Shown here in pieces: positions 1-64,000 of a DNA stretch of 64,000 nt. The DNA comes from Polytrichum commune (lineage: Eukaryota > Streptophyta > Polytrichopsida > Polytrichales > Polytrichaceae), in NCBI GenBank assembly GCA_950295325.1, contig OX485808.1, positions 20,232,527 through 20,296,526 on the forward strand. Direction: 5' to 3'. Numbering within the stretch: the stretch's first letter is position 1; each line of letters starts with the position of its first letter. The notes under the pieces were generated by a model that worked only from the letters and a program-made list of their open reading frames with translations, ran no database searches and was not told the DNA's origin. Position numbers and translations under genes: made by a program.

Positions 1-60
1 AACTGCAGAAATAACTATAGATAACTAGATTTCTTTCAATGCATTTTAGGGAGCACTTGT

Positions 61-77
61 ATATATATATATATATA
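61..77. repeat. (TA)n microsatellite
   Basis: A short run of alternating T and A lies in AT-rich intergenic DNA. There is no gene context. Confidence 0.8.
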
Positions 78-317
78 AACTATAGTTAACATCCACATTA
101 CATAAAGTGGACCAAAAATAACAAGAACAAGTAACGCCCAAGTGTGAACACAAAGTGGTTAGGAAATTTGCTCTTGAAACGAAGAAGTTGATGCATAGTC
201 TCTGTCCTACAGACAGAGCCAATAAAGAGAAGGAGCAGAAACTAGAGCCCTACCAAAGTAAATCATCAGCCCTTCAACACTTTAAGAGGAAGGCTTCAAA
301 AAACAAACTCTCATAGG

Positions 318-683
318 ATGCCTACCAAAAGGTTCACAAGGTGGTTGTTAATGGTGACGAAGGCTATCAATTGGTTCAAAGACACAATTATGGATGAAGC
401 ATCAACCCAAATCTTTAATACAAATGACCTAATTGCTGACGATGATGAGGATTTGAATACAAGTGAAGGAAATTCCTTTGCATTTTCTCATGTTTCCGGG
501 AACCATGTGGTTTCTAGTATGCGACCGTTTGCGGGGTTTAAGGACTTTGGAGTCTCTCCTCATATTGAAGAGTCTACAATTGCCAAGGATCCTTTGTACT
601 GGAATGATGATGTGCTTCATAGTCCACCAGCTCAATTTAACAATGACTTTTGGGGGTTCCATGACTTTGGGGTAAGTGATTAG
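318..683 (+). CDS. Unrecognised 121-aa ORF, possibly a decayed gene piece
   Basis: The ORF runs from ATG to a TAG stop. I do not recognise the protein. Its middle is acidic (DDDEDLNTSE). Its second half holds two near-identical motifs, GFKDFGVS around residue 73 and GFHDFGVS at the C-terminus, which is more pattern than a random ORF usually shows. The sequence just upstream (about 150-310) is open in another frame and basic, so this could be the last part of a broken transposon or host gene. There is no signal peptide or membrane segment. It may also be spurious. Confidence 0.2.
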   Translation: MPTKRFTRWLLMVTKAINWFKDTIMDEASTQIFNTNDLIADDDEDLNTSEGNSFAFSHVSGNHVVSSMRPFAGFKDFGVSPHIEESTIAKDPLYWNDDVLHSPPAQFNNDFWGFHDFGVSD

Positions 684-3171
684 CCATTTGGCTTCCTGGA
701 CTCTCAAAGCAATTTCATTTCATCAAAGTTGTTTGTTTGTTTGTGTCTGTGCTCACTAATTTCGTTCGTTATCAACATTTGGACCATTAATACTGAGGAA
801 TGTAATGGACACTTTCAACCTCACATACACAATCGATCGTCGATTGGGATCACGAATTGTCTCATCCACTTAGTAATTGTGAATCATGAAGATTGTCGTT
901 TCAAGTGTCAAAAGCATAGGTGAGATGCAAAACTCATGAGGGGTTGAAGTGTAAAACTCTTTTCTCTTAAACAATCAAGCGATCTCATTTGTGTCAACTA
1001 CTAAACCTCGAATGGTGTCGTTATTTTAAGCCCACTATCATCATAACACACATCTATTGGTTTTCATTCCTAACTACAAGGACTACCACATAACACATAA
1101 ATATAGATGCGTGCCTAAGACTAGCATTCAATCAAAGCCCACATGCCTTAGTATTGTTCTCCCATACCATAACCAATCGCTCATCCAAGAGCATAATGGC
1201 TATGCAAACTCGTCACATTGCTTTATCAATGTAGGCACAATACCATCCAAAGTTCCAAGATGTTGTCTATGGACTAATTGGTTAAGAACGATAATTGGCT
1301 CAAGTAGGTGGATCACTCATTGGTCATCATCCACTCTCCTCTCGTTGGTAATTTGGTCTACAAAAATTTAGCAAACAAAGAGAGGGCAGGGGGGGGGGGG
1401 GGGGGAGCGGCTTGTGATTGCACTTGTACAAAAGGAGAAGCCATCTTGTAAGAGCTTGTTTGTTATGAATGCACATACTTGCAAGTGGCCCTTCCTCAAC
1501 AATGTAGTTCAAATTAAGGCCTCCGCTAAATATAAATCCATCTCAATTTATGCTACCTAAGGGAGGCCTAAGGCCAAAATAGTGCTTGGATAAGTGAACT
1601 TCCAAACACTTGATTTTTTGGTGCACCTGACCACTTTGGCCCACTCTATCATAGTGAGGGAATTCAAGTGAACCTAATATTTTCAACCAATCATGTGGGA
1701 ACCTAGGGGCTTGTTCTTGAGGGTGACAAGTGCACGTCAACTTCTCCACAACCATTCAAGATGTACACCTTTGAAATGAGCAACAATCTTCGAAAACCCT
1801 CTAATTCTTATGATGCATGATTCAAAATTGCACATAGAATTAAACCAACTCGAAGATGAAGCAACACCATAATTCACGCCACCGGTTGCAACATAGGAAT
1901 CATTCCTCACAGTGGGATGTCTTATGACATGAATGTATTTGTAAAGTTCTTGACTGTAAATCTGTGGCCATGTGCAGGAGGAGGAGCCATCATACCAAAG
2001 AACACACAAACTTGTTCATTTTCGGGTGAATGCAAAGCCAATTGTTGTTGAGGGTCATCAGGATTTGTTGAAAATCATGGAGGGCCACGATTGGAAACAA
2101 GCAGCACCCACAACATCTAACACAAAAGGTTGGGTCGATTACATTTACAATTCCCCAGACTATGGATCAGAAATCCAGCCAATTGCCCGCCACCCGACTC
2201 CACTATCAAAGGCTTCATTGACATGTGTGCAACAATTTGTAGAGGTTGTCAATAGAGAGACAAATCACAATGTGTTTGCTGTACTTGAGAAAATACATTG
2301 GTAGGATTACTGTTAGAATTTAGAATAATTATTACAGTTCCAGCAAAAATTTCGGATACAGATGGCTGTGCGCCCCAACCCCATGGCTCCCAACAAGTTC
2401 CCAAGCTCAACATGCTCCCAAAGAGAAAACGATCAAACTCAGGACCTACCTCCGCTGACACTGAGAATAGGACACAAAACTCTCTAAACTCATGTTTATT
2501 TAATAGTTCCTAATATGGGAGAGACATGCTATACAGTAATTGAAAATTAAGATGTTTTCCCTTCATGTTCTACCCTCTATTTCATCTTTTAAGGATCACA
2601 ACATTATTGCATTCAACCATTCAACCATTCCACCATTCCACCAAAACAATGTTGATATAGATCAATAATTATTTCTGTAGGATTTCATAATAACATCTAC
2701 GGGCCACTTTACTCTGGTCAAATGCCATGACTAGGAAATCATAACAGCCCTTTGAACTCATTCGTAGGCCATTTCATGAAAAAGTGAAATTAAATTCTAT
2801 GTAGGGCCTTAAGGTGCAATGCTAAGATTTGTGACCAGACTCAACCAAATGCTATTTCATTACCATACTCTTCATGTGGGTCATTTCTAGATAACAGACG
2901 GTAATAAATCAAGGCTTATGATATTTTGATTATTATGATTTCCCGGTTTTGTATTGGACCCACCTCTTTGAGCTGAGCTTGCCACAAAACCCGGTAGACC
3001 ATGAAACATTATCCATTTCATGGCATGTAGAACTCCACATAGGTTCCTCACCCATTCAAACTTCCTTGGTCCCCTACCCCCCTCAAGCTCAAGTTTAAGC
3101 AAAGTGGGATGGTGTTGGCATTTTCCACCAATGAGAGATTTTAGATTACAATGGTCACAGACCCTCAAGCT
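684..3171. other. Intergenic stretch with no supported gene
   Basis: I see only short ORFs without recognisable motifs in this stretch. The single distinct feature is a poly-G tract at 1389-1405. An ORF at 1972-2304 (110 aa) has no family signature. Confidence 0.5.
1389..1405. repeat. Poly-G tract
   Basis: A homopolymer of 17 G. Such tracts are prone to length errors in assembly. Confidence 0.9.
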
Positions 3172-3387
3172 CTACACCATTTATGGTATTTATTGTCACT
3201 TACTATTTAGAATTGTAGATTGCTATAAATTCTTGGTATGGATTTGATTTTTTACCAATATTGGTTAAGTTCTTTAGAGATAGAACATAACCAACTTCAC
3301 TTGGTAATAACTTACATCTTAAGTGAAACGTTACAGCACGATGTAACTACAAATAGTGACCAACACTCAATATCATAAATGCTGTAG
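3172..3387. mobile_element. MITE-like element, family M2, copy 1
   Basis: The left end starts CTACACCATTTATGGTATT and the right end, read on the other strand, starts CTACAGCATTTATGATATT. These make imperfect terminal inverted repeats of roughly 28 bp around a short AT-rich core with no ORF. The same ends occur at 20042-20268 and 16943-17318, and a left end only at 9177. The right boundary reads TAGTG, which would suit a CACTA-type MITE, but the left boundary does not clearly begin CACTA. The superfamily is therefore left open, and I could not fix a target-site duplication. Confidence 0.6.
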
Positions 3388-4233
3388 TGCAAAAAGTCCC
3401 TAAATGACAGGATAGTGAAGCATTTTATGGCACCCAATGTAGTTGGTGCATATCACACAGTACCATATGCAAATAGAATGTGTCTACCCAATTGCAAATC
3501 TACAGGAGCAACCTATTCAACTAACTCACTGCTGATTATTAGTCAGTACTGCTATACCAGCATGTTTCACCTTGAGGACTTGGAAACCCTCCCACCTAAA
3601 AAAGTGTTTAATAATTAAGAAAAGGTCACAAGTCCTTCAGAGGAAACAGGTGCGGGTTTGCCAAGTCCAAATAAATTAAGAATCTTGCAAAAGAAGTACA
3701 TAGTGCACTTCACACTGTATCGTCAACATGCAAGGTAAGGTTGGCAGGCCTCATTTGGTTCCTTATCTTGATTAAAAACCTAAATTTGAGTGGCATGGAT
3801 CTAGAATGGACACCAAACGGTCATGTGTTCAAAAGAGATTGGACTACATACTCAGATTTTATAGCTTTTCTAGGGTCAATAGTCAACATAATTGAGGGCA
3901 CCTATATGACCATTTGAGAAGAAAGTGAATCTTCACTTCGATAATGAATAAGACATTCATATGAGCTCAAAAATGATCAGGAAAATGGCTACGGCCTTGA
4001 TTTGGATTAGCTAACCATCTCACACTAATCATGTGTTTAATATCCTAGGAGAAGTGGATAAAACAGGTTCCCCAGCTGATATAACAGGCTTGCTAGTAAA
4101 GAACACAACCCGACTTTCAGCAATTTTTGCACCAGCTGTGACAAAACATGACTCTTTAAGATATGTACACTGAATTCCATATGGACTTTGCCAATGAAGG
4201 ACCATGAATAACTTTCTTTTGAGTGGCTCAGAG
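3388..4233. other. Intergenic stretch downstream of DCC1
   Basis: No coding signal was recognised. This lies 3' of the minus-strand DCC1 stop codon and should contain its 3' UTR. I saw no clear polyadenylation element. Confidence 0.4.
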
Positions 4234-7141
4234 TCAACGACGTGTGTAAATTACAGGTGAAGTTGGGTATACCTGCACCTTGCGGGTGTACTTGAGAAGC
4301 ATAGCTTCCACTGATTGCCCTGGAGCTTGCATTCCCCTGTCACCAAAACAGCACATGAGATGGAGCATAAATAAACCACTAAACAATGATCAGTACAAAG
4401 ATATTGACAAGAAGTTGTACAGCCCATGTCAGATTGATTGTTTTGAGGTTTTGAAGGTGTTTTTTTCAACAGGTTAAATTTTATGAGTCGATCTGGACAT
4501 TAAATGCATAAGAATTGTCCTCTAACTGAACATGACTTTTGGTCGGGAGTTGGTTGCTTGCATACAACACCTTCCATGTTTGGTAAGTTTGCGATGCATG
4601 CTTGGAGGGTAGTGTGGTGGTTTGAATGAAGAAGTATGTTCTATATCAGTTCATTGAGGATCAAACACACTTTGACATGCCAAGAGGTGCTAAAATGAGT
4701 TTGGCCCTCCATGAACCGAAGGCCACTCTTCATTTAAATTCAAACACTACCTCTGAGCATGCACCACAAGTGGAAGGAAATTATGGATATATGATGCAAA
4801 ACAACCAATGAAAAATCATAGGGGACTAACTGCCAATGGAAGGTCCCATTGAGTTAAGGATAACTCTATTCTCTGTAATATAACTCTGTTCAGATGCCAA
4901 CACCACCAGTAATATGGGACCAGACTCGCACCATACCTCAAATAGGGCTCCAAATCCTCCCACTCCCACTTTGACCTGGCCTGGAATAGAGCTGAAAACC
5001 TCTCTGCTGGCTTTGTAGGCAGAGATGAGACACTGAAAGGTTGGAGCCACACCTCAGGTCCTAATTTCTCTGTCAAAACCTCCCCTTTCATCATTTCTAA
5101 GGTGGGCTGAAACCCCGTAGGAACATTGCTCTTCCATGCCTCTAAAAAATCATCCAGCTTCCATTTTGAGGCTGCCCTTAGGAGCTGCTTCGCGTAGTGT
5201 AGACACACTTTACCTTCATCAAGTTTCCAATGTTGATGATTACTAGGCTCTTCTTGTGCATCTGCATCAACTCGATCTCCATAACATGCTAGACAATGTC
5301 GGATGATATGTGGTGAGTAGCCATCATTTCTTACTGTTTTTATTACTTCCGACTCTTGTAACAATTTGAGATCCCAGTCGTGTTGGATGGCAGTCAATAG
5401 GAGTACATCTAACAGGCCTTGCAGAAATCTTCCATCTACCACCCTCCAGTAGTTTCCAATTTCCACAGCTTGTAATGACTGCAAACCAGCTATGATTTGT
5501 GCATGGCTTGCTTGCACTCTGCTGACAAGTTCATCTAGTGAATAGAGCCCTTGTTCTCCTCGACTATCTTCCTCTAGCATCTGGAAAAAAATCTACATGT
5601 TAAATCTCTCAACAATATAGTTATCCTCCAACTCAACATGACATTTGGTCAGGAGTTGGTTGTTTTGTATACAACACTGTCCATGTTTGGTAAGTTTCGG
5701 TGCATGCTTGGAGTTAGTGTGGAGGTTCGAATGAAGGACATTCTATATCAGTTCATGGAGGGTCAACCTCGTTTGGGGTTGCCAAGAGGTGCTAACATGA
5801 GTTTGGCCCTCAATGAACCAAAATAGGTTGCTCTTCATGCGAATTCAAACACTACCTCTGAGCATGAACCACAAGAGGAAAAAAAATATTGATTTTGTAT
5901 GCAAAACAACCAATGGAAGATCATAGGGGACCAACTTCCATCAAAAAGTCCCATTGAACTAAAGGATAACTCTAATATATGCAATCAGTTCAGAATAAGC
6001 AAACCCTGCAGTATGACTAACCAGAAAATCATAAAGAAACACATATGCAGTAATAATTATTAAGTGAACAAACTAACCACTTCAGATATTCCAGTTCTAT
6101 CTGTTTGGGGCTCAAAAGTGAAGGCATTAGATATTCATAAAAGTTGTAAAGTGCAGAAGTACTATAAACGATGCTTGTTGGAGTTTAGATTTTAAGAAGT
6201 TGGAAGAACAGGAACACAAACAGCACACAGTTGAGCATCTTGTACCAGTAGCTTGAACAATATGACCTAAACCTCCTAAGGAATTATCATTCCTGGTGTT
6301 GCCTAACCCCCAAAAATGTAGCTGAGAACATCAATCCTCTAGTTTCATTATCAGTACTTATTACAATCGAAGAACAACAATTTGATATGTAAACATCGAT
6401 GTTTGTAAGATAAAAAGCACACCTGCTCCTCATCAAGTTCTTCAGTATAAGGCCTTTCGTTGAGAAGCAATTTCAGTTTGTCAAGCCTGGGTGCTGTCTC
6501 AACCAATTCCAAGTAACCTGGGATGGTCGCCAACACATTCGCAGTTGGTGGCCCCACACTATCAGCACTTATATCAGCACCATCACATCCTTTTCCTGCT
6601 ATATACTGTGTTGAATTTGTATATCCTCCTGGAGGAATGAGTAAAACTGTATTTGAAGTGGACACATATTTAATAGCATATGTGGTTGATGCTGTGCACA
6701 GCACGGCTTCTTCATTCAGGTCCCCCTTGATGGTCAGCCTAAAACAGACATACATGAAATAGGAAGTACTTAATTGACATGGAAGTCCCAAAAAATTTAT
6801 TTGAACAAGATGAAGTCTGTATTAGTTGCTGAATGAAGCACAAATGTAGGTTAAACTTCCCCAAACCTGTTTTTATTTTTCGAGCGTGTGTCCCACGATT
6901 TTTCAGTTTGATTGAAAATTTGAGATGAATATCCACATTTGATTACTATTGATTTATTGTAACTAAAAAACATGTAAAAACATGTAATCAGTGATGATGT
7001 TATCCATACTTACCCGTCACTCATTAGCTCCTTCAATAAGCTCTCATCCACCTCCAACAGCTTGAACTCTTCAGAACCAAATGTCTCACCATGATTCACA
7101 GTGACACATGCATCCACTTCGAGATTCAACAACTCGGCCAT
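4234..7141 (-). CDS. DCC1: Sister chromatid cohesion protein DCC1 homologue, four exons
   Basis: DCC1 is a subunit of the alternative clamp loader CTF18-RFC, which acts with CTF8 at replication forks in the nucleus to load or unload PCNA and support cohesion. Exons by GT-AG junctions I traced are 7014-7141, 6423-6738, 4937-5580 and 4234-4336, giving 396 aa, close to the usual length of about 390-400. The start is MAELLNLEVD with no earlier exon needed. Exon 2 carries the conserved stretch EEAVLCTASTTYAIKYV. Exon 3 carries the winged-helix-like part and a W-rich block (FWEA-like LDDFLEAW, then RSKWEWEDLEPYL). Exon 4 encodes EAMLLKYTRK and ends VIYTRR. All phases agree and there are no internal stops, so the gene looks functional. 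Introns 2 and 3 each contain a MITE-like insertion. An E2F-like site lies upstream at 7512. Confidence 0.93.
4511..4867. mobile_element. MITE-like element, family M1, copy A (DCC1 intron 3)
   Basis: About 356 bp, closely similar to 5619-5972. Its ends form an inverted repeat: the left reads AGAATTGTCCTCTAACT and the right, complemented, reads AGAGTTATCCTTAACTCA. Internal blocks such as GCCAAGAGGTGCTAA and CACTACCTCTGAGCATG are shared with copy B in the same order. It sits wholly inside intron 3 of DCC1, about 70 bp from the exon 3 donor at 4937. It has no coding capacity. No target-site duplication could be fixed by eye. Confidence 0.65.
5619..5972. mobile_element. MITE-like element, family M1, copy B (DCC1 intron 2)
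   Basis: About 354 bp in the same orientation as copy A. It is bounded by AGTTATCCTCCAACTCAAC on the left and, on the complement of the right end, AGAGTTATCCTTTAGTTCAA. The matching inverted ends and the second copy one intron away support a non-autonomous DNA transposon. It begins about 39 bp beyond the exon 3 acceptor. Confidence 0.65.
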
Positions 7142-7620
7142 CGTAAATTTGCCTTTTCCTGATTCAAAACCAGGATGTTATACCAGAAAAAATTCGGTTT
7201 GAAATGTCCCAGCATCACAATTCCATCGATTCATCATCGTGTTCAATTCGCGAACTCCTCCTCATTGATCTCTGCAGATGAGGAATTGCAAAGCTCTCCT
7301 CCAAGCACTCCTCTTCTTGCTCTGTTTTTGCAGAAAAAAAAAAAAAAAACTCCTTTGATACACATAACGAGAGAAGAGTTCGTAATGGCTTGATGATTCT
7401 TGCAATCACCACAGTACAAATTCTTGATCAAAGCTGGCAAACTGAAGTCTGGCGATGAGTCAATCTGTTTGAAGCTCCCCTCTAGGGTTTCCCACGCTCT
7501 GCTTGTTTGGCTTCCCGCGCAAACGCTCGTGACCGAGAGAGACGAAGTTCCCTGTGTTCCCAGCGTTCCCACTAGAGTTGTCCTCCTAGTCTCTCAACAA
7601 CTTTTGAAATTTTATAATGT
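7142..7620 (-). promoter_or_regulatory. 5' leader and promoter region of DCC1
   Basis: This interval is upstream of the DCC1 start codon on the minus strand. It is more GC- and CpG-rich than its surroundings near 7480-7580 and includes a poly-A run at about 7331-7349. No TATA box was certain. The nearest strong motif is the E2F-like site at 7512-7519. Confidence 0.4.
7512..7519 (+). promoter_or_regulatory. E2F-like site upstream of DCC1
   Basis: TTCCCGCG fits the E2F/DP consensus TTSSCGSS. It lies about 370 bp upstream of the DCC1 start codon. S-phase genes of plants are commonly E2F targets, so the position suits a replication-linked gene. A single 8-bp match can occur by chance. Confidence 0.4.
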
Positions 7621-9176
7621 TTAAGGAGCGTTCAAGTGGTCACTCATAGCATTACACAACTCCTTGGTTGTGTTTCTTGGGCTCAGGTATCACATGAGCA
7701 TAATTTTCTCTTAATTATGGGATTCCATGTTTATGGGGAGCGCTCAGGATGTGCATTGTGAACTTTTCAACAAGAAATTGTAATTATCAAAGTTTTTGAA
7801 TTCCCATCTCTTTTTGGGGGGAAAGAGACCATCATGTAGTTGCTTAATAATCTTATGGTATTGTAACCCCATTTTTCATGAAATGAAGGGAAGGCTTTTG
7901 ACTTTGGCCAAAAGACAACTACGTAGAAATGAATTTCATGGCAAATTTTCAAGGCACCCAAAATGATGTTCTTGAAAGTTTGACAAGGAGTTCGTTTTTA
8001 TTGACATGAGTTTTTGAGAAGCTTCAAGGACACCTTTAATTCCCTCAAACCATTCCAAAGCCCATTCCATAGTGTCAAAGCTTCAGTAAGGTTCAAGGTT
8101 CAAGGTTCAAGGTTCAAGGTTCAAGGTTTAAGGTGAGTGGGCTTTAGATGGACACTTTGAGCTTTGCACCCACTTCTTGTAGGATAGGAAACACGGAATT
8201 AGTGTGAAATAATGAGGAAGATGATTGCCAACTTAGTTAGTTAGTTGCTTTGTGTGTTTTGTCACATTGAGATATCACAAACCGTGCCATGTATAGGGAC
8301 ATGCTTGGTACCATCGGCAAGCTCTCAAAGAGGAGGGGTGCACCCGCTTTGTATCATGATTTTTGGGTATGTGGTGAGGGAGATATTAAGTTTCAAGCAA
8401 ATTATGGCATAACTAACCATGTCAAATAGGATAATGCATATTTTATGACAAAGACAAAATAAACTATGAATCTTAAAATGTTCCAATGTACCATGGAATT
8501 TGCTACTTTATGTACCCAAAATGTTGAAAGATAGTGGAAGAGTTGTAACCTCACTTTATTTGCACATGTGAACGGTTTCTTGTATAGGAGTACGTACATA
8601 AAGACTATGTCCTTGCATCTATAAGGGTGGTGGATACAATATAAAGCTCTTGGATCGTTTGTCACCTGTTGACAAAGTAGAGTAATTATTAAAGAGCCTC
8701 AAAGGGCGAAAAGAGGGATTTCCATCTTGGAACTCGTGGGGGAAGAATTCCATAAAGTTGCAAAACTAAGAGAAGGAAGAACAAAGCACTCAAACACTTG
8801 GGTGGGGCATTCTCACACACACACACAAAGAAAGAAAAAGAGAGAGAACCGCTCATGTGTATTGTGAATGATGTAATAATGTTCATTGTTTTCACCTTTG
8901 ATCATAGCCATGATCTCATAGACCTATTATAGGTACAGTCCGCAAAGCACCCATTAAAAACATACAATTGTAATGAGGTCGAGAATGATAGAAAACTTAT
9001 GCAAGATTTTCAATATGAGGGAAGAATTCAATACAAACATTATGGACCTACATGATTATTTTGCAAAATGCCAATGTAATAATATTAAGAACTAGGATGG
9101 GGTTGGGAAGGATAGAAAGGTGAACCACCATGGGGAAAATAATGCCTTAGTATAATATGAAATTTATCATTTTGTA
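7621..9176. other. Intergenic stretch, no supported gene
   Basis: Only short ORFs with no motif occur here. The distinct features are the AAGGTTC repeat at 8088-8133 and a purine-rich (CA)n/(AG)n run near 8815-8848. Confidence 0.5.
8088..8133. repeat. 7-bp tandem repeat (AAGGTTC)n
   Basis: Five units of AAGGTTC are followed by AAGGTTT and a partial unit. It does not match the plant telomere unit. Confidence 0.9.
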
Positions 9177-9410
9177 CTACACTAAATATTGTATTTAGTG
9201 TCACCAATTCTATTTTGCTTGCTCAATACAAATAGTAAAGCACTTGTGTAGTGTCACGAACACCACATGTAAACCTAACATTATTTGTCATTCTTTGTAA
9301 AACAACTTTGGCATTATAAATTTTTACAATGTTGCAATTATTGTCACTTACTTTGATTTTTCCATCCAAATTTCAATCATTCGTGACAATATTTCATAAC
9401 ACGATGTAAC
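9177..9410. mobile_element. MITE-like element, family M2, 3'-truncated copy
   Basis: The left end CTACACTAAATATTGTATTTAG is followed by an interior that matches 16943-17318 block by block (TGTCACCAATTCTATT, CATTATTTGTCATTC, CATTCGTGACAATATTTCAT class sequences). No matching right terminus is present, so the copy is truncated or diverged at that end. The right coordinate is approximate. Confidence 0.5.
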
Positions 9411-9548
9411 TAAACAATTGACTAGAAATTCATTTCCAAAGGGAACCCGTCAATTACAACATGTAATTAACTTGGTGGTACAAATATTAAAAAACCTCAT
9501 TAGCATTGAGGTTATAAATTGATTCTAGCTAAATCATTTTAATTTTTT

Positions 9549-10084
9549 TAATTAATGTCTTCTCTTCACAAGTATTCACACATATTCAAACTAATTAAAC
9601 CCAATTAATAGTAATTGAGCGAAACTGAGCGAAACTGAGCGAAACTGAATGTAATGGAGTATATTTAAGCACAAGGCCTAAATTTGTCCATGTATTCATA
9701 CTCATTGAGACTAATTAAGCCTACTTAAGTGCAAGTAATCACATTAAACCTGATTAAGCTTAATGAAACCTGAACAACTGTAATGAAGCGCATCAATGCA
9801 AGTTCCTCAATCACGTCATAATTAATTTAAGCATTTTGAATTTTCTTAATTATGCTTGATTAGTTTGATCGGTAAGCATGGTTTTTGAGCTAATTAGGTT
9901 TAATTAGGCTAGTTAGCTTGATTAGTTTGATATAATTCTCAGACTTGCCACATTTATCCAGATGCTGCAATAGGCACCAAATGAGGCTTAGGCTTTGTGC
10001 TTGATTATGCTCGGTTACTTTTAGTTGGGTGTAATTAGTTTAAAGGTGTATCAACACTTGTGAAAGGAGAAGACATTAATTAAT
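9549..10084. mobile_element. Foldback-type element with long inverted ends
   Basis: The left arm TTAATTAATGTCTTCTC...TTCACAAGTATTCACAC is matched on the complement of the right arm by AATTAATGTCTTCTCC...TTCACAAGTGTTGATAC. The pairing continues through ACTAATTAAACCCAA versus ACTAATTACACCCAA and up to GCACAAGGCCTAA versus GCACAAAGCCTAA, giving arms of roughly 130 bp with mismatches. The centre is AT-rich with many TTAATTA-like words. There is no ORF. This is a foldback or long-TIR MITE. The element class is inferred from structure only. Confidence 0.6.
9617..9646. repeat. 10-bp tandem repeat (GAGCGAAACT)x3
   Basis: Three exact head-to-tail copies occur in the left arm of the foldback element. 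Confidence 0.9.
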
Positions 10085-13000
10085 ATTATAAAAACGATCT
10101 TAATATTTTAATAAATATTTTAATAAAACCACCATATTAGATTTAAGTTCAAATTTTAAATGACAAAGCCCAAATCACAAACACCATAACTCTAATGCGG
10201 ATTTTTCTAATATTTGTAAGTTAATTACATGCTTTATTCACGGTTTTCCTTCGGAAATAAAATCCTAGTCATTTCTTTATCAAGTTAGTGGAAGTGAACA
10301 CATATATTGGATTTTGGACTTTGAAGGTGAGGTGCACTCAATATGGTTTTGTGGACAAATGGCCTTTAAGAATGCAAAGGGCAAGTTTTTTCAAAAGTTG
10401 GGCAGAGCGGGCATCGTTTTTTTTGGTTGGGTTTTATTTTTATTTTATTTTTTTTGGTTGCCCGAGGGGTTGTGGGTTGTGGGTTGTGGGTTTCGGGCAC
10501 AATATGTGGTTGTCTATTAAATTATGCGACTTGAATGTTAGAGCCACTCATAACAGTCTTAGGTAGTGTTGAGACCGTTCACGCAAAACATAACCATTCC
10601 AAATAGATGTGGCAACATATTATGGGAGATTTGTTTTTGCATATGTATTAAGTTGGTTCTCATGTAGGACTTGGTGAATGTGACATCCCCCTACTTGTCA
10701 CCACTAGTCCCTAGTCTAGTGTCAACCAATATATACATATGAGTTTCCGCCCAATGAGTAGCATAAAAATAATCAATTGGTTTTATGGTCCACCATGAGC
10801 CTCCCAAAATCATGGGAGTGATCGTGGACTTAGGCCATGCCATTGTAGCTTCTCATTATTTATGCCACTATGGGAGCCCAACCCACCATTATTGTTGACT
10901 TCCAACTCCATGAATAGATTGGCATAACTTAACATAGCTTTGCAATCACTTTGGGGTTTGAGATCATTGCATGAGGTGAATAAGCATCCAAGGGTCCAGG
11001 CTAACTTAATGGTAGTGCTTGGTTGAGTAAGCCTTAGTAGCTCCTCTAAAGGAATGACGTTGACTCAAATTATCATAAGAAAAGTACCTCACATTAGCCT
11101 AATCTACTTGCAGTGAGGCAACCGATGTAAGGGCCCAATCTACTTAAATTCATTTGGCCATTAATTATTCTCGGTCCCACACAAGTTAAAGCCTAAAAGT
11201 CTTGACCCGTGGGACAACAACTTGCTAGCAAGTGCGAACACCCAGAAATGGGCATACACTTCACCTCCCATAGTACTTAGGAGGGCAACATAGCTATTGT
11301 AGTGGGTGGAACATTGCATGCAGGCAAACACTATGTGATACCTCGGCCCTAGAGTTGGTAGTAGTTTGTTGCTTTTACATGTGCGGTAACCATGTGTCAG
11401 GCTAACAATGTTAGTAGCCACAACAAATCTCCTTTAGGATCATCCCATATTATGATAAGCCCAATTACAGGGCCCTTTGAAGTCATACACGGTGTTGAAT
11501 AATGTTATGACAAAAGAATGTGATTGATCTTTCTTATTTAAAAGGATCTCTAAAATACCCAATGCCAATTGAGATGTCTTACAAGCACTATCACTACATG
11601 TGAAAATACACTTACATTTATTAAGTTATATTAGTGCGTGGTTCCGAATCGACTGTGTTATTCCCATCTTCAACTTCACATCATAAATCTCAAACACTGA
11701 ATTGAACAATCAAGCCATGTTTTAGAACGATATACTATAATGAGATCTACACCATTGTTAAGTGCTCAGTGAGTGGATATAGTTTAAGATTTGAGTATAA
11801 ATAACTCACACTTTTGATCGATAAGTAAATTTTGGGAGTTATCAATTTTGAAGCATATTTTGCTTTGTTGTATCTATGCCACTTAGAGGAAGTTTTTATT
11901 TTTTATTTTTTATTTTTTTTAAACAATCACATAAGGTTGAGGCATCTATGACAAATAAATAAAAAGATTTTGCATTTGTTTAGGAGGAGTAATAACCAAG
12001 AATTATTTTTCATTGTGAATAATGATGTAACGTTAGGGTGACACATAGTTAGTCTACATGCAAATCCATAATTGCTCATGTAAATGCTAATGCTTGGCTA
12101 CGACAATTATCAAAACTCTTATGAGAGTAATAAATCACAAGCTGCCATAGTATAAACCTTAACTTTGTTCTCCTAAAAAATAGATCTCATCCATGTTAGC
12201 ATTACATGACCCTAGGAACCGTTAAATGGACTTAGTCAACTATGGATGCCTGGACCATAGGCCCTCCCAATTGTGTTCCCTATTCAACCCAGAATGGTCA
12301 ATATGCTTTATGCACATTCTCCAATGTCATAGGTACACATGTATTTTCGATGTTTGTTCTTACCTGCAAGCCTTGTCATACACCACTCAAATATGGTTTC
12401 CCAGGAACAGTGACCACAAAAGTCCCATATACCTTACACCAAGCATTCATGTCAGTGCATTTCTGTCTCTCCATCAACAATCGAAAACAGAAACAAATTC
12501 GCAAACTGCTCCAGTTTCCTTGGCCATTCTGGCACCGATTCTGGTCTTAGAATAGCCAACTTGTGGCAAGTGCAAAACAGACAATTCACATATCTTGTCT
12601 TCCTTTCTCAAAAACATGATGTAGAGATCAGACACTCCAAAGAAAAAGCACACAAACAACACGGATGATGATTTTGCTTTTCATTATGATACAATCTTGA
12701 TGAACCTCAAGATGGAAAATATACAGTTTCTTGAATGTGGAGGATGATGCACCTTTCACAAACCACAAGCCTTGACTTGCCCAAAGCTCAATGGAAAAGA
12801 ATCATGAAAAGATTGCCTACCCTACAGGAGAATCTTTGAAACCTTTCCGTCTGGGCTGACAAAAGGAGCACCTACAATTCCTTCCACCGAAGGTGCCAAA
12901 CCTGTTCGGTGCCAATATTGAAGGAAAATGAGTCCCAGACACTGACAAAAATTGGGGCTGAATGAAGAGTGAAGAGAGCAAAATTTCACATAAGAAGTTC

Positions 13001-13587
13001 AACCCACGGATTAACCTTCCCAGCTACCGCCAATATGCACAACCTGTAAGTAGTGAATGGTGATCATGTTTTTTCTGGGGTCAGAAATCAACATGTAAAA
13101 TTTCTGCCACACCCATTCTTCAAGAATGATTATTAGTAAAACACTGCAGACCTGAACAGCTTAGGCACCTACAATAACCATGATGGTCAATCATACCACC
13201 GGAAAGCTCTCCCCTCAAATTTGTTTGTACACTTGTGATGAAGAGCCGCCTCTACCTTCTTCTTCTTGTTTTTTGGTGCAAATGCCTTCTCTTCTTTGAA
13301 AGATATAAAACCATAGGTTACTGCAACTGCTTGATTTGTTTTTGTTGGTGTGTCTGTACATCAATAATTATATACAACTGTGAATGTGAAATTCTGCTCA
13401 CAGGTTCGATAGCCATCGCTCCATTAGCTTCTTGTGATCTACAATGACCACCACAGTTGAATTGATCAAAAAATCTGCGATTCAGACCTACATTTTATGA
13501 AGATGATCTTGCAGCAGAAATTTGCAACAGATTTGTACTCAGAATTTGTTGGACAGAAAATTGGGAGGAGATGGGATTGCGCACTAT
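10085..13587. other. Intergenic stretch, no supported gene
   Basis: Several ORFs of 60-110 codons occur, but none has a recognisable motif or credible splice pattern. No RNA gene was recognised. Confidence 0.45.
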
Positions 13588-14370
13588 TCAACTGTCGGGA
13601 GCTTTCAAGAGGATTGGTCTGAAGCTCTCAATAGTTTGATTTATATACGAAAGTTTGTCAAATCCAAGCATAAAACTCCCCAAAATTGCAAGATAGAGCT
13701 CTCCACTCAAGAACTTCTTGACATTTGACACAATTGAAGACGAAGAAGGAGGGCCACCACGTTTGTGCACTGTCCACTTTTTTGCATCAAGCTTGAAAAA
13801 ACATTGGTGAACAAAGAAGACAATGGAGGAAGTAGGAAAGTACGCACTGCCGCTGGATTGCCGTGAGAGATTAGCCAACATGGTCGTCCACATGGCAGGT
13901 TGTTGCGTAGGCTCGTCTTCTTTTGGCGCCAAAATCTTCCTCGTCGTGGCATTTGTGGCCACCGGAGGCGAGCCATAGTAGGGAATGAGCACCGCGAACG
14001 ATTCTTCGTCGTTCTCGGTGAATTTCTTGCTGTGAGGCTCAAACCAGCCGATCGACCAGTCCGAATCATCACTGTTTTCGGAGCCGGACATGGACACGCC
14101 GTCGGACGGGACGATGACCATGTCGAATTCCGAGTCCACGCGCTTCTCGTGCCACTTCTTTTTCGAGGCTCGTGCTCGGTGGCTGCGCTGGGGTTTCTCC
14201 TGGTATGCTGTGAATTTTTTTTCATCGTCTTTTTTTTTCGCTGCTGGAGGTTTTGTCTTCTGCTTGCTGCTGCGGTGGTGCAATTTGGGTTTGGCTTGCG
14301 AGGAGATGAACATCCGGGATGGAGTGAATTTTCGCCATGATCCGTAAAGCGTTAGGGCATCGATGGCCAT
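13588..14370 (-). CDS. Plant-type uncharacterised protein with DSDWSIGW core
   Basis: The ORF encodes 260 aa. The start MAIDALTLYGSWRKFTPSRM leads into a basic region (residues about 25-75, rich in K and R, possibly nuclear). The conserved core follows: FDMVIVPSDGVSMSG, SDDSDWSIGW, then ESFAVLIPYYG (about residues 82-136). From memory, plant genomes encode a family of unknown function with a nearly identical VPSDG / SDDSDWSIGWLEPH / SFAVLVPCY pattern. The C-terminal ~100 residues after the core do not look conserved, and a real splice site may lie near residue 165, so the annotated end is uncertain. The reading frame is open throughout. The promoter is probably upstream at 16.2-16.5 kb with a leader intron, which is an inference. 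Confidence 0.6.
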   Translation of the reverse strand: MAIDALTLYGSWRKFTPSRMFISSQAKPKLHHRSSKQKTKPPAAKKKDDEKKFTAYQEKPQRSHRARASKKKWHEKRVDSEFDMVIVPSDGVSMSGSENSDDSDWSIGWFEPHSKKFTENDEESFAVLIPYYGSPPVATNATTRKILAPKEDEPTQQPAMWTTMLANLSRQSSGSAYFPTSSIVFFVHQCFFKLDAKKWTVHKRGGPPSSSSIVSNVKKFLSGELYLAILGSFMLGFDKLSYINQTIESFRPILLKAPDS

Positions 14371-14404
14371 ACCCAGGTTTCCGCTTCCAAAGGTTTCTCT
14401 ATGT

Positions 14405-15300
14405 TTTCCTGCAAACCCAAATTCCTACCACGTCAGAAACCGATCATTAACTTCAATATTCACACTCATCATTTCACTCATAGCCGCGGGTATGGCCATT
14501 TGTGTGTATGAGGACATGGTTATAGCAAGAAAGATTCATACCAATTTCTGTACGAAGAAAGTGGAGGACATGCCAAACATGGAACAACCATTAATATCAT
14601 TCCATTCTGTATCAATCAACAGAGACTTGAAAACCCAAATTCTTCTCATTTCAAAAACCGACACACTTCAGACTTCACACTCTTAATTTCACTCATTGTC
14701 GCAGGTATGGTCATTTGTGTACGAGGACATGGTTGCAGCTAAATTCATGCCAATTTCATAGCGATTTCAGCATATAAATAGGAGGACATGCCGCACAAAG
14801 AATTAGATCTTTCCATTCTCTATTGATTAACAGAAGTCCTCTGGTTGCTGCTCTTGCAAACCTAATTTCTTCCCATGCCAGAAACTCATCATTTAATTCA
14901 CGCCCATAATCTCACTCGTACCCACAGGTATGACCATCTGTGTGTGTCTGGACATGGTTACAGCTGGATTCATACCAATTTCATACCAATTTCAGGTTAA
15001 AGAAAAGTGTAGGGATATGCCAAACGTGATTCAAACGGTCCCTTGAAACAATAAAATTACATCATCACATTCTCTATCAGTCATCAACATAAGTCCTCTT
15101 GCTTACTGCTGCCAGACGCTATTGAATTCAAAAACTGTTCTCCAACCCCAATGCCTTCCCATGTCAGAAACCCATCCTTTACTTCAGATTTCACACACAT
15201 AATCTCACTCGCAGCCGCAGATATGGCCATGTATGAGTCTGTGGACATACATGGTAACAGCTGAATTCGCACCAGTTTCATGCCAATTTCATAATAACAA
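14405..15300. repeat. Diverged tandem repeat block, ~230-bp period, about four units
   Basis: Phrases recur in the same order four times: GCAAACCCAAATTC / CAGAAACC / TCATTTCACTC / GGTATGGCCATTTGTGTG / GGACATGGTTA / CATACCAATTTC / ACATGCCAAAC / CATTCTCTAT. Units begin near 14405, 14625, 14855 and 15105. They are diverged by substitutions and small indels, so the array is old. It lies immediately 5' of the minus-strand 260-aa gene, probably within its leader or intron. Confidence 0.65.
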
Positions 15301-15525
15301 TTCCTTGCATCAAAATTGATTATACAAGTCCAATTTTCCGTCGAACGATTTACAGGCCTCTCTGGTTATCTATTTGCCTCCTTAACCCTTAACCTACCAG
15401 ACGTTATTTGATGTCAAAATCTCGGTTTACAACCACCATGAGTCCAAAACAATCATCAGGGTCATGTTACGAAATGTAGAAAACCGAGCCAAAATTTGAT
15501 GTGCTCACAGTAGAACATGCTATCA

Positions 15526-15545
15526 GATACAACAACAACAACAAC
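15526..15545. repeat. (CAA)n microsatellite
   Basis: About six ACA/CAA units lie in the presumed leader region of the minus-strand gene. Confidence 0.8.
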
Positions 15546-15883
15546 GCCCATGCCCTACAATTTATTCTGCACTCCGCAATTGATGTTTGGATCACCCACA
15601 AAACAGTCCTACCCCATGCCACAACCAAGATGCGAGGGAACCTCACAAACATCAAAGATAACTATCAAAAGCATGAGAGGAGAGGATCCAGGATAAGGAA
15701 TCATCACCTGATGGAAATGAAATTCTGCAACCGAACCACTCGCAACACTGATCGGCAGGTTTATGCACAACAATCCCAGGAAACCCAAAAAGAATGAAAA
15801 CCAAAAAACCTTCACAAATATGTACACGCAACTTCGACCACGTCGTCGAACCCCAAATTTCCCAAATCCCCAAAATCAAACCA

Positions 15884-15906
15884 CCCCCCCCCCCAACAAC
15901 CCCCCC
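15884..15906. repeat. C-rich homopolymer tract
   Basis: Two runs of C (about 11 and 7) are broken by AACAA, followed by A runs. The length is likely error-prone in assembly. Confidence 0.7.
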
Positions 15907-16079
15907 AAAAAAAAACCCGCACCCGGATTTCGTCGCAATGCACGAAAAACAACCCAGCCCGGGGTACTAATTAAAAAAAAATCTTTCACCACTTGACCCA
16001 CAAAACGCAAGAGAACGCCAGAAAATTCCCAAGAAGACTCAAATTCAAAAACAAAAACAAGAGAGGAAGCCAGGTCAAA

Positions 16080-16400
16080 AAAATTGTCAGATTACAACCT
16101 CGGAGAAGCGGACGGAAACTCCAAGGGCGTGATGAAATTTGAGGGGGTGTGAAGATTGTGGATGGGTGAGGAGGGCGAGAAACTGAACGGATTGGAAAAA
16201 AGGGAGAAAACTGTACAAGGAGGAAAAGGGAGAAGAATTTTGTGTTTTGGGGTGTGAGAGAAGAGAGCGAATTTGGTGGAAGGAAGGGTGGCTATGGCGT
16301 CTGCTAAAAGGTAGCGACAGCAAACAGCAACCGAAAAGAGCGAAGACTGGAGCCCAATTTGGGAAGGAGTGGTGGGAACGTCACTCTAAGGTGAATGAGA
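16080..16400 (-). promoter_or_regulatory. Possible first (untranslated) exon of the 13588-14370 gene
   Basis: Read on the minus strand this stretch is pyrimidine-rich (many CTCTTCTCTC-like words), as plant 5' leaders often are. It contains a potential donor TCCGAG/GTTGTAATC near 16100. Directly upstream lie duplicated G-boxes. No conserved protein is encoded. That it is the leader of the downstream gene is an inference from position and orientation. Confidence 0.3.
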
Positions 16401-16405
16401 GCGTT

Positions 16406-16518
16406 GGGAACATGGGGGAACTTGCCACGTGGCTAGGTGGGTGAGGGTGTCTGGGTGGATCATAGGAACATGGAGGGAACTTGCCACGTGGCTAGGTGGG
16501 AGTGGGTGTTTGGGTGGT
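16406..16518. repeat. 59-bp direct duplication carrying two G-boxes
   Basis: Two copies of GGAACATGG(A/G)GGGAACTTGCCACGTGGCTAGGTGGG-type sequence, period 59. Each holds the perfect palindrome CCACGTGG, at 16425-16432 and 16484-16491. CACGTG is the core bound by plant bZIP and bHLH factors. Confidence 0.75.
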
Positions 16519-16615
16519 TATGTTAGTGACTTTCAGTATAATCCATGCAAAATTCTGCCTACCAATATCTAAAAAGTAAAAAGACTTTTTTTTAATAAGT
16601 AAAAATCAAATATTT

Positions 16616-16895
16616 GAGGTGGTTATCCTAGTGGGAAACGGATGAGCTAGCCCTAGAAAGCAAAGTGCTATAAACATCTCATGAGTTTATATGTTCCCTA
16701 CGTCCATGCAAAAGTTTGCATACCAATATCTAAAAACGCATGATTTTCCCCACAAGTAGTATAATAGTTTCATACTTTTGGAATTCGTAAATGATATTTT
16801 ACATTGTCTTCTTTCTTAAAAACACATGGTGTTGAAATTGACCTAAGGTACAATGCCACGTCTTTGAAAAAATTCTGTGAACAAGTATTACACTT
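16616..16895. repeat. Diverged direct duplication, copy 1 (partner 17333-17600)
   Basis: Shared ordered blocks include GGTGGTTAT, GGGAAAC, GAGTTTATATGT, TCCATGCAAAA, CCAATATCTA, GTACAATG and TTTGAAA. The two copies flank an M2 MITE at 16943-17318, so part of this locus was duplicated in tandem. Function unknown. Confidence 0.55.
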
Positions 16896-16942
16896 TAAGC
16901 AAAGAGAGCTTTGGGAACCTATATACAGAGGGAGCCAAATAG

Positions 16943-17318
16943 CTACCCTAAATATGAGATTTAGTGTCACCAATTCTATTGTCTTGCACAGTACTAATTG
17001 TAAACCTGGATATAGTGTCACCGACACTAAATGTTAAGCCAACATCATTTGTCATTCCTTGTAAATTTGATTAGGGTGTTATAGATTTACAGTGTTGCAA
17101 ATACTGTCACTTACATTGTGGTTTTTCATCCAAATGTCAATCATCCATGACAATATTTCATCACAAGTTGTTGACAAGAGAAGGTGGGGTTTTGCCCAAT
17201 GGATGAACTCATTCATCATGCATTCATGACAATATTTGTTCACTGAAGTGTCATCTGAAAAGTTACCCTAGTGTTATCATCAAATACCGTATGACACTAA
17301 ATGTCATACTTAGTGTAG
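16943..17318. mobile_element. MITE-like element, family M2, long copy
   Basis: The left end is CTACCCTAAATATGAGATTTAG and the complement of the right end is CTACACTAAGTATGACATTTAG, both leading into TGTCA. The interior matches 9177-9410. About 376 bp with no gene. Confidence 0.6.
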
Positions 17319-17332
17319 CAGGGAGTGGGTGT

Positions 17333-17600
17333 GGGGGGTGGTTATGTTGCTGGGAAACAAATGAACCTAGAAGCCCTAGAAACCATTGCTATATTTCATT
17401 TGTTGAGTTTATATGTACCCTCTGTCCATGCAAAAAATTGCATCCCAATATCTAGAAATAAAAATAATATTTAAAAAAAAAGATTAGTAAAGGTTTCAAA
17501 CTTTGGAACAATTACGTGGTATTTAGCACAAAAGTGTGGGAATTGAACAATGGGTACAATGTCGTATCTTTGAAATCACATGTGACCAAGTATGACAACC
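17333..17600. repeat. Diverged direct duplication, copy 2
   Basis: This is the partner of 16616-16895, offset about 715 bp, with the same block order and noticeable divergence. Confidence 0.55.
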
Positions 17601-18391
17601 TCGATACCTATATAAAAACCAATACCGTGGGTGTCTCCTTTTGAAGGAGTGCACTTGGTTCTTACATGGCGTCATCGCTCTCCCTTGGTTTCCCAACCAT
17701 GGCAGAGGAGTGCAGCATGCGCGTTCCCCCTTGGTGTTTCAACCACAATGGAGGAGGCAGAGATGCACATTCCCCTTGGTGTTTCACCTAAATCTAGACC
17801 TAAGACCTCAAAAAATTATTGTATTGAGATTAGATGAAGGTAATCAACAACAAATCTACATGGGTCAGGTTCATACTACACCCCTCACGGTAGGTGATTG
17901 GAGAGAAGTCGTGCCTATTCCACCTTCATCCTCAATTACTTGGCTACTTGTCCTTGTTTTTTCTTCTTCTAGTGTATTGCTTTGGTCACCGACCTGGTCC
18001 CATCTGAGCACGGTCTCTTATGGGGTTCACGTAGAAGGGTTGTATTTGTACCCTCTTGAGATGAAAACCCATCTATTCACCCAAAAAACAAAAAAAAACA
18101 AAGCATTCACCTTACACAACATTATAATAGAGACATCACCACCTACAACATCTACACTGACAGGTGCAATTAGGTTACCTTCCCAAACACGTTCCCTCTT
18201 TACCCATGGGAAATGACCTTGGATCAAAATCACATCACAAACACTTATCACCTTGTCTAATCATTCACGCAACAACCACGGTATAAAAAAAATCCACATA
18301 TTTCGTTCCCGGGGTTAAACAAACACTCAAAATAGTGTGGAATGTTGATAAAAATTCGGAGTGGGGCAACCTAATTGCACACATCGGGGTG

Positions 18392-18416
18392 TATATATAT
18401 ATATATATATATATAT
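18392..18416. repeat. (TA)n microsatellite
   Basis: Twelve or so TA units. Confidence 0.9.
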
Positions 18417-18579
18417 CAAGTCACCAAAAACACTAGCCACATTGAGAATTTTCAAATCAAACCCATCTTCAAGCGCATGGATGGGGTCATATATGGCCGG
18501 CTATGTCTCACGTTGGCTTGGCTATATAGGCAATTGTCACTTGGAGAACTCCACACATGAGGGAAGTTCACATGTTCCT

Positions 18580-18613
18580 CCCCCCCTCCCCCCCCCCCCC
18601 CCCCCCCCCCCCC
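18580..18613. repeat. Poly-C tract
   Basis: A long C homopolymer interrupted by a single T near its start. Its length is unreliable. Confidence 0.85.
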
Positions 18614-19316
18614 ATGGATGCCCGTGTTTTACTTTACTATACTTGAAAGAGGGATAAGAAGAGAAGTGAGGGGGACGCCACCACTTTAACTGTCAGGGGA
18701 GCCTAGGGAGCTTCACGGGAAACCCAGCTGGCTTTGCCCATGCTCCACGTGGTCAACAATGGGTGATGAGGTGGAGGTGGTTGGTTGCCTAGGTGGCCCC
18801 TTCTGGTAAAGGAACTGCGAACAACCGAGCCCAGGGAGCCCGTGGCGGTAAAGAAAGGACCACGTGGCTATCAGGGAGTGGTCACACCACGGTGGACCAT
18901 CTTTCCAGGGACCGTGGGTTCCTTTTTCTTTATCTTTCTATCCTCTTATTAATAACCCTTTCCCCCTTTTGTTATGTTCATCCTCCTGCCAAAGTTGACT
19001 GATTTGGGGCCCAACTTGAGTGGATTCCATTTTCGCAGATTCATGCATGCCACTTCATTTTGATGTCTTTGGCGGGTGATGAGTAGGAGGAAGAAGGCAA
19101 ACTTAACTCAAGCACTAAGCGTTCATGTTATTGTTGGTAGTTGTTTTTTAATCTTTCTTTTTTCTTTTTACAAATGGATCTTGTTACAATTGACATGGGA
19201 TTCCAAAGTACTAGAGTGTGTTTTATTTGAATTATGTATGCAAAAGTTATAATGATTCAAAGTTTAATGGAAAATCATCTAAAACCGACACAGATACATG
19301 ACATAACATTATTTAG

Positions 19317-19410
19317 ATCCATAACAATATTTTGTGGGACTGACAATATTCCATGGAATATTCCCGGATACTCCCCACGTTCAGTCCCACAAAACATTGT
19401 TATGGATGTT
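19317..19410. repeat. Large imperfect hairpin with an inner palindrome
   Basis: The arm ATCCATAACAATATTTTGTG (19317 on) continues GGACTGA and pairs with the complement of GTTCAGTCCCACAAAAC...TTATGGAT ending near 19408. The loop contains the perfect 18-bp palindrome AATATTCCATGGAATATT. A second short palindrome, TTCAATAATTA-TATG-TAATTATTGAA, follows at 19432-19456. No coding sequence is present. Confidence 0.65.
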
Positions 19411-19462
19411 AAGGTGGTGGACATTCTCACATTCAATAATTATATGTAATTATTGAACAAGA

Positions 19463-19482
19463 GTTGTTGTTGTTGTTGTTGT
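19463..19482. repeat. (TTG)n microsatellite
   Basis: About seven TTG units. Confidence 0.85.
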
Positions 19483-20041
19483 TAAGAAAGTCAAAGCAAC
19501 GCACATGAGTAACTTTTGTTTATTTGAAAGAGCATAAATCCTAAAGTAAAATCCTACATAAGTAGGACAATGTGTATTGAAGTTGTACCCATAACTTCAA
19601 CATGATTGGACCATATTTGGATTACTTATGAACTTTTTCATGTAAAAAGAGATAAAACTAAAAATAAATATTATGTAAGCATAAAATTTCATCGAGTTTT
19701 TGTATGTGGTAGAGATAGTATGTATTCATTAGCAGGTGAACAAAACTCAAAGGAAAAAAAGTTACAAGAGGCACATGATTGAAGTGTCCCTAGAATTTGG
19801 TTTGCATTTTGGACACTCCAATTTCAATTTTCTCAACGGTACAAAATCTACAAACTGGGTTTTTGGCTCAATCCCAATGGTCCAAAGATGCATCGGAACG
19901 TAACGTATACATCTTGTGAAAAGGAGTGTCTCTAACAAAAGTTTGGTAATCGACGATTTGGCCCTCTTGACCACAAATCAACCACTTTGTGGTTGCCCGT
20001 GTTGTTAAGGGTAGAATGCATTCTTCTTTCTGTCCTACTAC

Positions 20042-20268
20042 CTACACCGTTTATGGTATTCAATGTCACATACACCATAGGCATAACACCTCATAACATT
20101 ATTGAACGTACGTATGCCAAGATTTTAGTAAGTGCAGTTGAATGCCAAGTGTCATGAGGTGACACTAATGACGAAGTCATTGGTCATCAGTGTAATCTAG
20201 CATATGCCTCAAAACAGGGTAAGTAACACCTATACCCATGTGACACTAAATACCATAACCGGTGTAGT
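20042..20268. mobile_element. MITE-like element, family M2, copy 2
   Basis: The left end is CTACACCGTTTATGGTATTC and the complement of the right end is CTACACCGGTTATGGTATTT. These are the clearest inverted repeats of the family, about 28 bp including TGTCAC. The length is 227 bp. Confidence 0.7.
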
Positions 20269-21869
20269 GCGCCGCTTTGATTGTTTATTATTTAACAAAA
20301 CCCCCCATGTCACATTGGGGCCCCGTAGTATGCAAGGAAGAATCTCATACAACTTGAGCACATGCACACTAGTCATCCACCCACGCACCGCCGCCACCAC
20401 GGGCATGATTGTTCCGGAAGAACTTCGTAACCGCCATAGTTGGCGGCATGGATAGTGGGACGATGCACAAAAATCTTGGGTTAGTGTGGACCCACTATAA
20501 CTAAATCTAAAGAAGTGTGGGGTCGCGCCACTCACCAAGTGGTAACAAAGTGGAGCTGCCACACACATAATATGATGGACCACAAGCATGGATATTAGAG
20601 GAAGGCCACCAATCGGACGACATGGAGCTTCTACGACGTCTTCTTCTTATTAACCCCCTTTAAAAGCCCAATCCCAAATCTCCCCAAATCCGTCTTAAGA
20701 GGTTCATCCCGAGTCATCGACTTAATTAAGACGATACGTACGTTCGATGGTGGATACGACCGCACAAATGGCATGTTTGTAGAGTTAGGGTTCTTTGAGC
20801 AACAATTCAGTCGTCCATGCGTCCCAATACATAAGATTATAATGTAAATGTGTGGATATTGGTCTGGACATGCAAAGGTGGTTGCTTGGGCTTAAGAAAT
20901 CCCTCCACGATTTTCAGGGGTTATCGTGTGAGAGGCCATATTGTGGGCAGTCCGTTGACAATGTTGTTTGTTGGATTGTTTTTGACAGTCGTGTTAATAA
21001 TTGCATATCACAAAGGTTGTCATTCATTTGCAACTTCAAGTTTTAGAATTATTGTTGAGATGTAAAAGTTATATAAATCAGAATGAAAATTTCTCTTTCT
21101 TTGTGAGTATCATGTAGGCTAGGCATAGGCTCCTAGAATGGTGCCTATATTTCTAGCACACAGTCCAATCTCATTGTGCCATGTTTCTTTTCAGCCTCCA
21201 TTTTTCACTATTGCTACATATTACTCAAATCGGTAGAGGTGTCCGATTAAAAAAGGGTGACCATGGAAGGCCCACAAATCCTACATTTTCAACAACAAAG
21301 GAAAATAACTTTGTCCAACGATTAAAAAAAATGAATTTTGGCAATTTATTGCCCGTTCTTCCTCCACTTTGTTGGATGGAATTACCCCGTCCAGGTCTAC
21401 TCATAACAATATTGCCTACCTATGGGATAGGGGAAATGCTATTATTTGAGTGATAACATATGAGCAGTGATGGACAAAATTCGAATGGTATTAGGGTGAC
21501 ATGTCTCCTGTGACCGTGGAATATTTGGCACAAAAAGATGAACCATGTACACGAGTATGGATTATTTATATGGTCATTGCATTCACCAATCAAATTCCTA
21601 TGCACATTAGATAGTATTGTCGTAATCAACAGAGTATTACACAATGAGATCAAGTGACACTGGCCAACACATTTAAAAGTAGGAAACGAAATCATGTATG
21701 AAAATTGTGAAATGGACTTGCGTAATATGTCTGCTAAAATGATTATAAGGGAAGATGAATAGGCGCACCAAACCAAGTCAACTAATTGTGGTTTATTTCT
21801 AGAAAGGCATAACACAACAACCAACCCACACAAATCCAATCTTAATGTCTAAGACTAACCATGATGCTA
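20269..21869. other. Intergenic stretch, no supported gene
   Basis: Scattered short ORFs occur (for example 21181-21453 and 21420-21839). Some plus-strand frames near 21430-21600 read protein-like but are broken by stops and frame changes, so an old transposon piece is possible. I could not name it. Confidence 0.35.
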
Positions 21870-22960
21870 ATCATTGTCACTATCCTCTTCATTTCTCTCA
21901 TATGCCTCGTCATCTGCATATGCCAACCAAACAAGCCATTGGGATCTTTGATGAGCGACTGGTTTCGAGGTAGTTGCCATAATCTACACCGCATTCTCTA
22001 TATGTAAAGGAAGCAACATCAAGCTGAGGGGTGATTGGAGTTGGCTCATCATTTTGTTCACATGAAATAGAGATATAAGATATTTCAAATTGTAGCCATA
22101 TGCGAAACTAAATAATGTAGAAATCAAATGGCAAACACATACTTACTTACTGATGCAAGAATCCTTTGCAACCTTCTAAACATGTTCGTTATTGTCCATG
22201 AGGGATGTAATGTGAGGTACACTTCCACATGTGAGAGCGGAGTCTTCTTACCCAATGGAGACAAAATGATATCAAATATGGTTGAATTGGCCTCCAAGGC
22301 CACAAGGTGGTGACCACTTTTCTTACACGCACGAATAGAAACACCTAGACACAACACATGAATCAATCATTAAACACATAAAACATTGACAATGACCAAT
22401 CAAATATGAATGATTGGCATTGAGGTCTATAATCACATGTAGATAGGCATCAAACACCACATCTTTGAGTTTAATTAATGCCTCGATAACAACTTGCATC
22501 AATTTTGAGTTTTCCTCCCAACCATCTCTGCAAGGGACATCTTTGTTCATGAGCTGAGTCCGAGAATTGGTTAGATAAAAGAATATGCCGGTAGCTCCCA
22601 CGTCCATCTCTAGTGTACCCTTACACTTACGAAACACATGATGAGTCAATGATCTCGCCTTATGAAAGAAAATCAAAACAAAAGCACAAAGTCTACAAAA
22701 CCAAAAATATAATTAGAATGTATCAACATAAGTTTGAACTAAACATGCTATAAATGTATGAATCAAGAATATTGTACAAAAAATATGCATCATGTATTGT
22801 AAGAGTCTTGCTAATTCCAAAGCATAACGGCAACTTGTCGATGCCCCACCAATTGTTTGCAATGACAAAATCATAAGTTTCCGCCCAAATCATCACATCT
22901 TGCCTAACTTCTTTTACTTTAGGAAGAAAAGAAGCATCCAAGCATGCAAGTATACTCATG
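21870..22960 (-). pseudogene. Decayed adenine-type DNA methyltransferase-like gene
   Basis: Three minus-strand exon-like blocks are in order. Block 1 (22723-22959) reads ACLDASFLPKVKEVRQDVMI then WAETYDFVIANNWWGIDK. This resembles the catalytic [D/N]PP[W/Y] motif IV of amino-methyltransferases, with NNWW in place of NPPW. Block 2 (about 22440-22676) ends EENSKLMQVVIEALIKLKDV followed by VFDAYL. Block 3 (about 22124-22350) begins after a GT-AG intron with GVSIRACKKSGHHLVALEAN. Joined, VFDAYL plus GVSIRACK resembles the SAM-binding motif I. A last block ends in DEAYERNEEDSDND at about 21870. The broken catalytic motif and frame changes indicate a pseudogene. A transposon origin is likely but unproven. 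Confidence 0.45.
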
Positions 22961-24144
22961 AAGGTAAGTGTTAGTGAATTTATTTTTATTTAAAAAAATC
23001 AAATAAAAAACTCAATGTGGGAAGCTAAATGTGCATTCCACTCCAGAATGGTGTCGGAAGGTGAGGAAACATTGGAAATGGAAAATCTGCAACCATAAGA
23101 TGAAACTTCTAACCACTTGAAGGCGTTTGCAATTAATCATCACTTATAATATCGTATCATTAAATAAAACAAACTAAACAATAACAATGAAATTCAATAA
23201 AAAGGTACATGTAGTTTAGATTTTGGTTACAAACAAACCCATGTAAACACTTAAGGAAGACTTAAAAGGTGATTTTGGTATCCTCTAGGTGTCTTAAATA
23301 AGTTTATTTGGGGAAAACACAAGGTTATTTCATATTACTCAGGTTGAATAGAGAATGAGGTGATGATTTAGGGGATAAAGACTTCAAAATCGTTCATTGT
23401 CAATGCATGCAATTATGACAGTCATTTAATCTCACACTTTTTACCTAGGCAATCGTCTAGCAATGAGCTCATTTTAATTGAACCTTATGCAGTGCTCAAG
23501 CATAGGCACAACCATAGTGCATTGTCTTGCATAGAGTATCCCATTTTAGTCTCTTTCTCAAAGCCAAGGGCACTTTGGTGTTGTCAATAGTCTTGTGTTG
23601 GTTAAGCCTTCTTAATGTAACTCAAGAATGCAGTGCAATCATCCTTCCATGATTCTCGGTTTTCCTTGATTAAATTTTGCTTTTAATTATATTATCGGAC
23701 AATGATCTTTTACCTGGTCTTGGCAAAAGTAACCATTGTGTCCATCAGTTGCAACCGTAGGCCACACCACATATGTGGGTTACCATGTCATGGTATAAAT
23801 ATTTAATTTATCAAATTTAATTTGATTTTCAGTTTATGCTTTCACTCCTAAGCAACTACATATTTGAACATTCATTCCATTTATAATATCTCAAGACTAT
23901 TGTTTAATGAATTCAATTACCAGGTCTTGATTGATTTAAGATTACCACTCTAGTACTTGTTGATTAATTCATCACAAGGTTAAATTGAAAGGTAGTGCTT
24001 CCCAAGACTAGGCCACTAAGACTATTCGCCTTCTCAACCTCGTCTTTGTCTCTATACACACCATAGTATTTTCAGTTGGGTTACTTTCCCTTCACAAACT
24101 ATGGTATTTTGCATGTGCCCTTTCGGCTTCATTCTTGCCAGAGG
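22961..24144. other. Intergenic stretch, nothing recognised
   Basis: AT-rich, without ORFs of note, structured RNA or clear repeat boundaries. Confidence 0.45.
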
Positions 24145-25640
24145 TTAGTAAATAGAAATTGTATGATTTTCTTGCAATTGAAACAAGGTTCGAGTGATTG
24201 GTGATTTGGCACATGCTTGGTAGTAAGACCATGTAGTTCTAGTGAGCCCCCATTTTACTACAGATGTGAATTTGACGAGTCTTTGGTATATGTAACCAAG
24301 TTGGCTTGCATTAGTCAATGTTTGGGATAATTGGGTGCCAAGGCATGTAATATAGTATGGAAAGAATGAAAATGTAGTTGCTCCAAAATCATTGTGTAGG
24401 ACTTGTATCAAGATGTTGGATGAACTATTAGGGATTCTATATATTGATTTGGTGAGATAGATGAGGAGTTTGTCAAGTTTTACAAGGTTTGGCTTGGAGA
24501 AGGGGACAATGTGACATGCGTATGCAAATTTTGGGCGAACGACCTTGTTGATTGTTTATTTATTTGGATGATTGTAGCTGGCGAAAGGACTGGGGTTTTA
24601 CTTTGGGTTTCTTATTTTGATGTGGTTTTTTGTGCATGCCATTTAAGGTAGGGAATAAGTTGGATTCCAATGTATGTGTATGGTTCACTTTGAGAGAGGG
24701 TTGGGAATTGTTTGTCCGTGAACATTATTCAGGATGCTTGGGTGAGATTTATTAGGGCATCCGGTAAGGGCACATTCGGATAAGTTTAGGTCCATAAAAG
24801 CCCATTTGGAAAGGAATTGTAGGTTTTATATATATTTAAGGTTGCATATTTTGTATGCCATTGGTAAATAATGCTTTGTCATCGGCATATGTTGTTGTGT
24901 GACATTTAGCATTGGATGTGCTAATATGATAGATATGAGAGTTATATATCAAGCCGTTTGAGGAGTGGTTCAATACATATGATCAAAAAATATAGGTTGA
25001 GGGCATCCCCTTGTATGATGCCTCTATTGATGTTTATAGGGTAGGTGCATCCAAATGAATCTCATTGGAAACATGAGGTAGCTTTAGTGTAAACGATTCC
25101 CACAATTTCTACTGCATCAGTTGGGTAACCCATGTCTATCATGACAGTGAAGAGCCTTGCATGATCTATGAAGCCAAATGCACTTTGTAAGTTGATGTGT
25201 GTTATTAATATATCTCTCTTCATGAGTCTAGCGTCTTCTAGGGTTGGTAAGATGATATATATTTGACGTGATGTGTTTTATTGTGCTCTAAAAGACTAGA
25301 TCTTCTTGGCTTTTGTGTAGAATTTTATGGGTTTCCTTAAAGGAAGCTAAAATTGTTGTGAGGGTGTTGGTGGATATATTATAATTTGTACATGTTAGTG
25401 CGGTTGGTCTATAGTTTGGTTGGAGCATAGGATCATTCTTTTTTTTGTGTGAAGTAGGATAGTTTTGCTATGTTTCTAAGGATTGGTTTATTTTATTTTA
25501 TTTTATTTTGGGTGGTGTGTGTAGTGATGTTGAAAGAAGTGGGAGAGTATACTATGGAAGGTTTCTGAGAGTGAATTTAGGATTTTGCGGTGTTTTTCCT
25601 AGTGATATATGTTTTCAAACAATTGCCATATATCAAACTT
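24145..25640 (-). pseudogene. Decayed non-LTR (LINE) reverse transcriptase
   Basis: Minus-strand frames show the ordered hallmarks of a LINE reverse transcriptase. NDPMLQPNYRPTALT (about 25420) matches the KGDPxxxxNYRPIAL region. Next comes HINLQSAFGFIDHARLF, like DFSxAFDxVDHxRL, followed by MIDMGYPTDAVEIVGIVYT and ININRGIIQGDALN, like the RGxxQGDxLSP motif. The active-site region reads NNICR with frame breaks where YADD is expected (about 24890). A C-terminal open piece (24145-24411) carries LGTQLSQTLTNASQLGYIYQ. Several stops and frameshifts separate these, so it is dead. The 5' part is missing, and no poly-A tail or target duplication was seen. Confidence 0.75.
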
Positions 25641-25668
25641 GTCCGTTATAACCATCCATTACAACTCA

Positions 25669-25721
25669 CACTAGTAGAAAACATGGTTAAAAAAAACCGC
25701 AGTCGTTTTTCTATTGCGGTT
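25669..25721. repeat. 5' terminal inverted repeat end and hairpin, copy 1
   Basis: CACTAGTAGAAAA is followed by AACCGCA (25695-25701) and its perfect complement TGCGGTT (25715-25721), a 7-bp stem with a 13-nt loop. CACTA followed by GTAGAAAA is the usual end of plant CACTA elements. Confidence 0.85.
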
Positions 25722-26569
25722 CTTTTGACCACTATTTTAATAGTTTTTTTGGGGGGGCGATAATTACCAATATTGGGTCACTGTCATTCAAGGTTTTAAC
25801 TGTTTACACATTCATAGATCATTTCTCTTTATATTCTGTGTATATGCATTTGCGTGCAATTAATTTTTGGAAACTTAATGTCTTCACACATCCTTTACGT
25901 ACGTAAAATATATATATATGTCTGGGTTAGTTTAGGTACGTACGTATCAGCAAGTGTTTGGTGCCTTTTGCAAAGAGTAAACATTGATTCGGAGTTAATT
26001 TGAAATCACAGTCCCATGTCATTCCATGAGCTATATATATGACTTTCAGGAGATATGCAATTGCTTGCCAAGTCCGTATTATGTCAATACACAGGTATGT
26101 CTTCGATTGCCTCTGCAACAATTAATGCACACCTGGGGAGAACCGGCAGTTGGTTACAAATGGTCCGGATGAAGTGGAAATACGACCATTCGAAGTTGAA
26201 GACTGCAGAAAAGGGGCCTACCATGGAGTAGGAATTTATGAAATATACCCTATTTTTATGAAGGAAATGGCAAGTTTGTTAACACATAACCGGTCCGACT
26301 TGCAAACCCGCGGATCTCATCCAATCGTGCCCAATGCGCTCTTAGATCGATGTTCTTCAATTCCTACGCGTGTTTCAATCGACCAACAGTGCACACACTC
26401 CCTTTAATTGTGGGACGGGTTTGTCCTATATTGACTGCCACTCACACCGAAATGCTCCTACGTATTGGGTTCAGCCCTAGCTGCAATGACGATGGCTGTC
26501 CAGTGCCTGTTGGAAACATGTGGCATTTGGATGCAACTTGTAGTCAAAATACAGTTGCAGCCAACTTGC

Positions 26570-26683
26570 ACTGTCTTCTGAAAACGAGTGTCACTCGATT
26601 TCCACTGTCTTCTGAAAACGAGTGTCGAGTCACTCGATTTCCACTGGCACTGGAAATCGAGTGACACTCGATTTCCGTTGACA
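26570..26683. promoter_or_regulatory. Subterminal repeat cluster, candidate TnpA-type binding sites, copy 1
   Basis: Three inverted motifs are built on CGAGTG/CACTCG: 26585-26597, 26619-26636 and 26658-26670. Each is flanked by GAAAA or GGAAAT and ATTTCC, extending the symmetry. A direct repeat, CTGTCTTCTGAAAACGAGTG, occurs twice with a 34-bp period. CACTA elements carry repeated subterminal motifs bound by their TnpA-type protein. That role here is inferred. Confidence 0.5.
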
Positions 26684-27753
26684 CCCGCAATGCGTTGTGC
26701 CTCAAGCGGACTGAACCCAAAAACGATTGCGACATGCATTCAACCTACACTCGAATGCTACTTGCTCTTGTATTCAAATCATAGATTACAAATGGGACAG
26801 GTCAATGAGCAAGGGACACTGGAATTGAAAAAAATGGTCTGTACAATGGTTGCAATGATAACTACATTCCCATGAAAGAAAGTCGTGCACAAAATTACAC
26901 ACATACATGTCTATCAAGCGTCATAGTCTGCACACAAACTTCACATCATACATTTCAGCGATATGAATATTTTGGGCAACATACTAGAGTTTCATTGTTT
27001 GGCAACTCCAATGAAGCTCAGTAACATTATCCGCCATGCTCAGTTAATACTGCGTCCCACATCTCTCAAAGTCTCAATGCAACTACATTCAATGGTCCCA
27101 ATATGTTTGAACCTTTCTTCTCTGAAAAATGAACTACTGTGGATGACATGTTCCAACACGTACAAATTTGCTATTGAATCTATGGCCACATTTCGAACAT
27201 TGAGCAGAGAACAGGATTGGCGTTCCGGGTCCAGGATGCTGTAGCGCTTCAAAGCCGCTGCCACAGTCCATAGAGTTCCAGACTTGCCAATCTGCACAAA
27301 TAATTACACTTTCAGGATTTATGCTTTGTACACTAAACAACTCCACATTTAGTGACTGTCATAACAAGTAGATACAAGGCAAGAGTTTAGTGGAGCTTGT
27401 CATTTACTCTGCAAAGTATACAGCTCCAAGTCCAAGTATCAGAAGGAACCTTACACTAGACTCACTATAAATTGATGCAAATACTGCATGAATAGGATAA
27501 TTGCCATGTCATCTCCTTAACAAGTTAAAAATTACATCACATATTAATATCTATTTGAAGACAATTCAAACGAACAAAAAACGCCCACAATGCAAGCACG
27601 GATCATGTAAAAACAACTGGCACGAATAACGAGTCGAAATTTTACCTGGAGAGGAGGAGTTCATAGCACCCCAATCTGGAAAGGCCGGTTAGATGAACAC
27701 ATGCGTGTCTCTGTATATGAAGAATACAATGATTCGATTTCAAATTTATGGAG

Positions 27754-27811
27754 TCAGGTTGAATGTAGCTAGACATGAAACCCAAACATGGCATGCCTAC
27801 ATTCAACCTGA
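27754..27811. repeat. Perfect 15-bp hairpin inside the CACTA element, copy 1
   Basis: TCAGGTTGAATGTAG (27754-27768) and CTACATTCAACCTGA (27797-27811) are exact complements separated by 28 nt. It lies just 3' of the captured tRNA-synthetase exons. The same hairpin recurs at 49322-49379. Confidence 0.85.
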
Positions 27812-28019
27812 AACCATAAACTTGACCTCAAATCAAGTTTAGCAACCCCCAAGGACAACAGACCTCGGATCCGAGGCCTTCTGCAAAGTAGCCTATTTCG
27901 ATCCACAGTAAGTCAAGTTTGGAATGGTGATTGAGATGCACCCTCTTGACTTTCAAAGACATTCAAGCCTGAAACTGAGCCACATGAAAAGATGATTGCA
28001 AGGTCTTCTGAAAGCCTAC

Positions 28020-29294
28020 CTTGTGGGAGAAATTTGGCATGAATGGTTCAAAAAGTGTCGTCAACAAATGAACCGGTCCAACAGATGCCTTCAACACAAT
28101 TGCACAAGCAGGTGGATCTTCCTTGTACAACTTCCAGAATTTGCTGTCCTGTTCCCATGAACCATGATTGATATGACAGAAAGTTAGGATTTACAAACAT
28201 CGCCATGATGGAGCTCCTCAACATAGAATCAATCATACAAAGGTAGGACTTTCACGGCACAAATGGGTCCTGACAATTCTCCAAAACTTCTTTAGGTGCA
28301 GTGCCTGTAAATAAAGGTTGCCAAGACTGGAAGCGTTCATTGCTACTCTAAGCATGTCTTCAACTTCAATTTCTCCATAGCGTCAACATACTCAGTCACA
28401 ACCTTCTCAACTTCGGATCCGAAATTGGCTGTGAGTTCATGCTCTACAGGGTTGATAGCTTCGGTAGCCACTGATATATACCCACCTTCCCCTGTCAAAA
28501 AATCCCACAAAACCTTCATCTCATAATCATTTGTATATGATCATTTCATATATAATTTACAAGCAGAAACACTAGTCTCATAACACTTTCATAAACTAGC
28601 TAGAGAATACTTTCATAACTTTTGAATATGAGGTGGTGCAGACCTGAAGGTTTGGCCAGAAAAAACAAGGTCTGATGAACAAAGTTGCCCATATTCTTTA
28701 GCAACTCATTGTTTTGCTTGGCCTGAAGGTCTGCCCAGGTAAACAGAGTATCTGAAACCTGTAGTAAAGACATCATTAAAGGGTCCAAAAAAAAAAAAAT
28801 CAAAATAATAATGAATTTATTGGAATATTTTTTAAATGATCGTTGCCATACAAATGCACAACCCATAAAGGAACATTTTGTTCACACAAGCCTTTGTGAA
28901 CTTCAAGTTTGGATTAAAAAGGAATAGCAAGGAAATCCGTTTTAGACAATAATTGCTTCCACAGTTCTCAATTATGTTTATCCTTCATAACTGCAAGAAC
29001 GACCACAACATTCACACACAGCATGCAGAACATATTGGAAGAACAACATAGATGTACCCAACAGCTAAAAACTATATAAGAACTTCACAGATAGATTCAA
29101 GCAGTAGCTAGACACACTAGTTGATTAAGGATACACGAGGTTGCATTTTAGCCTTGCAAGTCTCTCAATAAGGATAAGATTAGTGTACCTTTGGCCGATT
29201 GACAAGAAGATAGTATCTCCATACTTCTACAGGAATATTTGTGGTTTTCACGTCATTACGAAAATCCCCCACACCCCTATTTTTTGAGAATTTT
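28020..29294 (-). pseudogene. Captured methionyl-tRNA synthetase fragment, copy 1
   Basis: Minus-strand exons separated by good GT-AG introns match the middle and anticodon-binding parts of a cytosolic-type methionyl-tRNA synthetase. Exon A (29189-29294) begins KFSKNRGVG, the KMSKS-type ATP motif with its last serine changed to asparagine, and continues IPVEVWRYYLLVNRPK. Exon B (28644-28758) reads VSDTLFTWADLQAK then LLKNMGNFVHQTLFFLAKPS. Exon C (28491 downward) reads GYISVATEAINPVEHEL then YVDAMEKLKL, followed by a frameshift near 28375 before RVAMNASSLGNLYLQ. Exon D (28020-28148) reads DSKFWKLYKEDPPACAIVLK and FEPFMPNFSHK. A possible further exon lies at about 27134-27292. The N-terminal catalytic half is absent, so it cannot encode a working enzyme. 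Retained introns show DNA-level capture rather than retroposition. Confidence 0.88.
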
Positions 29295-29649
29295 CTTGCA
29301 CAATTCAAGGATAGCTACATTTATGTAACATCACAAATATATGTTGTCAACAAAGTCGCACATGAAAGATCCAAACATCACTTGAAAGCAGTAGTCTTCA
29401 TCAGCTGAAGGTATTAGTTTATACTTGCTTTACATTCTGAAAGTCCGTGCTCTCCACAGAGGAGTAAAATGAGTCCATGCAATAAAATACATGAAGTCAT
29501 GCAAATCAGTGAACCCACACCGTAGTCCAACAGAAGCCAAGGGCAGCAGATCTGAACAATCTCCTACACGCTGAGCTCCGATAAACTGAGCAGCTGGAAC
29601 TCCTAGTCATCCGACTTTCAAATTTCAAGGTACAAGGAAGAGAACATAC

Positions 29650-30053
29650 CTGACTCATAGTTCAAGTATTATGTGACACTTATTGTTTTCATCAGGGTCC
29701 AAGGTTCTCCAGTACCCAGGAGTGTGCAGGGGAAGATCAACTGTGCAACAAGATTAAACAATGATTTAAAACAGATAGATTCATCATTCACCTACCTGAA
29801 CAAAGTTGAGGCAAGGCCCAATATTATGTCTCGCATCACAAAATATAAACATCTTAGAAGCAAGACCTCTTTGCCAAGTAATAGAAAGCTCTACATAAAA
29901 ACATCCTCAAATATGACAAGTGTAATCTTCCTTCAGTGTAAGGTAGACATGTACGTCCACAATCTGCCGTCCACAGTCCCATTCCCAGATGTCCCCAGAA
30001 CACTTCGAATCTTTGAGCTTTAATAGTTCGGAAATAGGAATCTCATCAACCAC
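29650..30053 (-). pseudogene. Coding-like exon remnants of unknown origin inside the CACTA element, copy 1
   Basis: Two minus-strand blocks follow clear acceptors. One (29907-30053, after TTTCAG) reads VVDEIPISELLKLKDSKC then GDIWEWDCGRQIVDVHVYL and ends at a TGA. The other (29655-29740, after TTGCACAG) reads DLPLHTPGYWRTLDPDENNK then CHIILEL and a TGA just before a CAG/GTATG donor. They look like real coding sequence but I do not recognise the family. They may be a second captured fragment or 3' exons of a lost third element gene. The frames do not join cleanly, so a pseudogene is favoured. Confidence 0.35.
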
Positions 30054-30325
30054 CTGAAATATTACATGACCACATGATTGACATTAGTAACCCACAATGT
30101 TATCACAATTGCCACATCAAAGATGACAAACCATTGCTGTGTCTGTAGAGACGATGTGCACAAGGGGTAAGTTCGATGCATTGCATTAACAGGAAACATC
30201 AAAATATCATGTTTGAGTTGCATTTATGCAATCAGAAATACTGGTGTCTACCGGAAAAATGCCGTCAGCGCCATTCGAGGTGTTGCAAAGCACATGACTG
30301 CCATGTCCGAATTCCAAGGTCCTAT

Positions 30326-33300
30326 CTAATTCCTTCTTGGCAACCTCCTCCGGTTGCCTCCCCTTCCCCTTCCCCTTCCCCTTCCCCTTCCCCTTCGTCC
30401 ATTGGCCCCTGCATGTTGGTGAATTTGATGTGGATCACCAGCCACTAGTGCATTCAGCCTGGCAATCTCCGCGGCTGGAACTGCCTCCCCTGCATTCACA
30501 GGGTTTGGCCTGAAATGCGCTGCGTTCATGTCCAACGGTAGTTGGAGGCCAATCAGATCCCCCGATATCCCCAATGTCTGTTCATCGTCGTTGTCCACCA
30601 CTCTCCGCGATCGCGGCTCCTTCTGGAGCACCACGCGCCACGCAGGATGCCTCCAATCCTCAATGAAGAACACCTTGCGCCATGTGCACAAATAGTCAAC
30701 AAAGGTATTGTATGGATTCACACAATATATGCACATCCTCCGATGCACCATACATTGGGGCACACTTCAACAGGGAGGAGCCACATTCCCACATGAACCC
30801 CAATCAGACTCACTACATTGTGATACCTGGCGGATTGTGGCCGGTAACACATACGGTTCTATGTCACGGGCAATCCGATCATTGAACCTGACAATCGTGA
30901 AGCCATACTGGTCTACCTTCGTGGATGACTGTGCCCCAGGAGCATTGCGAATCCATGAACCACGAAACACTACCCTCCTTTGCGCTGAGTATCGAACAAC
31001 AATAATCTCTTTCAAGACTCCTACCATACTCACACCTGCGCTTTGTCCCTCCTCTGCTCCAAATATGCTGGCGATTCCATAATCTTGTGTCACGAACCCT
31101 CGTTCATCTCCCTCGTTGTACACCCTGTAGTGGTTCCCATAGGCCCACATTTGCTGATAACTCTCAGCATCTCGAGAAGGGAGACTCGATAGTCGGAGCA
31201 AATCGATGTCAACATTGCGTGAACCATGTGTGTTGACCAACTGCGTGGTGTATGATGGCAACCAGTCCACAAAGTCAGGCAAGTCGTTCAAGAGGTCATT
31301 AGGATAAGCACGTTGTTGTCTTCGGCTAAGCCCTCTTAATGCAGCATCCCTCCTGAATGTTGCCCTTCCTGCCTCCAGTTGCTCTTTAAGGGCCTGGTAT
31401 TGTCTGGCAGATACAAAATAACTATACATTAGTGGGTGTGACAGCACCTGAACGCAAAGGCCATGGCTACATACAGACTAGGCGTGAATTTGATTATTCA
31501 TCAAGACATAATGCATATGGTTTACCTCCAAGGCTCCCTAGTTGCCTCTGAATTCCTAATAATCCAAGAATGGATTGCTCTCCGCTCCTCGTTGGTTAGT
31601 TCTCGGTTTAGGGCTTTTCCTTCTAGCAGTTCTCCACAATCACCCAACTCCTCCTCGTCATCCCAAATTCTTCGTCGTGTGAAGGGATAGAGCTTCAAGT
31701 ACTCGGTGCAAAATCCGAGTGCCTCATCATACAAGTAAGCATTCGCAATGGCACCCTCGGGGTGTGCCCGGTTCCGGATATATTTTTTTAAAACATTCAA
31801 GTGTCTCTCTACCGGATAGCACCAAGCATTGGCAATTGGGCCGCACAACTTCACCTGCCTAACAAGATGGATTGGCAAATGGACCATAATGTCAAAAAAA
31901 GAAGGAGGAAACCATACCTCCATTAAGCACATTGTTTCGGCTGCATAATGTTGTAAACGCTCTAACTCTGTCACAGCTATGACCTTTTTGCAGATCATTG
32001 TGAACAACCTTGCAAGCCGAATAATGGCCGATCGGGGCCCCCTGTCCATAAGATGCCTCAAACAAACAGGGAGTATAAATTGGAAAAAGATGTGGAAGTC
32101 ATGGGACTTCATGTTACCAATTCTATTCTGGAGTATGTGCTTCTGCATTGGCCCACAATAGCCCGTCGGTAGTGATATTCCAGCCAATTGCTCTAGAAAA
32201 TTTTTTTGTTCCTCTTTGGTCAGCACGTATGGTGCAGGAGGCTTGATGTAATTTCCACCAGGCACCGGCCCTCGACGAACCCACAAATGTTGCCGTATTC
32301 TCTCCTCCTCCATATCTCGACGCGAGGCTGCGGTGTCTTTCGCTCCAAATAGTAACTTCACTAAGCTGTCGCATATGTTGCGCTCAATGTGCATTACATC
32401 CAAGAGGTGCCTGATTGGAAGCTTCTGCGGCTACAAGCTGCAATAGTAAGCATATGTTGCAATGTGCATAATGGTCTCGTAAGTCACTAGGTGTTTTCAA
32501 CAACAAGCCACAACATGCTAGTGTCCAACATCATATATGCACATTTGGGACCACAACAACCTGCAAGCAAGTAGGCAATGCTTCATTGTCTGATATTCAT
32601 ATATACATATGTCAAATTACATATATTTCATTTGCAGTTGTAGATGAATGAGCAGGCTGGCAACAACAAACTGTCCATTTTGATAGAGTCAGGGTATTGT
32701 CTGCATTGCATTTATTCTTAATTCATTACAGACTCTGAAGTTAAACATTGCAGTGTGTCCAGCAAGGACCAGGAATATTCACAACATCCCGGTGATCATA
32801 TCATCTTCCTGGCCATGTAAGGTAGACATGAATTGACAACCAGAGATATTCAACCATGTCATTCCTTTCAATGAAAATTAGGAGAATAAATAGCAACAGG
32901 TTTCGCAATACTAACCCTCCAGTATGGTAACTGGTATAGCGCTGATACTCTCTTTACACCGTGCTCCTTGGCAGGAAATTCGTCGTCCTTCTCTGTGCCC
33001 CCTCCGTCAATGTAGGCCTCTGATTGACGGCCATACCGAATTGTTTGGTTTCCTGTTAGTGGTTCGGCCGCCGTTTCATGGTTTGCTTCACCGTCAAATG
33101 CTGCAGCTGCGCCCCGAAAATAATGGTCTCCTTGCAGATATCTTCTATGGCAGTTGCAGTACACATTTTTCCTCAGTATTTTGGACCTGCGAGATACTGT
33201 GTGGGGTCCGCATACAGGACAACCTTTGAACCCTTTTGTAGTTAGTCCAGAAATCAATCCATAGGCCGGAAAATCGTGCAATGTCCACATCAAAACGGCC

Positions 33301-35067
33301 CTCAGGTTGAAGTGGGACACTCCCAAATTAGCTCTAGCATCCCATGTAAGAACCCCCCTACGACTCCACAGTTGTTGCAACTCATCTACCAGAGGTTGTA
33401 CGAAGACATCAATATTTGAACCTGTTAGACTTAATTTAGTTGGAATCAGAAGACATAACATTACAAAGTATTTTTTGGTTACCAACCACGGAGGCAAGTT
33501 GTAGTTGAACACAATGACTGGAGTTAAGCTTTGGGTTGAGCGTTTCTCAGAATATGGGTTCATGCCGTCCAGGGCAAGTCCTAGATGGATATCCCGCGGA
33601 TCTCGACCGAACATATCATTGCCCGCTTCAGGTTCCAGTTCTGTGTTCACAAAATTCCACTGTGGAGAATCAGCAGTGTGTCTCATCTTTCCATCAACCG
33701 ACTTGTTAAAATAGTGCCATACATTTAACTTTGACAACTTCTTAGAGCTAAACATCCTTTGCAGCTGAGGGATAAGGGGAAAATGACGCAATATCAAAGT
33801 CGGTACCCTTGACCTCCCGCACATTCTGTACCTATCATGCTCACACACTGGACATTTCTCAACATCCTCTAAATCACCATTAAATAAACAACACCCATTA
33901 GGACAAGCATGTATCATGTTATATGCCAACCCAAGTCTCCGCAGAATTTTGCTCGCCTCATACTCCGTTTTCGGAAGACAATTTCCCGCGGGCAGAATAC
34001 TCATACTCAGGAGCATAAGTAGCTCATTCGTAAATGTGTTGGACACACCGTGTGTCTTACAACAATTCACTATGAGCAAGGTTGCGCATAGCATGGACAA
34101 GGTGCTGCCCTCATACAAGGGCAGTGTTGCGGCAATATCAAATTCGGGATTCGAACCCATTCGGTCCTCGGGAATTTGACCCAGCAGCTCTTCCAGGTCC
34201 TCCTCATCACTCTGTTCGTCGTCCGATGCATCCCCTGGCTCCCTCCTGGAGGAATCACTAGAGTTCTCCTCCGCGTCCCCATCTTCGGCCCCTAAATTGG
34301 CCGAACCCTCCTCTCCGCTGGAGCCTCCATCGACATTGCTTGTTCCATGTTGACGTGGGCATTGGCTGTGATCGTTACTGCAATTGGACTGCAGGGACCT
34401 TGTTTGAAACTCAGCAATGTATTCACCTTCTGACCGCACATTAATGTTGCTCACAATATCCGCATCTCCGAGTCCATCCTGCCGGTGCTGCATTGGGGAC
34501 CCCTCTGCAACGGCAGCTTCGGGGCAGGCGGCCACAGCCGCACGCATGTGTATGTTGTCCGCAAACGTGAAAGCATTCCTCACCATCATCCCAATTCCAA
34601 CGCCGTCGTCGAGAGCTATCTCAGCTATTGGCTCATTCAGGCCGAGAAATGCTCGAGCGTGTGAGCCAATGTGCTGATCCCACTCCTCGTCAGATGAGTC
34701 ATAGTCGTCACCCTAAATGTCAACATACACCAATATTAAAACACACATCGACAACAAAATGGTCACGTCAATAATAAAGTTTAAGTATTTCATGACCACT
34801 CCCTCAACTATGGTCGATGTGCGTAATTACCTGTGTACTACCTCTCAAGGCACCATGTCGGCCCCGATGCCTGAGGTGCCTTGCAACTGTGCTGGTCTTG
34901 TAGGGTCGTCTCCGCCCCCCACAAAGATTGCAAGGGCACCTGTACCTAGACAATGCATTCCTGTCAGCACGATCCTCGTCTCGCTGCTGCAACTTCAAAT
35001 CCCTTGCCTTGATGCGGAGTGGATGGTCTAGTGGAAGCCGAGCTACTGGTTCACCCTCCATGCTCAT
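30326..35067 (-). CDS. CACTA transposase (TNP2/TnpD type), copy 1
   Basis: This is the DDE-type transposase that cuts and inserts the element. Five exons join in phase by GT-AG sites: 34831-35067, 32916-34712, 31526-32424, 30827-31403 and 30326-30673, giving 1285 aa with no stops. The start ATG at 35067 follows an in-frame TGA. Domains: an N-terminal Cys/His motif (C44-P-C-x2-C, H64-x2-H67), an acidic linker, then the Transposase_21 region with HACPNGCCLF (about 347-356), ALDGMNPYSEK (D461), TLHDFPAYG (D559), GCPVCG, and LDVMHIERN across the exon 2/3 join (E692). A DUF4218-like part follows (MKSHDFHIFFQFILP) and then a DUF4216-like part (GVLKEIIVVRY, YGFTIVRFN). The tail is RG repeats encoded by a CCCCTT minisatellite. 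D461, D559 and E692 are my candidate catalytic residues. It appears intact. Confidence 0.9.
30357..30395. repeat. (CCCCTT)n minisatellite coding an RG-rich tail
   Basis: About six CCCCTT units on the plus strand encode the (GR)n run near the transposase C-terminus on the minus strand. Copy 2 has the same number of units (51925-51963). Confidence 0.85.
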
Positions 35068-38000
35068 GCCTCAATCTGCATCATGTTTTAGCACCATGTT
35101 ATTCTTTAATGAACCCAGTCTTGCATAACAGAAGAACGTCCCAGCTACGGCAGGCGACACATAACTTTGGGCAGTCCAACATTCATAGTCTTGTAGACTT
35201 ATTGCACCATTACAATATGAGATCAATGTGAAGCAACTCACCTCGCACCTTGGCTAATTTGCTATCAACCACCTTAAAAGGGTGCAAATCATTCACTGAA
35301 GGGGACACCGATATTGCTAGTCATACACACGGTTTTCATCCACATCAACTCACGCCGGGGCACCAAGTAAAAATGGCGCTAAACCACTCCAGCATCCACA
35401 CTACTGTCTTGTTAGCTGTGTCGTTGACCATATACACAAGTTATTCACTCAGGCAATGGACCTTAGATATACTGCCAGCAACAGACACTCCGAAGAATCA
35501 TTAGGGCAAGTAGTGTTGTCAATGTCTGCCTGCAACAGGGGTTTCATGTAAGCATCCATACTTACATGGTCCTCGCAGATCTTCTGGTACACGCAATCTT
35601 ACCTCAACGGTTCCCCTGAGGACTCGATCGTCAGCCGGTGAAGCCCGGTTCCCTGCATCCTCCGCAGATAAAGACCCCATGCCTTCTACATACTGCTACT
35701 TGACACAAATACGAATCAGTACCTCCCATGAAAGTGAGGTGATCTTCACAGAATATGGGGACATTGCTTGACATAATTCAGGAGGTAAGATGGAAAGCCC
35801 ATCAAAGTCCTATTCATGTTGTTGCGCGCATTACGAAGGCACTTTATATGATCATGGTGCTCAATCAGTGGCTGCCATTCTCGACACAACCTGTTCTCCC
35901 ATACCCAACATCATCACCAGACTGGGTGAACCCTCTAACTTTTCGTACATTTCTCAGCTGAGTTGAGAATGACACACATTCTGACACACATCATACGCTC
36001 TTACACAGTGAACTAAGAATACGTTGTATGTTTAAACCATTAGACTTCTAACAATCCTCCAGGTTGAAGATGGTGTAGCCATTCTGGCAGGCAACTCAAC
36101 CGCAAACATCTACATCCTTGCAGCATGACAACCATGATAACTATATATTACTGAATCTGCCCATCTGTAACTGATGTTACACTCCGACTCTGCATTGCCG
36201 AAACAAGTCTGGCTACAGATCGAACTGCATAGGCAGTGTGTGGCATAACGGAACACGCAGGCACGACAATGTTGAAGAGGACCCAGTGGGTCAATCCATA
36301 GTGCTGAACCAAGCCATTGTTGCGTGGTCAACATTGGTGGAGGCAGGTTTCATATATTTTGGGTGAAAACATTAAGAATCGTATCGGCAAAGCACACTAG
36401 CCAAAAATGGGGCTTGGAAACTTACCTTTCGGATCGCAGACTCCGCTGTCAGATTGCATCTGACAACAGAATGCCCTTGTAATTACGTTCTGCTGCGACG
36501 GCGATCTCCTCCAATAGGTGTGACACTCCAAGTGCATACCCACACACAACTGGGTCAGTCGTCACGATAAAAACATACTGAAGAATGCTGACCAAGCTAA
36601 GGATGCAAGATGCCAATAATGACATAATGACATAATTGCTACACAGTTTGCCCGGAAATCCAGTTATAGAAGTTAAGAAAATGTCACAAAATAGATAACA
36701 ACGCCAAACATTCAAGCTACTCTGAGACAAGGGAGGACAGCAGCCACGCGTCCCTCGTCCGCCTCTGAGAGCGTGTGCAATTCAAGTCCCAATCACGGAG
36801 ACGTTCATTCTGCAATGAGGCACAAGATCAGTCATAGTACTGCAAGTTTTATGATCGGCACACGGCGATGACTTGATCTACTCGACACAATAACTACGAC
36901 ATGGCATGAACAAGGCTGATCCACGCCGTCATACAATCACCCACACACAGAAACATTGGGGCGGATCCACCACAAATCGCAGAGTGAATGGATCTAAACA
37001 ACACATCACGGCTACACAGAACCTGACATGTAGAACGCCAAGCTAGTCAGCAATGGCGCAAATTTCCTCGGGTGAAAGTGCGACGATGCCGTCATGTAGA
37101 CGGACAATAGAGCTTTGTAACACAGCTCTGGACCCGGGAGCCCAAACCGTCGCAGATATGCACACACAAGGTGAAGGACACATGAACTCTTCACAAAAGA
37201 AAGAGATAACCTCGGCAAGTTGCAACGTCGCAGACCCCGCAAAAGGCAGTCCTCGCCAAGATAGCCTCGGTTGTATCATTCACGCTTTGCGGCATGACAC
37301 AAAGGAACCTCACACAATGCGATCTACAATGGCGCAACGCGTCGTGAACGCCGATGCGTTACGCGGGGTATGTGTCCTCCCCTAAACCAGCAGAATGCAA
37401 CACACATCCAGCACCAAGATCGCTGAGTTGCCGTCTACTGCAATACGAGCTTGCCGAAACCTCCAAAAACCATGACAAAGCTGCGTACATGCAAGAGCAG
37501 ATGGGTAGAACGAACGGGGATGACAAGAATGGCGGAGTTCAAGCAGGGTGGAGCCTACCTGTGTAGAGCCCGCCGCCGAAAATACACAACCAGACTGCCC
37601 GATTAATTTTGGCCGTTGATGGCTCCCTGCCCGAGGCAATGTGCTGCCCGAGGCAATCTTGACCGTCCATCAGGGGGCGACGATGTGGATGGGAAAAGTT
37701 ATTCACACGTGTTGAGGATGACGTGTCTCCCACCACGTCATCGGTGGGGGCTGGAGTTAACCCCATGATTGCCATGGCCATGCTGCCAGGCCGCTGTGCG
37801 TACGTGGGGATTTGATCCAGCCCCCGGGTGATGATGGTTGAAGATCTTCGACACGATTCCCCTTCGCTCGAGGCTGGCAGTTGGCCCACCCTCATCAGGC
37901 ACACTTTGTTGCAGACTCTTCCCATTTCGACTTTCCCCCGGAACGGATCTCTTTCGCTTCAATTTCCCGCTGCTTGGCAATTGAATTTCCCTCGAGGTCC

Positions 38001-40257
38001 CTCTGAGTCGGTTTGGTTCTGCCTCGACTTGCATACATCCTGTCAATCACCTGCATTCGTTAGGAGTCTCTGTTAGGTGCATCGTCTCCTCGTCTCCGCG
38101 AATCTTTCTTTTCTCTCAGACTCACTACATCGTCTCCTCCTCGCCTTTCTCACATGAGCAGACTCTATCCTCAACATCAGCGTGCATTGCCTCTCGGTCT
38201 TTGTGTGCCTCCGCCTTGCTACCCTACACTGTACAAGGAGTGGAGTGTTGCAGTGATCCATGGTCACTTTCGCACTTGCCTCCCGTTGGCCAATCCAATC
38301 ACCTATCTGTGCGCAGCCTGTGGTTTCCATCTCATGCTGGCATAGGTGTGCAACATGTGCAGTTTTCATACACGCAAGTTTCCCTTCGTTCTTTGTCGCT
38401 CTGACCTGCCTATAGCATGCCGGATGCGGACCCTAAAGCATCGCCATGTTTTTTGCGCCAGGGGTCTTAGTCAAGCAACCTTCTTTTGGTGTTGAACCCT
38501 TCGCACGCCCCGTCGCCTTTGTCTGGGGGCTCGACTATCACTTGTGCGTCAGAGTGCACCAGTTTGTCTGCCTGTGCCACACAACCCCACACTGTGCACC
38601 CTGATGTGTTTGACCTGTGTTGGGTCGGTGTGCAAACCCAACATGTTGATGCTGCCAAGATCCCCCGCCAATGTTGTTGTTTTGAGCTACCTTTAACACG
38701 CAGGATGTGGCTGTGCCATTTTCCGTCATCAGTTTTTTCAATTTTGGTCTGCTTTCAGTTTGTTGGTGATTGTTTAGGCAACATTTGATACATATGTCCA
38801 TGTTAAAACTAAACCCTGCTCAAGTTGCCTCCTGTGAGTACGGTCTTGTTGTATCCGGTATGTGGCTATTTTGTGAAGACTCTTAGTCAGATCTGTTTTG
38901 AGTGGTGTATTGGCCCAGCATGTTTGCCTATTTCCCCTAGAATCAAATGTGTGGACTATGGTGATGGGCTATTACACCACGGAGAGATCATCTGTTACAG
39001 TTTTCCTGTCATCGTTCACTTCAAAATGACCATATCGTCATATTTTTCAGTCTTGGTCTGCGGCAAGTTTGTTGGTGAGTGTTTAGGCAGCATTTGATAC
39101 ATATGTCCATATTAATCTTCCTTGCTCAAGTTGCCTCCTGTGAGTATTCTCTTGTTGTTTCCGGTATGTGGGCATTGTTTGATCACTCCCAGACAGATAT
39201 GTTTTGAGTGGTGTATGGCAAAGTGTGTTACGACTATTTCCTCTATCCTCAAATGTATGTCATATGGGGATTGGCTATTACATCACGCAGAGTTCCCTCT
39301 GTAACAGTTTTCCTGTCATCGTGCATTTTGAAATGACCATATCAATGGTCCCCTCCTGGATGAGGGAACCACTGCGCAATTGTGCCGTCGACTCGCTGTA
39401 GTGTCGAAGTGGTCGTATTCGGGTGAGATGGCAATGGAAAAGTAGTCCGGTGCTAACTATTTTTTGGCATGCTTGTGACCACAATTATTTCTTAATCCGG
39501 GGTGACATTGTTTAGATGCGTGGTTGAGAGATAAACTTATGTGCTGGTATTCTCTATTAAAGACACTATGCTTAGAACAGTATTTTGCCTTTGGCACCAC
39601 TGCAGCGTCTTGAACGTGCACACAGGAATGTTGAAAACAAACCAGAAGAGGCTGTAAGTAATCCGATTTATGTAGCGATACTTTGCTCACCAATAGTTAG
39701 CAATGTCGATGTGGATCCCGTATGGCCATGTCCTGTGACATGTAGTTGTATGCTCCTTGGAACTACACACTCCCTGGGATTTGTCTTCCTTCCAATTCGT
39801 GGTCATTGCTTATGCCGTGTTCAAGTTGGACAACGGCAATAGTGTATTGTGTTTGATGCCGGTTTAAGGGTACACGCTGTGTCGTATATTTCTCCATGCT
39901 TGAGTATTCCGTGTTGCTGGATGTTAGATTCTTCTCTTTTGATTCTCTATGTGACACCCTTTTTAGGACTCTTCACAAAATTTCTCAACTTTTTCTAGCT
40001 TGCAGGCGGTGTACTTTTGCAGATCAGAGATCACTCTCCCATTGGTTCATGATTATGGAGTAGCAGGCCTCTTACATACACATTTCACATCAGCTTATCC
40101 AAGATCAGCAGGTTCTTTTCACTTTTCCATCATAAACCCATTTCCAGCCTCCATTCAACCTTGATCCGTATATTGATGGTCTGTAGTGTGTAGTGGTCTC
40201 AAATCAACCTCCATTTTTTATTAGGTTTCTCTATGGCAGAATTCAGTGATCGAGGCC
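35068..40257. promoter_or_regulatory. Divergent intergenic interval of the CACTA element, copy 1
   Basis: This separates the two divergent element genes. No conserved protein was recognised. The 36.7-38.6 kb part is notably CpG-rich (for example AACGCCGATGCGTTACGCGG near 37350) and probably holds both promoters. Several minus-strand donor-like sites (near 35240, 35600, 36425, 37555) suggest spliced untranslated leader exons of the transposase transcript. These are inferences from sequence character. Confidence 0.45.
38734..39344. repeat. ~309-bp tandem duplication inside the CACTA element, copy 1
   Basis: Two diverged units, 38734-39042 and 39043-39344, share in order TTGGTCTGC, GTTTGTTGGTGA, TTTAGGCA, ATTTGATACATATGTCCAT, GCTCAAGTTGCCTCCTGTGA, CCGGTATGTGG, TGTTTTGAGTGGTGTAT, GGCTATTACA and TTTTCCTGTCATCGT. 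They lie about 1-1.5 kb upstream of the accessory gene start, so a leader or regulatory role is possible. Confidence 0.75.
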
Positions 40258-43200
40258 ATGCCAGTTGCAATGCAAGATATGGCCAGGTATTGATGAAGTT
40301 GGTTGCAATGCCTCCGTGATAGTGCACAGATTCCACTCTGTAACTTTGGGCAGACACAATCTACGACCACAATTACGTGATCGCCCAACACTCAGAAGTC
40401 CTTCGCATAGTAGGGCCCCGATATTTTTCCCAGTTCTATATTGGACAATTATATGAATACTATGGCCGACCAATACAGTCAGGGGACCCTCACGGAATAT
40501 GACGTCGTGAGGAGCACCCAGTTTGTGGACGACTTGTCCCGACCGGTATGTGTTTCTCGCACTCTGCATCCTCAGTTGGCCAACACTAATGCATGGCCTT
40601 GTGGCAACATGGAAAACGTGCCTGTAAGTAATTCTGATTTATGCACATTCACATTGAATTGCACTCTTTTGCAACGTCGTTGAAGTAGTTAGCTGTCATT
40701 TCCACCACAAATAGGTCTTGCATTGACACTCATGTGTTCCCCCTTTGTATATACAGGTATTTAGAGGTGCATCAGCGCAACCACAGAGGATCGACCAATC
40801 ACAGGTCCGACCCCTCCCCTCCTCACCAGTGCAGTCGCCCTGAGATCATACCGATGTCTCTTTATTGTCCTTCTCCCGTGCATTATGAATTGGATGTAAT
40901 GCAGTTCTCTCCTGGCATTGCCAATGTAACATATTGGATGCCCTGCATATAGTTGTCTAGGTTCCGTGCTCATGGTTGGTATGCCCCAGACGAAGATAAA
41001 CTTGCCTACTCACAAATCATTGTATGCAGATATTCAGCATGCCTTATTCAGCGCCCTATCACCAACAACAGAACACAATTCCGTGGCAATCTGTCCAGCC
41101 GGTTTATGGAAGTATGGGTGGTCTACCCCAATCCATGTACAATCCGTATATTGGTACACCAGTTACTCCATCCAATGCATACAACAATCACGTGTCATAT
41201 CCTGCACAGCCACGAGACACGCAGTTCGATGGGACTACCTCTGGCCGCGCATTGTTGCCGCAGCAGAATCGGCCACAAGGTGCACCATTTGGCTCCCCAC
41301 CCAGTCATGCGGCAGCCGCAGAATACTACACATCAGGACAGGTGCAAAATCCACCACATGAAAGTACGCAACCTCGCACACGGACACAGTGTATGCCTGT
41401 GGAAGCTGCGGAGGGCCAGACAGTTGCTGGACTCCTAACTGGAATGGGACAAGGCAGTTGTGGGCAACAAAGAGAAACCCATACAACCAGAGATACGAGT
41501 GGGGGTCGTGTGGAGTCTAGCAAGGTTTTGGGAGCAGAGAGTGCACGGCCAGCGCCATCAACATTGGGGCGGCAATCTGTTCACACAGTTGCCAGTGCCC
41601 ATACATCATCGGAAGGAGGTACCTTGCGCGACCGGCGTCACTCCCTGAAGGAGCCATCTTTGGTGATAAATACAAACAATAGCCCCACATTGTTAAGTCC
41701 AACATCCAGTAAGTCATCCCCACCCTCCACGTTGTCACAGAGAAAGCAACTTAGAGTAGAAGAGAAGTCATATCTAAAAGAAGTGAAAAGATCCATTGCA
41801 GAAGGTAGAGTGCCACAAGTCCGGCTCGAACAAAACCACAATGGTGCCATAGTCAAATACAAAGCGCAATTCTTGAACGCACTCAAACTAGCTGCACTTG
41901 CAATTGTTCCATGCGCCGATATAGACATAAAGAATCCATGCACCATGCAAGAAATCATGAGAGAAGTGAAGCGACAGTTCATAATAGAGAAGCCACTCCC
42001 GGACGGCATGGTAGAGGGGTATCTCCAACGTCTATACAAGAGAAATAGATCATTGTATCATCGTCAATGGCTCCTACACGGTGATAGTAGCAGGCCTGAT
42101 GATTGTTCATCAGCGGCATGGTTGCAATTGGTAGATTACTGGAAGTCATCGGAAGGGAGCAGAGAATGCGAGAGAAACAAGGCAAATGCATCAACAAAGA
42201 AAGGCACGGGAGTACGTTATCATATCCTCTCCTTGTACTATGAAAATTTGTAATGAGGATTCAGCTGTTCCTAGTTCAGGAATTGTGAGGTCCACCGTTC
42301 TTTGGTGGCTGCAAGGATTTGTCTCCCCTCACACCTCCTTGGGGTGTGCAATTCTTGACACCTGTCCTAACTCATCACTTTGTTTGGGTGTATGTAGGCA
42401 AAACGCCATAGTACCTCCAGAGATAGGAGATCCACAACCGAAAGTGAAGGTGGCGCTCGTTGCAGCTCCTATGCGCAGGAGAAAGCACATCCGGTAATAT
42501 CATGAACCCCTAAATGGCCACTTTATTGTGTTTGCATGAATTTTCCAACACAGGAGTCCCACTGATTGACGGCAGGAGTTCAGGAAGTATAACACTTGTA
42601 TTTTCCCCCTAAACCAGACTGCACACGTAGAATCTCTAACCCATGGGTGTGCTGCCCATGTTATGAACCTGCAGAAAGAAAATCCCTTACGGGGTACGGG
42701 ACTGCCGCGTCTATCGCACACATCGTCGTCATCGAAAATTTCTTCTTCGGACGGTCTTGTGGAGCGACCGCCCATGCTCGACATTAGCAACAAACTCCAT
42801 GCATTGGTAGATGAGTTTGTATCTAATTTGTCGTCAGAATGTGACTCTCTAGCTAACATTGTCTGTGTTGAAGCCCATAAGTATGTCGCACACGACAGTG
42901 CATTAACTCAGACACAGACTCAGAGGCCGAGCAATCGCACGACGTCAGAGGTGTTGAAGGGGTTGACCAGGCCCTCCACCACTCCCTTAACCACATTGCA
43001 GAATAGAGAAGGCAAGTCACATGTGCAACCGGGCAAACCAAACTTCCAGGCAGGCAACAAAGGAAATAGAGAGGAGGACAGTGACTTGCGATACATGAAG
43101 AACACGAAGGCGAAAAGTGCAGCTCCGCAGGAGTTGGACGACACAGTTCCCTTTAGAGTTCTGGAAGTGGATATTGAGGTCCAGACGGCGAAGGATGTCC

Positions 43201-44544
43201 CACATCGTGGCGGCCGCACAAATCACACGGCGGCGAGAGGGAGACCCAACCAACCTGTTGAGCTATTGTCATCCGACTCAACTTCGGATGAAAGCCCTCG
43301 TGCACGCGCCAAACAATCTGTGAGAAAGCCAGTCACCCAATTTGCCACAAAGGGAAGAGACTCAACCTCTCAAAGGAGCTCAAGAAGGAAGGAGACTAGG
43401 AGCCCCTCCTGGTCTCCAGAGAGTTCACATTTGATGAACTATTCATATGAGGAGGATACGGCAGGACTTGGTGGGACAAGTCCTCATGGTGAAACGACGT
43501 TCCCAAAGTTGAGGTGGCCTGCGGACTTAGGCGATGGCTACCTTGATGGAGGTTCTGGTCAGAAAAGTGACGACAATGATGTACATAGCAAAACAATGAA
43601 CGGGCCCAAACATGAAAGGTTAAAATCCGATGTGGACATCAGCCTGGAAGAGGGTGATGAATCTAATGGAGAAGATACTGGACGCGATGCAATCCAAACA
43701 GAATCAGATGGCGAAGAGCTGCCTGTGCTACCCAAGGTTCCAGTGAAGCGGAAGGTGGCGAATCCACCCAAAGTCTCCGAGAGAAGGACCCAAAGAGGCA
43801 ATGCAAAAAGTACAAGTCCCTCGACAAAGAGACAGAGAACTCCGCAGATGGATGCATCTGTCATCACTCAACTTTCATTTGCCAGGCGGCCTCCCAATAG
43901 TGTGAGTGTTCCACCTTCTGGTTGTGACTGTAATGCATAATAGAATTGTCGTCTTCAAAGTTGGCTGAAGTTGACCCTGTAATTAAACGAATGGCAGTGA
44001 CTTGATATAATTGTGGGTATCGATATTTGTGTCGCAGAGTCCAATCAGAGTCAGAGTAAAGGTTTGGGTTTTGCATCCAAAGTTCGACGGGAAGGTTGTG
44101 GCGGAGGCCTACGCCGGAATCAACCACAAGTCTAGGTGCCTAAACGACGAGCAGGATTTATGCAAGAAAGGAGAACAAATGATTAGTGTAATAAGAGTGT
44201 TCTACAAAGACACTCCGGTGATGTTCAAGAAGGAAGGGCGCTACCCAAAGCACATCGCCTTCCTGGACCAAGCAGAGGGACTGCCCAACAGTCCCATATT
44301 GTGGGGCGTATGCTACATAATGCAGATTCCGACTATGGAAGAAATAACTCGGTTGATGGGTAAGCTCACCTCAGCTGTTTGTGGCAGGGCATCCTCCAAT
44401 GCGGTTGGAGAGGGGCCGAAAGGGAAGAGAACGAACTCACCATCCACCACGACAGAATCTTTGGAAGCTGCCAAGCCGCGGGATTCTTCGCAATTGAGGA
44501 AGAAGACCGAGCAGAACAGACCCCCCAACAAGAAGGGTACCTAA
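40258..44544 (+). CDS. CACTA accessory protein (TnpA / Ptta-En-Spm-like), copy 1
   Basis: The TnpA-type protein binds subterminal repeats and assists transposition. Seven exons join in phase by GT-AG sites: 40258-40286, 40434-40623, 40757-40804, 41030-42211, 42398-42493, 42576-43901 and 44038-44544, giving 1125 aa. The start ATG at 40258 is chosen because only this frame meets the exon 2 acceptor in phase. The N-terminal third is low-complexity (Q, P, S rich). The conserved part is AAWLQLVDYWKSSEG then ECERNKANAS and, after a splice, AKRHSTSRDRR, resembling the W..LV..W and NR/HT block of the plant En/Spm transposase family (about residues 455-500). A long acidic and basic linker follows. The C-terminus has VRVKVWVLHPKFDGKVVAEA and YPKHIAFLDQAEG. 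Exon 1 is the least certain. The gene appears intact. Confidence 0.72.
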
Positions 44545-46269
44545 ATGCCAAACAAAGTGAATGGTAAGAGGAAGGTCCCACCCAATGTCAATTGCAATGT
44601 TTGAGTCTTGTAAGTAGTGTTATTTGCAGTAACAGACCCTCACGCGAAGCACAAGGAGTTGACGGATTTGTCGCCGACAAATTGTAGTGGAACTGATCCA
44701 ATTCAGCCCTGTATTTGTTGACCCTCAACCCCAATATGCATAATAATTTCGGTTGTGCAGCTGTGCCCCCTATGTGTAGTAGGAGGTGGAGATTTATTAA
44801 TTAAGGTGCAGGAAAGCTGTGCGGCCAAATTCAGCATATAAATGTCAACAACACGTGATATGTTTACAGGCGACGAGTTCCCCCCACCCCCTCCCCACCA
44901 TTCATGGATTTTGTTTATTGATAATGTCACTTTTATTACATCACATATTTTATGTTGGATGATCCCTTGAATGAGTTCATGAGGACACTTGTTTGGATAT
45001 GAAATGTTGTTACTTGCAAGGTTTAGCCTCACGCCAGCCATGCACGGTATTTGTGAGAACACCCAGAACTTTGAAGAATAGTATGTAGTGCAGGTGCAGA
45101 CTATTGTTTATCAACGCATTGTAATTGAGGTGTGCCGCACAGTAAGCTGCTCGGCATTCCTTGGACACACATGCAAGCTGATATGAATGTGTTGAAAGGA
45201 CAGGTTGTATTTCACACCTACTCGCAGCGACATATTTAGAGGCATGACTCCGAATTTGTCCGGGAATTTTAACGTCCAGGTGGTTTCTTGCAGTACGGGG
45301 ACGGTGTCGCAATCTGTTTATGAGTCGGTTACCTGGAATTCGTGCTGGATGCAGACATTGATGACTGCCCACAGCGAAATTGGACTGCCCTCTGGAGAAG
45401 AGCCCCAGCATATGGAGCACAGCAACCCGGTGGAACACATAATGGAAATTGTGGAATCTTGATTGACAAAGTTGGTGGGAGCGATTGGAATGAGCCTACA
45501 TTTGGTCACCGTGGAAGGAGACCATCGGACGACGCTGTAACTAGGAGATATGTATTTTAGTATGGACATATGTAGGAATTTCCGAGTTCCATGAACTGCA
45601 TAATTAGATGATGTCAATGCCACAGTTTACATATGGACATGTTTTTGTAGGATGAAGCAAGAAGTTTGCCTTGGTCTTATGTGGAGTGATATGTGGCTCT
45701 GATACTCACAAATGACCACAAAATTGTAGACTTGATGGCAAGGAGGACATATATGATTTCAAAACATTCTGGCGTTGAATTGGCAATTTTGAATGATACC
45801 CAATTTATGTGGCGAGAGTTCCTTGCTCGTCCTCCATTATATGTGTTGGTTTTCGTGGAAAGCAACGTATATGCTGCATTTTTTTCACTTTACAATGGTG
45901 TAGTTACTGGCATAATGCCCTGCATTCTAATGAGCTAAGAATTGTTGTTATCGGAGTGTTGCATACATCTTGTACGCTCCGAGTATGAAGCAATCCATGG
46001 GCATGCATGAAATGTCTGTGAACATTGGATTGATACAATATTATGTACAGCATTAAGTGCATTGATCCATTGCCGTATGCATGGGTTTCTCGTTTTTAGT
46101 CTGCAACTTCATTTTGAGCAGGTTCCATGTGATGTGTCGGTGTCAGAATCACATTTCACACGACACATAGGCAGTAAAACCAACTTTGTACACATCCAAA
46201 CTCAATTTGCTGAGGTTCCGTTGCCCTTCATTCTACTGAAAGACTAGCCACTCAAAGGTGTTCTTCTCA
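44545..46269. other. Region 3' of the accessory gene, copy 1
   Basis: This region holds an open plus-strand block at about 45325-45560 that reads DIDDCPQRNWTALWRRAPAY and HNGNCGILIDKVGGSDWN. It looks coding but is not assignable. No CACTA 3' terminus or copy of the subterminal CGAGTG palindromes was found. How much belongs to the element is unknown, because copy 2 ends before this point. Confidence 0.35.
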
Positions 46270-46453
46270 CTATTGTTCTTTAACCATGTGCATCCGATGT
46301 GGAATAAATTCATGTTTGAATCTCTGCTTAGTCGTGACCTCAGACCTATGGCACCCTGAACCTGTGCGTTGATGGCTTATTCGTCGGGGCCTCCATTTTT
46401 GGAGGTGTCTCCTTAATGTTGCCCACCATTTAGCATCGTGAGTTGAGCTCCAG
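46270..46453 (-). pseudogene. Possible Ty3/gypsy gag fragment
   Basis: On the minus strand the frame reads THDAKWWATLRRHLQKW and later QRFKHEFIPHRMHMVKEQ, then a stop. This fits the gypsy gag pattern of A-x-WW followed by W/x-F-x2-EF-x-P and V-KEQ. It is cut off by the assembly gap. It is opposite in strand to the pol fragment beyond the gap, so the two are not simply one element. Confidence 0.4.
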
Positions 46454-46653
46454 NNNNNNNNNNNNNNNNNNNNNNNNNNNNNNNNNNNNNNNNNNNNNNN
46501 NNNNNNNNNNNNNNNNNNNNNNNNNNNNNNNNNNNNNNNNNNNNNNNNNNNNNNNNNNNNNNNNNNNNNNNNNNNNNNNNNNNNNNNNNNNNNNNNNNNN
46601 NNNNNNNNNNNNNNNNNNNNNNNNNNNNNNNNNNNNNNNNNNNNNNNNNNNNN
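46454..46653. other. Assembly gap of 200 N
   Basis: A run of exactly 200 unknown bases, a typical fixed-size scaffold gap. The order, distance and orientation of the two sides are not guaranteed. ORFs reaching across it are meaningless. Confidence 1.
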
Positions 46654-47236
46654 TGATAGTTTGGCGCTTATGAAGGTGGATTTGATCCACAAACCGGACC
46701 GTGGAAATGTGGTGCCGGATGCGCTTAGTAGACCGGAAGAGTTCCAAGCAATGAGAACCATCCAAACCTTATGGCTAATGTGTGCCGGCGAAGGAAACTT
46801 GTGATGCAAGATACGGGAGGGGTAAATTAACTACCCCAAACCACAAATGCTTTTAGGTGAGCTTTGCAAGAGCAAGGTGCTCAAAGAAGTTAAGTTGGTG
46901 GATGGATTGTTCAAGTGTAAGCAAACTTGGGTGTATGTGCCACAAGGCAAGTTGAGGCTATCCGTTTGGAAGGAAGAATGTGATAGTCCTATTGCCGGCC
47001 ATAGAGGAGAAAGAAAAAACCGCCATAGAATGATATCATGGAGGTACCATTGGCGGTGCATAAAGGAAGATATAGCCCACTTTGTGAAGGCTTGAATCAA
47101 AGTGCCAAGTGAACCAAGCCTCTTACCAAAAGCAAGGCGGTTTCTTGCAACCGTTGCCTATCCCGTCGGCGCCATGGCATAGTATGTGCATGGACTTGAT
47201 CACAAGTTTGCCGGAGTCACATGGGTATGATGCCAT
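46654..47236 (+). pseudogene. Ty3/gypsy RNase H/integrase fragment
   Basis: Plus-strand frames give KPDRGNVVPDALSRP, the end of the RNase H domain. Next is the integrase zinc-binding HHCC-type region (DSPIAGHRGERKNRHR, then YHWRCIKEDIAHFVKA, where the Cys pair is lost by a TGA and frameshift). Then comes PLPIPSAPWHSMCMDLITSL and SHGYDAI, which opens the integrase core and holds its first catalytic Asp. The gene is cut at this point by the CACTA insertion at 47237. Stops near 46801 and 47095 show it was already inactive. Confidence 0.85.
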
Positions 47237-47289
47237 CACTAGTAGAAAACATGGTTAAAAAAAACCGCAGTCGTTTTTCTATTGCGGTT
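47237..47289. repeat. 5' terminal inverted repeat end and hairpin, copy 2
   Basis: Same end and AACCGCA/TGCGGTT stem (47263-47269 and 47283-47289) as copy 1. Confidence 0.85.
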
Positions 47290-48137
47290 CTTTTGACCAC
47301 TATTTTAATAGTTTTTTTGGGGGGGCGATAATTACCAATATTGGGTCACTGTCATTCAAGGTTTTAACTGTTTACACATTCATAGATCATTTCTCTTTAT
47401 ATTCTGTGTATATGCATTTGCGTGCAATTAATTTTTGGAAACTTAATGTCTTCACACATCCTTTACGTACGTAAAATATATATATATGTCTGGGTTAGTT
47501 TAGGTACGTACGTATCAGCAAGTGTTTGGTGCCTTTTGCAAAGAGTAAACATTGATTCGGAGTTAATTTGAAATCACAGTCCCATGTCATTCCATGAGCT
47601 ATATATATGACTTTCAGGAGATATGCAATTGCTTGCCAAGTCCGTATTATGTCAATACACAGGTATGTCTTCGATTGCCTCTGCAACAATTAATGCACAC
47701 CTGGGGAGAACCGGCAGTTGGTTACAAATGGTCCGGATGAAGTGGAAATACGACCATTCGAAGTTGAAGACTGCAGAAAAGGGGCCTACCATGGAGTAGG
47801 AATTTATGAAATATACCCTATTTTTATGAAGGAAATGGCAAGTTTGTTAACACATAACCGGTCCGACTTGCAAACCCGCGGATCTCATCCAATCGTGCCC
47901 AATGCGCTCTTAGATCGATGTTCTTCAATTCCTACGCGTGTTTCAATCGACCAACAGTGCACACACTCCCTTTAATTGTGGGACGGGTTTGTCCTATATT
48001 GACTGCCACTCACACCGAAATGCTCCTACGTATTGGGTTCAGCCCTAGCTGCAATGACGATGGCTGTCCAGTGCCTGTTGGAAACATGTGGCATTTGGAT
48101 GCAACTTGTAGTCAAAATACAGTTGCAGCCAACTTGC

Positions 48138-48251
48138 ACTGTCTTCTGAAAACGAGTGTCACTCGATTTCCACTGTCTTCTGAAAACGAGTGTCGAGTCA
48201 CTCGATTTCCACTGGCACTGGAAATCGAGTGACACTCGATTTCCGTTGACA
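48138..48251. promoter_or_regulatory. Subterminal repeat cluster, copy 2
   Basis: The same three CGAGTG/CACTCG palindromic motifs as in copy 1, at 48153-48165, 48187-48204 and 48226-48238. Confidence 0.5.
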
Positions 48252-49321
48252 CCCGCAATGCGTTGTGCCTCAAGCGGACTGAACCCAAAAACGATTGCGA
48301 CATGCATTCAACCTACACTCGAATGCTACTTGCTCTTGTATTCAAATCATAGATTACAAATGGGACAGGTCAATGAGCAAGGGACACTGGAATTGAAAAA
48401 AATGGTCTGTACAATGGTTGCAATGATAACTACATTCCCATGAAAGAAAGTCGTGCACAAAATTACACACATACATGTCTATCAAGCGTCATAGTCTGCA
48501 CACAAACTTCACATCATACATTTCAGCGATATGAATATTTTGGGCAACATACTAGAGTTTCATTGTTTGGCAACTCCAATGAAGCTCAGTAACATTATCC
48601 GCCATGCTCAGTTAATACTGCGTCCCACATCTCTCAAAGTCTCAATGCAACTACATTCAATGGTCCCAATATGTTTGAACCTTTCTTCTCTGAAAAATGA
48701 ACTACTGTGGATGACATGTTCCAACACGTACAAATTTGCTATTGAATCTATGGCCACATTTCGAACATTGAGCAGAGAACAGGATTGGCGTTCCGGGTCC
48801 AGGATGCTGTAGCGCTTCAAAGCCGCTGCCACAGTCCATAGAGTTCCAGACTTGCCAATCTGCACAAATAATTACACTTTCAGGATTTATGCTTTGTACA
48901 CTAAACAACTCCACATTTAGTGACTGTCATAACAAGTAGATACAAGGCAAGAGTTTAGTGGAGCTTGTCATTTACTCTGCAAAGTATACAGCTCCAAGTC
49001 CAAGTATCAGAAGGAACCTTACACTAGACTCACTATAAATTGATGCAAATACTGCATGAATAGGATAATTGCCATGTCATCTCCTTAACAAGTTAAAAAT
49101 TACATCACATATTAATATCTATTTGAAGACAATTCAAACGAACAAAAAACGCCCACAATGCAAGCACGGATCATGTAAAAACAACTGGCACGAATAACGA
49201 GTCGAAATTTTACCTGGAGAGGAGGAGTTCATAGCACCCCAATCTGGAAAGGCCGGTTAGATGAACACATGCGTGTCTCTGTATATGAAGAATACAATGA
49301 TTCGATTTCAAATTTATGGAG

Positions 49322-49379
49322 TCAGGTTGAATGTAGCTAGACATGAAACCCAAACATGGCATGCCTACATTCAACCTGA
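49322..49379. repeat. Perfect 15-bp hairpin, copy 2
   Basis: Identical to the hairpin at 27754-27811, with a 28-nt loop. Confidence 0.85.
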
Positions 49380-49587
49380 AACCATAAACTTGACCTCAAA
49401 TCAAGTTTAGCAACCCCCAAGGACAACAGACCTCGGATCCGAGGCCTTCTGCAAAGTAGCCTATTTCGATCCACAGTAAGTCAAGTTTGGAATGGTGATT
49501 GAGATGCACCCTCTTGACTTTCAAAGACATTCAAGCCTGAAACTGAGCCACATGAAAAGATGATTGCAAGGTCTTCTGAAAGCCTAC

Positions 49588-50862
49588 CTTGTGGGAGAAA
49601 TTTGGCATGAATGGTTCAAAAAGTGTCGTCAACAAATGAACCGGTCCAACAGATGCCTTCAACACAATTGCACAAGCAGGTGGATCTTCCTTGTACAACT
49701 TCCAGAATTTGCTGTCCTGTTCCCATGAACCATGATTGATATGACAGAAAGTTAGGATTTACAAACATCGCCATGATGGAGCTCCTCAACATAGAATCAA
49801 TCATACAAAGGTAGGACTTTCACGGCACAAATGGGTCCTGACAATTCTCCAAAACTTCTTTAGGTGCAGTGCCTGTAAATAAAGGTTGCCAAGACTGGAA
49901 GCGTTCATTGCTACTCTAAGCATGTCTTCAACTTCAATTTCTCCATAGCGTCAACATACTCAGTCACAACCTTCTCAACTTCGGATCCGAAATTGGCTGT
50001 GAGTTCATGCTCTACAGGGTTGATAGCTTCGGTAGCCACTGATATATACCCACCTTCCCCTGTCAAAAAATCCCACAAAACCTTCATCTCATAATCATTT
50101 GTATATGATCATTTCATATATAATTTACAAGCAGAAACACTAGTCTCATAACACTTTCATAAACTAGCTAGAGAATACTTTCATAACTTTTGAATATGAG
50201 GTGGTGCAGACCTGAAGGTTTGGCCAGAAAAAACAAGGTCTGATGAACAAAGTTGCCCATATTCTTTAGCAACTCATTGTTTTGCTTGGCCTGAAGGTCT
50301 GCCCAGGTAAACAGAGTATCTGAAACCTGTAGTAAAGACATCATTAAAGGGTCCAAAAAAAAAAAAATCAAAATAATAATGAATTTATTGGAATATTTTT
50401 TAAATGATCGTTGCCATACAAATGCACAACCCATAAAGGAACATTTTGTTCACACAAGCCTTTGTGAACTTCAAGTTTGGATTAAAAAGGAATAGCAAGG
50501 AAATCCGTTTTAGACAATAATTGCTTCCACAGTTCTCAATTATGTTTATCCTTCATAACTGCAAGAACGACCACAACATTCACACACAGCATGCAGAACA
50601 TATTGGAAGAACAACATAGATGTACCCAACAGCTAAAAACTATATAAGAACTTCACAGATAGATTCAAGCAGTAGCTAGACACACTAGTTGATTAAGGAT
50701 ACACGAGGTTGCATTTTAGCCTTGCAAGTCTCTCAATAAGGATAAGATTAGTGTACCTTTGGCCGATTGACAAGAAGATAGTATCTCCATACTTCTACAG
50801 GAATATTTGTGGTTTTCACGTCATTACGAAAATCCCCCACACCCCTATTTTTTGAGAATTTT
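49588..50862 (-). pseudogene. Captured methionyl-tRNA synthetase fragment, copy 2
   Basis: Exons at 50757-50862, 50212-50326, 50059 downward and 49588-49716 repeat those of copy 1, including the KFSKN change and the frameshift in exon C. The defect therefore predates the duplication of the element. Confidence 0.87.
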
Positions 50863-51217
50863 CTTGCACAATTCAAGGATAGCTACATTTATGTAACATC
50901 ACAAATATATGTTGTCAACAAAGTCGCACATGAAAGATCCAAACATCACTTGAAAGCAGTAGTCTTCATCAGCTGAAGGTATTAGTTTATACTTGCTTTA
51001 CATTCTGAAAGTCCGTGCTCTCCACAGAGGAGTAAAATGAGTCCATGCAATAAAATACATGAAGTCATGCAAATCAGTGAACCCACACCGTAGTCCAACA
51101 GAAGCCAAGGGCAGCAGATCTGAACAATCTCCTACACGCTGAGCTCCGATAAACTGAGCAGCTGGAACTCCTAGTCATCCGACTTTCAAATTTCAAGGTA
51201 CAAGGAAGAGAACATAC

Positions 51218-51621
51218 CTGACTCATAGTTCAAGTATTATGTGACACTTATTGTTTTCATCAGGGTCCAAGGTTCTCCAGTACCCAGGAGTGTGCAGGGG
51301 AAGATCAACTGTGCAACAAGATTAAACAATGATTTAAAACAGATAGATTCATCATTCACCTACCTGAACAAAGTTGAGGCAAGGCCCAATATTATGTCTC
51401 GCATCACAAAATATAAACATCTTAGAAGCAAGACCTCTTTGCCAAGTAATAGAAAGCTCTACATAAAAACATCCTCAAATATGACAAGTGTAATCTTCCT
51501 TCAGTGTAAGGTAGACATGTACGTCCACAATCTGCCGTCCACAGTCCCATTCCCAGATGTCCCCAGAACACTTCGAATCTTTGAGCTTTAATAGTTCGGA
51601 AATAGGAATCTCATCAACCAC
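51218..51621 (-). pseudogene. Coding-like exon remnants of unknown origin, copy 2
   Basis: The same two blocks as at 29650-30053, with the same stops. Confidence 0.35.
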
Positions 51622-51893
51622 CTGAAATATTACATGACCACATGATTGACATTAGTAACCCACAATGTTATCACAATTGCCACATCAAAGATGACAAACC
51701 ATTGCTGTGTCTGTAGAGACGATGTGCACAAGGGGTAAGTTCGATGCATTGCATTAACAGGAAACATCAAAATATCATGTTTGAGTTGCATTTATGCAAT
51801 CAGAAATACTGGTGTCTACCGGAAAAATGCCGTCAGCGCCATTCGAGGTGTTGCAAAGCACATGACTGCCATGTCCGAATTCCAAGGTCCTAT

Positions 51894-54800
51894 CTAATTC
51901 CTTCTTGGCAACCTCCTCCGGTTGCCTCCCCTTCCCCTTCCCCTTCCCCTTCCCCTTCCCCTTCGTCCATTGGCCCCTGCATGTTGGTGAATTTGATGTG
52001 GATCACCAGCCACTAGTGCATTCAGCCTGGCAATCTCCGCGGCTGGAACTGCCTCCCCTGCATTCACAGGGTTTGGCCTGAAATGCGCTGCGTTCATGTC
52101 CAACGGTAGTTGGAGGCCAATCAGATCCCCCGATATCCCCAATGTCTGTTCATCGTCGTTGTCCACCACTCTCCGCGATCGCGGCTCCTTCTGGAGCACC
52201 ACGCGCCACGCAGGATGCCTCCAATCCTCAATGAAGAACACCTTGCGCCATGTGCACAAATAGTCAACAAAGGTATTGTATGGATTCACACAATATATGC
52301 ACATCCTCCGATGCACCATACATTGGGGCACACTTCAACAGGGAGGAGCCACATTCCCACATGAACCCCAATCAGACTCACTACATTGTGATACCTGGCG
52401 GATTGTGGCCGGTAACACATACGGTTCTATGTCACGGGCAATCCGATCATTGAACCTGACAATCGTGAAGCCATACTGGTCTACCTTCGTGGATGACTGT
52501 GCCCCAGGAGCATTGCGAATCCATGAACCACGAAACACTACCCTCCTTTGCGCTGAGTATCGAACAACAATAATCTCTTTCAAGACTCCTACCATACTCA
52601 CACCTGCGCTTTGTCCCTCCTCTGCTCCAAATATGCTGGCGATTCCATAATCTTGTGTCACGAACCCTCGTTCATCTCCCTCGTTGTACACCCTGTAGTG
52701 GTTCCCATAGGCCCACATTTGCTGATAACTCTCAGCATCTCGAGAAGGGAGACTCGATAGTCGGAGCAAATCGATGTCAACATTGCGTGAACCATGTGTG
52801 TTGACCAACTGCGTGGTGTATGATGGCAACCAGTCCACAAAGTCAGGCAAGTCGTTCAAGAGGTCATTAGGATAAGCACGTTGTTGTCTTCGGCTAAGCC
52901 CTCTTAATGCAGCATCCCTCCTGAATGTTGCCCTTCCTGCCTCCAGTTGCTCTTTAAGGGCCTGGTATTGTCTGGCAGATACAAAATAACTATACATTAG
53001 TGGGTGTGACAGCACCTGAACGCAAAGGCCATGGCTACATACAGACTAGGCGTGAATTTGATTATTCATCAAGACATAATGCATATGGTTTACCTCCAAG
53101 GCTCCCTAGTTGCCTCTGAATTCCTAATAATCCAAGAATGGATTGCTCTCCGCTCCTCGTTGGTTAGTTCTCGGTTTAGGGCTTTTCCTTCTAGCAGTTC
53201 TCCACAATCACCCAACTCCTCCTCGTCATCCCAAATTCTTCGTCGTGTGAAGGGATAGAGCTTCAAGTACTCGGTGCAAAATCCGAGTGCCTCATCATAC
53301 AAGTAAGCATTCGCAATGGCACCCTCGGGGTGTGCCCGGTTCCGGATATATTTTTTTAAAACATTCAAGTGTCTCTCTACCGGATAGCACCAAGCATTGG
53401 CAATTGGGCCGCACAACTTCACCTGCCTAACAAGATGGATTGGCAAATGGACCATAATGTCAAAAAAAGAAGGAGGAAACCATACCTCCATTAAGCACAT
53501 TGTTTCGGCTGCATAATGTTGTAAACGCTCTAACTCTGTCACAGCTATGACCTTTTTGCAGATCATTGTGAACAACCTTGCAAGCCGAATAATGGCCGAT
53601 CGGGGCCCCCTGTCCATAAGATGCCTCAAACAAACAGGGAGTATAAATTGGAAAAAGATGTGGAAGTCATGGGACTTCATGTTACCAATTCTATTCTGGA
53701 GTATGTGCTTCTGCATTGGCCCACAATAGCCCGTCGGTAGTGATATTCCAGCCAATTGCTCTAGAAAATTTTTTTGTTCCTCTTTGGTCAGCACGTATGG
53801 TGCAGGAGGCTTGATGTAATTTCCACCAGGCACCGGCCCTCGACGAACCCACAAATGTTGCCGTATTCTCTCCTCCTCCATATCTCGACGCGAGGCTGCG
53901 GTGTCTTTCGCTCCAAATAGTAACTTCACTAAGCTGTCGCATATGTTGCGCTCAATGTGCATTACATCCAAGAGGTGCCTGATTGGAAGCTTCTGCGGCT
54001 ACAAGCTGCAATAGTAAGCATATGTTGCAATGTGCATAATGGTCTCGTAAGTCACTAGGTGTTTTCAACAACAAGCCACAACATGCTAGTGTCCAACATC
54101 ATATATGCACATTTGGGACCACAACAACCTGCAAGCAAGTAGGCAATGCTTCATTGTCTGATATTCATATATACATATGTCAAATTACATATATTTCATT
54201 TGCAGTTGTAGATGAATGAGCAGGCTGGCAACAACAAACTGTCCATTTTGATAGAGTCAGGGTATTGTCTGCATTGCATTTATTCTTAATTCATTACAGA
54301 CTCTGAAGTTAAACATTGCAGTGTGTCCAGCAAGGACCAGGAATATTCACAACATCCCGGTGATCATATCATCTTCCTGGCCATGTAAGGTAGACATGAA
54401 TTGACAACCAGAGATATTCAACCATGTCATTCCTTTCAATGAAAATTAGGAGAATAAATAGCAACAGGTTTCGCAATACTAACCCTCCAGTATGGTAACT
54501 GGTATAGCGCTGATACTCTCTTTACACCGTGCTCCTTGGCAGGAAATTCGTCGTCCTTCTCTGTGCCCCCTCCGTCAATGTAGGCCTCTGATTGACGGCC
54601 ATACCGAATTGTTTGGTTTCCTGTTAGTGGTTCGGCCGCCGTTTCATGGTTTGCTTCACCGTCAAATGCTGCAGCTGCGCCCCGAAAATAATGGTCTCCT
54701 TGCAGATATCTTCTATGGCAGTTGCAGTACACATTTTTCCTCAGTATTTTGGACCTGCGAGATACTGTGTGGGGTCCGCATACAGGACAACCTTTGAACC

Positions 54801-56635
54801 CTTTTGTAGTTAGTCCAGAAATCAATCCATAGGCCGGAAAATCGTGCAATGTCCACATCAAAACGGCCCTCAGGTTGAAGTGGGACACTCCCAAATTAGC
54901 TCTAGCATCCCATGTAAGAACCCCCCTACGACTCCACAGTTGTTGCAACTCATCTACCAGAGGTTGTACGAAGACATCAATATTTGAACCTGTTAGACTT
55001 AATTTAGTTGGAATCAGAAGACATAACATTACAAAGTATTTTTTGGTTACCAACCACGGAGGCAAGTTGTAGTTGAACACAATGACTGGAGTTAAGCTTT
55101 GGGTTGAGCGTTTCTCAGAATATGGGTTCATGCCGTCCAGGGCAAGTCCTAGATGGATATCCCGCGGATCTCGACCGAACATATCATTGCCCGCTTCAGG
55201 TTCCAGTTCTGTGTTCACAAAATTCCACTGTGGAGAATCAGCAGTGTGTCTCATCTTTCCATCAACCGACTTGTTAAAATAGTGCCATACATTTAACTTT
55301 GACAACTTCTTAGAGCTAAACATCCTTTGCAGCTGAGGGATAAGGGGAAAATGACGCAATATCAAAGTCGGTACCCTTGACCTCCCGCACATTCTGTACC
55401 TATCATGCTCACACACTGGACATTTCTCAACATCCTCTAAATCACCATTAAATAAACAACACCCATTAGGACAAGCATGTATCATGTTATATGCCAACCC
55501 AAGTCTCCGCAGAATTTTGCTCGCCTCATACTCCGTTTTCGGAAGACAATTTCCCGCGGGCAGAATACTCATACTCAGGAGCATAAGTAGCTCATTCGTA
55601 AATGTGTTGGACACACCGTGTGTCTTACAACAATTCACTATGAGCAAGGTTGCGCATAGCATGGACAAGGTGCTGCCCTCATACAAGGGCAGTGTTGCGG
55701 CAATATCAAATTCGGGATTCGAACCCATTCGGTCCTCGGGAATTTGACCCAGCAGCTCTTCCAGGTCCTCCTCATCACTCTGTTCGTCGTCCGATGCATC
55801 CCCTGGCTCCCTCCTGGAGGAATCACTAGAGTTCTCCTCCGCGTCCCCATCTTCGGCCCCTAAATTGGCCGAACCCTCCTCTCCGCTGGAGCCTCCATCG
55901 ACATTGCTTGTTCCATGTTGACGTGGGCATTGGCTGTGATCGTTACTGCAATTGGACTGCAGGGACCTTGTTTGAAACTCAGCAATGTATTCACCTTCTG
56001 ACCGCACATTAATGTTGCTCACAATATCCGCATCTCCGAGTCCATCCTGCCGGTGCTGCATTGGGGACCCCTCTGCAACGGCAGCTTCGGGGCAGGCGGC
56101 CACAGCCGCACGCATGTGTATGTTGTCCGCAAACGTGAAAGCATTCCTCACCATCATCCCAATTCCAACGCCGTCGTCGAGAGCTATCTCAGCTATTGGC
56201 TCATTCAGGCCGAGAAATGCTCGAGCGTGTGAGCCAATGTGCTGATCCCACTCCTCGTCAGATGAGTCATAGTCGTCACCCTAAATGTCAACATACACCA
56301 ATATTAAAACACACATCGACAACAAAATGGTCACGTCAATAATAAAGTTTAAGTATTTCATGACCACTCCCTCAACTATGGTCGATGTGCGTAATTACCT
56401 GTGTACTACCTCTCAAGGCACCATGTCGGCCCCGATGCCTGAGGTGCCTTGCAACTGTGCTGGTCTTGTAGGGTCGTCTCCGCCCCCCACAAAGATTGCA
56501 AGGGCACCTGTACCTAGACAATGCATTCCTGTCAGCACGATCCTCGTCTCGCTGCTGCAACTTCAAATCCCTTGCCTTGATGCGGAGTGGATGGTCTAGT
56601 GGAAGCCGAGCTACTGGTTCACCCTCCATGCTCAT
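51894..56635 (-). CDS. CACTA transposase (TNP2/TnpD type), copy 2
   Basis: Exons 56399-56635, 54484-56280, 53094-53992, 52395-52971 and 51894-52241 again join to 1285 aa. Within the frames I compared the protein equals copy 1, including the candidate catalytic residues D461, D559 and E692 and the RG tail. Two intact transposase genes in one locus would allow continued mobility if the assembly is right. Confidence 0.9.
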
Positions 56636-59600
56636 GCCTCAATCTGCATCATGTTTTAGCACCATGTTATTCTTTAATGAACCCAGTCTTGCATAACAGA
56701 AGAACGTCCCAGCTACGGCAGGCGACACATAACTTTGGGCAGTCCAACATTCATAGTCTTGTAGACTTATTGCACCATTACAATATGAGATCAATGTGAA
56801 GCAACTCACCTCGCACCTTGGCTAATTTGCTATCAACCACCTTAAAAGGGTGCAAATCATTCACTGAAGGGGACACCGATATTGCTAGTCATACACACGG
56901 TTTTCATCCACATCAACTCACGCCGGGGCACCAAGTAAAAATGGCGCTAAACCACTCCAGCATCCACACTACTGTCTTGTTAGCTGTGTCGTTGACCATA
57001 TACACAAGTTATTCACTCAGGCAATGGACCTTAGATATACTGCCAGCAACAGACACTCCGAAGAATCATTAGGGCAAGTAGTGTTGTCAATGTCTGCCTG
57101 CAACAGGGGTTTCATGTAAGCATCCATACTTACATGGTCCTCGCAGATCTTCTGGTACACGCAATCTTACCTCAACGGTTCCCCTGAGGACTCGATCGTC
57201 AGCCGGTGAAGCCCGGTTCCCTGCATCCTCCGCAGATAAAGACCCCATGCCTTCTACATACTGCTACTTGACACAAATACGAATCAGTACCTCCCATGAA
57301 AGTGAGGTGATCTTCACAGAATATGGGGACATTGCTTGACATAATTCAGGAGGTAAGATGGAAAGCCCATCAAAGTCCTATTCATGTTGTTGCGCGCATT
57401 ACGAAGGCACTTTATATGATCATGGTGCTCAATCAGTGGCTGCCATTCTCGACACAACCTGTTCTCCCATACCCAACATCATCACCAGACTGGGTGAACC
57501 CTCTAACTTTTCGTACATTTCTCAGCTGAGTTGAGAATGACACACATTCTGACACACATCATACGCTCTTACACAGTGAACTAAGAATACGTTGTATGTT
57601 TAAACCATTAGACTTCTAACAATCCTCCAGGTTGAAGATGGTGTAGCCATTCTGGCAGGCAACTCAACCGCAAACATCTACATCCTTGCAGCATGACAAC
57701 CATGATAACTATATATTACTGAATCTGCCCATCTGTAACTGATGTTACACTCCGACTCTGCATTGCCGAAACAAGTCTGGCTACAGATCGAACTGCATAG
57801 GCAGTGTGTGGCATAACGGAACACGCAGGCACGACAATGTTGAAGAGGACCCAGTGGGTCAATCCATAGTGCTGAACCAAGCCATTGTTGCGTGGTCAAC
57901 ATTGGTGGAGGCAGGTTTCATATATTTTGGGTGAAAACATTAAGAATCGTATCGGCAAAGCACACTAGCCAAAAATGGGGCTTGGAAACTTACCTTTCGG
58001 ATCGCAGACTCCGCTGTCAGATTGCATCTGACAACAGAATGCCCTTGTAATTACGTTCTGCTGCGACGGCGATCTCCTCCAATAGGTGTGACACTCCAAG
58101 TGCATACCCACACACAACTGGGTCAGTCGTCACGATAAAAACATACTGAAGAATGCTGACCAAGCTAAGGATGCAAGATGCCAATAATGACATAATGACA
58201 TAATTGCTACACAGTTTGCCCGGAAATCCAGTTATAGAAGTTAAGAAAATGTCACAAAATAGATAACAACGCCAAACATTCAAGCTACTCTGAGACAAGG
58301 GAGGACAGCAGCCACGCGTCCCTCGTCCGCCTCTGAGAGCGTGTGCAATTCAAGTCCCAATCACGGAGACGTTCATTCTGCAATGAGGCACAAGATCAGT
58401 CATAGTACTGCAAGTTTTATGATCGGCACACGGCGATGACTTGATCTACTCGACACAATAACTACGACATGGCATGAACAAGGCTGATCCACGCCGTCAT
58501 ACAATCACCCACACACAGAAACATTGGGGCGGATCCACCACAAATCGCAGAGTGAATGGATCTAAACAACACATCACGGCTACACAGAACCTGACATGTA
58601 GAACGCCAAGCTAGTCAGCAATGGCGCAAATTTCCTCGGGTGAAAGTGCGACGATGCCGTCATGTAGACGGACAATAGAGCTTTGTAACACAGCTCTGGA
58701 CCCGGGAGCCCAAACCGTCGCAGATATGCACACACAAGGTGAAGGACACATGAACTCTTCACAAAAGAAAGAGATAACCTCGGCAAGTTGCAACGTCGCA
58801 GACCCCGCAAAAGGCAGTCCTCGCCAAGATAGCCTCGGTTGTATCATTCACGCTTTGCGGCATGACACAAAGGAACCTCACACAATGCGATCTACAATGG
58901 CGCAACGCGTCGTGAACGCCGATGCGTTACGCGGGGTATGTGTCCTCCCCTAAACCAGCAGAATGCAACACACATCCAGCACCAAGATCGCTGAGTTGCC
59001 GTCTACTGCAATACGAGCTTGCCGAAACCTCCAAAAACCATGACAAAGCTGCGTACATGCAAGAGCAGATGGGTAGAACGAACGGGGATGACAAGAATGG
59101 CGGAGTTCAAGCAGGGTGGAGCCTACCTGTGTAGAGCCCGCCGCCGAAAATACACAACCAGACTGCCCGATTAATTTTGGCCGTTGATGGCTCCCTGCCC
59201 GAGGCAATGTGCTGCCCGAGGCAATCTTGACCGTCCATCAGGGGGCGACGATGTGGATGGGAAAAGTTATTCACACGTGTTGAGGATGACGTGTCTCCCA
59301 CCACGTCATCGGTGGGGGCTGGAGTTAACCCCATGATTGCCATGGCCATGCTGCCAGGCCGCTGTGCGTACGTGGGGATTTGATCCAGCCCCCGGGTGAT
59401 GATGGTTGAAGATCTTCGACACGATTCCCCTTCGCTCGAGGCTGGCAGTTGGCCCACCCTCATCAGGCACACTTTGTTGCAGACTCTTCCCATTTCGACT
59501 TTCCCCCGGAACGGATCTCTTTCGCTTCAATTTCCCGCTGCTTGGCAATTGAATTTCCCTCGAGGTCCCTCTGAGTCGGTTTGGTTCTGCCTCGACTTGC

Positions 59601-61825
59601 ATACATCCTGTCAATCACCTGCATTCGTTAGGAGTCTCTGTTAGGTGCATCGTCTCCTCGTCTCCGCGAATCTTTCTTTTCTCTCAGACTCACTACATCG
59701 TCTCCTCCTCGCCTTTCTCACATGAGCAGACTCTATCCTCAACATCAGCGTGCATTGCCTCTCGGTCTTTGTGTGCCTCCGCCTTGCTACCCTACACTGT
59801 ACAAGGAGTGGAGTGTTGCAGTGATCCATGGTCACTTTCGCACTTGCCTCCCGTTGGCCAATCCAATCACCTATCTGTGCGCAGCCTGTGGTTTCCATCT
59901 CATGCTGGCATAGGTGTGCAACATGTGCAGTTTTCATACACGCAAGTTTCCCTTCGTTCTTTGTCGCTCTGACCTGCCTATAGCATGCCGGATGCGGACC
60001 CTAAAGCATCGCCATGTTTTTTGCGCCAGGGGTCTTAGTCAAGCAACCTTCTTTTGGTGTTGAACCCTTCGCACGCCCCGTCGCCTTTGTCTGGGGGCTC
60101 GACTATCACTTGTGCGTCAGAGTGCACCAGTTTGTCTGCCTGTGCCACACAACCCCACACTGTGCACCCTGATGTGTTTGACCTGTGTTGGGTCGGTGTG
60201 CAAACCCAACATGTTGATGCTGCCAAGATCCCCCGCCAATGTTGTTGTTTTGAGCTACCTTTAACACGCAGGATGTGGCTGTGCCATTTTCCGTCATCAG
60301 TTTTTTCAATTTTGGTCTGCTTTCAGTTTGTTGGTGATTGTTTAGGCAACATTTGATACATATGTCCATGTTAAAACTAAACCCTGCTCAAGTTGCCTCC
60401 TGTGAGTACGGTCTTGTTGTATCCGGTATGTGGCTATTTTGTGAAGACTCTTAGTCAGATCTGTTTTGAGTGGTGTATTGGCCCAGCATGTTTGCCTATT
60501 TCCCCTAGAATCAAATGTGTGGACTATGGTGATGGGCTATTACACCACGGAGAGATCATCTGTTACAGTTTTCCTGTCATCGTTCACTTCAAAATGACCA
60601 TATCGTCATATTTTTCAGTCTTGGTCTGCGGCAAGTTTGTTGGTGAGTGTTTAGGCAGCATTTGATACATATGTCCATATTAATCTTCCTTGCTCAAGTT
60701 GCCTCCTGTGAGTATTCTCTTGTTGTTTCCGGTATGTGGGCATTGTTTGATCACTCCCAGACAGATATGTTTTGAGTGGTGTATGGCAAAGTGTGTTACG
60801 ACTATTTCCTCTATCCTCAAATGTATGTCATATGGGGATTGGCTATTACATCACGCAGAGTTCCCTCTGTAACAGTTTTCCTGTCATCGTGCATTTTGAA
60901 ATGACCATATCAATGGTCCCCTCCTGGATGAGGGAACCACTGCGCAATTGTGCCGTCGACTCGCTGTAGTGTCGAAGTGGTCGTATTCGGGTGAGATGGC
61001 AATGGAAAAGTAGTCCGGTGCTAACTATTTTTTGGCATGCTTGTGACCACAATTATTTCTTAATCCGGGGTGACATTGTTTAGATGCGTGGTTGAGAGAT
61101 AAACTTATGTGCTGGTATTCTCTATTAAAGACACTATGCTTAGAACAGTATTTTGCCTTTGGCACCACTGCAGCGTCTTGAACGTGCACACAGGAATGTT
61201 GAAAACAAACCAGAAGAGGCTGTAAGTAATCCGATTTATGTAGCGATACTTTGCTCACCAATAGTTAGCAATGTCGATGTGGATCCCGTATGGCCATGTC
61301 CTGTGACATGTAGTTGTATGCTCCTTGGAACTACACACTCCCTGGGATTTGTCTTCCTTCCAATTCGTGGTCATTGCTTATGCCGTGTTCAAGTTGGACA
61401 ACGGCAATAGTGTATTGTGTTTGATGCCGGTTTAAGGGTACACGCTGTGTCGTATATTTCTCCATGCTTGAGTATTCCGTGTTGCTGGATGTTAGATTCT
61501 TCTCTTTTGATTCTCTATGTGACACCCTTTTTAGGACTCTTCACAAAATTTCTCAACTTTTTCTAGCTTGCAGGCGGTGTACTTTTGCAGATCAGAGATC
61601 ACTCTCCCATTGGTTCATGATTATGGAGTAGCAGGCCTCTTACATACACATTTCACATCAGCTTATCCAAGATCAGCAGGTTCTTTTCACTTTTCCATCA
61701 TAAACCCATTTCCAGCCTCCATTCAACCTTGATCCGTATATTGATGGTCTGTAGTGTGTAGTGGTCTCAAATCAACCTCCATTTTTTATTAGGTTTCTCT
61801 ATGGCAGAATTCAGTGATCGAGGCC
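56636..61825. promoter_or_regulatory. Divergent intergenic interval of the CACTA element, copy 2
   Basis: Same CpG-rich non-coding interval as in copy 1, between the divergent transposase and accessory genes. Confidence 0.45.
60302..60912. repeat. ~309-bp tandem duplication inside the CACTA element, copy 2
   Basis: Two diverged units as at 38734-39344, in the same position relative to the accessory gene. Confidence 0.75.
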
Positions 61826-64000
61826 ATGCCAGTTGCAATGCAAGATATGGCCAGGTATTGATGAAGTTGGTTGCAATGCCTCCGTGATAGTGCACAGATT
61901 CCACTCTGTAACTTTGGGCAGACACAATCTACGACCACAATTACGTGATCGCCCAACACTCAGAAGTCCTTCGCATAGTAGGGCCCCGATATTTTTCCCA
62001 GTTCTATATTGGACAATTATATGAATACTATGGCCGACCAATACAGTCAGGGGACCCTCACGGAATATGACGTCGTGAGGAGCACCCAGTTTGTGGACGA
62101 CTTGTCCCGACCGGTATGTGTTTCTCGCACTCTGCATCCTCAGTTGGCCAACACTAATGCATGGCCTTGTGGCAACATGGAAAACGTGCCTGTAAGTAAT
62201 TCTGATTTATGCACATTCACATTGAATTGCACTCTTTTGCAACGTCGTTGAAGTAGTTAGCTGTCATTTCCACCACAAATAGGTCTTGCATTGACACTCA
62301 TGTGTTCCCCCTTTGTATATACAGGTATTTAGAGGTGCATCAGCGCAACCACAGAGGATCGACCAATCACAGGTCCGACCCCTCCCCTCCTCACCAGTGC
62401 AGTCGCCCTGAGATCATACCGATGTCTCTTTATTGTCCTTCTCCCGTGCATTATGAATTGGATGTAATGCAGTTCTCTCCTGGCATTGCCAATGTAACAT
62501 ATTGGATGCCCTGCATATAGTTGTCTAGGTTCCGTGCTCATGGTTGGTATGCCCCAGACGAAGATAAACTTGCCTACTCACAAATCATTGTATGCAGATA
62601 TTCAGCATGCCTTATTCAGCGCCCTATCACCAACAACAGAACACAATTCCGTGGCAATCTGTCCAGCCGGTTTATGGAAGTATGGGTGGTCTACCCCAAT
62701 CCATGTACAATCCGTATATTGGTACACCAGTTACTCCATCCAATGCATACAACAATCACGTGTCATATCCTGCACAGCCACGAGACACGCAGTTCGATGG
62801 GACTACCTCTGGCCGCGCATTGTTGCCGCAGCAGAATCGGCCACAAGGTGCACCATTTGGCTCCCCACCCAGTCATGCGGCAGCCGCAGAATACTACACA
62901 TCAGGACAGGTGCAAAATCCACCACATGAAAGTACGCAACCTCGCACACGGACACAGTGTATGCCTGTGGAAGCTGCGGAGGGCCAGACAGTTGCTGGAC
63001 TCCTAACTGGAATGGGACAAGGCAGTTGTGGGCAACAAAGAGAAACCCATACAACCAGAGATACGAGTGGGGGTCGTGTGGAGTCTAGCAAGGTTTTGGG
63101 AGCAGAGAGTGCACGGCCAGCGCCATCAACATTGGGGCGGCAATCTGTTCACACAGTTGCCAGTGCCCATACATCATCGGAAGGAGGTACCTTGCGCGAC
63201 CGGCGTCACTCCCTGAAGGAGCCATCTTTGGTGATAAATACAAACAATAGCCCCACATTGTTAAGTCCAACATCCAGTAAGTCATCCCCACCCTCCACGT
63301 TGTCACAGAGAAAGCAACTTAGAGTAGAAGAGAAGTCATATCTAAAAGAAGTGAAAAGATCCATTGCAGAAGGTAGAGTGCCACAAGTCCGGCTCGAACA
63401 AAACCACAATGGTGCCATAGTCAAATACAAAGCGCAATTCTTGAACGCACTCAAACTAGCTGCACTTGCAATTGTTCCATGCGCCGATATAGACATAAAG
63501 AATCCATGCACCATGCAAGAAATCATGAGAGAAGTGAAGCGACAGTTCATAATAGAGAAGCCACTCCCGGACGGCATGGTAGAGGGGTATCTCCAACGTC
63601 TATACAAGAGAAATAGATCATTGTATCATCGTCAATGGCTCCTACACGGTGATAGTAGCAGGCCTGATGATTGTTCATCAGCGGCATGGTTGCAATTGGT
63701 AGATTACTGGAAGTCATCGGAAGGGAGCAGAGAATGCGAGAGAAACAAGGCAAATGCATCAACAAAGAAAGGCACGGGAGTACGTTATCATATCCTCTCC
63801 TTGTACTATGAAAATTTGTAATGAGGATTCAGCTGTTCCTAGTTCAGGAATTGTGAGGTCCACCGTTCTTTGGTGGCTGCAAGGATTTGTCTCCCCTCAC
63901 ACCTCCTTGGGGTGTGCAATTCTTGACACCTGTCCTAACTCATCACTTTGTTTGGGTGTATGTAGGCAAAACGCCATAGTACCTCCAGAGATAGGAGATC
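61826..64000 (+). CDS. CACTA accessory protein (TnpA-like), copy 2, partial at window end
   Basis: Exons 61826-61854, 62002-62191, 62325-62372 and 62598-63779, then the start of exon 5 at 63966, match copy 1 in sequence and phase. The gene continues beyond the window, so the C-terminal two thirds are not seen here. The exon 4 end still shows the W..LV..W block near 63690. Confidence 0.7.

Follow-up and report, generated by a model that had tools for sequence, protein, structure and literature searches.

A piece of a methionyl-tRNA synthetase (MetRS) gene was very probably copied as DNA into an ancestor of a transposase-encoding CACTA element of Polytrichum commune and has since been carried as an unselected passenger. 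The piece lies in a stretch of 64,000 nucleotides (here referred to as the window), and the preliminary description had already proposed, from the letters of the window, an intron-containing MetRS piece captured by a multicopy CACTA element. This claim is upheld by the match to a parental gene, by the retained introns and by the location of every copy within the element. The case gives a datable record of how a large CACTA element that encodes a transposase captured gene fragments repeatedly, with four sources located in the same genome. Relatives that lack the insert fix its boundaries, and divergence separates the capture from the arm exchange and from the spread.

In alignment with the parental gene (BLAST pieces of the window against the parent), window 27901-29922, minus strand, is a gene piece that starts in parent intron 7, ends in intron 12 and holds five exons on the same strand. 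Exon 8 (29650-29740) has an in-frame stop (GAA to TAA), and exon 9 (29189-29295) reads KFSKN for KFSKS and has its acceptor changed from CAG to CAA. Exon 10 (28644-28758) is followed by exon 11 (28305-28491), with a 1-nt deletion and a donor changed from GT to GC, and by exon 12 (28020-28148). The four inner introns and parts of the two outer ones are still present. Four exons with correct GT-AG introns had been described in 28020-29294. That interval does hold essentially exons 12 to 9, but the homology is wider and exon 8 was missed; the GT-AG statement holds for six of the eight inner splice signals and fails for the other two, the exon 9 acceptor and the exon 11 donor. The KFSKN signature (KFSKS in the parent) and the single frameshifted exon, exon 11, were described correctly. 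Because the introns are retained (K2P 0.14), DNA and not mRNA was copied, and a processed, RNA-derived copy is ruled out.

We searched the genome's own DNA with window 28020-29294 and obtained 13 match rows, which represent 11 copies and one parental locus. Each of the 11 non-parental copies is 100% identical over all 1,275 bases, and two are inside the window, at 28020 and 49588; the parental locus gave two rows at C4:15586142-15588171, with 84% and 96% identity (C1 to C7 denote contigs). The parent is an intact gene at C4:15582995-15590115 with 15 exons, GT-AG introns throughout and an open frame of 803 aa, whose protein contains tRNA-synt_1g (E 7.7e-152), Anticodon_3 and tRNA_bind domains. 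With 11 perfect copies over 1,275 bp, a chance resemblance is excluded. The multicopy state had also been claimed, and either the lack of a MetRS match or an occurrence outside CACTA elements was to count against the proposal. In fact, the match is present, and the element encloses all 11 copies found, each equally far from its left end, on five large contigs (C2, C3, C5, C6, C7). The suggested comparison with the introns of a same-genome parent led to the gene on C4 and an intron K2P of 0.1395. A protein search of the genome found no other close MetRS locus and one weak match at C6:16105390 (41%, 46 residues), which may be an organellar enzyme. Intron 9 of the parent has a stretch of 729 bp (locus positions 3707-4435) without counterpart in the captured copy, perhaps a later insertion into the host gene. 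Annotators should beware of the 11 MetRS-like loci found here, all of them passenger copies in decay.

Two copies of the element were found in the window. Copy 1 (25669-46453) begins with CACTAGTAGAAAAC and loses its right end in a 200-base N gap (46454-46653). Copy 2 (47237-64000) is cut by the window end, its right end lying at C6:20301229, 21,467 bp from its left end, and it is flanked by a 3-bp target-site duplication (CAT/CAT). The two copies are 100% identical over 16,764 bp, and a complete copy of 21,467 bp at C6:27406841-27428307 differs from copy 1 at 2 of 20,785 positions. The terminal inverted repeats begin with CACTA and match at 68 of 70 bases (2 mismatches), and their pattern occurs at 114 places in the genome, versus 0 for a reversed control. 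Many pairs of CACTA ends in this genome list are about 300 bp apart (e.g. C1:52159743 and C1:52160076) and form a MITE-like group of short derivatives of the same family.

The frames of the element can be divided into two sets. On the minus strand are the transposase core with Transposase_21 (32868-34589, E 2.4e-61) and parts with DUF4218 (31522-32403, E 5.4e-38) and DUF4216 (30767-31447, 21.8 bits, below the curated cut-off of 30.6). Beside them are a frame of 145 aa with an R/G-rich end (30326-30763), assigned by position and without Pfam match, and a weak Transpos_assoc match (34804-35070, 17.7 bits, below the cut-off of 27.7). On the plus strand is a second element gene, whose first frame (41024-42253), extended from stop to stop (41000-42253), has a weak Transposase_24 match of 13.7 bits against a cut-off of 28.7, and which has a further frame at 42663-43940. 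The element thus carries the tnp2 transposase (Transposase_21) with DUF4218 and, below threshold, DUF4216 that is characteristic of CACTA (En/Spm) elements. Among the best 40 of 42 candidates, the loci matching window 42250-46450 at 70-78% include several CACTA relatives. Within the same 40, 288 bp of the second gene (44025-44312) are 85% identical to C2:66961258, with a further piece 1 kb away; this may be one more captured piece, or the element's gene may have a relative in the host.

Compared with two relatives, R4 (C4:51255175; three frames) and R6 (C6:32759530; two frames), the transposase frames contain no stops and give omega of 0.05-0.19, calculated, like dS, on the first aligned stretch of each frame. 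They are under purifying selection, and together with the transposase domains these values mean that the element probably encodes its own transposase. The MetRS piece had been placed between the 5' end of the CACTA element and its transposase. It does lie between the left end at 25669 and the transposase, but the transposase reads leftwards, and the piece, oriented like it, follows downstream at a distance of about 0.4 kb from the transposase frames.

Moreover, beyond what the preliminary description had recognised, the element carries pieces of at least three other host genes, and host DNA was therefore taken up repeatedly. First, a 110-bp exon piece (29946-30055, minus strand), 80% identical to C2:5732697-5732806, a locus that also encodes a PG_binding_1 domain, lies 23 bp beyond the MetRS piece in the same slot. 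Its absence from the relatives is read from the R6/R4 alignment, and its genome search, with 13 of 13 candidates scored, missed R6 even where R6 is homologous and therefore does not bear on absence. Second, a piece of the exocyst gene SEC6 (35561-36170, minus strand) aligns over 612 bp at 79% with C7:10944928-10945531, which lies 2.8 kb upstream of the single Sec6-domain match found in the genome and shares its strand. The exons within this piece are presumptive. Third, a piece of an RRP44/DIS3-type gene with an RNB domain (39872-40426, plus strand) aligns over 557 bp at 80% with C6:4447619-4448172. The frame at that source gives an RNB match (E 3.9e-9) and also matches RRP44 chains, the best with E 9.4e-13. 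K2P to the source over all sites is 0.243 for SEC6, 0.220 for the RRP44-type piece and 0.233 for the 110-bp piece. Apart from the source locus and copies of this element, nothing matches the SEC6 and RRP44-type stretches, though CACTA relatives match beside them (32 of 32 and 24 of 24 candidates scored). Since the element's end motif is absent from the source stretches read, transfer from host to element is the likely direction. Two further matches lie near these pieces. The 111 bp beside the SEC6 piece (35451-35561) are 82% identical to C6:4419953 and 77% to C5:11823594, which is a CACTA relative. A 306-bp tandem repeat in two copies includes window 39091-39228, which is 83% identical to C1:6966905-6967041; we take the frame beside the latter, which has no Pfam match, to resemble the C-terminus of phosphoenolpyruvate carboxykinase.

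We then compared the MetRS piece with its parent site by site. The counts for introns and exons used parent-locus positions 2912-5691, except 3707-4435 (the insertion that the fragment lacks) and 4720-4800 (low-complexity, AT-rich sequence). The introns differ at 166 of 1,314 sites (p 0.126, K2P 0.1395) and the exons at 52 of 629; divergence over all sites is 0.12. After one codon with a gap was dropped, 31 nonsynonymous changes were observed versus 33.4 expected for a neutral fragment and frozen parent amino acids, and the synonymous p of 0.138 is near the intron p. At least about half of the fragment's divergence therefore arose with no constraint detectable, and on the simplest reading all of it did. 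The neutral fit holds better for the exon sum than exon by exon, because exon 11 is more divergent (27 of 187 sites, versus 15 of 313 in exons 8-10). A working second MetRS was rejected as a candidate, the piece combining a stop, a frameshift, two damaged splice signals, the KFSKN signature, 5 of 15 exons and a nearly neutral substitution pattern.

Sequence analysis of the MetRS piece indicates no function for element or host. It is unlikely that the fragment works, either as spliced 3' exons of transposase transcripts or as a source of small RNAs, which would target MetRS or protect the element from silencing (epigenetic conflict or camouflage). Given its orientation and its short distance from the transposase frames, read-through from the transposase gene could bring the piece into transcripts, and captured exons are reported to be spliced in soybean Tgm-Express1 (PMC1947982). 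In the parent mRNA, 149 of 2,392 21-nt windows match the fragment perfectly, with longest runs of 68, 67 and 63 nt, which permits small-RNA crosstalk with MetRS, an interference that the preliminary description had called conceivable. The SEC6 and RRP44-type pieces are carried as well, and a camouflage idea is discussed in PMC8978399. Against such a role stand the nearly neutral decay and the damaged splice signals, as well as the scarcity of perfect genomic 21-mers for the older sources (4/584 for SEC6, 9/534 for the RRP44-type gene and 2/90 for the PG_binding_1 gene, compared with 238/2,780 for MetRS). Nor is there an excess of C-to-T type changes in the fragment introns, where 42 changes from C/G in the parent to T/A in the fragment face 56 in reverse, and where 26 cytosines are in CpG versus 14 in the parent introns. 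We considered a deamination mark of methylation separately; the exons do show 23 such changes versus 3 in reverse, but with the intron counts no general mark exists. A more specific conjecture has in our judgement a still slimmer chance: the element has stacked pieces of core genes (MetRS, exocyst SEC6, exosome RRP44-type), its perfect matches to MetRS would make silencing it by small RNAs costly to the host, and this shield would have aided the recent spread. The element nevertheless offers a natural test of whether core-gene fragments change how a transposon is silenced.

The boundaries of the insert were set by CACTA relatives. The left arm (25669-27897) is common to another CACTA group, and among the best 40 of 839 candidates seven loci lose homology to it at element position E2229 (window 27897) and an eighth does so at E2224. 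In R6, homology with the element resumes exactly at E4387, that is, window 30055. No match to the MetRS parent was found in the 4.9 kb read of R6 or the 9.9 kb read of R4, and the MetRS part of the element is unmatched in the 9.9 kb read of each of R3, R4 and R7. Over the lengths read, four relatives thus lack the MetRS piece. The left junction is ambiguous by 3-8 bp, and at the right 23 bp between the MetRS piece and the 110-bp piece have no assignment. The corresponding slot of R4 (L029:2080-4200) gave 25 matches, mostly CACTA relatives or short repeats, in which no host gene was recognised. The last 170 bp of the left arm (27727-27893) belong to a dispersed repeat, of which at least 20 other copies are 93-95% identical; it contains a 39-nt inverted repeat and ends at the MetRS junction. 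In R7, element positions 2314-4268 comprise about 2 kb without counterpart in the near-identical R4, mostly inverted in R3.

The left arm has K2P of 0.031-0.041 to R4, R7 and R3, based on E1-143, 640-890 and 1020-2229 with the tandem part dropped. This is much lower than the intron divergence of the MetRS piece, and a recent capture from a diverged donor, such as a lost paralogue or a related species, would account for it with no arm exchange, the 12-14% divergence then predating the capture. We regard this explanation as improbable, slightly more so than a working fragment. Two working genes would spare nonsynonymous sites, whereas the number found is close to that expected under decay after capture. 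The Poisson range of 21-44 limits the share before capture to at most 37-52%, depending on the constraint on the parent, and leaves at least about half of the divergence after capture, above the 0.03-0.04 of the arm. No second MetRS gene of this kind was found in the genome. Arm exchange is also evident independently: transposase dS is 1.0-1.24, near saturation, to R4 (about 0.5 to R6), while arm K2P to the same R4 is about 0.03, and the arm was therefore exchanged or converted after the MetRS capture. With similar rates in element and host gene, the divergences show the left arm to be younger than the capture.

Returning to capture from the host's own gene followed by decay, we propose the following history. 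The lineage of the element would have split from that of R6 and then taken up the SEC6, RRP44-type and PG_binding_1-gene pieces; later, MetRS intron 7 to intron 12 would have been added beside the PG_binding_1-gene piece. The left arm would then have been exchanged or gene-converted with another CACTA group, and a recent spread would have brought the element to at least 11 copies. If rates at the sources were similar, the SEC6 and RRP44-type pieces (0.24 and 0.22) look older than the MetRS piece (0.12 over all sites, 0.14 in introns), and by the same dating, which assumes similar rates in element and host gene, the MetRS capture appears to have long preceded the recent spread. We infer the uptake step and the direction and order of the older captures. 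Uptake most likely went through aberrant repair or a fusion of neighbouring insertions of related elements, as proposed for Pack-CACTA. The published proposals (PMC8903248, PMC13317346) are aberrant repair, or the joint excision of adjacent copies, whose ends become fused together with the intervening DNA. Same-orientation neighbours exist here, namely the two window copies and the pair C6:229443 and C6:247503, both pairs being touched by assembly doubts.

Several known systems resemble this element. Pack-TYPE elements, a label that the preliminary description had applied, are non-autonomous by the published definition (PMC8903248). Captured host coding DNA between terminal inverted repeats is present here (MetRS, SEC6, RRP44-type and PG_binding_1 gene), but the element encodes a transposase, with Transposase_21, DUF4218 and sub-cut-off DUF4216 frames under purifying selection, and is therefore not Pack-TYPE in the strict non-autonomous sense. 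With the Pack-CACTA elements of Arabidopsis, rice and maize (PMC8903248) it shares the CACTA ends, the target duplication, coding DNA captured from the host at several loci and neighbouring same-orientation copies, and it differs in its constrained transposase frames and its 21.5 kb. Tgm-Express1 likewise carries host pieces as exons with introns, five there and at least four here; it is 5.7 kb long (PMC1947982), and its captured exons were shown to be spliced into host transcripts, a use that is hypothetical here. The Chenopodium CACTA elements with Neprosin and AP2 fragments (PMC8978399) also encode a transposase and carry captured host fragments, but these lie upstream of the coding sequence and AP2 spans 80 bp, while here 2.0 kb of MetRS lie downstream of the transposase. 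Soybean Tgmt*, a putative autonomous CACTA element of 20.5 kb, is similar in size and in having a transposase and a second product; unlike here, the accessible portion of PMC2613891 mentions no captured host gene fragment. Multi-fragment CACTA elements (PMC1947982) and transposase-encoding CACTA elements with captures, together with the camouflage idea (PMC8978399), are thus already in print, and what is new is this instance and its layered history. In the literature searched, which covers few subscription papers, we found no published MetRS capture by a CACTA element or another transposon and, judged by title, no capture of a tRNA synthetase by a Pack-MULE; among the matches listed for CACTA and exocyst, none looked related.

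The copy number and identity are provisional and may be overstated by the assembly, because the flanking 3-mers disagree at five of six copies and N gaps occur. The right end was found at 21,467 bp in 6 of the 10 copies tested; among these six, the 3-bp flanks agree at window copy 2 alone and are mismatched even at the complete copy (C6:27406841). When the outermost ends are paired, a pairing chosen after the 3-mers had been seen, C2:41407371 (GTT), C7:5513684 (ACA), C6:247503 (AAG) and C2:5112473 (CAT) match as well. Some unmatched flanks fit the flanks of other element copies. We read the mismatched flanks as mis-joins across near-identical 21-kb repeats, real rearrangement being also possible. 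The N gaps and mismatched flanks do signal assembly trouble in these repeats, yet an independent MetRS pseudogene beside a transposon, or an assembly artefact, is very improbable when the element holds 11 of 11 copies, with one common offset and on five large contigs, and the junctions are bounded by homology to relatives without the MetRS piece. Eight loci, two of them the window copies, have 0 mismatches over 4,275 bp. Window copy 2 and the copy at C2:5112473 have identical flanks (300/300 on the left and 103/103 on the right). Between the N gap and copy 2 there are 583 bp that we take to be of a Ty3-type retrotransposon, and the last 300 bp before copy 2 are those identical to the left flank of the C2:5112473 copy.
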